Under the pieces are notes generated by a model, which saw only the letters and a program-made list of their open reading frames with translations, searched no databases and had not been told where the DNA came from. Shown piece by piece: positions 1 through 47,355 of a DNA stretch of 47,355 nucleotides. The DNA comes from a virus. The position numbers were made by a program, and so were the translations under genes. The stretch is taken from positions 1-47,355 of the IMG/VR virus record IMGVR_UViG_3300035698_012864, one strand, 5' to 3'. How positions within the stretch are numbered: the first letter of the stretch is position 1; the number at the start of each line of letters is the position of its first letter.

Positions 1-189
1 TATGTTGCATATGTTCCAGACTCTACATTGAACCCGAAGTATATTGATGTGATGAATGTTATTGATAGGATTGAAATACCTAGCATGGAGAGAGCTATGT
101 TAAAAGCTAAAGTAAGGGCTAGGATTGCAAAACCTACAATGACAACAACTACAGGTACTATGGATGATATGATACAGGACTGTAATTAA
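1..189 (+). CDS. 3' end of an unidentified gene (5' partial)
   Basis: An open frame enters from the left edge and ends at a TAA at 187-189, giving the last 62 residues of a protein that starts outside the window. The visible part has a charged stretch rich in Arg, Lys and Ala, then a Thr-rich segment (TMTTTTGTMDD) and a short acidic tail. I do not recognise it. The next gene starts 10 bases downstream, so the two are probably cotranscribed. Confidence 0.6.
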   Translation, partial: YVAYVPDSTLNPKYIDVMNVIDRIEIPSMERAMLKAKVRARIAKPTMTTTTGTMDDMIQDCN

Positions 190-199
190 GGATTAACAT

Positions 200-685
200 A
201 TGAGTATATCAAAAGAAGTAAAGGATTTGGTAAACAATCTGCAACCACAATTACGTAAATTAACTAATCAATATATTCTGAAAAAAGTTAGTGATAATGA
301 TATAAGAGAACTAGGAAGAACTGTTAAAAAGTTCTATGATAAAACACAAGGAATACAAATAACTAAAGTTGATGCGAGGCGTGCAACTTGGGAAGACTTA
401 TACCCTTGGGTGTGGGAGCGATTTAAAGCTAAACTTGCATTGAAATTATTCAAACTTCCTAGTAGACTTACATATTTGACTTGGTATTTAAAGTTTTTTG
501 GATACAGAGTAACCATAGAAACACGTGAAAATCTTGGAGGACTTCCTTTTCAACTTGCAATATTTGAGCTTAAAAATCCAGAACAGATTGCAGTATTGGA
601 TATATATATTGTACCTGAGACGTGTGTAGAATCTATAAATTTGAGATTTGTAGTTAAACCAGATAACGGAATTATATTTTATTAA
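200..685 (+). CDS. hypothetical protein, 161 aa
   Basis: Start ATG is preceded by AAGGA at a normal distance, and the stop TAA runs into the ribosome binding site of the next gene. The N-terminal third looks helical and charged. The middle is basic and aromatic, with several Trp and Tyr residues, and the C-terminal third is a likely beta-rich region. No signal peptide, membrane segment or catalytic motif was seen, and I do not recognise a family. It is the first of a tight run of small plus-strand genes that leads to the RNA polymerase genes. Confidence 0.75.
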   Translation: MSISKEVKDLVNNLQPQLRKLTNQYILKKVSDNDIRELGRTVKKFYDKTQGIQITKVDARRATWEDLYPWVWERFKAKLALKLFKLPSRLTYLTWYLKFFGYRVTIETRENLGGLPFQLAIFELKNPEQIAVLDIYIVPETCVESINLRFVVKPDNGIIFY

Positions 686-695
686 GGAGAATGAT

Positions 696-1241
696 ATGGG
701 ATGTTTAGTTGATGTGTTCGTAGTTAAGATCAAACGTAAATTTGAAGATGCTGACTTTGATCAAATTTTTAAAGAGATTCCAGATGGATATAGAGCAATG
801 TTCTCTGCATTGTGGAATGAATTTCAATCACTTGAAGAGATTATGGATGAGCGTCATTCAGATATGACTATGGGTATTGCTCAAGAATTTGAAAATGAAG
901 AATGTGCTCTATTTTTCATGCGCAGATATAGACATGAATCACTACATCGAATTATTAGAGAACTATTCTTCGATACAATTTTGATATTGCAAAATCAATT
1001 CGATGAACGAAAGATAAACAAATGTGTTGTATTGGATAAGGATGACAAGGTTGGCTTGGAATTTCCATTAACACATTCCTTCAAAAATAAACTAAAGGTT
1101 AATGCTAGAGATGTAATATCTGAAACACAATGGACAAGTGAACTACCAGAAGATCAAAAGTTTGTACAAGCTTCTATTTCAAATCTTGAGGAAGATGGCT
1201 TTACTGTACATGCATTTGACAAGGGAGATGTGGATGACTAA
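696..1241 (+). CDS. hypothetical protein, 181 aa
   Basis: The start at 696 is fixed by TAAGGAGA five bases upstream. The protein is acidic with amphipathic helices in its first 110 residues. No membrane segment, zinc motif or catalytic signature is visible, and I do not recognise it. Its stop codon overlaps the start of the 3D-domain gene (ATGACTAA, 1234-1241), so translation of the two is probably coupled. Confidence 0.75.
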   Translation: MGCLVDVFVVKIKRKFEDADFDQIFKEIPDGYRAMFSALWNEFQSLEEIMDERHSDMTMGIAQEFENEECALFFMRRYRHESLHRIIRELFFDTILILQNQFDERKINKCVVLDKDDKVGLEFPLTHSFKNKLKVNARDVISETQWTSELPEDQKFVQASISNLEEDGFTVHAFDKGDVDD

Positions 1242-1866
1242 CGTTAAGGCACAATTTGCTAAGGGTGTTATGGTTGGTGCGATCCTTGGTATATTGTTTG
1301 TTAATCATATGATGATTAAAAACTTGACTACCATAGTTCTAAATCAAAACCAAGATATATCAACTGCATTCAATTCACTTAAAGTTATACAGACAGACGA
1401 TCTTGAAACTAAGATTGAAATTAATAGTAAGTTGAATATATTGAAGGATGATATAAATCACCTTCATACGTTATTGATTATAAATTTACTTACAATCGAA
1501 GAAGAAAATGTATCATCCAATGTACCTTTCATACAGCTTGATGGTCGAGAGACTTTGAATGTTACTGCTACCGCGTACACTAATTCACATGAAGAAACTG
1601 ATGATACCCCAAACATTACAGCAACAGGAAAACATGTATCTCCAAATTATATAGCATGTTCTAGAGACATCATTGAGAAATGGGGATATGGAACTAAAGT
1701 ATTGTTAGTTGCAAAAACTGATGATGGATCACTACTTACATTTGGAGAGTACGAGATACAAGATACAATGAACGAACGATATACAAATGCATGTGATGTA
1801 TTTATGTGGAATAAAGAAGATGCACTGCAATTTGGTAGAAGAAAAATGAGGTTGGTAAAGTTATGA
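1234..1866 (+). CDS. membrane-anchored 3D-domain protein (putative peptidoglycan-active)
   Basis: The start at 1234 is chosen over an upstream in-frame ATG because GGAG lies just upstream and the ATG overlaps the preceding stop; this gives 210 residues. Residues 9-27 form one hydrophobic segment (GVMVGAILGILFVNHMMI), probably a signal anchor. A helical stretch follows. Residues ~110-210 resemble the 3D domain, the double-psi barrel named for three aspartates and found in MltA-like lytic transglycosylases and Firmicute cell-wall enzymes. The supporting features are TATAYTNS, the GTKV segment, the QDTMN and CDVFMW aspartates, and a terminal FGRR. An inner-membrane-tethered cell-wall hydrolase acting in lysis is the inference; the fold match is good but the activity is not shown. 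Confidence 0.6.
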   Translation: MTNVKAQFAKGVMVGAILGILFVNHMMIKNLTTIVLNQNQDISTAFNSLKVIQTDDLETKIEINSKLNILKDDINHLHTLLIINLLTIEEENVSSNVPFIQLDGRETLNVTATAYTNSHEETDDTPNITATGKHVSPNYIACSRDIIEKWGYGTKVLLVAKTDDGSLLTFGEYEIQDTMNERYTNACDVFMWNKEDALQFGRRKMRLVKL

Positions 1867-2210
1867 AAAAACTATATGCTATTCATGTGAGTTTAAAATG
1901 TAGTTTCTGGAGCGAGGATCACCAAACGGATTGTACTATATATCGAACATTTTATACTGCAACTCCTCCAATTGGAAATTCATTAGTTGTAAAATGTACT
2001 GCAACTGATGATTACGTATTGTTAGATGGTTTAACTTTTGCAACTAAAATTACGACTAATGCTGATGATTCAGTAAATGATGAAGAACCAATTGAGATAT
2101 TTGCATTTGATGAACGGCGAATACATAGAAGTATGTTAAACAGGTTAAAGGAACAACTTGGATTTACAACTGATTGTCCACATAGAATTTTCAGCATTAC
2201 AAGCGAATAA
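1863..2210 (+). CDS. hypothetical protein, 115 aa
   Basis: Starts with an ATGA overlap on the stop of the 3D-domain gene, which points to translational coupling; GAGG lies about ten bases upstream. The sequence looks like a small beta-rich domain with two N-terminal cysteines (CSFWSEDHQTDC) and an acidic middle. No function is recognised. It is the last gene before the leader of the polymerase operon. Confidence 0.7.
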   Translation: MKKLYAIHVSLKCSFWSEDHQTDCTIYRTFYTATPPIGNSLVVKCTATDDYVLLDGLTFATKITTNADDSVNDEEPIEIFAFDERRIHRSMLNRLKEQLGFTTDCPHRIFSITSE

Positions 2211-2215
2211 ATTAC

Positions 2216-2235
2216 AAAGTTGTGCAATCAACTTT
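2216..2235 (+). promoter_or_regulatory. small stem-loop in the leader of the RNA polymerase genes
   Basis: AAAGTTG (2216-2222) and CAACTTT (2229-2235) form a perfect 7-bp stem with a 6-base loop, followed by ATAAAAC. It sits in the only gap (2211-2267) before the beta' gene. It could be a weak terminator for the upstream genes or a leader structure. No GGAC motif and no convincing sigma70 promoter was seen in the gap. Confidence 0.4.
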
Positions 2236-2267
2236 ATAAAACATCGAGCAACAATTAGGAGGAGGCT

Positions 2268-4991
2268 ATGAAACTAAATCTTATCAACTTAGATGAGGTT
2301 GGAGAGCATTTGCCGGAAGTAACATTTCCAAAACCGTTAGAGAACAGAAAGTTTGCGAAGAAAGGCCTCTTCAGCCAACAGATTTTTGGACCAATAAAAT
2401 CATTTCATTGCGCTTGTACTAGAAATTCATACAAAGGGCCTAGGTATGATTACCCACGTTGTCCAGTTTGTGATGTTGAAATCACTACAAGTGAGAAAAG
2501 AAAGAGGCAGTTTGCTAAAATCAAATTACCTTTTGATATTATCAATCCGTTGTTCTTCTATCTTCTAACAGGTAAACGTCCTGCGTTGAAGAGAATCATT
2601 ATGGAAATGCTGACTTACCAGTCTAAGTATTACTTTGATGAAACTGGCAAGCTGACAAAACTTGCTATCGAAGAAGAATCCACAGAAGGAACTACTTACC
2701 TCCAGGGAATTGAAGGTGCATTAGTGTACATCAAATTCCTTTTGAGAATGGAAATTCCAGAAGGATTGGAAGTTGATGATAAAGAGGAACTTCGTTCAGA
2801 ATTACAATACATCAAAGATCATTTTGATCAAATCACGATCAACACCGTTATGGTAATTCCTCCCGAATTTCGTCCATGTGGTAAACTCAGTAGAGGTAAT
2901 TATATTTCTGATGATATCAACAAACAATATCAGAAGATAATCAAAATCTCAAATGAGTTAAAGAGTGTTCCATTTACAGTTGAACGTACAAGTGATGTGT
3001 ATATCACTAATTTCCGATACTTGCAAAAACTTGTCCTTGAGCTTTATGACTTTGTTATGGATAAGATGAGTAAGAAGAGTGGACTTATACGTTCAAACAT
3101 ACTTGGTAAACGAGTGGACTTCTCTGGTCGCGCTGTCATCTCACCAGATCCAACACTACATCTTGATGAATGTAGGTTGCCTTATTGGATGGTGCTAGAG
3201 ATACTCAAGCCAAATCTTGTATCACACTTAGTCAATAGACGTGTGTGTAAACGATATAACCAAGCAATCAGATTGATTGATGAAAGTATACAAAATAGTG
3301 ATCCACGTTTCTTTGACATTGTGTCTGAATTTTGTGAAGATAAGGTTTGTGTACTAAACCGACAGCCTACCCTTCACCGCTTAGGTGTGTTGGGCTTTAA
3401 GGTTAGAATCCATTTAGGTAACACTATCCAGATTCATCCAATGATTTGTCACCCATATAACGCCGACTTCGATGGTGATGCAATGGCTGTGTACATGCCT
3501 ATCACTAGAAGATCCATTGAGGATGTACATACAAAGTTGGGTATATGGGCGAACCTGTTGTCCCCAACTGATATGGAAGCCGTTGCACGACCAAACCAGG
3601 ATATCATACTTGGTGTGTATGCAGCAACTACTGATGACTCAGATGAATCACTTAGACATATTAAAGGAGAAGAACTATCTTTTGGTAGGTATGCGTTCAA
3701 TGCTTGTTTGCCAGATGACTACCCTGTAATTACGACATCAGTAACGAAAGGTAAACTCAATTCTATCTTGAATGATATTACATTGAGATATCCTCCAGCA
3801 GACGTAATAAAGACACTTGATAACATTATGAGACTTGGGTTTACTCTATCAACCATCAAAGGATACACGTTAGCATTAGATGATTTGTATGATGCAGAGT
3901 TAACTAGAATAGCACACGAAGATTTGTCTGGTGACCCAGCTATTGATATGCCATATATTAATGATGACCCAGATTTGAAATCTAAGTTAAGAGCACTTCC
4001 ATTCTCAGTGTTTATTGAATCAGGTGCTAGAGGTACTTGGGACCAAGCTAGACAGATGGTGTTTGCACGAGGCTATGTTGCTGATGCTAATAACCAAATT
4101 CGTCCAAGACTTATTAGATCTAGTTTGGTTGAAGGACTATCTCCTCTGGAGTTCTTTGATAGTTGTTGGGGTTCCAGAAAGGGACTGTTAGATACAGCAT
4201 TATCAACTGGTGATACTGGGTATCTAACGAGACAGCTTATTTACTCAACTGTTAATATGGAGTTGGGTGATGATGATTGTGGTACAACTGATGGTATGAC
4301 TGTCAAAATTGAATCTGATAAAATTGCTAGGTCATATCTTTGGAGGTATATAGTCAAGGATACTGGAGAGTTAGTATTAATTACTCATGGTAACTATAAA
4401 CAGATTGTTGGCAAAGTAGTCAAACTCAGAAGTCCGATTTACTGTAAGAATTCTAGGGTATGTAAGACTTGCTATGGTAAACTTCATAACATCCTACACT
4501 CAGATCAGATTGGGATTATCGCAACACAAGCTGTGGGTGAACGTGCTACACAACTTGTATTGAGAACATTCCATATATCTGGTGCTGCTGCTGGATCAGG
4601 TGCAGGTGGATTGAATGAAGATATCATTTCAGGAATGACTATTGCTAAAAAGCTATTTCACAAACCGAAGGAGTTGTTAGAACGAGACATCGAATCACCA
4701 GCTGAATTAGTACATATGATTTATAATGTATTTGGACAATATGGAGACATCAAAACTATTCACTTTGAGGTTATCGTTGCTTCTATGATGTGGGTAGGTG
4801 AAAAGCTTTGGAGATTAGTACCAGAAAGGGATAACATAAAACCAGAGTATGTCAGTATTTTACAAGTACCATCTAGATCATCTTGGTTACTTGGGTGCGC
4901 ATTCAGCAATCTGAAACAGAAAATAATTGGTGGATTGATTGATGAATCAATAGATGAACCAAGTTCATTGACAACTATATTTAGATACTAA
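2268..4991 (+). CDS. rpoC: DNA-directed RNA polymerase subunit beta' (phage-encoded, complete)
   Basis: Catalytic largest subunit of a multisubunit RNA polymerase. In order: N-terminal zinc site (C48, C50, C65, C68); the KRVDFSGRAVI segment; RQPTLHR; the Mg-binding loop NADFDGD at ~398-404, whose three aspartates hold the catalytic metal; a bridge-helix region with GSRKGLLDTALSTGDTGYLT; a second zinc site (C671, C726, C732, C735); and the trigger-loop region starting GERATQLVLRTFH. At 907 residues it is shorter than bacterial beta' (about 1200-1400), mainly because no lineage-specific insertions are visible. It is one chain, whereas phiKZ-type and AR9/PBS1-type phages split this subunit. A strong TAGGAGGAGG site precedes the ATG. 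No alpha, omega or sigma gene is visible in the window. Confidence 0.97.
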   Translation: MKLNLINLDEVGEHLPEVTFPKPLENRKFAKKGLFSQQIFGPIKSFHCACTRNSYKGPRYDYPRCPVCDVEITTSEKRKRQFAKIKLPFDIINPLFFYLLTGKRPALKRIIMEMLTYQSKYYFDETGKLTKLAIEEESTEGTTYLQGIEGALVYIKFLLRMEIPEGLEVDDKEELRSELQYIKDHFDQITINTVMVIPPEFRPCGKLSRGNYISDDINKQYQKIIKISNELKSVPFTVERTSDVYITNFRYLQKLVLELYDFVMDKMSKKSGLIRSNILGKRVDFSGRAVISPDPTLHLDECRLPYWMVLEILKPNLVSHLVNRRVCKRYNQAIRLIDESIQNSDPRFFDIVSEFCEDKVCVLNRQPTLHRLGVLGFKVRIHLGNTIQIHPMICHPYNADFDGDAMAVYMPITRRSIEDVHTKLGIWANLLSPTDMEAVARPNQDIILGVYAATTDDSDESLRHIKGEELSFGRYAFNACLPDDYPVITTSVTKGKLNSILNDITLRYPPADVIKTLDNIMRLGFTLSTIKGYTLALDDLYDAELTRIAHEDLSGDPAIDMPYINDDPDLKSKLRALPFSVFIESGARGTWDQARQMVFARGYVADANNQIRPRLIRSSLVEGLSPLEFFDSCWGSRKGLLDTALSTGDTGYLTRQLIYSTVNMELGDDDCGTTDGMTVKIESDKIARSYLWRYIVKDTGELVLITHGNYKQIVGKVVKLRSPIYCKNSRVCKTCYGKLHNILHSDQIGIIATQAVGERATQLVLRTFHISGAAAGSGAGGLNEDIISGMTIAKKLFHKPKELLERDIESPAELVHMIYNVFGQYGDIKTIHFEVIVASMMWVGEKLWRLVPERDNIKPEYVSILQVPSRSSWLLGCAFSNLKQKIIGGLIDESIDEPSSLTTIFRY

Positions 4992-5002
4992 GGAGGTTTT
5001 GT

Positions 5003-8000
5003 ATGGACCCAAGATACAAAAATGTTACACTGTTTGATCGTAGAAAAGAAGAATGGAATCATAGTGCATTACAAGAACACATTGATTCAATATTTGGTAC
5101 CGTTGAAATCATTGAAGGTTGGAAATACAATGGTGCGCATTGGATAGAAACATTACCAGTACAAAAGAAAGAAGAACTCAAAAAGCATATCTTTCGTGTT
5201 ATACGATGTAAGCTTACTGACCCTGCTGGAAAAGAGCATGAGTATAATCTCCAAATACCAGAGTTGATTAACGATCAATTCTTTTATATTGGTGGATTCC
5301 TCAAGGTTCCAATCTTCCAGATGTTTGATCTCCCAATCATTTATAGAAAAACACCTAAGGGCACGATGCTAAAACTTAGAACCAATGCTATCACATTGGG
5401 TGTTGATATGAATAGGCGAGATCAAAGTATTAACGTACAAGTGTTTAACAAGGATATTCCCTTTGGAACATTACTTGCAGCATTCCATACTAAGGAAGAA
5501 TGGACTGCATTCGTAGCTGCTCATAGCGGACCTAAGCCTGAACCAGTTTCAAGGATTGAGGAATTAGCAAATACTGCATGGGCACAGGAAATGACTTACG
5601 ACGAACGTTGTGAGCGTGTTGGTGAGTATTTCATGACTAAACCTAATGAGAAGCATAAACGAGGAGAGGGTATCCTGTTCTCATTGAAAGCTGCTTATGA
5701 GGTTGATCATTTCAGTAAGAGATTTTTCAAGCAGGACTCAATCCTACTCGAACTGTTAGATCATATTTGGAATGGTCCAAGAAGTGATACTGAGATTGGT
5801 TACAAGAGAATCAGATTAGCTGAATACATATTGTCACCATTAATTCATAAAGTGTATGACTTAATGGTTGCAACATTTAGGAACTATAAAGATAAGTTTC
5901 AGATTCCACAAAACTTAGTTCTTGATAGTTGTAGTTCTTCTACATCGAAAAATGGGAAGAACGATGTTGCGCACATCATTCATTACAATCTCCCTTACAA
6001 TCCAGTGAGCGAGATAGCAAGTCTATTGCAATGTAGTTTAGTTGGCCCTGGTGGTTTCAAGAAGGAAAACGTACCACCTCACTTGAGAAACTTAGATGAA
6101 AGTCAACTTGGATTGATTTGTGCTGCTGATACACCTGATAGAGAAGGTTGTGGTGTCATTAATAACATGGTTCCAATTACTAAATTGGATGAGAATGGGT
6201 TATTCATTTCACCAGAAGATGATACTGTCATAACATCATATCCTATTTCATTAGTACCATTTATGCAGAATGATGACCCAACAAGATTGCAGATGGCAAG
6301 TAATCAGTTGAAGCAAAGTATCTTACTTAAAGATGCTGAAAACCCTTGGATCAGATCTGGTACAGAAGGTGCTTACTTAGAGAGAACCAACTTCCTTCAA
6401 ATTGCAGAGCATGGTGGTAAAGTCATTTATAAAGATGTCGATTACATGATTGTTGCATATGATAATGAGGAAGAAGAAAATGTAGATGCATTTCAAATTG
6501 GCTATCGTCCATTGAATCAGGGTACAGTTGATATAGTAGAGACTACCCTTGATGTGGATGATGAGTTTATAGCTGGTGATACCCTTTGTAAATCTAGGTT
6601 TGTTAAAAATGATGAACTAGCTATAGGACAGAATCTCTTTACGGCTGTGATGGTTTGGAAAGGCTTTAACTATGAAGATGGAATTGTCATAGCAGAATCT
6701 GTTGTAAAGAAACTTACTTCACTTCATACTATTGATATGTCTTACAATGTTGAGTCTGGACAAGTATTACTAACACTTGAGGATGGGACTTATAAACCAT
6801 TCCCAGACATTGGACAGAGTGTTACAAAGGGTGAAGCATACGCTAAGATCAAAAACCTTGATCTCGAAACTGGGTATGAATCTATTAATGAAGAGTGTAG
6901 AGAACAGAATGCACCCAGAGATTGTGATATTGCTTCAATTGAAATATTCCCTAATGCTTGGAATAAGCAGATTGAAGAATTCTCTACCGCAATCCAAAAG
7001 ATGCAGAATGTTCAAACTAACAGATACTCTAGAATAGTTAATGCTATTGAACCATTTTTAGATGAAACAGGAATGGAGATATTCTTAAAGGTACATGGGC
7101 TATCAATTCTCAATTGTGATCAAGCAAGGGTTGGAAAGTTCCAACTCAAAAGTGAGAAGATTGGTGGTGTACTTTTCCGTGTACGTGGAGTATACGAGGA
7201 GTCAATTGGTATTGGTGACAAGATAGCAAATAGACACGGTAACAAGGGTGTCATTGCTAGAGTTGTACCTGATGCTGATATGCCATTGCTTGAGGATGGT
7301 AGACGGCCTGAGGTTATCATCAATCCTCTTGGTATCATTTCTCGTATCAATGTTGGACAGTTGTTTGAATTGCTCATGGGCGAATCATTATATCAACTCA
7401 GACAGAAATTGCATGATATGGAAGATCATTCATATCAAGAACTCCAAGCTATCAGAGGTAAGGTAGAAGAGTTTATGCGTGTAATTGATGTAACTCCTGA
7501 TCAATGGGCCACAGAGAAGATTCTAGAAGATTGGGATGCACATGATTTATCACTGGGTGCAGCGAAAGCAATCGAAGATCTCTATGTGATTCAACCACCA
7601 TTCTATTCTACTCCACCCGATAAGCTTATTGAAGCTATGGATCTCGTTGGTTCCAAATTTAAGTATAAAATGACTGATACGGAAAGTGGATTTGATATTG
7701 AGAATCCTATTGCGTGTGGTTATTTATACTTTGAAAAACTAATCCATAGGGCAAGTGATAAAATCTCAGCAAGATCTATTGGACCATACAATAGAAAAAC
7801 TTCTCAACCAATGGGAGGTAAAGTACATCAAGGTGGACATAGACTTGGTGAGATGGAAGTGTGGGCTTGGTTAGCACATGATAGTAAAGCATTCTTGAGA
7901 GACTTACTTACAATCCATTCGGATTCAATTGGTAAGAAACTAGAGATGCTTGCTCAAGTATTACAAAATCCAGATCTTGCTGAGACAGAAGATATGGATG

Positions 8001-8134
8001 ATACCCCTCAGTCTCTTAGAATTATGGAGGCATATTTGAACATCATTGGTCTTAATATGAGTTCTGATGATTTGAGAAAGAGTAATTTGACAGAATGTAT
8101 TGAAGCATCTATTCGCGGAGAACAGGATGATTGA
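5003..8134 (+). CDS. rpoB: DNA-directed RNA polymerase subunit beta (phage-encoded, complete)
   Basis: Second large catalytic subunit, 1043 residues, partner of the beta' encoded 11 bases upstream. Diagnostic segments: NPVSEIASLLQ...GPGG at ~333-350 (rifampicin-pocket/fork-loop region), CAADTPDREGCG (counterpart of CPIETPEGPNIG), GDKIANRHGNKG at ~737 with the conserved lysines, NPLGIISRINVGQLFE, and GGKVHQGGHRLGEMEVWA near 938. The ATG follows TAAGGAGG. The gene order beta' then beta is the reverse of the usual bacterial rpoB-rpoC order. Its stop overlaps the start of a 73-residue gene. Residues matching E. coli rifampicin contacts D516, H526 and R529 are Leu, Ser and Gln by manual alignment, so the enzyme is probably rifampicin-insensitive (inference). 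Confidence 0.97.
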   Translation: MDPRYKNVTLFDRRKEEWNHSALQEHIDSIFGTVEIIEGWKYNGAHWIETLPVQKKEELKKHIFRVIRCKLTDPAGKEHEYNLQIPELINDQFFYIGGFLKVPIFQMFDLPIIYRKTPKGTMLKLRTNAITLGVDMNRRDQSINVQVFNKDIPFGTLLAAFHTKEEWTAFVAAHSGPKPEPVSRIEELANTAWAQEMTYDERCERVGEYFMTKPNEKHKRGEGILFSLKAAYEVDHFSKRFFKQDSILLELLDHIWNGPRSDTEIGYKRIRLAEYILSPLIHKVYDLMVATFRNYKDKFQIPQNLVLDSCSSSTSKNGKNDVAHIIHYNLPYNPVSEIASLLQCSLVGPGGFKKENVPPHLRNLDESQLGLICAADTPDREGCGVINNMVPITKLDENGLFISPEDDTVITSYPISLVPFMQNDDPTRLQMASNQLKQSILLKDAENPWIRSGTEGAYLERTNFLQIAEHGGKVIYKDVDYMIVAYDNEEEENVDAFQIGYRPLNQGTVDIVETTLDVDDEFIAGDTLCKSRFVKNDELAIGQNLFTAVMVWKGFNYEDGIVIAESVVKKLTSLHTIDMSYNVESGQVLLTLEDGTYKPFPDIGQSVTKGEAYAKIKNLDLETGYESINEECREQNAPRDCDIASIEIFPNAWNKQIEEFSTAIQKMQNVQTNRYSRIVNAIEPFLDETGMEIFLKVHGLSILNCDQARVGKFQLKSEKIGGVLFRVRGVYEESIGIGDKIANRHGNKGVIARVVPDADMPLLEDGRRPEVIINPLGIISRINVGQLFELLMGESLYQLRQKLHDMEDHSYQELQAIRGKVEEFMRVIDVTPDQWATEKILEDWDAHDLSLGAAKAIEDLYVIQPPFYSTPPDKLIEAMDLVGSKFKYKMTDTESGFDIENPIACGYLYFEKLIHRASDKISARSIGPYNRKTSQPMGGKVHQGGHRLGEMEVWAWLAHDSKAFLRDLLTIHSDSIGKKLEMLAQVLQNPDLAETEDMDDTPQSLRIMEAYLNIIGLNMSSDDLRKSNLTECIEASIRGEQDD

Positions 8135-8348
8135 TAAAACTAGAATAAATGATCCGAGGTATATGGCTCAACATATATGTACAAAACTTGTAACTAAATT
8201 GATGCACCTTTCAACACAACTGATAATTATCAAGCATCGATCTAATTTACCAGAGTTTGCACAAATGGTTAAAGAAGCAACAGAAATATGTGATAATGTA
8301 AAGATAAGACTTGATGATGCGTTGAACCATTTAGAAGATACATTGTAG
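8127..8348 (+). CDS. small helical hypothetical protein, 73 aa
   Basis: The start at 8127 is preferred over an in-frame ATG at 8100 because GGAG lies upstream and the ATG overlaps the stop of the beta subunit gene (ATGATTGA). The product appears all helical. Coupling to the polymerase subunit could mean an accessory or assembly factor, for instance in the role of omega, but no omega signature is visible and this is speculation. I do not recognise a family. Confidence 0.65.
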   Translation: MIDKTRINDPRYMAQHICTKLVTKLMHLSTQLIIIKHRSNLPEFAQMVKEATEICDNVKIRLDDALNHLEDTL

Positions 8349-8360
8349 GAGTAGAACAAA

Positions 8361-9092
8361 ATGACTGAAAAAGAAACTAAAACTATAGCGGCTACTGAAT
8401 TGGAGGAGGGACCTTCCCTCCTCCCAGGTGTTACTAGTCGCCCAACCTTAAGTTTTTCAGGTGTAGAACTTGGATATGTTGGAGCGATGACTAAAATAGA
8501 ACGTGCTTGGACTTCTATTTTGGATGCATTACATGAATCATATGGATTGAATACCACTGATCCTAACTTTACAGAAACACCAGCACGTATTGCAAAGATG
8601 ATGATTCTGGAACGATGTGCTGGTATCAATTCTAAGCAGGAATGTATTGACTTACTTGGTAAAAACTTCCCACCAATGAATGATGAGCAAGAAACAGATC
8701 AGTTGATTGTCACAACATCACCTGCTGTTGTTTATGGAATTTGCCCACATCATTTTGAGAACGTCCGTTATCATGTTTGGACAGCATATGTTCCAGATAA
8801 GAAGTTTGTTGGTATATCCAAATTTACTAGAATGGTAGATCTGTATGGAAGACAACCATTATTACAAGAGACGTTTACGTTTGACTTAGCTCAAATTATT
8901 ATGGAAGCATTGAATCCAAAAGGTGTTGCTGTGGTAGTTAAAGGTTGGCATGATTGTATGATTGCTAGAGGTGCTAAAGCAAATCCAGAATCTTGTATGA
9001 TTACATCAGCTATGCGTGGAATATTCCAAGAACCAGGTCAACAAACATTCAAAGAAGAGTTCTTTAGGTTGTGTCAATCCACTGGACTGTAG
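8361..9092 (+). CDS. folE: GTP cyclohydrolase I-like enzyme
   Basis: Members of this family open GTP to 7,8-dihydroneopterin triphosphate, the first step of folate and of 7-deazaguanine synthesis. Visible family features are FTETPARIAKM near the helical N-terminus, CPHH at 128-131 (matching CEHH, with zinc ligands C and H), the SKFTRMVDLYGRQPLLQET segment, GVAVVVKG, and HDCMIARG at 197-204 with the second zinc cysteine. At 243 residues it is slightly longer than bacterial FolE because of a variable N-terminal ~60 residues. In phages such enzymes usually feed preQ0-type modification of DNA, but no queD, queE or queC partner is in this window. AGGAG precedes the ATG; an internal ATG at residue 43 is less well placed. 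A perfect hairpin lies in the N-terminal coding part. Confidence 0.88.
   Translation: MTEKETKTIAATELEEGPSLLPGVTSRPTLSFSGVELGYVGAMTKIERAWTSILDALHESYGLNTTDPNFTETPARIAKMMILERCAGINSKQECIDLLGKNFPPMNDEQETDQLIVTTSPAVVYGICPHHFENVRYHVWTAYVPDKKFVGISKFTRMVDLYGRQPLLQETFTFDLAQIIMEALNPKGVAVVVKGWHDCMIARGAKANPESCMITSAMRGIFQEPGQQTFKEEFFRLCQSTGL
8402..8424 (+). other. perfect 10-bp hairpin inside the GTP cyclohydrolase gene
   Basis: GGAGGAGGGA (8402-8411), loop CCT, then TCCCTCCTCC (8415-8424). It is an uninterrupted G/C-rich stem in an otherwise AT-rich gene, about 40 bases after the start codon. It contains a Shine-Dalgarno-like GGAGG that would be sequestered in the stem. No U-tract follows, so it is not a classical terminator. 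Confidence 0.6.
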
Positions 9093-9098
9093 GAGAAA

Positions 9099-9908
9099 AT
9101 GATGCCCGAAGTATTAGATACTGTAGCGGATGATAGAATTAACGAAGCAGGTATACAAGAAGAACTGGAAGAATTCTTCCAAGCAGAGGATGAGATACAA
9201 CAGGAAGTAACTAGTGATGTGTTTGATTCACCGTTTAGAGTAGAGAATATTCCAATTGCAAACTATTGTACATTGAATGACATTACTTTAATGAAGATGT
9301 TAGAAGTAGATGTTGACCCATCGCCCGCCGCAAATCAAGTATTATTAGCAATCCCTGATAGTATTGGAAATGACCCTGTTTTTAGTCATCTATTCTTAGC
9401 AAATAGAGATCTAGTCATCCCTCATATTCAGGGGGTTACTCCAGTAATTAAAATCCGTACTGATAATGGAAAACTTATCAATTCAGGTTTTGAAATTCTT
9501 GAGATGACTGAGCCTATAGATGAAGATGGTTATAGGTGTACATTATTTTGTTACGTTCCATTTATGACAGGAAAGAAAATCTTTGCATTTGGACTTACCA
9601 AAGATTATACCCACAACCAAAGATTCTTCTCTGTTGGCTTCTGTAAAGAAGATGAGATGATTCCAACATTTGAAATTCCACCAATGGTACTTAGACCATT
9701 AGATGAACGGTTGGAGGATAACGATAAAATCATTTGTAGCAACACGTCTGCTAGATTTAGAAAGATGTCTGCCGTTTGGGAAAACATAGGTGCTGCTAGA
9801 GGTGATTTGAATGAAATGCTGAATTGTACAATTGATCCGAACTACATGGAAAAGATCATGATATTGAACATGTTCTTTACTGTGCCTAACGCAATTATTG
9901 ATGGTTAA
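9099..9908 (+). CDS. hypothetical protein, 269 aa
   Basis: Two adjacent ATGs (9099 and 9102) follow GGAG at 9092-9095; the second has the better spacing, so the true start may be 9102. The first ~45 residues are very acidic (EELEEFFQAEDEIQQE), and the rest looks like a folded mixed domain with proline-containing strands. No transmembrane segment or known motif was seen. It overlaps the start of the next gene. Confidence 0.75.
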   Translation: MMPEVLDTVADDRINEAGIQEELEEFFQAEDEIQQEVTSDVFDSPFRVENIPIANYCTLNDITLMKMLEVDVDPSPAANQVLLAIPDSIGNDPVFSHLFLANRDLVIPHIQGVTPVIKIRTDNGKLINSGFEILEMTEPIDEDGYRCTLFCYVPFMTGKKIFAFGLTKDYTHNQRFFSVGFCKEDEMIPTFEIPPMVLRPLDERLEDNDKIICSNTSARFRKMSAVWENIGAARGDLNEMLNCTIDPNYMEKIMILNMFFTVPNAIIDG

Positions 9909-10623
9909 TCAAAATGTTCCATTGTTGTTATCTGGACTCTATGAATATGACTTTGCGTCGTGTGCTTACAATATCCTGAGAAATCTCGGATGGGATTTAA
10001 GCAAGATAGATGCTTCAGATAAAGAGCAGAGGAACATAGCAATTGGTTATATACAGAGAGATAATCCAGATGTAGGTCAATATATACAGACAACTATTAC
10101 AGGATTAGTAGACTTCTACATTAGTGAAAATGGATTAGCTAAGAATGATGTTATACTCAGACAAAAGGATAGCATAACAAGCACTAAGCCATTGCGAGTT
10201 GTAGATAAAACTATGGAATTTGAGTTACGTGGAATCATATCCAAACTCATAATTTCAACTGATAGAAAAAAATGGTTACTCATTTATAGTGATGGACGAG
10301 TTGTTACCAAAGGTATGGTTAAGAATTTGTATAATGACTCATTTTATATGATGTTCAGGAACTTAGATTTTAACAACCGACGAAGTCTTATCACTAACTT
10401 GGAAAAGATGAGGAGACATATACTTCAATCTGAAAAAATTGAATGGTTTATATTAGAAGAAGAAGATTATTTCCGTGTTCCAATTATTGGGGAGGGCTTC
10501 ATAAGATTTAGGAAGTCCTCCCTTCGTTCATTAACTCCCGACGATATAGATAGAACGTATATTTGGGAAGAATATATATGGCCATTTGTACAATCTATAC
10601 TTGTACATTGCTACATCAATTAA
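9901..10623 (+). CDS. hypothetical protein, 240 aa
   Basis: The ATG at 9901 overlaps the stop of the preceding gene (ATGGTTAA), and there is no clear ribosome binding site, so translation is probably coupled. The protein is mixed alpha/beta with a basic middle and aromatic C-terminus. It has no recognisable motif. A G-rich hairpin is embedded near its 3' end (10490-10522). Confidence 0.7.
   Translation: MVNQNVPLLLSGLYEYDFASCAYNILRNLGWDLSKIDASDKEQRNIAIGYIQRDNPDVGQYIQTTITGLVDFYISENGLAKNDVILRQKDSITSTKPLRVVDKTMEFELRGIISKLIISTDRKKWLLIYSDGRVVTKGMVKNLYNDSFYMMFRNLDFNNRRSLITNLEKMRRHILQSEKIEWFILEEEDYFRVPIIGEGFIRFRKSSLRSLTPDDIDRTYIWEEYIWPFVQSILVHCYIN
10490..10522 (+). other. intragenic G/C-rich hairpin
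   Basis: GGGAGGGCTTC (10490-10500) pairs with GAAGTCCTCCC (10512-10522) with one G-U pair and an 11-base loop. It lies ~100 bases before the end of the 240-residue gene. As in the hairpin at 8402, the 5' arm carries a GGAGG-like block. No U-tract follows. Confidence 0.45.
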
Positions 10624-10632
10624 GGAAAAGAT

Positions 10633-10959
10633 ATGAAAGTAAATGTTCAAAAGGGTGATATCCGAAATATTAGCGTGGGTGACATAGATGATGGAGATTG
10701 TTTTAAATTATCCCATACTTATTTTATGAAAGTTGTAGTTTGGGGTAATGATAAAGAGAATGATAATGAAGAATTATGTATAGCATCAAAACTCAAAAAT
10801 GATGAAGATACTATTCTCCAACTTAATGATGATGGTGTGATAGATCCGGCATGCGACTATTTCCCATGTGTGAATTTGGAGACATTTCATATATGGTATA
10901 TTGATAGTCGTTCTGTATGTGAACCGGTTGCATCTAATCTTAATATAATTGAGATGTAA
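10633..10959 (+). CDS. hypothetical protein, 108 aa
   Basis: Start supported by TAAGGAAAAG directly upstream. It is a small acidic protein with an N-terminal segment (VGDIDDGDCFKLSHTYFMKV) that looks like a compact beta domain. Phages carry many small proteins of this general pattern, but I cannot assign a family. It lies two bases upstream of the nucleotidyltransferase-like gene. Confidence 0.7.
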   Translation: MKVNVQKGDIRNISVGDIDDGDCFKLSHTYFMKVVVWGNDKENDNEELCIASKLKNDEDTILQLNDDGVIDPACDYFPCVNLETFHIWYIDSRSVCEPVASNLNIIEM

Positions 10960-10961
10960 AG

Positions 10962-11894
10962 ATGAAAGCAAAAACGATTAAAACAGTATGTAGAAAGAAA
11001 GTAAAAGAATGGCTCGAGACAATAGATAATGAAGGTGTTCGTAGTGTTGCATCTAAAAATGCAATCATAACTGGTGGTGCGATTGCCAGCATGCTTCTAG
11101 GTGAAGAAGTAAATGACTTTGATATTTATTTTAGAACTAGAGAAGCCGCCGCGTTTATAGCCAAGTATTATGTAGAACGTTTCAAACGGGAATGTATCCT
11201 TCCAAAGTTTGGTGGTGGGGATATGACTGACATTCCAATTTATGTTGATGAGGAATGTGATGATCGCATTAAGATTGTAATCAAGAGTGTAGGATTTGCA
11301 GGTGAAGGAGGAGATGGTTCTTCTTACCGATACTTTGAACAAATGCCTACAAATGATTCTGTTCAAGCAGGTGAGTATGTTGACAGGGTCATAGATGCAG
11401 CCGACGATGCAAATGATGAAACTAAACCTCCATATCGTCCCGTGTTCATAACTTCTAATGCAATTACACTATCTAACAAGGTTCAATTAGTAACTCGGTT
11501 TTATGGTGAACCAGATGAAATTCATACTAATTATGATTTCGTTCATTGTACTTGCTACTGGCAAGCATGGGATGGACATCTTGAGTTAAGAAAAGATGCG
11601 ATGGAATCATTGTTAGCAAGAGAGCTTAGATACACAGGGTCCAAATATCCTCTATGTAGTATTATCAGAACTAGGAAATTCATCAATAGAAATTGGTGTA
11701 TCAATGCTGGTCAGTATCTAAAAATGGCTATGCAATTAAATGCTATGGATTTAAATGATATTGCAGTATTAGAGGAGCAGCTTATTGGAGTAGACTTTGC
11801 ATACTTCCAAGAGATAATTGATTGCCTCAAGAAAAAGGGTGATAAGAAAGTAGATTCCACATATTTGATGGAAATCATTGATAGAGTATTCTAA
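10962..11894 (+). CDS. nucleotidyltransferase-superfamily-like protein
   Basis: Residues ~29-50 read ITGGAIASMLLGEEVNDFDIYF. This matches the GG...DxDxY/F core of the polymerase-beta/CCA-adding nucleotidyltransferase fold, in which the two aspartates bind metal. The remaining ~250 residues contain helical segments and a conserved-looking FVHCTCYWQAWDG stretch that I do not recognise. Such proteins are frequent in large phages and may act on RNA ends or small molecules. The substrate cannot be inferred from sequence alone. Confidence 0.6.
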   Translation: MKAKTIKTVCRKKVKEWLETIDNEGVRSVASKNAIITGGAIASMLLGEEVNDFDIYFRTREAAAFIAKYYVERFKRECILPKFGGGDMTDIPIYVDEECDDRIKIVIKSVGFAGEGGDGSSYRYFEQMPTNDSVQAGEYVDRVIDAADDANDETKPPYRPVFITSNAITLSNKVQLVTRFYGEPDEIHTNYDFVHCTCYWQAWDGHLELRKDAMESLLARELRYTGSKYPLCSIIRTRKFINRNWCINAGQYLKMAMQLNAMDLNDIAVLEEQLIGVDFAYFQEIIDCLKKKGDKKVDSTYLMEIIDRVF

Positions 11895-12325
11895 TGAAAC
11901 TAAGATATGGGTTTGTAAGCAATTCTAGTAGTGCATCCTTCCTACTATATGGTTGGTCAATACCTACATATGAATCTGCTCCAGTTTGGTTAGATTTGAA
12001 TGCAGTTTATAAACATTATACAAATAAAAATCCAGCTGTAGATATTGATACCATAGATAAACTTTGTGGAGAAATTCATAGAGCGGATTTAGATTTATTG
12101 TATGGTAATGATACTACGTTTTATAGCGGGTGGTATAATTTGTTAATTGGTATAATGTTAAAACGAAACAATAACCCTGATAAGTTTGAGAATTATCCTG
12201 AAAATGAATATGAACAGGACGCACTGGAATCTGCTAAAACTAAAATGATTAAATTAGGTAGAGCCCTTGGAATAACAGAAATGCATCCCCCGGCATTAAT
12301 CAACATGAGAGAGAGGTTAGTATGA
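11894..12325 (+). CDS. small protein with N-terminal GFVSNSSSASF motif, 143 aa
   Basis: The ATG overlaps the TAA of the preceding gene (TAATG), implying coupling. It begins MKLRYGFVSNSSSASFLLYG. The pattern FVSNSSS(A/S)SF at the extreme N-terminus recurs in many small uncharacterised phage and bacterial proteins and suggests N-terminal processing or a conserved recognition tag; its role is unknown to me. The rest is mostly helical. Confidence 0.65.
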   Translation: MKLRYGFVSNSSSASFLLYGWSIPTYESAPVWLDLNAVYKHYTNKNPAVDIDTIDKLCGEIHRADLDLLYGNDTTFYSGWYNLLIGIMLKRNNNPDKFENYPENEYEQDALESAKTKMIKLGRALGITEMHPPALINMRERLV

Positions 12326-12504
12326 ACGGTAGTGAATTGGACAAGCAAAAACAGGATAAATTACTAGCAAACAGAGGGGCGGCTACCCGTAATGCAGATG
12401 CTAAAAGAGCACATACTGAAGGTGGCGCTCGTGCTGGAATTAGAGCTTATTGTGCTGGTAATAAATGGCTTACAGAAAATGCAAAAGCTGTAGGGAACTG
12501 GTAG
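12322..12504 (+). CDS. small basic Ala/Gly-rich protein, 60 aa
   Basis: Overlaps the end of the preceding gene by four bases (ATGA) with GAGAGAGGT upstream. The product is basic, helical and rich in Ala, Lys and Asn (GGARAGIRAYCAGNKW). It could be a DNA-binding or structural peptide, but there is no family signature. Confidence 0.55.
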   Translation: MNGSELDKQKQDKLLANRGAATRNADAKRAHTEGGARAGIRAYCAGNKWLTENAKAVGNW

Positions 12505-12565
12505 TGAATTAGGTAAATTGAAGATATTTACTTTGGATTGTGAAAGATAAAGGAGAAAGTAGAGT

Positions 12566-12856
12566 ATGGCATTTGACAAGAGTTTAGAAAAAGTATTGCA
12601 TAAGTTTGAGATACCGGACAATGAACAATACCCTGACCAGAATGGAACGATTATTGAGATCGTTAGTTATGATGGATATAGGCCTAAGTTTAGGTTGACT
12701 CGTTGGCGGAAGTATGATAGTGATGTAGAACGGAAGGTAGTACCTTTCTGTGATATTCCTACATTCCTTCCAACTTGGGAAAAGATCTGTGAAATTACTA
12801 CTAAATCAATTGAGAAAATTGAAGGTGGCACATGGAAGAAACGTTCTAGCAACTAA
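12566..12856 (+). CDS. hypothetical protein, 96 aa
   Basis: A 61-base gap and a good AAAGGAGAAAG site precede the ATG. The protein looks like a small beta-rich domain with a basic tail. It is the last gene before a terminator at 12868-12901, so it closes the transcription unit that may begin with the RNA polymerase genes. Confidence 0.7.
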   Translation: MAFDKSLEKVLHKFEIPDNEQYPDQNGTIIEIVSYDGYRPKFRLTRWRKYDSDVERKVVPFCDIPTFLPTWEKICEITTKSIEKIEGGTWKKRSSN

Positions 12857-12867
12857 GAATTAAGTGA

Positions 12868-12901
12868 GAAGTGGGCTGTGTTTATCATGGCCCACTTTTT
12901 C
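12868..12901 (+). terminator. intrinsic terminator
   Basis: AAGTGGGC (12869-12876) pairs with GCCCACTT (12890-12897), followed directly by a run of five T. It lies 12 bases after the stop of the 96-residue gene. It also falls inside an in-frame upstream extension of the AAA ATPase gene, which argues that this ATPase starts at 12921, not at the earlier ATG. Confidence 0.85.
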
Positions 12902-12920
12902 ATCTACTGGAGATATAACT

Positions 12921-14141
12921 ATGACATCCCGTGCTAATAGAATAGATCTATATTTGCATGAAGCGATTCAGTTGATAATGGATACTGCTCCAGTATTGAG
13001 ACTGAATGATATAGAATTTAATCTGTTTATGTTAATTGGTGATCCAGGACTTGGAAAAACCAGAACACTTGAACATGAATTCCTTTCTAAAAATTGGGGG
13101 TTTCTTCCTTACTCACCTGCACTTGAACGCATGGAAAAGTTTGGTGGTATACCTGATTTGAGATGGGAAGATGATGATACTGTTCTCAATACAATTTGGT
13201 CTGTTCCTCAAATGATTAATGAAATCAATACGGCTGCTGCGAAACATGAAATGGTTGCAGTGTTGTTTGATGATTGGCATTTATGTGATGAAGACTTGCA
13301 GTCTATTGGATTTGAAGTATTCACATACTACTCATTAAATGGACATAAAATTGCTCCTAATGTAATCTTTATACTAGCAGGCAATGAAACCTCAGCGGCT
13401 GGTGCAAAAGTACAACTTAGTGCAATCAAAAACAGAAGTACTCTTATATATGTTGTACCATCTGTACAACAATGGCTTACGACGTTTGCTATTCCACATG
13501 ATATACATCCCTTAGGAATTTCATTCTTCCAAAATGAAGCGAACCATGATATATTTCAAGAGAGGGAAAGTCCCAGTGAACCATTCGGGTCTGCTAGGTC
13601 TTGGACAAGTGTATTCAATATCATCTCAGTATTGGAATCAAAGTATGGTAAGGGAAAGTTAAATAGGATTACAGTCCGTGCTTTATTGCAAGGAAGTGTT
13701 AGTTCAGCAGCGGCTCAACGATTTATGACACACTATGATATCTTTAGCAAAATTGATATGGATGAGGTATTTATAAAAGGTAATATCATTATACCTACGG
13801 ATCCAGTCGATAGATTTTGTTATTCTGCTGCACTCAACTATGAGTTTTATCGCAGATATATTAGTGCTGATGTTGATTCCGAGGATGATGCTATACTATC
13901 TGAACAAGATAAGTATTCCAAAATATATGCCAAAGCTCTTAACATAATGGTTGATAAGTGTCCCGAAATTGCAGCTATGACTATAATGAGTTTAGGAAGC
14001 ATTGCAGGAAACAAGGACAAAGGTCAACCTGGTGGAGTAACGCTACTTGGTGCATTAATTGGAAAGAAACTTATTCCCATTGAGTTACAAAAATCTCTCA
14101 AAAATATAACAGCAATCGTTGGTGGTAAACCTTCTAAATAG
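12921..14141 (+). CDS. MoxR-type AAA+ ATPase
   Basis: 406 residues from the ATG at 12921 (GGAG 8 bases upstream). The Walker A motif is GDPGLGKT at ~40-47, the Walker B is VLFDDWH at ~114-120, and a sensor-1 candidate FILAGNET follows at ~153-160. An FGSARSWTSVFN segment and C-terminal helices complete the AAA+ domain. MoxR ATPases act as chaperones that remodel or activate targets together with VWA-domain partners. Here the partner is the metallopeptidase/VWA protein encoded nine bases downstream. The pair is the first unit after a terminator. Confidence 0.85.
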   Translation: MTSRANRIDLYLHEAIQLIMDTAPVLRLNDIEFNLFMLIGDPGLGKTRTLEHEFLSKNWGFLPYSPALERMEKFGGIPDLRWEDDDTVLNTIWSVPQMINEINTAAAKHEMVAVLFDDWHLCDEDLQSIGFEVFTYYSLNGHKIAPNVIFILAGNETSAAGAKVQLSAIKNRSTLIYVVPSVQQWLTTFAIPHDIHPLGISFFQNEANHDIFQERESPSEPFGSARSWTSVFNIISVLESKYGKGKLNRITVRALLQGSVSSAAAQRFMTHYDIFSKIDMDEVFIKGNIIIPTDPVDRFCYSAALNYEFYRRYISADVDSEDDAILSEQDKYSKIYAKALNIMVDKCPEIAAMTIMSLGSIAGNKDKGQPGGVTLLGALIGKKLIPIELQKSLKNITAIVGGKPSK

Positions 14142-14149
14142 GAGGCGAT

Positions 14150-15811
14150 ATGAACGCCACTGTATTTGAGAACTTAGTATCAAAGTCAAATATTATTTTG
14201 CTAGGAAAATATATGCTGAAGTACTTTGGTATTTTAGCATATGGTATTAAGAAGGAGCTTTATACAACAGACAATAATCCTTTAGGAACCTGTAATGTAT
14301 TAGCTTGGACAGATGGTAAAACTATGTCATTTGTAGCTAGAGATGGTGTCATTGTTGAAGAAATCAATTATGATATCATACATGAAGTTATGCATATTAT
14401 GCTAAATCACATTACAAGAATGGGAAGCCGTGATCGATATATGTGGAACTTAGCTACAGATCACGTTGTTAATCGTCAAATAATGACGATTGCATTGAAG
14501 CTTGAAGAAAATAGAAAGAGTGATGCGTTTCGGGAAGACATGTCAATTACTGATATCAAAGGGAAAATTGGAAATAAGATTTACGTCCCAGATGATATTG
14601 TATTTTTGGAAGATATTCACGCACAATTTCCAGAAGCATCCGCCGAGCAAGTGTATTATTTACTAGAACAGGGAGAGAAACGTGCTAAAATGGCTAACTC
14701 GTCTACTAAGGATGATGACGACTCCAAGTCAGGCGGAGGAGAAAAAGCCTCTTCTTCCCCAAGGTCAGATAATTCCTCCAGTTCCAACAGTCAGGGAGAT
14801 GACCAAAAAATGGAAGGTCAACCCCCTCCATGTGGGACATCTTCCTCGAAGTCCTCTAACGGGAAACAATCTGGCGGCGGTGATGAGAGTGGCGGAGGAG
14901 AAGATTCGGAAGGATTGGACGGCGGAGGAAATTCTAGATTTCTACGGTCATCTGAAAAAATCAAAATCAAAGAAGAAAAAGAAGAAGGGCAAGAAGAAAA
15001 AGAAATCGAGATAGTAACAGTTAAAGATCTGAAAACAGATAAGACATACCAATTTAGTTTAGATTGTACAGTTGATAGAGATGTTGATACATCTAAGTGT
15101 GATGATATACGAGACAGAGCTAGAGGACTGTGGGTTTCTAAAACTAATACGTTTTCCAAAGGTAGTTTTCCTGGATCTTTTGTTAGTTATATGGATGAAT
15201 CATTTAAGATTGATATTCCTTGGCATGATCTTTGTGAATCTGCAATCTTATATCCAGTACAAGCTTCTAGAGGAAGGACTTGGTCAACACCAAACATCTT
15301 CTTTAGAAAGCATGCTAGAGTTCCTGGAAAACGATTGAGATCTCTTCAGAAAAAACTATTTGTTACAGCAATTGATTCATCTGGATCAATAAGTGACTAT
15401 GACTTGAAAGTGTTTATCAGTATTATACTGGATTCTATTAGACACTTTGATGGGTTAGTTGTCTTAGTGCATGATGTTGATGTGCAACAAGAGTTTTACT
15501 TTGAGAAGAATCCCAATGAGCAAAAAGTATTTGATGCAATACGAGAGATTAAAGGAAGGGGTGGTACAAGCCATCTACCAGTGTTTAATAAGATTCAACA
15601 ACTATTGGATGAGCATAATTTAGTAAGTGTCGTTATGTCATTGACTGATTACTATTCAGATGTACAAAAAATCTATACGTCATTTGAATGGATGAAAGAT
15701 ACACCAATGATATGGGCAATTACTTCTACGTTGAAAGTTGATCTTCCAGGCACTGAGTTTAAACAGATTTGTATTCCTCCAGATATTAGTGCAATAGGAG
15801 AGCTTAAATAA
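14150..15811 (+). CDS. putative metallopeptidase with VWA-like domain (DUF2201 type)
   Basis: Two-domain protein of 553 residues. The N-terminal part carries HEVMH at 78-82 in the context IIHEVMHIMLNH...WNLATDHVVN, the zinc-metallopeptidase-like half of the DUF2201 family. Residues ~185-285 are a low-complexity linker rich in Ser, Gly, Glu and Lys. The C-terminal part is VWA-like with AIDSSGSIS near 405-413 (MIDAS-type metal site) and GRGGTSHLPVF. In bacteria this architecture sits beside a MoxR ATPase, exactly as here. The substrate is unknown; a role in capsid/tail assembly or host takeover would be inference. AGGAGG precedes the ATG. Confidence 0.85.
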   Translation: MNATVFENLVSKSNIILLGKYMLKYFGILAYGIKKELYTTDNNPLGTCNVLAWTDGKTMSFVARDGVIVEEINYDIIHEVMHIMLNHITRMGSRDRYMWNLATDHVVNRQIMTIALKLEENRKSDAFREDMSITDIKGKIGNKIYVPDDIVFLEDIHAQFPEASAEQVYYLLEQGEKRAKMANSSTKDDDDSKSGGGEKASSSPRSDNSSSSNSQGDDQKMEGQPPPCGTSSSKSSNGKQSGGGDESGGGEDSEGLDGGGNSRFLRSSEKIKIKEEKEEGQEEKEIEIVTVKDLKTDKTYQFSLDCTVDRDVDTSKCDDIRDRARGLWVSKTNTFSKGSFPGSFVSYMDESFKIDIPWHDLCESAILYPVQASRGRTWSTPNIFFRKHARVPGKRLRSLQKKLFVTAIDSSGSISDYDLKVFISIILDSIRHFDGLVVLVHDVDVQQEFYFEKNPNEQKVFDAIREIKGRGGTSHLPVFNKIQQLLDEHNLVSVVMSLTDYYSDVQKIYTSFEWMKDTPMIWAITSTLKVDLPGTEFKQICIPPDISAIGELK

Positions 15812-16173
15812 TGTGGGATGATGAAGAATCAGACCCTACAATAATGCAACACAGTTATTATATAGGACTTAGAACACACACTTTTGATCATCCAGATGCT
15901 GGTAAACCATACTTAGACTTCTTCTTAGAAATCCCTCCAAGCACAAAACTCTGTGCAGAGGGATGTAAACTTTTAGGAAATGAAGGGTCATCCATGTTGG
16001 TTGAGGCTAAGGAAATTGAAAAAGAAGTGGTGGCTATAAGATTGCGTACACGATATAATCATATCGTAACATGTTTATTTCATAGCCCAATACAATTAAC
16101 GAGAGAACAAATGACTAATTTAGTTCAAAGCTTAGGAAAGGAAAGACTTATGGAAGCACGTTGTTTATTATAA
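15811..16173 (+). CDS. hypothetical protein, 120 aa
   Basis: Coupled to the VWA gene by a TAATG overlap. It begins with an acidic stretch and continues as a small alpha/beta domain. The tight coupling to the MoxR-VWA pair suggests that it belongs to the same module, perhaps as an adaptor. No motif supports a more specific call. The coding region contains a nested hairpin at 15931-15964. Confidence 0.7.
   Translation: MWDDEESDPTIMQHSYYIGLRTHTFDHPDAGKPYLDFFLEIPPSTKLCAEGCKLLGNEGSSMLVEAKEIEKEVVAIRLRTRYNHIVTCLFHSPIQLTREQMTNLVQSLGKERLMEARCLL
15931..15964 (+). other. nested intragenic hairpin
   Basis: ATCCCTC (15931-15937) pairs with GAGGGAT (15958-15964). Inside, GCACA (15941-15945) pairs with TGTGC around an AAACTC loop, giving 12 base pairs in all. 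It is located in the coding sequence of the 120-residue gene. The GAGGG block recalls the hairpins at 8402 and 10490. Confidence 0.45.
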
Positions 16174-16187
16174 ACACAGGAGTGTGA

Positions 16188-16592
16188 ATGGAGAAATTTG
16201 GCAGACACATTAGAAAAATTACAACTTCACGAGATGTACAGTGTGAAGACGCGAGAGTTATATGTAAACAAGATAGATTTGATCCAAATATTAGAATTGA
16301 ATATGATGCAAATAAAAAAATAGATGAACCAGAATTTTCTTCAAGTCTGTTATGTACACAGATATTTACTGGTTTAACTATGATGTTTTTAGTTATACAT
16401 GCTACAATTCAAGCAGTTTGGACATTCATTATGTTTATATTAATTCCAACCATAAGATATAGTGTTCTGCCAATTTTGTTTGGTTTAACGAAATCGTTAC
16501 TGAGTATATTTCGTTTTGTCTCAAAAGAATCAGGAAAGGCGATTGAAACTACGAAACAGAATTATCGTAACAACACAACAAATTGGCCGTAA
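16188..16592 (+). CDS. hypothetical membrane protein, 134 aa
   Basis: ACAGGAGTGTGA precedes the ATG. The N-terminal ~55 residues are charged. Two hydrophobic segments follow, roughly 57-80 (FTGLTMMFLVIHATIQAVW) and 82-107, then a basic C-terminus. It would sit in the host membrane or, less likely, in the virion. No family is recognised. The gene ends just before a GGAC-type promoter candidate. Confidence 0.65.
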   Translation: MEKFGRHIRKITTSRDVQCEDARVICKQDRFDPNIRIEYDANKKIDEPEFSSSLLCTQIFTGLTMMFLVIHATIQAVWTFIMFILIPTIRYSVLPILFGLTKSLLSIFRFVSKESGKAIETTKQNYRNNTTNWP

Positions 16593-16602
16593 AAGAGAAT
16601 TG

Positions 16603-16620
16603 TAGGACAAATTCTAAATA
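16603..16620 (+). promoter_or_regulatory. GGAC-type late promoter candidate
   Basis: TAGGACAAATTCTAAATA lies in the 45-base gap before the possible hub gene, with GGAC 33 bases upstream of the ATG. It is one of six matches to AAGGAC(A/T)AA plus an AT-rich stretch in the leaders of tail genes, always in the gene's orientation. Confidence 0.55.
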
Positions 16621-16637
16621 GTTTTTAGGAGTGTCCA

Positions 16638-17900
16638 ATGGCAGAAGATGTAGTAAATAGTCCATATTATCGAATCACCTTTGAATGGGATAGCATTGAT
16701 TTTTCACTCTGTGTAGATGCTGTTCATGTTGTCAACCATATTAACATGGTATATCAAACTATTATTATAGAGGTTGGTATACGCGAAAAAGATATTGTTG
16801 AGAATAGTTTATATGGTCACAAAAATATGAAACTCTTAGTTGAATTAACTACTGAAGATTCTGAAGATCCAGTTGAATCATTTGCAGTTGATTTGATGGC
16901 AGTTCATACATTAGGTGATATGACTATTATGCCAGAGAAAGATGATGAGAACAGTCAATATGATCATGGTAAAGTTAATAAAGGAGCTTTTGTATGTTTA
17001 CCAGTTGATGCTTATAACATGATGACTCAGTCGTGTAATGCACTTGCACAAAATACTGATCCAAAGTCACCATTTGATATGGCAAAAGATTTGGTTGACA
17101 AATTTATTACTGTACCAGAAGTAGAAGTAGATGATCGTAATGGAAACACATACACGGGGGAACAGTTATCTGTACCCCCTATGAATTTTGCAGCAACTAT
17201 GGATCACATAGATGACCATTATGGTATATTCAAAGGGTTTGGTTTTTTTCAATGTTGTATAACAGATGATGGTAGTAAATTTGTCTTATGGGATTTATCT
17301 CAAAAGATGAAAGATGCACCTGTATATACAGTATATTACTTAGCACAAGGTAAAGATGACAAAGAAGTAATGGAAGAGGTTGGTATGGATAGTGAGTATT
17401 ACTATACCTATACACCTATTCAAACTATAAATAGAACAAATGAGATAGCAATGAGTGTTGGTAAAATACAATCTCATGTCATATGCCCATCAGATGATTT
17501 ATATAGCGTGATAACTGTAGACGCAGATGATGTATGGAGTAAAAATACTGTTATAGATGGTGGCGAATTACAACTATTAGATGCTGCTAAACAGACAGAA
17601 GATATCCTTACTAGAGATAATCCAGGATTAGACTATGATGAATCCTGGATATCATCTAAACTTGCAAAAGTTTTGAGCATGGGTGTAGAACGGTCATTTA
17701 AACTTGATAGAAACCTTAGAATAACGTCGTTGATGCAAGTAGGTATACCAATTGATTTTGTTCCAGAGAGTGCTAGTTATGGAGCAATACAAGGTAAGCA
17801 TATTATAAAGTCTTCAAAGATATCTTTGAGAAGAGGAACATTTGCACACTTTCAATGTATTGCAACAATAGTAGCATTCAGGGGCAACGCAGAGATATAG
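16638..17900 (+). CDS. putative tail/baseplate protein (hub-like), 420 aa
   Basis: AGGAG lies about eight bases upstream of the ATG. The protein is beta-rich and acidic. Its C-terminal ~60 residues (IPIDFVPESASYGAIQ and the final strands) have the general look of phage hub proteins related to T4 gp27/gpD. The call rests on this resemblance, on a late-type promoter motif and on position before the terminase and tape-measure genes. An alternative is another tail or neck protein. The first 110 residues contain repeated short strands typical of a barrel. Confidence 0.4.
   Translation: MAEDVVNSPYYRITFEWDSIDFSLCVDAVHVVNHINMVYQTIIIEVGIREKDIVENSLYGHKNMKLLVELTTEDSEDPVESFAVDLMAVHTLGDMTIMPEKDDENSQYDHGKVNKGAFVCLPVDAYNMMTQSCNALAQNTDPKSPFDMAKDLVDKFITVPEVEVDDRNGNTYTGEQLSVPPMNFAATMDHIDDHYGIFKGFGFFQCCITDDGSKFVLWDLSQKMKDAPVYTVYYLAQGKDDKEVMEEVGMDSEYYYTYTPIQTINRTNEIAMSVGKIQSHVICPSDDLYSVITVDADDVWSKNTVIDGGELQLLDAAKQTEDILTRDNPGLDYDESWISSKLAKVLSMGVERSFKLDRNLRITSLMQVGIPIDFVPESASYGAIQGKHIIKSSKISLRRGTFAHFQCIATIVAFRGNAEI
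17156..17179 (+). other. intragenic hairpin with G5/C5 arms
   Basis: GGGGG (17156-17160) and CCCCC (17175-17179) enclose ACAG/CTGT with a TTAT loop and one A-A mismatch. Runs of five G and five C at matching distance are conspicuous in this AT-rich genome. It lies in the middle of the possible hub gene and has no U-tract. Confidence 0.45.
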
Positions 17901-17909
17901 GAGTATTGT

Positions 17910-18254
17910 ATGGATAGTATGAGTGATAAATACAAAAAGGCAGTTCGACAACTTAAAGTAATAGAGGAAGCTGGAAAGCGTCCAAAAATACCTGGTATAA
18001 AAATGCAAACGGTTGGTGGTAAATCCCATCCAGGAAGAAAGTATTCAACCGAGGCACTTAAAGACGACGACGAAGTAGTAGAAGAGAAAGGTATTTTTGA
18101 CACAATGGTTGATGAACTCCCACCTCAACCTGATGATAAAGAAGAAACAACTAATCATAGAAGGGTTGATCCTCACAAGATTAAACTTTACCGAAAAAGG
18201 CAGAAGAAAGAGAAGGCTGCGAAACAAGCTAGGAAAAAGCAGCGTAAAAAATAA
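17910..18254 (+). CDS. basic-tailed hypothetical protein, 114 aa
   Basis: AGGAG about 14 bases upstream of the ATG is a rather distant binding site; the internal ATG at 17919 gives wider spacing. The middle is acidic (ALKDDDEVVEEKG) and the last ~30 residues are extremely rich in Lys and Arg (YRKRQKKEKAAKQARKKQRK). This suggests nucleic-acid or acidic-partner binding. It is the last gene before the hairpin at 18267. Confidence 0.65.
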   Translation: MDSMSDKYKKAVRQLKVIEEAGKRPKIPGIKMQTVGGKSHPGRKYSTEALKDDDEVVEEKGIFDTMVDELPPQPDDKEETTNHRRVDPHKIKLYRKRQKKEKAAKQARKKQRKK

Positions 18255-18266
18255 AAGTAGTTATTC

Positions 18267-18299
18267 ATGTGGGACTCACTTCGGTGGGTCCCACCATGT
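18267..18299 (+). terminator. UUCG-capped hairpin, probable terminator or processing site
   Basis: GTGGGACTCAC (18269-18279), loop TTCG, then GTGGGTCCCAC (18284-18294), with one wobble pair and further CATG/CATG pairing outside. A T-rich stretch (seven T) begins about ten bases later, so termination is likely but not of the tightest form. The in-frame upstream extension of the next gene runs through it, which supports a start at 18367. Confidence 0.6.
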
Positions 18300-18366
18300 T
18301 CAATTGTTTTTTTCTTCATTTTTCTTTCGAGGAAAAATAAGTAGCTGTTTACCAGGAGAAAATACT

Positions 18367-19284
18367 ATGGAAGATACTAGAACAATTCTATATAGAGACA
18401 TTATTATTGAGTCAATTGGTTTGGAAGCATATCAAAAGCAGGGACCAAATGGTGTCATTGTATTGGATGAAGGTGTTGGAGATTTTATAAAGGGGTTGGT
18501 TAAAGCACCTATAAATAAAATCAAACAGAAAGTGGATGAACGATATGCGCGTATAGAGAAGATTGAAAAGTCATATCAGAAAACTCTAAAGAAGATGGGT
18601 GTTAATACCAATTATCTAGATAAAGAAATCAAAGCTATTGTAAAGAGAAACATTGGTAAGATTACAAAAGGGTTTAAAATAGATAATGATACAAATGTAA
18701 AGAAAGGCTTTGCAGGAATTAGATCAGATCTAGTAACCAGTAACTTATTTCAAGCTATTTCATATAGACTTAAAGAATTTGATCCAGACATTTGGCTTCC
18801 AGCAATTGGTATTTATACTGCGATGATAGTTGCTAAACTTGTTATTATGATATTTGTTGCACAATTCTTTGGGAGGTATTGGGAATATAATAAAGATGGG
18901 ATAATTACTCAAAACATATATGGATTTGCTAAATTTGTAAGTGTTGTTTTTATAGGTCCCCTTATTGATCAAGCTGGTATGATAATATCTATTAGAACAA
19001 ATACACACGGTCAATATCAAGTTATTGCGAATACTGCAAATACAGTTTATTCATCATATATGATTCATAGTAGGCTTGCTGGTAGCGCATTCAAAATATT
19101 ATTTACTAGGATGTGGGCAATCTTAACTCATACTGCTGCTGGACGTCTAACAAAACATGCAGGTGAGATGGATGATAAATGGAGATATTTAATTGCGTAT
19201 GGTATGTTAATGAGTTCAAGACTTGTTGATATTATGACATTTGGAGGGGAAAGTTGGAACATGTGGCAAGTACCTCCTCCATAA
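18367..19284 (+). CDS. hypothetical membrane protein, 305 aa
   Basis: The start at 18367 is set by CCAGGAGAA upstream and by the hairpin at 18267. The first ~130 residues are helical and lysine-rich (KIEKSYQKTLKKMG). A strong hydrophobic segment lies near 140-165 (YTAMIVAKLVIMIFVAQFF), a second near 180-205, with a weaker helical C-terminal region. It is encoded 12 bases upstream of the terminase. It does not resemble a small terminase subunit, and I do not recognise it. Confidence 0.7.
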   Translation: MEDTRTILYRDIIIESIGLEAYQKQGPNGVIVLDEGVGDFIKGLVKAPINKIKQKVDERYARIEKIEKSYQKTLKKMGVNTNYLDKEIKAIVKRNIGKITKGFKIDNDTNVKKGFAGIRSDLVTSNLFQAISYRLKEFDPDIWLPAIGIYTAMIVAKLVIMIFVAQFFGRYWEYNKDGIITQNIYGFAKFVSVVFIGPLIDQAGMIISIRTNTHGQYQVIANTANTVYSSYMIHSRLAGSAFKILFTRMWAILTHTAAGRLTKHAGEMDDKWRYLIAYGMLMSSRLVDIMTFGGESWNMWQVPPP

Positions 19285-19296
19285 TAGGAAATCAAT

Positions 19297-21018
19297 ATGA
19301 ATGCACCAATCAAGTTAAATGCTAAGTCGGTAGAGTTTGCAAGAAAGCGAAACTACTATAAACGTCATCCAATTAAATTTATTGAGAATAATGTATATCT
19401 TCCTATTGCTGGTGGTAGCAAGTTGATGAAATTATATGATCCTCAAAAGAAAATTGTTATTGACTTCTTTAATCATCACAACTTAATTCTTCTCAAGTCT
19501 AGACAGATTGGTATGTCGACCCTTTGCCAGGCGCTCATTGTTTACTTGTTTACATTCTTTGAAAATTGTGTAGTAGGTATTCTTTCAAGGGATGGTGCTG
19601 AGTCTTCTGATTTCTGTTACAAGACGTTAGCTATGTTAGATCAGCTTCCAGAATATTTGAAAATAGGATTCCATAACAGGTCTCGCCAATTCTTTATTAT
19701 GGAAAATGGTTGCCAGTTACACACTGAAGCTGTATCAAGAGAAAACCCAGGTAAAGTATTCCGTTCAAAAAGTATCAATATGCTTATTGTTGATGAGGCT
19801 GCACACATTCTTAATGTTGATGAAGCATGGACTGGTATTGGTAGTACACTTTCTAAAGCACAGCCTGATGCAGAAAAAGCAGGAGTTCCTTTTGGAACTA
19901 TTATTCTTTCTACTCCTAATAAAACTGAAGGTATTGGTAAATGGTTTTACTCAATGTGGACAGGTGGTATTAGAGGTGATAACGCATTCAGACCTCATAA
20001 GATACACTGGACAGAAATTCCTTCATTTGTAGAAGATCCTAATTGGTATGAACACCAATGTAAAATGCTGAACAACAATAAGAAGAAGATTGCACAGGAA
20101 CTAGAGTTAAAATTTGTTGGTGCTGAAGGTGCATTATTCCCAGAAGATGTTCAAATTAAGCTACAAGATAATTCCGTTGATCCAACTGAAATAATGGAAG
20201 TCCCACTTGTAGGAAATAAAGGATCACTTTGGAGATTTAAGAAAATAGAAAGAGGACACTTCCATTTAATTGGAGTTGATGCTGCAACTGAAGCTGGTGA
20301 TGATAAATGTGCAGTTGAAGTAATTGATTATGAAACAATGGAACAAGTAATGGAGTTCCATGGTGATATCGATCCAAAAGAACTTACAGATATAGTAAAG
20401 CTTATATGCGTTCACTGTCCTCACAATGTAGTTATTGTAGATAACCAGGGTGGTTATGGTCAATCTGTCATATATGAATTAACATATGATGATGAAATAG
20501 AGTACAATATATATGGAACGTATAGGGGTAAAGACCAAAAGACGTTTATACCTGGCTTACCTATAAGTGTTAAAACTCGTCCTCTGATACTCGATGCACT
20601 CTATGACTACGTTACACACGATCCAGACATTATCTACAGCCAGAGGCTCTCTTCCGAGCTATTAGGGCTTGTTAATAAGGGTAGTCGTGTAGAAGCAGAC
20701 AAGGGGTTCCATGATGATTTGGCTTTAGCTTATGCTTACTGTTGTTATATTAGAAAATATCAAAGTGAATTTCTTGGAGAGATACAGGGTCTTCCAGAAG
20801 ATGAAGCACAATTGGTATTTACAAAAGATACACTAGAGATGATGAGAGGACTCAATGGTGAAGCCGTCTTCGCTGGTGATAGAAAACAGGCTATAGAAAC
20901 TGGAAAAGAAGATCCTGATTTTAGAACTAACTTGAATAAATATGTACGAGAGAAAGTTATGTCAGGCGAGATGACAGGTGTTATTGACGTGACGGCGCTG
21001 TTTGGTGAAACTTTCTAA
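19297..21018 (+). CDS. terL: terminase large subunit
   Basis: DNA-packaging motor with ATPase and nuclease halves, 573 residues. The ATPase half shows the Q-motif/Walker A segment KSRQIGMST at ~67-75, Walker B LIVDEAA with D166-E167, and a coupling motif in IILSTPNKTEGIGKWF. The nuclease half has an RNase H-like set of acids in GVDAATEAGDD (near 327), VVIVDNQGGYG and FHDDLALAYA. Length and motif order are typical, so packaging function is very likely. No small terminase gene was recognised nearby. A second, ATPase-only and apparently inactive relative is encoded at 45610-46347. Confidence 0.95.
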   Translation: MNAPIKLNAKSVEFARKRNYYKRHPIKFIENNVYLPIAGGSKLMKLYDPQKKIVIDFFNHHNLILLKSRQIGMSTLCQALIVYLFTFFENCVVGILSRDGAESSDFCYKTLAMLDQLPEYLKIGFHNRSRQFFIMENGCQLHTEAVSRENPGKVFRSKSINMLIVDEAAHILNVDEAWTGIGSTLSKAQPDAEKAGVPFGTIILSTPNKTEGIGKWFYSMWTGGIRGDNAFRPHKIHWTEIPSFVEDPNWYEHQCKMLNNNKKKIAQELELKFVGAEGALFPEDVQIKLQDNSVDPTEIMEVPLVGNKGSLWRFKKIERGHFHLIGVDAATEAGDDKCAVEVIDYETMEQVMEFHGDIDPKELTDIVKLICVHCPHNVVIVDNQGGYGQSVIYELTYDDEIEYNIYGTYRGKDQKTFIPGLPISVKTRPLILDALYDYVTHDPDIIYSQRLSSELLGLVNKGSRVEADKGFHDDLALAYAYCCYIRKYQSEFLGEIQGLPEDEAQLVFTKDTLEMMRGLNGEAVFAGDRKQAIETGKEDPDFRTNLNKYVREKVMSGEMTGVIDVTALFGETF

Positions 21019-21029
21019 AGGAGTAGGCC

Positions 21030-24000
21030 GTGATTAGAGATTTATCGCAAGAAGGAAATTCTCCAGGTTCTTCATCCTCTGTCCCTAAAAATAAAAGTGG
21101 CGCAATGCCTAATAAATCTTTCTTTAATGATTATAGAGAGAAAGTAAATACTGGACAGAAGACAAAACAAATGTCAGATGTCACATCATCTGTAAAAGAA
21201 CTCACGGGAGAAATGCGACAACTCAGACGAGATATGAAGAGGGGCGCTGGTGGTATTGCTGGAAAGTCTGAGGGTAAACAACAAATAGCATTAGATTCTG
21301 GATCATCCGCTATAATGAAGGGTGGCGCTAAAGAAATGGCGCATAGTGCCAAATCCATTTCAATGTCTACTAAAGAAATGGCAAAACATACAAGTCTGTT
21401 TTCAAAATCAGTTGATCGTTTTGGATCAATGTCTAAAAATTCAGTAGACAAAATGTCCAGAAGTGTAGCAAGACTTGCTTCTCATGCTGCGGCTGCACCT
21501 AAAGCTGGGTTAGCTGCTGCTGGTAAAGGAGCAGGAAAGGCTGCTGCGTTTGCTTCTAATAGTGATGTATCTAGACAATTTCAAACTGACATGGAGGAGA
21601 TGAAGCAAGCTGGCCGTGAGCAAATGATGAATATGTTGTTCCTGGGTAATCCTCTTTTCTCTTATATGGGACAAGGTGCAATCAAAGGATTATCTCCCTT
21701 AGTTAAAAAAGCTTGGGGAAAGATGAAACAACATAAAGAGAAAGGTGGTGGTGGTGAAGAAGCTTTAATGCGACATCAAGGTGGATTAATCTTTGCGCAT
21801 GAAGGAAATGTAATTCGTGATCCTAAAGGACAAAAGCGTCCTCTACAAAAAGATGAGAAAATTACTGTACTGAAAGAGGGTGAGACAGTTCTACCTACGC
21901 ATGAAAAGAACTTCATGCAAAAGTTTAGTAAATCCATTGCTGAAGGTGTTGTTAATGCTCAAAGTAGACGTGATATCACTAAAAAGAGACCTACTAGAAT
22001 CACATCTCAAACTCCAGCAATCAGCCTTCCTCAGAATAGATATTTCCAAGAGATGCAAAATGTATTAGAAGAATCTCAAAAATTAATGACCATGAACACA
22101 TATGGTAGAAAAACTTCACCTAGTGGAATTAAAATGGCATTTTCTCATGCGGTTGTTCCATTTGCTAGTAAATATAAATCAGAACTTAAAGCAACTGATA
22201 ATATGGGTGTACTTGGAGGTATGCTTAGTACACTTACACAAATGTATTCTACTGGACGTGCCCAATCAAGTGATATGCTACAACAAGTACATCAGCAAAC
22301 AAGAGTTCTAGCAGCAGGATTAAGAGTTGAAGGAAAACTTAAATTACCTAAATCAATGTCAATGACTCAGGCGACAGTAAGCTTAATTAAACGTCAAACT
22401 GTTGGTAGAGTTAAAAAGTCATATGCTGATTCTATGGATAAGATGTTTGGTACAAAGAAACAAATTAAACTTAGTGATGATAAGGATGGTGGTTCTCAGG
22501 CCGGTATGACTGAAACCAATGCATTACTTGAAAAACTTATTAGGATGACTGCGTTTACTGGGCCTGTGGGAAAACGAGTTGCTGCACCTAAGTTATCAAT
22601 GAGTGTAGAGCAAATAACTAAGAATGCTGCACGTACCGCATTAATCAATAGAGCAGAAAGTGTTAAAGAAAATAGTAGTGGTATACGTAATGGGGGATTG
22701 ATTGGTGGAATGACCCATTCTATGATGGGTAGAGGTATGATGGCTGGAGATAAAGGTAAAGCAGCTTTATCCAAATATGGTAAATATATGGAAGGGCCTG
22801 ATGCTGATGTACTTTCACAGGGGCTAAATGTTGGAAAGCAAATGGTTGGTGGTGCATTAACGGAAATGAAAGGAGCCGGTCAATGGGCTAAAAATGCTCC
22901 TGGTAAACTTAAATATGCGGCTGGTGGACTTAAAGCGAAAGCTAAAGATAGAATTAAAAAAAGTAAACCTGCTAAACGAATAAAAAGTTATATGGATGAA
23001 TCTTCCCTTAAAAATATTCCATTTTGGACAAGAAGGTATAAATCACAATTAGAAGATTGGGCCACCGCAGATGCAAATTCTGGTATGAAAGAAGGACTGA
23101 AAAAGATTTCTGGATTGGCTAGATCTGTAATTCCTGATTCCGATGATGAAGCTAAAGCTAAAGTTTATAAAGAATTAGTAAAATCTATGCATGCAACATA
23201 TAAAGCTGCTAAAGATAAAAAAATTTCCGATACTGCAAATATAAGTGGTAATGCATCACAAACTACTCAACGTTTAGGTATGTTAGAGAAAGGGTTTGAA
23301 GGCCCACAATCTGTTGGTATGCAAGGTATTCAACCAGGTGGTACTTTTAATAGAACAAAAGAATTTGGTGCATCTAAAACACCTGGACAATATGATCAAT
23401 GGAAAGGTGATAAAGACGCATCATGGAGAAAATCTAAACAATCATGGGGTGGTAAAAAAGGAGCACTTACTAAAAAGCTTAATAAATTATCAGCAGGTGG
23501 AGTTGGTGGTGACATTGATGGTATTGCAGATGTCATGGGACAATTGATAGGACATGATTTTGATAAACCTTCACGCCCAGATACCTCAGAAGAAGCATTT
23601 AAAACTGATACTGATAAGAAAAGAGCTGAAAAGAAAAAGAAGAAAATGTCCAAGGAATCTAATCAGTCCGGTGGTGTAGCTGGTAATATAGATATTGCTG
23701 GTAGTGGTACAATCAGACCTGATGCTGATATTCAAGGCGAGAATGAACAAGTAATTCTAACTAGAACAGCTACAATTCTCAAGAAATCTCTAGAAGAAGG
23801 AATTGCACAAGGAGAAGAACTTAAAGTACAAACAGGACTCCTTAAATTCCAAAATAAAGATATTCGAGAAGATGAAGGTGAAGAAGCAGAAGCTAAGAAG
23901 AAAGGTATCTGGGGTAAAATGTTCGGTGGTAGAGGTGGTAAGAAGGAGAAGGGTAAGAAGGATGGTGGTATGATGAACTTCCTCAAGGGTCCTTGGGGAA

Positions 24001-27000
24001 AGGTTCTTGGAATGCTTGGAGTAGGATTTGGTTTACCCGCAGTTGGTGCATTGTTTGGTGGTAAAGATCTAGGCAAGATGGGTAAAGCTGCACTTGTTGG
24101 TGCAGGTATTGGTGCTATATTTGGATTACCTCTTGGTCCTGCTGGTATGTTATTAGGTGCTTCAGCTGGTGCTGCTATCGGTGGTTTGATGGCTAACTCA
24201 GAATTGAAGCCTATGGAATGGGTAGCTGCACAAGTTGGTGTTGTTTGGAGAGAACGAGATCAAGCTTGGAAGGGAGCAGCGGTTGGTGGTATACTTGGTT
24301 TCATGATGGGTGGACCAATAGGTGCGCTTGCTGGTTCTGCATTTGGTGCATGGGCAATTTCTAAAATGCAAGAATTTAAGGAGGGAGAACAGGGTGACAC
24401 TATGAGTCAAAAAGCCCTGAACATACTTCTTCCAGATATGAATTATGCAAGTTCAGCAGCGTATGGTGCATTACCTGGTGGTATAATGGGATTCATGCTT
24501 GGTGGTCCAGCTGGTGCCGCTGCTGGTGCTGCATTAGGTGGTTGGGTCGCTATGAGAAGTGCTGAATTCATGTCAGAAAATCCAGAAAGTGGTGTTACTA
24601 AATTATGGAAGACACTAGGATTGAAAGAACATTCTATGGGTGCATCTGCTGGTGCAACTGTTGGTGCTGTAATTGGATTTATGTTTGGTGGCCCAGTAGG
24701 AATGATTGCTGGTGCTGCTGCTGGAACATTAGTTGGTGCAAGTATTGCCCGTATACTATCTATGAGTCAAGAACAAGAAAAAGAACAGGCAAAACAAAAG
24801 AAAACATTTGATAAACGGCGAGTCCAGGATATGGGTGAAGCTGGTACTGTTTCTACCTCTATGGCTTTTAAAATAGGAAAGAAACAAGGTAAAGTTGGTA
24901 CTCATAAAATTCATGATATGAGAAAGGCACTGAAAGATGCAAGGAAAATAGGATTAAATGCTGGAGCTGGGTTAGAACCAGGCAGTAAAGAATGGGTGGC
25001 GGCGATGGCGGAAGGATTGAGACAACGTGATGAGCGTATGGAGGAATTGAAGGCCCATCCAGATTACATAGCAATGGCTCAATCTGATCGTGGTCTCAAA
25101 ACAGAAATTCTTCAAGCAAGGAAAGAAACATCAAAGTGGTGGCCGTCAAATTGGATGAGGGGAAAAGAAGCCAACCAACGAATTGATGAATTAAATGCAA
25201 AGTATGGTGGAATAGGAGAAGATATAATAGAGGATGCCTCATTTAATCTTGGAACGATGGGGCGATTTAAAGATGCGGCTGGTAAACAAGTTATTAAAAA
25301 AGGATTAGTAGCTTCTTCAGACTTAACATTAAAAAAACAATTAGCGTTTGCTACGGAAGAACTTAAACATGCAGAACTCACACTAGCTCCATATAATGAT
25401 CCTAGTCATTATGATACTATATATACAACTAATAGGGGTGGTACAACCAGTCAAAAAGTTGAAAAACCAATGTGGGTAGACGCACATGCACTAGCATTAG
25501 CTAGAAGAGATAATCTAAAGGCTGATCTTTCTGATATTCAAAGGAAAATAGATAAAGAAACATCAGATAAACAAAAGATAGCTGATTCGAAAAAAGGTGG
25601 GATGTTTCAATCTGCATATGGAGCAAAACATAGCATACCTAGTGATGGTGCAATAGCACCATTTGTTGGTGGACCATTGAAAGGTGCAATGGCTACTTCT
25701 GGATTTGGTAATAGACTTGATCCAATAACAGGTAGACCAGCATTCCATGATGGTGTTGATATGGTAGGAAAAGGTAGTGCCGTATCTGCTACAAGTGGTG
25801 GTATAGTTCTTAGTGTTGGTAAGAAGGGCGATAGAGGGACTGTTGTAGAAGTAGTACAAATGAATGGTAAGATTGCGTCTTACGATCACCTTGCTTCAAC
25901 TAATGTAAAAGAAGGAGAGTGGGTAAGTAGTGGTTCAGTGATTGGACAAGTTGGTAGTAGTGGAAGATCAACTGGTAAACACTTACATTATAAAGAGGAA
26001 TCATTTGCAGGTGGGAAGAGAGTTCCTGTTGCACCAATGGGTGGAGCAATGTTGGCTACAAGAATGACAGATGCAATGGGTAATCCAATGTCCACTAGTG
26101 TTGCAAAAACTGATCTTCAAAAATATAGAGAAACTACTCCAGAGAAACAAAACAAGGGACTATTCCAAACACTAACAGATGGAATAATGGGTATCAAAGA
26201 TGGCGGTGGGAAGTTCTTAGATCAATATGGTGAACCTGTTAAAAAGAGTGTGGTTGGTGGAATGGGTAGTGTTCTTGCTCTTCTTGGGCAATTATTCTCT
26301 CAAATATTCAATGGCGTATCTGATGCAGTGACAGAGGGTGTTAAGAGTCCTAAAAAACTTGGTGAATTAGCAGATGCATGGGAACCTAAAGCAACTGGTG
26401 GAGGAGTGAGTTCAGGTTATCGTGAAATGTTTAAGGGAACAAAATTTAAAGACCGTAGTGGTTCTAGTTATGCTGGTGCTCTTGGTAACATGATTAAAAT
26501 GCACGAAGCTTCTTCCACAAGTGGTGCTAAGTTAAAAGCATATAAAGATACTAGAGGTTTTTGGACTATTGGTTATGGTCATAAAATAAAGTCAAGTGAA
26601 AAAGACAATCTGATGAATAGGAAAATAACTGAAGAAGAAGCACAACACTTATTTATGACTGATCTATCACACGCAGCACTTGGTGTGAATGAACTACTAG
26701 GTACAAGTGCTTCAAGTATTGATCCATATAGATTTGCTGCATTAACAGACATGTCATACAATATGGGTGCAGGTAATATGAGTAGTGGCCTTGGTGGATT
26801 CCAAAATATGTGGAAGAAACTAAAATCAGGAGATACGCTCGGAGCTAGTGCAGAGATTCTTGATTCTCAATATGCAAAACAAGTAGGTAAGCGTTCATTA
26901 GGTGTATCTCAATTAATGGCAACTGGTGGAGCTCAAGCTTCTAAGGAATCTCCTAATTATATATTGAAGCTTATGCGTAAGGCAAAAGATAAAGCTACTG

Positions 27001-27986
27001 CTGGTGGTACAGTCAGAGGAGCAGCCGGGCATGCATGGGAAAGTATCAAGGGTTCCGGTATTACTAGAAGTATGGTAGATAAATGGCAATCATTAAAAGA
27101 AAAGTCTAAAAGCTTATTAGCAAACCAAACATTCTGGCCACCTACTCAAGGATATTTAACTAGTCCAATGGGTTTGAGAGATGGTAAAATGCACAAGGGT
27201 GTAGATATTGGTGGCAATGATGGCACACCAATTAGATCAGTATGGCCCGGTGTTGTATCTAGAGTTGTACTTAATCCAGGAAGTAAAACTGGTGCTGGAA
27301 ACTTTGTAGTTGTTAATCATGGTCATGGCATTTATTCTAAATACATGCATATGAAGGATGACTCTATATCTGTAACTAAGGATCAACATATTGGAGCTGG
27401 TGAAACACTTGGACTTGTTGGTAATACTGGAGGATCACGTGGTCCTCACCTACACTTCGAGATTGGTGAAAATGAATATCAAAATAATAATACCTCTATT
27501 ATTGATCCACAATATCTATTTTCCAAACTTCCATTTGCCCCAAATAATTTCTCACCTGGAGGATTAGCTTCTTCTGTAAAAAGTATGATGACTACTCAAA
27601 ATGTAGCTGATGCATCATTAGATCCAACTGCATCAAGTGCTCCAGAAATAATGGATGGAAGCATGACTGGTGGTGGTGGCTCAGAAACCCAACAGAGTAC
27701 GGGGATTAATACTAAGAGGCTTATTAAGCTTCAAGTTAATAAAGACTCAGTAATGCATTCAATGTTTGGAAATGAGCTTGGTAAAAAGAATTCAGATCTA
27801 TCTAGAACACTAGACAAGCTTATTGGTGGGCAGCAAATTATGAATGGCGTCACTAATAATATAACGAAGGGTGGTGATAGTAGTAGCAGTAGTGGAGGTG
27901 GTGGCGGTAGTGATAACGCACTCCAAGGACAAGTAGAAGCAGTCTTAGCCGCAATCCTAGACGGGCGTGGATACGTACACTCTTAA
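21030..27986 (+). CDS. tape-measure-like tail protein with two M23 peptidase domains and a GH24 lysozyme domain
   Basis: GTG start 13 bases after AAAGGAG; 2318 residues. The N-terminal ~950 residues are Lys/Ser/Gly/Met-rich, mostly helical, as in tape measures. Residues ~985-1245 contain tandem glycine-zipper hydrophobic modules. An M23 domain at ~1540-1665 has HDGVD and HLHY zinc ligands. A T4-lysozyme-like GH24 domain at ~1815-1965 has MHEAS (catalytic Glu), YKDTRG and WTIGYGH. A second M23 domain at ~2030-2165 has HKGVD and HLHFEI. All key residues appear intact. It would set tail length and open the peptidoglycan during DNA entry. Calling it the tape measure rests on size, position after the terminase and composition. 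It ends in a Gly/Ser-rich tail. Confidence 0.85.
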   Translation: MIRDLSQEGNSPGSSSSVPKNKSGAMPNKSFFNDYREKVNTGQKTKQMSDVTSSVKELTGEMRQLRRDMKRGAGGIAGKSEGKQQIALDSGSSAIMKGGAKEMAHSAKSISMSTKEMAKHTSLFSKSVDRFGSMSKNSVDKMSRSVARLASHAAAAPKAGLAAAGKGAGKAAAFASNSDVSRQFQTDMEEMKQAGREQMMNMLFLGNPLFSYMGQGAIKGLSPLVKKAWGKMKQHKEKGGGGEEALMRHQGGLIFAHEGNVIRDPKGQKRPLQKDEKITVLKEGETVLPTHEKNFMQKFSKSIAEGVVNAQSRRDITKKRPTRITSQTPAISLPQNRYFQEMQNVLEESQKLMTMNTYGRKTSPSGIKMAFSHAVVPFASKYKSELKATDNMGVLGGMLSTLTQMYSTGRAQSSDMLQQVHQQTRVLAAGLRVEGKLKLPKSMSMTQATVSLIKRQTVGRVKKSYADSMDKMFGTKKQIKLSDDKDGGSQAGMTETNALLEKLIRMTAFTGPVGKRVAAPKLSMSVEQITKNAARTALINRAESVKENSSGIRNGGLIGGMTHSMMGRGMMAGDKGKAALSKYGKYMEGPDADVLSQGLNVGKQMVGGALTEMKGAGQWAKNAPGKLKYAAGGLKAKAKDRIKKSKPAKRIKSYMDESSLKNIPFWTRRYKSQLEDWATADANSGMKEGLKKISGLARSVIPDSDDEAKAKVYKELVKSMHATYKAAKDKKISDTANISGNASQTTQRLGMLEKGFEGPQSVGMQGIQPGGTFNRTKEFGASKTPGQYDQWKGDKDASWRKSKQSWGGKKGALTKKLNKLSAGGVGGDIDGIADVMGQLIGHDFDKPSRPDTSEEAFKTDTDKKRAEKKKKKMSKESNQSGGVAGNIDIAGSGTIRPDADIQGENEQVILTRTATILKKSLEEGIAQGEELKVQTGLLKFQNKDIREDEGEEAEAKKKGIWGKMFGGRGGKKEKGKKDGGMMNFLKGPWGKVLGMLGVGFGLPAVGALFGGKDLGKMGKAALVGAGIGAIFGLPLGPAGMLLGASAGAAIGGLMANSELKPMEWVAAQVGVVWRERDQAWKGAAVGGILGFMMGGPIGALAGSAFGAWAISKMQEFKEGEQGDTMSQKALNILLPDMNYASSAAYGALPGGIMGFMLGGPAGAAAGAALGGWVAMRSAEFMSENPESGVTKLWKTLGLKEHSMGASAGATVGAVIGFMFGGPVGMIAGAAAGTLVGASIARILSMSQEQEKEQAKQKKTFDKRRVQDMGEAGTVSTSMAFKIGKKQGKVGTHKIHDMRKALKDARKIGLNAGAGLEPGSKEWVAAMAEGLRQRDERMEELKAHPDYIAMAQSDRGLKTEILQARKETSKWWPSNWMRGKEANQRIDELNAKYGGIGEDIIEDASFNLGTMGRFKDAAGKQVIKKGLVASSDLTLKKQLAFATEELKHAELTLAPYNDPSHYDTIYTTNRGGTTSQKVEKPMWVDAHALALARRDNLKADLSDIQRKIDKETSDKQKIADSKKGGMFQSAYGAKHSIPSDGAIAPFVGGPLKGAMATSGFGNRLDPITGRPAFHDGVDMVGKGSAVSATSGGIVLSVGKKGDRGTVVEVVQMNGKIASYDHLASTNVKEGEWVSSGSVIGQVGSSGRSTGKHLHYKEESFAGGKRVPVAPMGGAMLATRMTDAMGNPMSTSVAKTDLQKYRETTPEKQNKGLFQTLTDGIMGIKDGGGKFLDQYGEPVKKSVVGGMGSVLALLGQLFSQIFNGVSDAVTEGVKSPKKLGELADAWEPKATGGGVSSGYREMFKGTKFKDRSGSSYAGALGNMIKMHEASSTSGAKLKAYKDTRGFWTIGYGHKIKSSEKDNLMNRKITEEEAQHLFMTDLSHAALGVNELLGTSASSIDPYRFAALTDMSYNMGAGNMSSGLGGFQNMWKKLKSGDTLGASAEILDSQYAKQVGKRSLGVSQLMATGGAQASKESPNYILKLMRKAKDKATAGGTVRGAAGHAWESIKGSGITRSMVDKWQSLKEKSKSLLANQTFWPPTQGYLTSPMGLRDGKMHKGVDIGGNDGTPIRSVWPGVVSRVVLNPGSKTGAGNFVVVNHGHGIYSKYMHMKDDSISVTKDQHIGAGETLGLVGNTGGSRGPHLHFEIGENEYQNNNTSIIDPQYLFSKLPFAPNNFSPGGLASSVKSMMTTQNVADASLDPTASSAPEIMDGSMTGGGGSETQQSTGINTKRLIKLQVNKDSVMHSMFGNELGKKNSDLSRTLDKLIGGQQIMNGVTNNITKGGDSSSSSGGGGGSDNALQGQVEAVLAAILDGRGYVHS
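24085..24770 (+). repeat. tandem glycine-zipper modules encoded in the tape-measure-like gene
   Basis: Four similar hydrophobic modules near residues 1020, 1083, 1147 and 1208, spaced by about 62 residues. Each reads like GAxxGxxxGFMxGGPxGxxAGAAxG, for example GGILGFMMGGPIGALAGSAF. Each could form a helical hairpin that inserts in a membrane. A fifth, weaker version precedes them near residue 1000. Confidence 0.7.
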
Positions 27987-28004
27987 GGACTAAATTATAG
28001 TAAT
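27985..28004 (+). promoter_or_regulatory. GGAC-type late promoter candidate with 113-base leader
   Basis: AAGGACTAAATTATAGTAAT starts on the TAA stop of the tape-measure-like gene and lies 113 bases upstream of the next ATG. It matches the motif found before the tube gene (GGACTAAATTGTAGAAAT) very closely. The leader that follows (28005-28099) contains a TAAGTTA/TAACTTA inverted repeat. Confidence 0.6.
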
Positions 28005-28099
28005 TAATCGCCTGTACCCTCCTAAGTTAGTTCAACTATAACTTACTACTAAATTCTAATTTAAACTCGGTACGGGGCAATATTGTAGGAGTATCATAC

Positions 28100-30358
28100 A
28101 TGGCTACATTCTCTGGCGTCAAGTTTCCAGTTCCACAAAAAGGTTCAACAACGGACCCAGCTGCGGCACAACGAACTGCTGATCGAAAAGCTGATGCATT
28201 TGGTGCTCCTTCTGAACATAGTGCAGGTAAAGAAGCTATGGCTGATACTGCATTTGGTGGCAGTCCTGGTAGTATATCCACAGAAGATCCATTTAATACA
28301 CCAGAAATTAAAGCGGGGGCTGACGCTGCCAGACAAAGAGATCTAGATGATTTAAAAGCTGAAGAAGATGCAGGGTTATTTGAAGCGGATGCACAAGCTG
28401 ACTTTGCTAAACAACGACAGTTAGATGAAGAAGAATATGAAGAACCTACTCCAGCTGGTAGTGTGTCTACTGAAGAAGCAGACGCACAACGAAGAGCAGA
28501 TGAGGAACCATATGAAGAACCAACACCAGCTGGTAGTGTATCTCAAGAAGAAGCTGATGTACAAGAGGGACTTGATGCTGGTAGTGTTAGTAGTGAGGAA
28601 GATGAGTATGCTTCAATTCGTGCGGCGGAGCAAGAGGCTGGTACGATTGTTACAAATAGCAATCCAGATAAATCTAGAAAGTATAGTACTGATCATACAA
28701 ACTTTGATCAAATAAAGTCAGGTCAATCAAAAAAGGCAGGCGCATTAAGTAAGGATGAAGTATTTCCACAAATAATTGGACTACCACCATCTGCTTATTT
28801 GGATGTGGTAGATAGTGGTAACGCAAAAGATAGACTTCAAAAACTCACCCTTGCAGCAATGCCAATTGTAGAATTGGAACCATGTCTTCCTCGATTTGGT
28901 AGTGGTGCTGATAGTGGGGCAGGTCTACAAATATTTAGTTTAGATGCAGCTAAAGGTCAAGCGAAGTGGATGGATATTGTTACACACGCTGGATTTGAAA
29001 AAGAAGCAAAAGAAATGGGAAAGAATTTCCCTATAAAGATTGCTTTCTTAAATGAGACATCTTTGGGTGAGCAATGGAGTAGTTCATTTGGGGAAACAAT
29101 GTTCGAGGGGATGGTTAATAAAGGATCAAACATGGCTCAAACTGTCCGTATGCTTACGGGTACTGAGAATATGTCTGATGCTGCCAAACAACTAGGAAAC
29201 GCAGTTGGTGGTGCTGGGTCAGAGATTGGAGCTAAAATAGGTGGGGCACTGGGTGGATTAGAAGGTGGTATCAATAAAGTATTTGGGGACGTTGGTAATG
29301 CTGGTACTAAGTTACTGACTGGTAGTAGAGTAGATTTTCCTACTGTTTGGCAGGGATCTAGTTTTGAGCCTAGCTACAATTTAACAGTGAGACTTTATAA
29401 CCCTTGGTCCAATGATAAAGAAGCATATCATAGATTTATATTAGCTCCATTGTGTATGATATTAGCTTTATGTATGCCTATATCCGATTCTAAATGGACA
29501 TATAATTTCCCATTATTTGTTAAAGCCAGATGTCCTGGATTATTTCATTTACCTGCTGCGGCAATATCATCAATACGTGTTATCAAAGGTGGTGATTCAA
29601 ATGATGTTAGTTGGCATCAGCAACCAGGAACCGTAGATGTTCAAATTACATTAGATTCATTATTTCAAACTATGGTTGCAACTGATAGTGATTCTGATGA
29701 AATTGATGAGAATGATGAGAGACCAACCCTTAAACGCTATTTTGATAGTTTAAGAGATTGGATTGATTATAAGAATCCTTATGATGAAGTTTCTATTGAG
29801 AATAGTGATACTGGACTCAATCTAGATATAAATCAGCTTTCTACTACGCCTCAAACAGATGTAATAAATCGTGAGTTAACAGATAGAGTTCCTGGTATAG
29901 CTACAGATGTGCTTGATGCATTAAGTGGTGTATTTGATAGCGTTGGATTGGGAGGACTTGCGGAAAGTGCAGAGATGTTGGCAGGTATAACTGATGATAT
30001 TGATGGTATAATAAGTAGTGTGAGTGAAGGATTTGGTGATGTATTTGATCAATTAAGTGGTTCCCTTGAGAATTTTGATATAGGTGGATTAGGTATACCT
30101 GATGTAAGTGGACTTATACCTGATGTGGGTGGGTTTGATATAGATGGATACATGCCTGGTGAACTAGGTGGTGCATCTGATTTTACTTCAAGCGGCTTTT
30201 CTGGAATAACTGATATAGCAGGTACATTAACTGGTATCAATCCTTCAAAAGCTATAAGTGGTAAGCCAGGATTCCCAGGTGGTGTAAGTAGTCCACCTAC
30301 AAATACATCACCTGGATTTGATAGAGTACTTGGTGGAACAATGGGCGGCTTCATATAG
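28100..30358 (+). CDS. tail structural protein, baseplate/tail-tube junction candidate, 752 aa
   Basis: GTAGGAG lies upstream of the ATG. Residues ~1-190 are low-complexity, acidic and repetitive. The folded part, ~200-580, contains VWQGSSFEPSYNLTVRLYNP, a hydrophobic ILAPLCMILALCMPIS segment, and FVKARCPGLFHLPAAAISS. This is the pattern I associate with T4 gp48/gp54-type tube-initiator proteins. The C-terminal ~150 residues are Gly/Ile/Asp/Pro-rich. It lies directly after the tape-measure-like gene with its own late promoter candidate. The assignment is inference from pattern and position; another tail protein is possible. Confidence 0.5.
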   Translation: MATFSGVKFPVPQKGSTTDPAAAQRTADRKADAFGAPSEHSAGKEAMADTAFGGSPGSISTEDPFNTPEIKAGADAARQRDLDDLKAEEDAGLFEADAQADFAKQRQLDEEEYEEPTPAGSVSTEEADAQRRADEEPYEEPTPAGSVSQEEADVQEGLDAGSVSSEEDEYASIRAAEQEAGTIVTNSNPDKSRKYSTDHTNFDQIKSGQSKKAGALSKDEVFPQIIGLPPSAYLDVVDSGNAKDRLQKLTLAAMPIVELEPCLPRFGSGADSGAGLQIFSLDAAKGQAKWMDIVTHAGFEKEAKEMGKNFPIKIAFLNETSLGEQWSSSFGETMFEGMVNKGSNMAQTVRMLTGTENMSDAAKQLGNAVGGAGSEIGAKIGGALGGLEGGINKVFGDVGNAGTKLLTGSRVDFPTVWQGSSFEPSYNLTVRLYNPWSNDKEAYHRFILAPLCMILALCMPISDSKWTYNFPLFVKARCPGLFHLPAAAISSIRVIKGGDSNDVSWHQQPGTVDVQITLDSLFQTMVATDSDSDEIDENDERPTLKRYFDSLRDWIDYKNPYDEVSIENSDTGLNLDINQLSTTPQTDVINRELTDRVPGIATDVLDALSGVFDSVGLGGLAESAEMLAGITDDIDGIISSVSEGFGDVFDQLSGSLENFDIGGLGIPDVSGLIPDVGGFDIDGYMPGELGGASDFTSSGFSGITDIAGTLTGINPSKAISGKPGFPGGVSSPPTNTSPGFDRVLGGTMGGFI
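28438..28600 (+). repeat. imperfect 25-residue tandem repeats, Glu/Pro-rich
   Basis: The block YEEPTPAGSVS(T/Q)EEAD occurs twice with a 75-base period (CCAGCTGGTAGTGT at 28451 and 28526). A shorter third copy (LDAGSVSSEED) follows. The DNA copies differ at third positions, so they are kept by protein-level selection or are old. Confidence 0.6.
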
Positions 30359-30367
30359 GAAAAAATT

Positions 30368-31411
30368 ATGGCATTAGATATATCAAGGCTTACTAAAACT
30401 GGTGATTTTATAAACTACAAAGATAGTGGTGGTTATGTTAAACTCACATTTGGAAATGTGGTTGATAAATTTGGTAATGATGTAAAGCTTTTACAGAGAG
30501 AGATTTATACAGTAGCGGGTGTTATGAATTTTCTAAGAGGTAATCTCTCCGGACCAATTAACGGTAACTTCGCAGGAGCAGGTCAGCAATTAACTAATTT
30601 AGATACATATCTTAGAGCTTGGAAGAAAATATACATGTTCAAAAATCTATTGGTTTATCTATTGGAGCATATAATGTATAATGATTCATCCATTACATAT
30701 ACTTCAAAAAACCATAAATTTAGTGCAACTTATATTGCAACCAACATGACTAAATCAATAGAGGAAGGAAAATTCGCTGCAATATATGACGCTATAAATG
30801 AAGCAACTGATTTAACTGATATCAAAGATCAATTAACAGAGGCAGATAGAAATGGAGACATAGTAGATGAAATTGATTTAGATGCACTAGAAGCATCAAT
30901 CACTGCTGAAATAGATATAATGACAGCAAATATTGGATTAGCAAGACTTGCTATAATTGAATACATCAACTTTTTGAGTGATGATTTTATAGATGACTTA
31001 ACAGTGATGTCTAATACTTTAGCTAATAGAGATTTAGAAACAATATATGATTTGTTGTATGATAAAGTGGAAGAGATTAAAGAAGCATTGCTAAATTATA
31101 ATCAATCGACTCCCGGCGCAGTAAAAGATAACTACAATGATCAGGTTAAGCTTTATTTCTCGGAACTAAATACACTACTAAGACAATTTGATCAAATAGC
31201 AATAGCAACTACAACTGAAATTTCTCAAATTTTAACATCAAGAACATCAGTTAAATATGAGTTGATATCAAAACAAATGGAAATCAACTCATCATTACAA
31301 ACTCTGAAGGATGATGTGGTAGAATCATTAGAATTGATTGATGCTACACTTACTGAAGTTAGGAATATATTTGAAACAAGGATTGATAATATAGCAACCC
31401 TTCCTAGCTAA
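30368..31411 (+). CDS. hypothetical helical (probably structural) protein, 347 aa
   Basis: AGGAAAAAATT precedes the ATG. The first ~60 residues carry a Gly/Asn-rich segment (NFLRGNLSGPINGNF). From ~130 onward the protein is predicted to be long helices with heptad-like spacing, suggesting a coiled coil or helical bundle. It follows the tube-junction candidate and probably belongs to the same late transcript. The stop codon overlaps that of the convergent gene at 31408. No family is recognised. Confidence 0.65.
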   Translation: MALDISRLTKTGDFINYKDSGGYVKLTFGNVVDKFGNDVKLLQREIYTVAGVMNFLRGNLSGPINGNFAGAGQQLTNLDTYLRAWKKIYMFKNLLVYLLEHIMYNDSSITYTSKNHKFSATYIATNMTKSIEEGKFAAIYDAINEATDLTDIKDQLTEADRNGDIVDEIDLDALEASITAEIDIMTANIGLARLAIIEYINFLSDDFIDDLTVMSNTLANRDLETIYDLLYDKVEEIKEALLNYNQSTPGAVKDNYNDQVKLYFSELNTLLRQFDQIAIATTTEISQILTSRTSVKYELISKQMEINSSLQTLKDDVVESLELIDATLTEVRNIFETRIDNIATLPS

Positions 31412-32475
31412 CATATTTTGGTTTTGGTAAAGTTTGTTATGTAATGAGAAAAGAAAATCACTAACTGGGTTTTGTACATACTTTTAAGTCTGTATCCTAA
31501 CTCAGTGGAATACATCATTTTTAGCATCTCGCCCTTTGCAGTATACTTACCAATTTTAGGACCAGTTTCAATTTTCCTGACGAGAGCATTTCTACTACTC
31601 TCTTTACAAATATTCATTAGGTTTCCAGTTCTACTAATCAAAATCATTATAAATCTGATTTGATCTTGGTATGATACATCTGATATCTCATTAATAATAC
31701 CAACACCAATTTCTCGTTTGATACCACTTTTACTTATAGCTAAGTTCATAGAATCTATATCAACGAGTCCAAATGTACATACTGACATTGAGATTTTATC
31801 AGCTATGATTTGTATATCTTGTTTCTCTTCAGTCTCATCTGAAGTTTTAGTAGATGCACCTTTTTTCTGTGTAGCATAATATACAGTAGCAAATGATCTC
31901 ATTGATTGAAACAGTCTGTGTCTCAAATCATAAATCATTCTAACTAATTTTGCTTCATCAATTGTTTTTCCATCTAGCACACCTTTGTACTTTATAAACA
32001 ATGAATTCGTTACGTGGTTTACTGTATTTGAAACTCCATCTTTTTGTCTATATAAATGCTTGGAAGAAACCTTATTCATAGTTGACTTCCAAAGTTCATC
32101 ACTACAGAATTTTGGGAAGAACCGGTGATGCAAACTAGAGTAGAATTTGATTGCTAAGAATTGGTATAATAACTTTGCAGTTTCTTTTCTTCTATGTCTG
32201 TATGTGTATAACATTCCCATTATAATTGCTAAGGTATATTGATCTGTAAATATATTGAATTTTCTATACTTATCCATCAATCCTGCTTTGAACTCTTTAA
32301 TATGCTCTTTCTCTAAACCTAGCTTGTTGAATAAATCATTCTTGTAAATGACAGTTTTGGGTACGTAACATGGTTTCACTAGCTTAGATATTTCAGTACC
32401 ATTGACTTTAGATAAATATCTATGTAGTGATGCAATTTCAGAACTAGAAAGGGAAATGAAGTCTTTTGAAACCAT
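31408..32475 (-). CDS. hypothetical protein downstream of the baseplate wedge gene, 355 aa
   Basis: Coupled to the preceding minus-strand gp6-like gene by a TAATG overlap at 32473-32477. The protein is basic and mostly helical, with Tyr/Lys-rich stretches (YTYRHRRKETAKLLYQFLA) and no membrane segment. By position it is the last gene of the tail/baseplate operon and could be a baseplate or tail-completion factor. I do not recognise it. Confidence 0.65.
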   Translation of the reverse strand: MVSKDFISLSSSEIASLHRYLSKVNGTEISKLVKPCYVPKTVIYKNDLFNKLGLEKEHIKEFKAGLMDKYRKFNIFTDQYTLAIIMGMLYTYRHRRKETAKLLYQFLAIKFYSSLHHRFFPKFCSDELWKSTMNKVSSKHLYRQKDGVSNTVNHVTNSLFIKYKGVLDGKTIDEAKLVRMIYDLRHRLFQSMRSFATVYYATQKKGASTKTSDETEEKQDIQIIADKISMSVCTFGLVDIDSMNLAISKSGIKREIGVGIINEISDVSYQDQIRFIMILISRTGNLMNICKESSRNALVRKIETGPKIGKYTAKGEMLKMMYSTELGYRLKSMYKTQLVIFFSHYITNFTKTKIC

Positions 32476-35384
32476 TATCTCTTCCTTATAGTTATGTTCA
32501 CATGATTAGTATCAATATAAACTAATTGCGGTGAATATCTTAACAGATCTTCGTGTGAAAACTTATTAAAATCAAAATCAAAGAATATATCATGTTCAGG
32601 CTTCTTCAAATCACAGTATAATACACCATCAATTTGCTGAACGACACTTATCAAATCAGATTTGTACATTGGTTGATCATATCCCATTTCAGATACAAAG
32701 TGATTAGCTAAAGCATTCTTAATAGAATTGATAAAAGCATTTTCAGACATTGGATAATTAGTATCTACCCAAACAATCATTTGTACATCAACTGGTATAT
32801 TTTTATTCATGTAGTGAAGATTATCACCATTGAATATCATCTTTCTAACATATGATGCATCAGGATCATCTATACATCCTTCTTCCTCGCTAACAACATC
32901 ATCATCTGTACAATCTAGTTTGTTTGGATTGTAATAAACAATATCATTGGTTTGAAGTGGTGAGAATGCCCAATTTCCAGGAGTGACTAAACTATATCTA
33001 GCAAGGAATCCACCCTCTGTTTTACTCCAAACATCTTGTTGAGTTGTTCCACCTGTGCTATCTGTCACTGTGACAATATTAGGATCACTCCAATAATTAT
33101 CCTCATTTGTAACAGCAAATACTAATCCACACGTAGGACAGAAATCTACTGCATCTTCATCAATAGAGTCTGGATCAATTCCATGTATGAACCCTTTGTT
33201 TGCAGCATTGAAATTAGTATTGATAATCGTTCCAGTAGTATTACTAAACTTCAAGTTTACATTATCTGTGAGCATACGATATTCAGTCATATCAAACGTT
33301 GCAATACGGTGCAGGATTTGTGTTGTGAAACTATCTAGTTGTTCATTTTCTTCCAAGCTATCTAAGTAGGATGATCTAACAACTGGAACATCATACATTA
33401 ATCCCCATTCACCTGTACTATCTGTAGATGTTTGGCGTATCTTACTATACATAAATTCAGAGAGATCTTGTTTAACCACAGTTCTAGTATCAGCATTACA
33501 TATTCTATGATTACCAGATGCGATTAAAGATGCATTAGTAGTTGTAAATTGGAAATCAAAATATATCTCACCAGAACTAAATTCACTAAAATCAACATCA
33601 ACTTGGAACCAATTTGTAGTAGCATCAACTGTTATTGTTTCCATTGCTGTCATGATATGATACACACCATCTTCATCTATTTCCATTTTACATGCGATAT
33701 CACTATATTCATTATTTGGACCATTTGATACTTGAGAGTAGTATGCCTTTATTCGTAAATATCTACTGGTACTTCCAGCAGAATTTCCAAATACTTCAAA
33801 ATCTATTATACTTGGAACTAATACAGTATCATTATCCACATAGTATTCTTTCAATGAAGGAGTCTTTTGAATATCATTCAATACATAGTAGTAAGTACAT
33901 TCGGATGAAGAGGTAGTAACATCTACATCAAACAACATTACAAATGGATCATTTGCATCATAGTCTGATGCTGATTCATAACGAGATAAAGATACGTCTA
34001 CTTCATCTCCATACTTATATTGAATTAAGTCAGTACCATCGGAGTCAACTATATCATCATTGTCTAATGCTACTACAACATTTCTAGTTGGTACATATTG
34101 ATTTGCATAAATGATGTCTGTAAATAATACAATTTCGTTCCTCTTTAAATCAGAACGTTTTAGAATTGGAAAACTATGTTGAATTGGTAAGTCTTCAACA
34201 ATTGAACTTGCATTTTCAAAATCATATTGAGTTACAAGGCGACCCATTGTGGAAACGTGTGTTATAGCATTTGCTCTAATTTCATCAATTGATGGATAAT
34301 CTGTTCCACCAATTGCTGCTGTTGTATTGATACAACTAATTTTTACTGGGAGACTTCTGACAATACCATCAGCGAATTCTACATCAACGTTTATGTTATC
34401 AGAACTTTTAATTGATCCTGCAATTACATTTCCTTCATATCCTTGTGTGACACTGATTATAGCAGTTGCTTCATCACCCTCACTAGGTTGTGTTCCTATA
34501 ATATCATTACCAAAGAACAGTCTGATACCTTTTTCATTAACACGATAACTATACTGATATTGTCCAGGTAAACACATAAATAGAGAAGGTTGATATTCCC
34601 ACCAAATTCTATCATCTTCAACTTCACTCTGATTATAACTAGCTTGTCCAGTTGATGGAGTAGTAGGTGTATATTGAGTTCTCTTTGCTATAGTAGATAA
34701 TTGTATACTTGCAAATTCCCCTTCAAATGGAACAACAGTATCATAGAATTCATATGGGCGCATCTTAGGGAATGTAAACGTTTCAGTTAATTCTTCAACC
34801 TGTGTTGCAGTTACAGCAAAATAGATTATTTTCTTATCTGCTGAGAACTTCCAATGTACTGGTTGTATTCCTGTTATTTTACTATCATCATCTTGAGAAT
34901 AACGTACTACCTCATATACGGTTGCTGCTAAAGGAGTACCTCTATCTATAATGATGTTGAAACGTATTTCATTCTCTAGAGAAAATGCTGTATCTAAAGC
35001 ATAAAACTTAAATGCATCATGGTCTGGATCATGTCTACCATACATTGTAAACGAGGTGGAACTTCTAAATTCAGTAGGAACTGATAAAAGTACAGTCGTT
35101 GATGCAGGAGTTGCTACAGTTGGATTGTATCCAATCATTGCAGCTAAATTTAGAACTGATTCTTTTTGTTGTGCTCTGATTAAAAAGAATTCTCTATACG
35201 TCGCTGTGTTATAATAAATCAGATTAGAAGTCAATACACTCAATACATTGATTAAGTATGACAAATATGAAGTCTTGGTTAATTCAATATCAGCAATCTC
35301 AAGATATGTTTTACCATAATCAATTAGCTGTTCTCGTATCATATCTCTTGAAGAGAATATTTCCATAGTTTTTGTTTCAAACAT
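32475..35384 (-). CDS. baseplate wedge protein, gp6/baseplate J-like
   Basis: About 969 residues. The ATG at 35384 is preferred because AGGAG lies about eight bases upstream; the ATG two codons earlier is only two bases from it. The N-terminal ~110 residues (LSYLINVLSVLTSNLIYYN, then REFFLIRAQ...NLAAMIGY) are characteristic of the T4 gp6/baseplate J family, as are the helical segment and IDEIRANAITHVSTMGRLVT near 380-400. The C-terminus (LISVVQQIDGVLYCDL) also fits. gp6 forms the ring that ties baseplate wedges together. Length is larger than T4 gp6 because of inserted beta domains. Confidence 0.85.
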   Translation of the reverse strand: MFETKTMEIFSSRDMIREQLIDYGKTYLEIADIELTKTSYLSYLINVLSVLTSNLIYYNTATYREFFLIRAQQKESVLNLAAMIGYNPTVATPASTTVLLSVPTEFRSSTSFTMYGRHDPDHDAFKFYALDTAFSLENEIRFNIIIDRGTPLAATVYEVVRYSQDDDSKITGIQPVHWKFSADKKIIYFAVTATQVEELTETFTFPKMRPYEFYDTVVPFEGEFASIQLSTIAKRTQYTPTTPSTGQASYNQSEVEDDRIWWEYQPSLFMCLPGQYQYSYRVNEKGIRLFFGNDIIGTQPSEGDEATAIISVTQGYEGNVIAGSIKSSDNINVDVEFADGIVRSLPVKISCINTTAAIGGTDYPSIDEIRANAITHVSTMGRLVTQYDFENASSIVEDLPIQHSFPILKRSDLKRNEIVLFTDIIYANQYVPTRNVVVALDNDDIVDSDGTDLIQYKYGDEVDVSLSRYESASDYDANDPFVMLFDVDVTTSSSECTYYYVLNDIQKTPSLKEYYVDNDTVLVPSIIDFEVFGNSAGSTSRYLRIKAYYSQVSNGPNNEYSDIACKMEIDEDGVYHIMTAMETITVDATTNWFQVDVDFSEFSSGEIYFDFQFTTTNASLIASGNHRICNADTRTVVKQDLSEFMYSKIRQTSTDSTGEWGLMYDVPVVRSSYLDSLEENEQLDSFTTQILHRIATFDMTEYRMLTDNVNLKFSNTTGTIINTNFNAANKGFIHGIDPDSIDEDAVDFCPTCGLVFAVTNEDNYWSDPNIVTVTDSTGGTTQQDVWSKTEGGFLARYSLVTPGNWAFSPLQTNDIVYYNPNKLDCTDDDVVSEEEGCIDDPDASYVRKMIFNGDNLHYMNKNIPVDVQMIVWVDTNYPMSENAFINSIKNALANHFVSEMGYDQPMYKSDLISVVQQIDGVLYCDLKKPEHDIFFDFDFNKFSHEDLLRYSPQLVYIDTNHVNITIRKR

Positions 35385-35395
35385 CAACATATCTC

Positions 35396-36082
35396 CTATA
35401 CAACAGTACCTAGATAAAATCCAGAATGACTGTCAAATAAACCATTAAGTGTTTTGGTAGCATTTGCAGATGCCTCTTGTAACTTTAGAAGCAGTTGAGC
35501 ATTTCTTAAAGGTACAATCATTTTCTCATGCTCATAAAACATCCAATCTGAACTAATTTGATTTTCTAACTCTCCTACATTAAACGGAGCCATCTTTAAT
35601 TGGCATTGATATATTTGAAAGAAGTCACTTTGATGAGCTAAGTTTATATTAGTTACAGTATAAAGAAAATTCATCTTAGATGTTTGTTGTTTATAGCCAT
35701 AAGACAAATCAACAACATCACCTTCTAAAGGTACAAGTCCATACAATGATGGGAATAGAATTTGAGTAGAAACAGATTGATTGAACATTAAGCCACCACG
35801 CTCATCATTACTTTCTTGAGGCTGTACTTGTTCAATTCCAAACACTGGTAGCATACTTATCTTCTTCCATAATACCCCAGATAATTCACCAACTCCACCC
35901 TTTTCATAACTTCCTGCCATTATACCTTCATCATCCCAAACTGTTTCATTTACATCTAGTGAGTAATAAGATACAGGATAAGCATTAACATAAGCATCTG
36001 CATATAACTCATATACATATGAGAAATAATCCTCGATGTAATTTAATCTTCGCATCCATGGAGTTATATGTGCTCTAGACAT
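35396..36082 (-). CDS. putative baseplate protein, 228 aa
   Basis: The start overlaps the end of the upstream 118-residue gene by eight bases. The protein has many Tyr and aromatic residues, a beta-rich middle (ILFPSLYGLVPLEGDVVDL) and a helical C-terminus. Its place between gp25-like and gp6-like genes suggests a wedge component in the position of T4 gp53 or gp8, but sequence alone does not show homology. Confidence 0.5.
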   Translation of the reverse strand: MSRAHITPWMRRLNYIEDYFSYVYELYADAYVNAYPVSYYSLDVNETVWDDEGIMAGSYEKGGVGELSGVLWKKISMLPVFGIEQVQPQESNDERGGLMFNQSVSTQILFPSLYGLVPLEGDVVDLSYGYKQQTSKMNFLYTVTNINLAHQSDFFQIYQCQLKMAPFNVGELENQISSDWMFYEHEKMIVPLRNAQLLLKLQEASANATKTLNGLFDSHSGFYLGTVV

Positions 36083-36431
36083 TTTTCAATCCCTTATTAT
36101 AATGGTTATACATACATAAAAATCCTTGAAATAAAGTACCTATACTATCATATTTAATGGTGCGCTTACACATATTATATACATTTACTAGTGATTTAGA
36201 TGAAAAATTAGGAACAAACTTTTCAAACATTGGAAGATATAAGCCCTCTACAACATCATTAGGATTTAATTTCATTTTCAACTTTGATAACTTAGTTTTC
36301 ATTGTTAATTTTCTATTTTTATCGGTTGGTGCAGTTCGTTCTTCACCAAATTCAATAAGGTTTATGAAATATAATTTCATCTGGTCATGTGGATTTTTAT
36401 TTTTCAATAAAAATTCTTGAAGTATATTCAT
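36075..36431 (-). CDS. small basic protein of the baseplate operon, 118 aa
   Basis: Lies 12 bases downstream of the gp25-like gene and carries AGGAGA upstream of its ATG. It is basic and helical, with KLSKLKMKLNPNDVVEG in the middle and a CKRTIKYDSIGTLFQGF segment. Possibly an assembly chaperone or minor wedge protein. I do not recognise a family. Confidence 0.6.
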   Translation of the reverse strand: MNILQEFLLKNKNPHDQMKLYFINLIEFGEERTAPTDKNRKLTMKTKLSKLKMKLNPNDVVEGLYLPMFEKFVPNFSSKSLVNVYNMCKRTIKYDSIGTLFQGFLCMYNHYNKGLKNV

Positions 36432-36443
36432 ATTTACTTTCTC

Positions 36444-36890
36444 CTAATCAACAGTTCTAAGAAGTGATTCATCATATACTTGAGTGAGACGTTTAGTATC
36501 TCCCTGATAATGAATCTCTATGTCTATTCTAAATCCTTTCCTATCCTTCAATTGGGTGATGTTTACTGAAAACTTGGCACGGTCCTCATATCTTCTCAAT
36601 GCTCGCTTTATTTCTTTATTCAATTGTTCTAGAGATTTATCGTCGCATGGTTCAAATATATAACGGTGTAATCCTACTCCAAACTCTGGATCAAATAAAT
36701 AAGTTCTGTCAGAAATAATTAACAAACGACGAACAGCGGTAATAATTACATCTAGTCCTTCTAATACTTCAAAATCACCATTGGGCGCAATTCGAGAGTT
36801 AATGTCTTTAGGATTGTTCTTTTGTCCAGGAACTTTTTTCCTAAATCTCTCTAAATTGTTTGATGATCTGAAAAATGCTGTTGTCGCCAT
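36444..36890 (-). CDS. baseplate wedge protein, gp25-like
   Basis: 148 residues with the GPW/gp25 pattern: an N-terminal variable stretch, ITAVRRLLIISDRTYLFDPEFGVGLHRY..FEP, then a helix (LEQLNKEIKRALRRYEDR) and two final strands. The conserved PEFG and RYE(D/P)R-like elements are present. gp25 joins wedge and sheath and starts sheath assembly. It begins a unit with its own GGAC-type promoter candidate 32 bases upstream and AGGAGCAA before the ATG. Confidence 0.9.
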   Translation of the reverse strand: MATTAFFRSSNNLERFRKKVPGQKNNPKDINSRIAPNGDFEVLEGLDVIITAVRRLLIISDRTYLFDPEFGVGLHRYIFEPCDDKSLEQLNKEIKRALRRYEDRAKFSVNITQLKDRKGFRIDIEIHYQGDTKRLTQVYDESLLRTVD

Positions 36891-36907
36891 ACTATTGCTC
36901 CTATTTC

Positions 36908-36924
36908 ATTAAGTATTTGTCCTT
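36908..36924 (-). promoter_or_regulatory. GGAC-type late promoter candidate (gp25-like gene)
   Basis: On the minus strand AAGGACAAATACTTAAT lies 32 bases upstream of the gp25-like start. It sits just after the hairpin at 36946-36972, so the order is terminator-like hairpin, then promoter, then gene. Confidence 0.55.
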
Positions 36925-36945
36925 ATGGAGATATAGTTATGAATT

Positions 36946-36972
36946 AGAGGAGCCGCTAGATGCGGCTCCTCT
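36946..36972 (-). terminator. perfect 11-bp hairpin between tail units
   Basis: AGAGGAGCCGC (36946-36956), loop of five, GCGGCTCCTCT (36962-36972). It starts at the stop codon of the chaperone extension. On the minus strand no strong U-tract follows, so it may terminate weakly or act as an RNA-processing or stability element. Confidence 0.55.
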
Positions 36973-37259
36973 TATTTTCTCTTATTCGCCTGTCTCTGTT
37001 GAGCTTTCTGAATATTCATTTTGTTCTTGTACTGAGATTCGGCGTCTCTATTTCGGTCATCCATTATCTTTTTCTTTTGGTCTTCTAAATCAACTTTCCA
37101 TTTAATAGTATCAACGAAATATTGATAAGGCATTACCTGTATTGAAAACCATGGCTCACCCATTAACTCACATAATGATCTAACACTATCCGCATGGGAT
37201 TTAGCAAATGCATCAAGGTCTTCACTAGGTAATTGTAACCATGCGAAAAAACTGAGTGA
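36972..37259 (-). CDS. frameshifted C-terminal extension of the tail assembly chaperone
   Basis: This frame is open from just after a stop at 37260-37262 to TAA at 36972, overlapping the end of the 405-residue gene. The 27 codons upstream of its first ATG (37163) read like protein (AWLQLPSEDLDAFAKSHADS) and contain no ATG, GTG or TTG. That ATG has no ribosome binding site. The natural reading is a fusion reached from the 0 frame by +1 or -2 slippage at TTTTTTC (37245-37251). About 90 residues are added after F399, ending in a Lys/Gln/Arg-rich tail. This matches the G/GT-type arrangement of tail assembly chaperones, which normally lies near tube and tape-measure genes. A sequencing indel in the T6 run is the alternative explanation. 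Confidence 0.75.
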   Translation of the reverse strand, partial: SLSFFAWLQLPSEDLDAFAKSHADSVRSLCELMGEPWFSIQVMPYQYFVDTIKWKVDLEDQKKKIMDDRNRDAESQYKNKMNIQKAQQRQANKRK

Positions 37260-38442
37260 CTATATCTAAACTTAACGTGTTGGTTGTCTCGCATTCAAAA
37301 CAATCCCACGTAGCTTCCAATTCTACGCCATATACTGCAAATGTATCTCTAAATTCTTCGTAGATTTTCTTCTTATCTAATACGGGTAGAGATTGATAAC
37401 CTTTAATAATATCTTCTCTACGTGTGATAACTTGAGTAGGTTGTAGACTTTCATCTGCATATACTTCAAATCTCTTAATCACTAATGTTTCATTAATGAT
37501 TTCAGTATCTTCTTTTCTAGCAAACGATACTTCACCAAGAATCTTAGACTCATCTTCCATAGTAGGTTGATGCACAACTGCTACAACTTTAGAAATAGGT
37601 AGCCTTACACTAATTTCTTTTCCTAAAATAGGAATTGATTTGTTTCTAGCTATAGTATTCTCAGCTATTTCATCTTGAGTTTTTGCAATCTCACCACTAT
37701 CAATTGGTATATTAGTAGGACGGCCAGTGGGTGACTGTTTCATTGGGGATACTGGCTGTGGAGATTCAACTGATACGGCATTTGGTTGAGGAGCGGGGGC
37801 AGGTCTAGGAGACTTATTATCTCCAAAACCAATCCCTGCTGCTGCTGCTGCTGCAATTGGATTTGTTGGAACATTCTGCCTAACATTTGATGTAGGTCGA
37901 GAAGGTTGTGGCACTGCTTCTCCTGTTAATTTTGTTTCAACAATTTCATCCATCTCAGGATCTGCTTCAACTGCATCCGATGCAAGTTGAATCTCATATG
38001 CAGATGTCATAGCATCCGTTCCGGGATAAGGATTAATTTTGAAAATGTCAGTCATGCTAACTTTCAATGGTCGTTCCACGCCACAACTATTGCATGCGAC
38101 ATTGAACTCACGATCATCACCAAAGGATGTAATATATACACCAAAGATTAATGCTTCTCTATCCTTAAGAGTAGTGAGAGCTATAAAGTCTTCAAACGTT
38201 TCAATTGTACTTGGTTTGTTAACAAGTGCTCCCCATATAGTTCTATTGATTAAATCTGTTGACTTAGCTGGAGTCATACTAGAAGTTTTTAGTTTGTTAA
38301 CTTCAGAGACTGTTAATCCTCTAACTCCAAATGACAACCCTGTTTGAGGAGTGACTACGCTATATTCAGGATAAGCAATTTCAAACCCCCTAAATATACC
38401 TGCATCCTCAGGTCTCATGTTACCGCGTTGACTAGTATTCAT
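37225..38442 (-). CDS. tail assembly chaperone/baseplate assembly protein (T4 gp26-like candidate)
   Basis: 405 residues in the 0 frame. CNSC at 117-120 and CFEC at 381-384 form two CxxC pairs, each followed by a beta segment and an amphipathic FF-containing element. This recalls the gp26-type baseplate/tail assembly family (PF12322-like). A Pro/Ala/Gln-rich linker at ~185-260 separates two halves. Position between tube and gp25 genes fits a chaperone that binds the tape measure. Translation apparently continues into another frame at the 3' end. GAGG precedes the ATG, and a GGAC-type motif lies 58 bases upstream. Confidence 0.65.
   Translation of the reverse strand: MNTSQRGNMRPEDAGIFRGFEIAYPEYSVVTPQTGLSFGVRGLTVSEVNKLKTSSMTPAKSTDLINRTIWGALVNKPSTIETFEDFIALTTLKDREALIFGVYITSFGDDREFNVACNSCGVERPLKVSMTDIFKINPYPGTDAMTSAYEIQLASDAVEADPEMDEIVETKLTGEAVPQPSRPTSNVRQNVPTNPIAAAAAAGIGFGDNKSPRPAPAPQPNAVSVESPQPVSPMKQSPTGRPTNIPIDSGEIAKTQDEIAENTIARNKSIPILGKEISVRLPISKVVAVVHQPTMEDESKILGEVSFARKEDTEIINETLVIKRFEVYADESLQPTQVITRREDIIKGYQSLPVLDKKKIYEEFRDTFAVYGVELEATWDCFECETTNTLSLDIVTQFFRMVTIT
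37245..37254 (-). other. candidate programmed frameshift site (CAGTTTTTTC)
   Basis: In the 0 frame the codons are CAG TTT TTT CGC. A Phe-tRNA on the second TTT could slip +1 onto TTC, a better match for its anticodon, with an Arg codon waiting. The same frame is reached by -2 slippage on the T run. The shared open window of the two frames is only 35 bases (37225-37259), and this run is the only slippery element in it. Confidence 0.65.
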
Positions 38443-38485
38443 TCTTTGTGTACCTCATTTGTTAGGGTCTGCCCTCATAATAGTT

Positions 38486-38501
38486 ATTTTGAATTTGTCC
38501 T
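38486..38501 (-). promoter_or_regulatory. GGAC-type late promoter candidate (chaperone gene)
   Basis: On the minus strand AGGACAAATTCAAAAT, nearly identical to the motif at 16603 (AGGACAAATTCTAAAT). GGAC is 58 bases upstream of the chaperone ATG and lies just after the strong terminator at 38528-38563. Confidence 0.6.
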
Positions 38502-38527
38502 AGTCATGTGTGAAAAAACGACACAAA

Positions 38528-38563
38528 ATGCTGGACAGACAAGCTTATATGTCTGTCCAGCAT
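38528..38563 (-). terminator. strong intrinsic terminator after the tail tube gene
   Basis: Perfect 14-bp stem: ATGCTGGACAGACA (38528-38541) with TGTCTGTCCAGCAT (38550-38563) and an 8-base loop. On the minus strand it is followed by TTTGTGTCG and then six T. It lies 27 bases after the tail tube stop, as expected for an abundant structural transcript. Confidence 0.88.
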
Positions 38564-38589
38564 CATAATGCTAAAATAGTAGGTTAATA

Positions 38590-39336
38590 TTAACCTGGTG
38601 ATCTATCCTTACTGTAGTAATTAGCAACATTACCACTAACAGAACCACCTGCTGCGTAGTATTTATCTGCAAAGCCTTGACAATCAGTTCTAGTCCAAGC
38701 GTCATGCCAGAGATAATCAACATTCCAATCAATGTCAATTTCCAACTTATCGTATGCAGTAATATCATGACCAAACTGATCAGTAGGATCTTTCATTGGA
38801 TATATGCCTGTCATACAGGAGTGATATTCAACAATCTTACCATTTGGTTCGGTTGTCCAGTAGTACATTGTTGCAGCATAATTTGATTTGGTATACTCGT
38901 TGTCATTACTTAAAGTAGACACACCAGTACGATAATCTCTTATCATTCTAACCCAACCATGCATGATACCATGAATTGGAAGACCGGAGTACTCAAGGAA
39001 ACGCACACTTAAAGTATTATCCCAATCTACATTAGAAGGAACTGCAAACTTGACATTACCAAGACCATTAAACTCGGCCTTGTTAACAGTTGCTCCAGGA
39101 ATAGTTACAGACAAACAAGAAGACGCGAGAATGTTTTTAATGTCTGCTTTACCTATACCCTGTAATGAAGTATTGTCACCCAACACGATTGAAGCAGCCA
39201 GTGCTTCTGGAAGATACACAAACTTAACAAAGTGATAACCTGTAATATACGGATCAACTGTGTCATGCCTTGTACCACCCCACCTTCGTGTAAAGGTGTT
39301 GCGCTCAGACGCTACGGTAGTAAACGTATTTTTCAT
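38590..39336 (-). CDS. tail tube protein (gp19-like)
   Basis: 248 residues from the ATG at 39336; the longer frame would start at a TTG inside the ribosome binding site (TTGGAGG), so it is rejected. The sequence is beta-rich with features of contractile-tail tube proteins: an N-terminal arm, VTIPGATVNKAEFNGLGN, then a WDNTLSVRFLEY strand and an RDYRTG turn, with a Cys- and Tyr-rich C-terminus. It lies upstream of chaperone and gp25 genes and is flanked by a late promoter candidate and a strong terminator. The fold assignment is by pattern, supported well by context. Confidence 0.75.
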   Translation of the reverse strand: MKNTFTTVASERNTFTRRWGGTRHDTVDPYITGYHFVKFVYLPEALAASIVLGDNTSLQGIGKADIKNILASSCLSVTIPGATVNKAEFNGLGNVKFAVPSNVDWDNTLSVRFLEYSGLPIHGIMHGWVRMIRDYRTGVSTLSNDNEYTKSNYAATMYYWTTEPNGKIVEYHSCMTGIYPMKDPTDQFGHDITAYDKLEIDIDWNVDYLWHDAWTRTDCQGFADKYYAAGGSVSGNVANYYSKDRSPG

Positions 39337-39349
39337 AATAGGAACCTCC

Positions 39350-39364
39350 AAGGTACTATACCTT
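39350..39364 (-). promoter_or_regulatory. leader hairpin upstream of the tail tube ribosome binding site
   Basis: AAGGTA-TAG-TACCTT on the minus strand, three bases before GGAGG. It would place a small stem at the 5' side of the ribosome binding site, a layout known to stabilise highly expressed mRNAs. It leaves GGAGG free. Confidence 0.4.
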
Positions 39365-39370
39365 AATAAT

Positions 39371-39390
39371 ATTTCTACAATTTAGTCCAA
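39371..39390 (-). promoter_or_regulatory. GGAC-type late promoter candidate (tail tube gene)
   Basis: TTGGACTAAATTGTAGAAAT on the minus strand, GGAC 52 bases upstream of the tube ATG. The next 260 bases up to the primase-like gene (39391-39654) carry no long open frame. They hold two hairpins (39499-39556), a host-type -10 box at 39587 and a 14-codon ATG frame without ribosome binding site. Confidence 0.6.
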
Positions 39391-39498
39391 TGCCCCTTAT
39401 ATATGGTACTCGTAAACCTAGCCCTATATGAAATCTTTCTTATACTGTATGGAAAAGGAATCAACTATATGGAATAATTCATATAGGACGTGAAAAAT

Positions 39499-39524
39499 GG
39501 GCCAACCCATGGTAGAGTTGGCCC
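39499..39524 (-). terminator. minus-strand terminator with no upstream minus-strand gene
   Basis: GGGCCAAC (39499-39506) pairs with GTTGGCCC (39517-39524). On the minus strand the stem is followed by ATTTTTCACG, the same tail as two other terminators here. No minus-strand gene lies between it and the sheath terminator at 42499, so it would stop antisense transcripts or end a small RNA. Confidence 0.6.
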
Positions 39525-39526
39525 CG

Positions 39527-39556
39527 GAATCATCCCGAGGGGGCTTTGGATGATTC
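39527..39556. other. perfect 9-bp hairpin next to the orphan terminator
   Basis: GAATCATCC (39527-39535) and GGATGATTC (39548-39556) around a 12-base loop rich in G. It abuts the terminator hairpin, giving two adjacent stems within 58 bases. Confidence 0.5.
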
Positions 39557-39586
39557 ACAAGTAAGCAGTCTGTATATTTGTTCATT

Positions 39587-39595
39587 TGATATAAT
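39587..39595 (+). promoter_or_regulatory. host-type extended -10 promoter element
   Basis: TGATATAAT contains a perfect TATAAT box with the TGn extension. It lies 60 bases upstream of the primase-like gene, and no good -35 is visible at 17 bases. It points to recognition by the host sigma70-type polymerase, in contrast to the GGAC motif of the tail units. A partial GGAC-like site (GGACAAAATAAAA, 39631) also lies before this gene. Confidence 0.5.
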
Positions 39596-39654
39596 CATGA
39601 AAGCATCTATCCGAAACCAGTATATGAAGTGGACAAAATAAAAAGGAGAAACCC

Positions 39655-40329
39655 ATGCCAAAAAGTGATATACTTTTAACCAATACGTTCTATCCAAGTG
39701 GTTTGACTGAAGGTCAAGCTCAAGTACATTACCTAAAAAATAGTAACAGAATAATCAAAAAAGCAAATAAACGACCAGTCCTTACATTTATATATACTGA
39801 GACTAATAAATATATTGTTAAAAGAAATGGAACCAACGGTGAACCATTTGTTCTAACGCATGATAATTTTGAAAGGATAGTTCATTCTCGTGTAGTTGGT
39901 TTATCTGTAGAACTTCCTTTACTAACTCCTTATTGGTGTCTAGACATTGATGCTAAAGAAAATGGGTCAGAAAAGAAAAAGCAAGAATGTGTGCGTGAAG
40001 TGTTAGAGTTTCTTAAAACTATGAACGAGGTAGAATCACATCAAATAACTACCTCATCAACTTCATATCATATTTATGCACATTTACATCGTAAACAACA
40101 TGTAATAAGTTCCAGAGCATATGTAAAGAAACAATTGTTAGGGCATTTTGGTAATCAATATAATGTTGATAGTAAAGGAAGAGGTGGTAGTAAGATTAAT
40201 ATTGATTTGTCTCCAATGGCTAGACGTGGATCTCATACTATATTACATGGACTCAATCTTAATGGATTGAAATGCATAGACGTTACTGATAGTTATGAAC
40301 GACTTAATAGACGGAGATTAAAAGCATGA
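39655..40329 (+). CDS. archaeo-eukaryotic primase (AEP)-like protein
   Basis: 224 residues. CLDIDAKENG with D97 and D99 gives a DxD metal site, STSYHIY gives the S-x-H element (S137, H139), and INIDLSPMARRGSH supplies a third acid (D184) and basic residues. The order and spacing match the primase small-subunit/LigD polymerase fold. The length is that of a minimal catalytic domain without helicase. It might prime or repair DNA or add nucleotides at ends. AAAAGGAG precedes the ATG. It is encoded in a plus-strand insert among minus-strand tail genes, followed by a Cys-rich protein in ATGA overlap. Confidence 0.6.
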   Translation: MPKSDILLTNTFYPSGLTEGQAQVHYLKNSNRIIKKANKRPVLTFIYTETNKYIVKRNGTNGEPFVLTHDNFERIVHSRVVGLSVELPLLTPYWCLDIDAKENGSEKKKQECVREVLEFLKTMNEVESHQITTSSTSYHIYAHLHRKQHVISSRAYVKKQLLGHFGNQYNVDSKGRGGSKINIDLSPMARRGSHTILHGLNLNGLKCIDVTDSYERLNRRRLKA

Positions 40330-40589
40330 GTGAATTAGATGTCAATACTATACTCAAAGGCACGATTGGATTAACCAAAGCAGCATTAGGAATTCGTGTT
40401 GCAGATGAACAAGATGTAACAGAAAGAAGAAATATATGCAGAGCATGTTGCTATCGAAAAATTGTACATCACAAGATACTTGGTGGAGATGTTGCTAAGT
40501 GTACAGTTTGTAAATGTTATATCAAACCTAAGACTCTTTTAAAGGATGAGAAATGTGATGACGCTCCACCACGTTGGAATAAATTATAA
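40326..40589 (+). CDS. cysteine-rich zinc-ribbon-like protein, 87 aa
   Basis: The start overlaps the end of the primase-like gene (ATGA). The C-terminal half has CRACC, then CTVCKCYIKPKT and a final C before PPRW. This is enough ligands for one or two zinc sites. Small phage proteins with the pattern CxxC...CxxCxC...K...W are common, but their function is not established. Translational coupling suggests a cofactor of the primase-like protein (inference). Confidence 0.65.
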   Translation: MSELDVNTILKGTIGLTKAALGIRVADEQDVTERRNICRACCYRKIVHHKILGGDVAKCTVCKCYIKPKTLLKDEKCDDAPPRWNKL

Positions 40590-40610
40590 GCTACTTGGAG
40601 GTAATATATT

Positions 40611-42011
40611 ATGATGGATGCGGGTGCAGTTAATAAGTTTATGAAACAATCAAACTCTCAGATTCCCAATGGGATGGTTGTTAAAAAAGGTATGAGTGTT
40701 GCAGGTGGTCTAGTATCTACTGCTGGAGTTAATATCAAAAAAGGTCTAAAAGTCAAAACTGGGCCAGTTGATCTTAATGGTATTCCAATGCTTCCTTCAT
40801 TACCATCATTGCCAGATATGCCAGCAATACCAGATTTGAATAGCATGATACCAGACTTAAAAAGTATGGTACCAGATTTGAATGAAATGATGCCTGACTT
40901 AAATTCTCTCGTTGCTGGTGGTGATCTGCTACCAGATTTGAATGAAATGCTCCCTGACATAAATAGTTTTGTGCCAGATATAAATACCATGCTACCAGAC
41001 ATGGGTACATTGGTGCCAGACATGAATACTATGCTCCCAGATATAAATAGTCTTCTCGTCGATGACCTTGGAGCATCATTAGACCCAGGTGGGTTACTCC
41101 CAGATTTAAATACATTTGTACCTGACATGAATTCATATGTTCCAGCAATGGATGGATTTATACCAGAAGTACCTGGAGATGATTTAAATGCATACATACC
41201 TGATATAAATAGTTTTATGCCTGATATGAATAGTTTCATGCCAACTAATTTGGATAGTATTGTTCCAGGTATTGATGGGAATATACCTGATATCAATGCA
41301 GCAACTGGTGATATGAATACTCTTATGCCAGATATGAATAAGTTTAAAACAGATGAAGCTGGAATGGTTCCAGATATGAATACGTATGTTCCAGATTTGA
41401 ATAGTTTTGTGCCTGACTTGAATGCATATATGCCAGCTGATATAGCTAGTACAATGCCTGATGTGAATGCATTAGTCCCAGATATAAAAAGCACCCTCCC
41501 AGATGTAAATTCATTTATACCAGGTAAGACAGATATGATGCCTGACTTGGATAGCTTTACACCAGATGTGAATAATTTAGTTCCAGATTTAAATGGACTT
41601 GTTCCAGATCCAGAAGGGTTGCTTCCTGATATGAATGAGTTCATGCCTGACATGAATGAGTTCATGCCTGCATCTATGAATTCATTCATGCCAAATGTAA
41701 CTGGGATGGTTCCAGATATGAGTACACTTATACCTGACATGAATACAATGCTTCCCGATATGAATAGTTTCATACCAGATATGAGTGAGATAATGCCTGA
41801 CTTTGAATCATTGATGCCAGATATAAATGGGTTGATGCCTGATATAAATAGTTTTATGCCTGATATGGCTAGTTTCATACCACCATTTATAACAGAGATG
41901 CCATTAGGGTCATTATTTGCATTACCAAACATGATGTTAATGATTAAAATACCGTTAACAGATATGTTAACTCCAGTACATGATGCACTGGGTGATTTCA
42001 GCATTCCATAG
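40611..42011 (+). CDS. heptapeptide-repeat (PDxN) protein, 466 aa
   Basis: After ~50 N-terminal residues the protein consists almost wholly of ~7-residue units of the form (V/I/M/L)PD(M/L/I/V)N(S/T/E)(F/M/L), for example VPDLNSF and MPDMNSF. I count about 37 units with an intact PD pair plus degenerate ones up to residue ~425. The last ~40 residues are hydrophobic (LFALPNMMLMIKIPLT). The strict period with hydrophobic and Asp/Asn positions suggests a solenoid or fibrous rod, possibly calcium-binding; this is inference, and I know no family for it. The ribosome binding site CTTGGAGGT is the same 9-mer as before sheath and tube genes, so high expression is likely. The antisense frame is also open but is a by-product of the repeat. 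Confidence 0.8.
   Translation: MMDAGAVNKFMKQSNSQIPNGMVVKKGMSVAGGLVSTAGVNIKKGLKVKTGPVDLNGIPMLPSLPSLPDMPAIPDLNSMIPDLKSMVPDLNEMMPDLNSLVAGGDLLPDLNEMLPDINSFVPDINTMLPDMGTLVPDMNTMLPDINSLLVDDLGASLDPGGLLPDLNTFVPDMNSYVPAMDGFIPEVPGDDLNAYIPDINSFMPDMNSFMPTNLDSIVPGIDGNIPDINAATGDMNTLMPDMNKFKTDEAGMVPDMNTYVPDLNSFVPDLNAYMPADIASTMPDVNALVPDIKSTLPDVNSFIPGKTDMMPDLDSFTPDVNNLVPDLNGLVPDPEGLLPDMNEFMPDMNEFMPASMNSFMPNVTGMVPDMSTLIPDMNTMLPDMNSFIPDMSEIMPDFESLMPDINGLMPDINSFMPDMASFIPPFITEMPLGSLFALPNMMLMIKIPLTDMLTPVHDALGDFSIP
40770..41890 (+). repeat. 21-base degenerate tandem repeat encoding PDxN heptads
   Basis: The unit is roughly CC(A/T)GA(T/C)(A/T)TGAATAG(T/C)TT(T/C)(A/G)T. Units vary at third positions and in length at a few breaks (around 41060-41100, 41240-41300 and 41520). 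Confidence 0.75.
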
Positions 42012-42069
42012 TTTTCACAAGCTATAGCGAATAAACTACAAATAACTAACAACTATGGAGAATAGAAAC

Positions 42070-42444
42070 GTGAACAGTCCAATCGAATTAATTAGAGAAA
42101 ATGGTATGATTGAAGGCTCAATGCTGGGACTTCCAGAAGGGCCTTGGACCCAAGAATCATGTGGTAATTGTGGAGGTACAGTATTCGATCAACGTGTCAT
42201 GCTTTTAAAGCAAAGTGCTGTAGCTATACAAGGTGATGGTAAAGAAAAGTTTGCGCCCTATCCATTGATGAGTTGTTCTCAATGTGGATGGATACATGGA
42301 ACCTCGGTGAAAGAGAAGGGAAATCCAAGTACAGCGGATGTACAGGAACCTCCAAGTGAAAGTGCGCCGGACAATATACACGTCTTTGGGTCTCCTCCAA
42401 CACTCAAAGCATGTGATGAAGAGGGCCCTCCCCCTCTTACGTGA
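42070..42444 (+). CDS. zinc-ribbon protein with acidic proline-rich tail
   Basis: A GTG start at 42070 follows GGAG by nine bases. An in-frame ATG at 42055 has no binding site and overlaps that GGAG, so the shorter form (124 residues) is preferred. CGNC and CSQC pairs about 40 residues apart form a zinc ribbon; the C-terminal ~45 residues are Pro/Glu-rich and disordered. The ribbon type occurs in nucleic-acid-binding and assembly proteins. The gene ends at a terminator shared with the convergent sheath gene. Confidence 0.65.
   Translation: MNSPIELIRENGMIEGSMLGLPEGPWTQESCGNCGGTVFDQRVMLLKQSAVAIQGDGKEKFAPYPLMSCSQCGWIHGTSVKEKGNPSTADVQEPPSESAPDNIHVFGSPPTLKACDEEGPPPLT
42419..42438 (+). other. hairpin overlapping the 3' end of the zinc-ribbon gene
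   Basis: AAGAGGG (42419-42425) pairs with CCCTCTT (42432-42438) around CCCTCC. The alternative pairing GAGGGCCCTC is a 10-bp palindrome. It lies before the stop codon and 23 bases before the terminator stem. Confidence 0.4.
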
Positions 42445-42460
42445 TCTTTCCTTCTCTTAG

Positions 42461-42492
42461 ATGATGGCATCCGAAAGGGTGCCATCATTTTT
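42461..42492 (+). terminator. intrinsic terminator with GAAA tetraloop
   Basis: ATGATGGCATCC (42461-42472), loop GAAA, GGGTGCCATCAT (42477-42488), with one wobble pair, followed by TTTT. It ends the plus-strand unit 39655-42444. Confidence 0.9.
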
Positions 42493-42498
42493 CGACGT

Positions 42499-42527
42499 GA
42501 AAAATGGTGGACCCCGAAGGGCCCACC
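42499..42527 (-). terminator. intrinsic terminator of the tail sheath gene
   Basis: On the minus strand GGTGGGCCC, loop TTCG, GGGTCCACC, then ATTTTTCACG. The single non-Watson-Crick position is G-U only on the minus strand (A-C on plus), so the structure is built for the sheath transcript. It faces the plus-strand terminator at 42461. Confidence 0.88.
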
Positions 42528-42553
42528 TAATTGCCATCTAATAAATGTGTAAT

Positions 42554-44314
42554 CTAGATAATGTAGAAATTCAGGTGAATTTGCTCAATCACACGAGTTG
42601 GGTTAAGAGTAATATTGACATGACACTGCTTTGCCTTAATCTCGTATTCAGATGCACCAACCTCTATACTATAATTGTACAAACCACGCTTGTTCTGAAT
42701 CATCTTGAGGAACTTATCAATATTGCTACTGATACGACCCCAAGTCTCTTCATCATTCAATTCGAATATGTAGAACTTACAGAATTGCTCAAGCGCACGT
42801 TTGATATAAAGAACCAAACGAGTAATGTTTAAGTCTTGCATTGCTGTAGGACGCTTCTGTGAAGTGAGCTGACCCCAAACAGTGTAACCAACGTTGAACT
42901 TAACAATTGGGTTAATTTGCTCAAGATACAATTGATCTCTATCACCTTGCCTTGGACTATAACGAATTCTCTTAATCTTTGGAAGAGTTGCACGGTTGAA
43001 CCCAGCAGGTGCCCACCAAAGTTCTGCAACATTGTCAGTATAAGGAACAATGTTAGCCAAGTGATATACAGGAGTGACCCAAATATCTCTTCCAGTAAAT
43101 TTATCACTGATCTTAGAATAACTGTCATATAGTGCTACATGATAGGTATTGAATGTGTAGTACAGTTGACGTGCTGTAATTGCGGCACTTGCAGATTTGT
43201 TATCACCGATATCCATAAGGGCAACACAGTCTGCACGATCAATTACTAAGTCATGAATATATGTTTTGACATCTCTTGGATAACCACCATCAAGTACAAT
43301 GGTAAAGTAGTAGTTATCTGTATCAAGTACTTCATCAACATAATCTGGATTACCATAACCTTCATAGTCATTGTTAACTCTTGCAAGTGTACCAGTATAT
43401 GCGTTTTGAAGTAATGTAGTAGCCTTAACAACATCTAAGGTTTCTACAAAGAGATCATCATCTCCACCACCATTGGCAAGAATGACTGCGCCATCTAGGA
43501 ACGGAAGTGACCAATCACATCCAGATAATTCCATTGCACGGCAGGAATCACGATCAGCAACAACCACAAGATCATCAAAATATTGATTAACTACGTCTTC
43601 AATAAACATTGATAAACCTGATTCCATCTTCTCTGGATTAAAGGATATTTCAAATGTTGCTTCGATTCCATATGAATCTACCCACTGACCAGTGTCTGGG
43701 TCATAATCTTGTATTTCTTGTCTCTTGTAAATATCCAATACATAAATGCCTTCTGCTGCACGTACTGTATTAGCATGAGGAGTAATGGAAATCTTAAAGT
43801 AATTGTACCATTCTCCACGTCCACGTCCACGGATCATCAACGCAGATGTATACTCTGCTGTGTCATATGGAGCAGGAACATTGTCTGCTACAGTTTCAGA
43901 TAGATCCACTGAATTCACAATTAAATCAACTTCAGAACCATCATTCATTCCTGTAGCAGATGTAAGTGCTAGTGTGGATGTTTGATCAGTCCCATAGTAT
44001 CCAGTGTTCTCACCAACAAACAACATATTTCCATAAGTTGCTGTTTCTGGCATAACACGGATGACATATAATGAATCAGAATTCCTAAGGAACGAGTCTG
44101 CAACATACATACCCTGTCCGTAAGTTGATCCACCATAGTTAATGTTTGGTTCACCAAACTCCATGTAGAAATCTCTTGCGTTTGTAAAGATTAACTCATT
44201 GTCTCGACCCTTCTCAGACACAATACAAATAAACCCAATCGTGCTGGGGACATTTCTAACGTATTCAGAAAGATCTATAATTTTCGTATACACACCCGGT
44301 GATACATAAGCCAT
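42554..44314 (-). CDS. tail sheath protein (gp18-like)
   Basis: 586 residues. It starts MAYVSPGVYTKIIDLSEYV, the typical sheath N-terminus (SPGVY), followed by PSTIGFICIVSEKG. The C-terminal third has VGYTVWGQLTS...MQDLNITRLVLYIKRAL and an RVIEQIHLNFYI end, the conserved core of contractile sheaths that forms the inter-subunit handshake. The middle is a variable insertion. Contraction drives tube penetration. GGAGGT precedes the ATG. A GGAC-type motif lies 62 bases upstream and a strong terminator follows, so it is monocistronic. Confidence 0.95.
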   Translation of the reverse strand: MAYVSPGVYTKIIDLSEYVRNVPSTIGFICIVSEKGRDNELIFTNARDFYMEFGEPNINYGGSTYGQGMYVADSFLRNSDSLYVIRVMPETATYGNMLFVGENTGYYGTDQTSTLALTSATGMNDGSEVDLIVNSVDLSETVADNVPAPYDTAEYTSALMIRGRGRGEWYNYFKISITPHANTVRAAEGIYVLDIYKRQEIQDYDPDTGQWVDSYGIEATFEISFNPEKMESGLSMFIEDVVNQYFDDLVVVADRDSCRAMELSGCDWSLPFLDGAVILANGGGDDDLFVETLDVVKATTLLQNAYTGTLARVNNDYEGYGNPDYVDEVLDTDNYYFTIVLDGGYPRDVKTYIHDLVIDRADCVALMDIGDNKSASAAITARQLYYTFNTYHVALYDSYSKISDKFTGRDIWVTPVYHLANIVPYTDNVAELWWAPAGFNRATLPKIKRIRYSPRQGDRDQLYLEQINPIVKFNVGYTVWGQLTSQKRPTAMQDLNITRLVLYIKRALEQFCKFYIFELNDEETWGRISSNIDKFLKMIQNKRGLYNYSIEVGASEYEIKAKQCHVNITLNPTRVIEQIHLNFYII

Positions 44315-44360
44315 AATTCAAATACCTCCAAGTAAAAGGAATCGACTTTCACTAAACTAA

Positions 44361-44378
44361 ATTCATAACTTTGTCCTT
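44361..44378 (-). promoter_or_regulatory. GGAC-type late promoter candidate (tail sheath gene)
   Basis: AAGGACAAAGTTATGAAT on the minus strand, GGAC 62 bases upstream of the sheath ATG. The 182-base gap to the next plus-strand gene also holds the palindrome at 44437. Confidence 0.55.
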
Positions 44379-44436
44379 GCTAGAATCAACTAGATTGTGG
44401 TGTTTAGCGTTTATATAGATACCTATAAGAATGTCG

Positions 44437-44454
44437 GGTTCTATGCATAGAACC
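44437..44454. promoter_or_regulatory. perfect 18-bp palindrome, operator candidate
   Basis: GGTTCTATGCATAGAACC is fully self-complementary. It lies 42 bases upstream of the first gene of the GC-rich cassette, next to an AT-rich TATATATTAAAT stretch. A dimeric regulator site is more likely than a terminator because no U-tract follows. Confidence 0.5.
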
Positions 44455-44496
44455 ATATATATTAAATAGTGTATGAAGCACACTAACGGAGGGAAG

Positions 44497-44595
44497 ATGA
44501 GCTTATTGGATAAGTTACGGTGTGAGATGGACCTGCTCCACTGGGAGTTGGATGAAACGAAACGATTAGTCGCAACCAGCCAGGATATCTGGTAG
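44497..44595 (+). CDS. microprotein, 32 aa, first gene of the GC-rich cassette
   Basis: ACGGAGGGAAG gives an excellent ribosome binding site before the ATG. The product begins MSLLDKLRCEMDLLHWELDE and ends QDIW, a short amphipathic helix with Leu/Trp positions. The next gene follows after ten bases. Function unknown; it is below the length at which chance can be excluded, but the binding site and spacing argue that it is translated. Confidence 0.55.
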   Translation: MSLLDKLRCEMDLLHWELDETKRLVATSQDIW

Positions 44596-44605
44596 AAAGA
44601 AACCC

Positions 44606-44863
44606 ATGACACTTTTTGAAATTAACAAGCATGTGATGATGTCGTGTATCGGGCGCAGATTCCTCAAACCGGATGACACCGGGGTAAAGGGAACGTTGCC
44701 GATGATCTCTATGAATGAGATCAATGTCGTTGCTACAACCCGCGTTCAGCATAACGAATGGTTGCTGGAACGAATGAAATGGTACGAATTCAATTACGCC
44801 TTTTTCAATGCGTTTATCGACGCAGAAGTCGCAACCGTAATCGCAGAACACCAGGCCTACTAA
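44606..44863 (+). CDS. hypothetical protein, 85 aa (GC-rich cassette)
   Basis: Helical small protein with RRFLKPDDTG in the N-terminal half and LLERMKWYEFNYAFFNAFIDA near the end. Its codon choice (GCG, CGC, CCG, GTC) is unlike the flanking tail genes, which use A/T at third positions. The ribosome binding site is weak (AGAAAGAAACCC). No family is recognised. Confidence 0.6.
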   Translation: MTLFEINKHVMMSCIGRRFLKPDDTGVKGTLPMISMNEINVVATTRVQHNEWLLERMKWYEFNYAFFNAFIDAEVATVIAEHQAY

Positions 44864-44907
44864 AAGTAGCTGGTCCAACAACGTATCTGAAAGGACTGAG
44901 TGTATAA

Positions 44908-45198
44908 ATGTCTGAAGTACATATCATCCACGTGGAGTATCATCGCAATTGTCACGAAGATGGACCCATTGCATGGGCGCAACGAGAGCTTCCTGATAAC
45001 GCCGATTGTGATCTCATTAAGAAGCTCCTTACTGAGACTGTAACCGCGGCGTTATACAGCCTCATGAATTGGATCTATTCTCAAGGAAAGTTCACTGGAG
45101 ACTACGATCTTAACGACTTTGATATGAGGTTGTACTCATATACACGGGATGGGTTGGCAACTCCGATGACATTACCACCTCCTCGTCCGGAGTTGTGA
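44908..45198 (+). CDS. hypothetical protein, 96 aa (GC-rich cassette)
   Basis: GAAAGGACTGAG lies ~12-17 bases upstream of the ATG. The protein has an N-terminal strand with several His residues (VHIIHVEYHRNCHEDG), a helical middle and a Pro-rich end (LPPPRPEL). Composition is GC-richer than the phage average. No family is recognised. The next gene starts one base after its stop. Confidence 0.6.
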   Translation: MSEVHIIHVEYHRNCHEDGPIAWAQRELPDNADCDLIKKLLTETVTAALYSLMNWIYSQGKFTGDYDLNDFDMRLYSYTRDGLATPMTLPPPRPEL

Positions 45199-45199
45199 T

Positions 45200-45547
45200 A
45201 TGGCAGAACGGCCGTGGTGGTGGCCTACGGAAGCTAATGAGGCTTGGGCCAAAAACTTTCGGAAAAGATATGGTGTAAGCGGGGAGATACCTCTCAAACG
45301 ACTGAAGGATAATGCCAATCAAGGACGAGGCTGGGTAGTAACATGGGACCACTCGGACAATGCGTATGAAGAGTACAAGAAGATGGCGGAGATGTTGGTG
45401 AAGATGGAGAATGCTCTGAAGATCATCCGGGCAGACATACGGTATCTGGTAGAGGAGGGAACTCTGCCAGCGAATGTGGTTACTACACATCCGTCAATTA
45501 CCGGGTTAGATCAATTGTTGAAAGAGTGTGCAGGAACAACTGAGTGA
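45200..45547 (+). CDS. hypothetical protein, 115 aa (GC-rich cassette)
   Basis: The start lies one base after the previous stop, with GGAG upstream, so the two are cotranslated. A Trp-rich N-terminus (RPWWWPTEANEAW) is followed by a charged helical region (YEEYKKMAEMLVKMENALKI) that may form a coiled coil. It is the most GC-rich gene of the cassette and is closed by a bidirectional terminator. No family is recognised. Confidence 0.65.
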   Translation: MAERPWWWPTEANEAWAKNFRKRYGVSGEIPLKRLKDNANQGRGWVVTWDHSDNAYEEYKKMAEMLVKMENALKIIRADIRYLVEEGTLPANVVTTHPSITGLDQLLKECAGTTE

Positions 45548-45559
45548 ACTTCATTCGTG

Positions 45560-45594
45560 AAAAAATGGGAGTCCGTTGAGGGCTCCCATTTTTT
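45560..45594. terminator. bidirectional intrinsic terminator
   Basis: AAAAAATGGGAG and CTCCCATTTTTT form a 12-bp stem, extended by TCC/GGG around GTTGA. T runs lie on both strands, so it can end the plus-strand cassette and the minus-strand terminase paralogue. On the minus strand the tail reads ATTTTTTCACG. Confidence 0.9.
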
Positions 45595-45609
45595 TGTTTG
45601 ATTTTATGT

Positions 45610-46347
45610 CTAGATTAATTCAAATTCTTTCTTCATTCTGGTACTATGAGACGCTGTCAAATTCTTAATCGTATCAGCATTCATATACTCATCTTCATTT
45701 AGATAATCATAATGCATATACAATGGTGTAAAACCAGTCTGTCCCATCATTGTATCATTCCATGTATTTTGAAACCATGTATCACCACTTCCACCAGATG
45801 ATGCTATTATCATTTTATATAGAGGATCTTTTTGCTGATATGCACGGGCGGCTATTCCCATCATAACAGGCCAAGCTTCCGCCATATGAGCAATCCATCC
45901 AGCATTATTGACTATTACTATATTTGGTTGCTTCGAGCACAATACTTTTTCAGCATGTTGACGGTTAGGTGCTACAACATCTCCATATATCGTACACCCA
46001 TTTGTTAAACGTATGATATTAGGACCCTTAGTCACATAGTCTACTTGAAGTGCTTTTGGAAATTTATCTATTTTGCGTATACATTTTTCTATAAATCGAC
46101 CAACTGAATCCCAACTTCTATCTACATATGCTATCTCAACATTCTCATGTTGAACAGTCATGTAATATGCACATATGCATGATAGTAATTTATCAACACC
46201 CACTTGTCTAGAATGTAACATTATTGTTTCTGTATGTTTATTGATAGATCTCAGTGCATACCGTTGTAGCACATTCAATTTTAATGGAGATGTCTCACCA
46301 TATCTATCTCTAGTCATATTTCTTTCTATAAATGTTTGACTAATCAC
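45610..46347 (-). CDS. terminase-like ATPase-domain paralogue with degenerate catalytic motifs
   Basis: 245 residues from a GTG start (GAGG eight bases upstream). The frame aligns along its length with the ATPase half of the terminase at 19297: LHSRQVGVDK against LKSRQIGMST, LTNGCTIYGDVVAPNRQHAEKV against MENGCQLHTEAVSRENPGKV, NIVIVNNAGWI against NMLIVDEAAHI, and IIASSGGSGDTWF against IILSTPNKTEGIGKWF. The Walker A Ser/Thr is replaced (D52-K53), and the Walker B Asp-Glu pair is Asn-Asn (147-148), so ATP hydrolysis is unlikely. It stops where the nuclease half would begin. The intact frame, normal start and conserved length argue for a maintained protein instead of debris. A regulatory or structural packaging role is inference. 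Confidence 0.75.
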   Translation of the reverse strand: MISQTFIERNMTRDRYGETSPLKLNVLQRYALRSINKHTETIMLHSRQVGVDKLLSCICAYYMTVQHENVEIAYVDRSWDSVGRFIEKCIRKIDKFPKALQVDYVTKGPNIIRLTNGCTIYGDVVAPNRQHAEKVLCSKQPNIVIVNNAGWIAHMAEAWPVMMGIAARAYQQKDPLYKMIIASSGGSGDTWFQNTWNDTMMGQTGFTPLYMHYDYLNEDEYMNADTIKNLTASHSTRMKKEFELI

Positions 46348-46357
46348 TATAATACCT

Positions 46358-47355
46358 CTACATGTTATTCAAAAAGTTAGCAACGTCTTCTAAGGTTTGG
46401 CTCCAATGCCCACCATTTCGGATTACCATTTCACCAACCGCCTTCAATGATTTGAGTTGGACATCAGTAAATTGAGTAACCCCATCCTTCTCTACAAAAC
46501 AAAAGATAGTTTTTTCTGGACGTTTATTACTATCATCAATCACTTCAGCAATGGGATATACTCCTGTCATTCTTGGAGTAATTACATACAAACAAAACTC
46601 GCACGATTCTCGTTGTTTGATCTCTTCAGCCATGCAATCTTCAGTCCAATCATCTACTACAGGATTGAAATAATCTATCTTCAGAAGCTTGATTAACCTT
46701 TCTCTCCAATCTGATTTATTGCATGTTCCACCTAAAAATACTTTCGGCATAGGATTATCCTTTTTTGTTTTACCATTAACCAAAGTTTCAAATTTATCCA
46801 TTAGACCCTTCTCACCGCACTCTTCTACTACTTTAAGGAACGCTGCCAATTCATCATCACGAGACATATCAAACTGTACATCCCATAATTCTAGTTCCAT
46901 TGCAATTTCTACACGAGCAACATATGATAGTTCAAGATATTTGTATGTAAGTAGTCTTTTAGTTAGATATTCTGGATTGGACGGAATGTGTCTACATACA
47001 TAATCATGCTTATATGCATCAAATGTTATAAGTGTTAAATCAGTTACTAATCCAGTTGCATCTATCTTCCCTAACCCTCTAACTCCAAAATAAGAAGTGC
47101 CTGAGTTGAATGCTTTACCCATATCATTATCTAATGGTTCACAATCCGCATATAACACATTCCCTTCAAATTGAAAGTTACTTAACGTGCATACTGCATT
47201 CCTATACTGTACAGTGATAGAATTGATAGCAAGTTCTGTTGTCGATGGTTCATACTCACATAATAAAAACCCATCTTTATGTTTGGCTAATTCTCTTTCC
47301 ATATCTTTTTTGAGAAATATTTTACCTGTTCTAGTAGGTTTTCCACATGTTAAAA
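46358..47355 (-). CDS. prohead-protease-like region fused to a nucleoside 2-deoxyribosyltransferase-like domain (5' partial)
   Basis: The frame stays open to the right edge (in-frame KPTRTGKIFLKKD before the first visible ATG at 47302), so the gene probably starts outside the window. The C-terminal ~130 residues (KVFLGGTCNKSDWRERL, FNPVVDDWTED, YVITPRMTGVYPIAEVID) match the PF15891-type nucleoside 2-deoxyribosyltransferase-like family. The N-terminal ~130 residues follow the outline of phage prohead proteases: an N/T-R-x-G-K start, CEYEPSTTELAI where GHP..(I/D)L is usual, and YFGVRGLGKID where GVSSRG is usual. The protease His and Ser are therefore apparently absent. The second assignment is tentative. 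Confidence 0.6.
   Translation of the reverse strand, partial: LTCGKPTRTGKIFLKKDMERELAKHKDGFLLCEYEPSTTELAINSITVQYRNAVCTLSNFQFEGNVLYADCEPLDNDMGKAFNSGTSYFGVRGLGKIDATGLVTDLTLITFDAYKHDYVCRHIPSNPEYLTKRLLTYKYLELSYVARVEIAMELELWDVQFDMSRDDELAAFLKVVEECGEKGLMDKFETLVNGKTKKDNPMPKVFLGGTCNKSDWRERLIKLLKIDYFNPVVDDWTEDCMAEEIKQRESCEFCLYVITPRMTGVYPIAEVIDDSNKRPEKTIFCFVEKDGVTQFTDVQLKSLKAVGEMVIRNGGHWSQTLEDVANFLNNM

Follow-up and report, generated by a model that had tools for sequence, protein, structure and literature searches.

A predicted non-catalytic paralogue of the terminase large subunit encoded beside a degenerate prohead-protease domain in a T4-type phage

The window, the whole stretch of 47,355 nucleotides analysed here (IMG/VR record IMGVR_UViG_3300035698_012864), is a 47-kb viral contig of a T4-type myophage. 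It encodes two RNA polymerase subunits, the terminase large subunit (TerL), and baseplate, tube and sheath proteins, and relatives of the phage were found with sizes of up to 201 kb and 236 kb. The RNA polymerase subunits β' (907 aa) and β (1043 aa) adjoined each other on the plus strand (2268-8134), and a 105-kb relative (G008) gave two matches to each of them. Also encoded on the plus strand were a protein of 2318 aa (21030-27986) carrying a phage lysozyme domain and a peptidase M23 domain near the C-terminus and a 466-aa protein made up mostly of 'PDLNSFMPDMN'-like repeats (40611-42011); the matching place in relative G034 was occupied by an ORF of just 115 aa (L238:2877-3224). The TerL of the 201-kb relative (G038; L320) had a long low-complexity loop inserted in its ATPase domain past motif III.

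Synteny with the relatives extended from the polymerase genes through the sheath gene and then broke off, which places the gene under study (45610-46347, hereafter pseudo-TerL) in an accessory region, behind a GC-rich, foreign-looking stretch of 1.1 kb. This stretch (44450-45550) had a GC content of 46-50%, the genome having 36.5%, and contained three short plus-strand ORFs of atypical codon usage; for the ORF at 45200-45547, no match was found among phage records. In relatives, genes judged by eye to be homing-endonuclease-like lay close to those for tube and sheath (L238:1-1974, L240:5020-6717, L242:4522-5904), so the tube/sheath region may be a hot spot for insertions.

The features of the locus are listed in Table 1. 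The pseudo-TerL frame comprised 245 codons from its GTG start with zero internal stops. Its GC content (0.35) and third-position GC content (0.23) equalled those of the phage, and its codon usage lay within the spread seen for core genes of equal length. The encoded protein spanned the full TerL ATPase domain and terminated where the linker to the nuclease domain begins; the C-terminal nuclease domain was absent, the stop codon and the terminator following directly. The original prediction, made from the sequence alone, had described an uninterrupted frame with a ribosome binding site and a terminator and without a nuclease half, and all of these features were recovered. A split terminase was ruled out, as the phage's own TerL was intact. 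The end of the gene upstream was separated from the pseudo-TerL start by ten bases, suggesting that the two are probably translated together.

Table 1. Coordinates of the pseudo-TerL operon, its former catalytic motifs and the phage's own TerL gene
Feature	Position	Strand	Basis
Intact TerL (ATPase and nuclease domains), most likely parent of the duplicate	19297-21018	+	
Strong bidirectional intrinsic terminator hairpin, end of the operon	45557-45597		
Pseudo-TerL ATPase domain, 245 aa (P0001)	45610-46347	-	
Former motif III, ASSG (TerL STPN; STP to ASS)	45793-45804	-	alignment
Former Walker B acidic pair, Asn-Asn (own TerL Asp-Glu; VDEA to VNNA)	45904-45909	-	alignment
Cys137, Arg in 33/33 TerLs (R156), 11 residues before the Walker B Glu	45937-45939	-	
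Former Walker A/P-loop, HSRQVGVDK (own TerL KSRQIGMST)	46189-46215	-	alignment
Shine-Dalgarno AGAGG, 7 nt before the pseudo-TerL GTG, overlapping the stop codon of the upstream gene	46355-46359	-	read directly
Upstream gene, in one operon with pseudo-TerL; 314 aa from the ATG at 47302, frame continuing open as far as the edge of the contig	46358-47353	-	
Intact nucleoside 2-deoxyribosyltransferase-like domain (PF15891), C-terminal 128 residues	46361-46744	-	
Possible GAAD adaptor-like helical domain; 23.5 bits (Pfam cut-off 23.6)	46775-46957	-	
Degenerate prohead-protease (T4 gp21-type) domain, N-terminal 110 residues, catalytic His and Ser lost	47015-47335	-	

Pseudo-TerL shared 26% identity with the window's own TerL over 215 aa (BLASTP, E 2e-21). 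When about 1,000 ORFs from the window and nine relatives were searched with an HMM of the ATPase domains of 33 TerLs, from which pseudo-TerL had been left out, pseudo-TerL scored 89 bits (E 1.2e-26) and no further TerL-ATPase duplicate was detected. Single-protein scans against Pfam and PHROG missed pseudo-TerL, a sign of its strong divergence. The AlphaFold2 model had a pLDDT of 91, and its best Foldseek match was T4 gp17 (E 1e-15, TM 0.79), followed by the terminases of T7, P74-26, HK97, Sf6 and D6E; the input alignment consisted of TerLs, so that the model is consistent with the assignment and is not independent evidence for it. Pseudo-TerL had been proposed to duplicate the ATPase domain of the phage's own TerL and to fold as terminase ATPases do, and the sequence comparisons, the structure prediction and the trees described below bore this out.

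In a maximum-likelihood tree of 33 rows, pseudo-TerL was sister to the phage's own TerL (support 100/92). Its end branch was about 5 (over 5) changes per site, compared with 0.12 for TerL, and the rejection of other placements was only weak (AU p 0.04-0.06). A second tree included closer TerLs (49% and 42% overall) from contigs identified by their tail-tube gene; pseudo-TerL still grouped with the own TerL (96/84), and a pairing of the own TerL with the TerL of the 236-kb relative to the exclusion of pseudo-TerL was rejected (AU p 0.005). Further, pseudo-TerL and TerL had clade-specific indels in common, such as a longer loop before Walker B. From these sequence relationships, the duplication most likely occurred in this phage's own lineage, although a branch of such length leaves room for doubt. 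This origin also bears on the idea that the final 1.8 kb derive from another phage through a chimeric assembly, for which one could point to the nearness of the gene to the contig edge, its position behind the 1.1-kb GC-rich stretch and the end of synteny at the sheath gene. A chimera is nevertheless very improbable, given that pseudo-TerL is sister to the TerL of this same phage and agrees with its core genes in codon usage and GC content.

The catalytic motifs were compared in the alignment with the 33 TerLs. Conservation in at least 90% of them was seen at 34 columns, and pseudo-TerL differed at 21 of these: all nine catalytic columns, each conserved in 31-33 of the 33 TerLs, and 12 of the remaining 25. 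In this TerL clade the classical P-loop position (GMST/GIST) is not a Lys; the conserved Lys is found at the start of the loop instead (KSRQ). In the Walker A region, K67, S74 and T75 of TerL corresponded to H45, D52 and K53, and in Walker B, D166 and E167 corresponded to N147 and N148. The Asp-Lys in place of the Walker A Ser/Thr and the Asn-Asn in place of the Walker B Asp-Glu had been noted in the original prediction; the losses of the Lys before the P-loop, of the Arg before the Walker B Glu and of motif III add to these. The TerL counterpart of Cys137, R156, may be the trans-acting arginine finger; it is a candidate position, as the arginine that acts in trans varies between phage terminases (PMC5727402). 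Residues Q28, R47, Q48, G50, N116, G117, G186 and G188, which include the Q motif and the P-loop RQxG as well as several positions of structural importance, were kept. Judged by its sequence, pseudo-TerL is catalytically dead, and ATP-driven DNA translocation by it is predicted to be absent. Because several defining features of TerL were looked for and found missing, it is classed here as a pseudoenzyme derived from TerL and not as a functional terminase. No description of a catalytically dead TerL paralogue was found in the open-access papers searched. Herpesvirus pUL28 was considered as an already known pseudo-ATPase and dismissed, since the account of that protein reports no features of an ATPase.

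What the module does is, in our view, best indicated by the upstream gene, which carries a dead prohead-protease domain overlooked in the original prediction. When its first 141 residues were used as a query, all 21 matches listed besides itself were gp21-type proteases. A gp21 HMM scored the protease-like domain at 14.9 bits, compared with at most 2.9 in 2,000 shuffles, and a single BLASTP comparison with the protease of Alishewanella phage Slicko01 gave an E value of 3e-8; the PHROG prohead-protease model (phrog_207) did not match the domain. Foldseek placed 5jbl (T4 gp21) among the top matches (E 0.02) of an AlphaFold2 model that was of low confidence (58) and whose input alignment held gp21s, so this result is supportive only. 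The His motif GELDHP was changed to TELAIN and the Ser motif GISSRG to FGVRG. A normal protease was retained elsewhere in the genome of the 201-kb relative.

The C-terminal part of the upstream gene, in turn, scored 37.7 bits with PF15891 (cut-off 30) and kept the invariant residues G6, T7, R14, N27, P28 and E67. No other part of the operon was as well conserved, and a dN of about 0.25 with saturated dS indicated that this domain is under purifying selection. Among 80 relatives of the transferase-like domain, none was fused to such an N-terminal part or had a TerL-like neighbor.

Judging from the catalytic residues that are missing, two disarmed head enzymes, a dead TerL ATPase and a dead prohead protease, are thus paired in one operon, a pairing for which chance or decay is a poor explanation.

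Tailed phages normally carry one TerL. No second TerL copy was found in the 201-kb and 236-kb relatives or in about 60 other contigs, the sole match being the full-length TerL, and relatives recovered by their tail tube carried just their TerL. The upstream partner gene had no match in the relatives either. The nearest relative (G034, 72% tube identity) stops short of the informative place. As the 201-kb and 236-kb relatives each have one TerL, the module appears to be lineage-specific and accessory, a point absent from the original prediction. No orthologue of pseudo-TerL was found by tblastn in 50,697 phage records, the inspected rows being TerLs or unannotated sites like them in T4-type phages, and none was found in plasmids or by a scan of IMG/VR with the protein itself. 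Searches of IMG/VR with DNA patterns around NNAGWI and S[KE]...VNNA yielded sites that were chance matches in other frames. No relatives of this phage were found among GTDB genome contigs.

This distribution, together with the branch of over 5 changes per site, the loss of all catalytic motifs and the adjacent insert of atypical composition, could indicate a recent and selectively irrelevant copy that is being lost. In simulations of neutral drift to about 29% identity, however, frames acquired a mean of 12 stop codons and 0 of 500 stayed open, while pseudo-TerL had none; neutral drift never reached 245 codons free of stops and frameshifts at 24-26% identity. Neutral decay does not explain the open frame. 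A Shine-Dalgarno sequence and a terminator are also present, and the gene directly follows one with a C-terminal domain subject to purifying selection, so that a decaying remnant is improbable. The earlier claim of a maintained frame was upheld by the simulations, by the core-like codon usage and by this position behind a gene with a conserved domain.

If the gene is maintained, its product would have kept the fold, lost catalysis and been retained as a pseudoenzyme that only binds. Two disarmed prohead enzymes, both with open frames and both in one accessory operon, are most simply read together as proteins whose binding surfaces are in use. Pseudo-TerL would dock at the usual sites of TerL, the portal vertex or the TerL ring, and the dead protease would dock in the prohead core and bring the transferase along; with these sites filled and no work done, head maturation and DNA packaging would be blocked or delayed. 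The heads of co-infecting related phages are the most probable target, although the choice between a rival's head and the phage's own is a guess. Because conflict is suggested both by the module's accessory distribution and by its fast divergence, interference with co-infecting phages is ranked first: we tentatively favor the view that pseudo-TerL is a lineage-specific, maintained, binding-only mimic that hinders head maturation and packaging, most probably those of related phages in the same cell. The interface residues of pseudo-TerL may have diverged too, and a decoy derived from TerL could equally harm its own phage. The more elaborate form of the proposal, a two-gene weapon or switch in which the dead protease brings a live transferase to the prohead and the dead TerL jams or gates the packaging of related phages or of its own, is rather unlikely.

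Regulation or structure within the phage's own head is ranked second, behind interference with co-infecting phages. Both pseudoenzymes would then act in their own head, for example in the timing of packaging, as a portal plug or as a carrier of the deoxyribosyltransferase as cargo. The derivation of the duplicate from the phage's own TerL fits this reading, as its ancestral partners would be the phage's own. T4-type and giant phages also provide known cases of duplicated head proteins with a changed role; gp24 of T4 was derived from gp23 by duplication, and a diverged prohead-protease paralogue occurs in the giant phages SPN3US, 201phi2-1 and PhiPA3 (PMC5694885). Yet the module was absent in all relatives seen, near-complete ones included, and would therefore be unneeded for head assembly in the clade, and structural parts do not usually diverge so rapidly. 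We consider an own-head role possible but doubtful. The original prediction had suggested that pseudo-TerL could cap or gate the portal, stand in for the missing small terminase subunit or counteract host nucleases; the present observations speak neither for nor against these roles.

The fold might instead be reused outside the head, with pseudo-TerL serving as a decoy for immune sensors that recognize TerL, or as a nucleotide-pool or conflict factor together with its deoxyribosyltransferase-like partner. TerL is recognized by host Avs3, and the complex 8dgc was among the structural matches of pseudo-TerL. Avs can still be triggered by catalytically dead TerL, so a decoy would need to bind without activating it. 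For the partner, the transferase-like domain is the best conserved in the operon, and the possible GAAD adaptor recalls bacterial conflict systems, from which GAAD adaptors and DRHyd-like effectors are known (PMC7159879); the GAAD match, however, was 0.1 bit below the cut-off, and neither protein was matched by any defense-system model. A function outside the head is accordingly held to be unlikely, though less so than decay.

Should the module dock on head machinery, this would be a case of phages turning copies of their packaging motor and maturation protease to use as binding parts. Such docking would serve competition between phages or the control of packaging, and it would offer a natural dominant-negative tool for studies of the motor. 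The pairing of the disarmed head enzymes predicts binding to portal, TerL or prohead core.

With T4 gp17-type TerLs (Terminase_6N), pseudo-TerL shares the ASCE fold, the Q motif, the P-loop Arg within RQxG and the clade-specific indels. It differs from them in being without the Walker A Ser/Thr or Lys, the Walker B Asp-Glu, motif III, the Arg before Walker B and the nuclease domain, and in being a second gene besides an intact TerL. The C-terminus of the upstream gene is 60-73% identical to standalone phage proteins of the PF15891 family and shares all invariant residues with them, but almost all of the 80 examined stand alone at about 130 aa, unlike the fused upstream gene.

For the upstream gene, SPN3US gp117, 201phi2-1 gp206 and PhiPA3 gp143 are a precedent as a second head-maturation enzyme of doubtful catalytic ability (PMC5694885). 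Of the catalytic residues, the His alone fails to align in SPN3US gp117, with Ser and Asp in register, whereas both His and Ser are lost in the upstream gene, whose protease-like domain, unlike the giant-phage paralogue, is fused to a deoxyribosyltransferase-like domain; the available part of that account mentions no TerL paralogue for the giant phages with the protease paralogue (PMC5694885). A functional parallel is Tab, the tail assembly blocker of a Pseudomonas prophage, which is likewise a phage-encoded block of the virion assembly of another phage, as proposed here (PMC10884400). Tab acts on the tail, through the tape measure protein (PMC10884400), whereas pseudo-TerL and its partner would act on the head.
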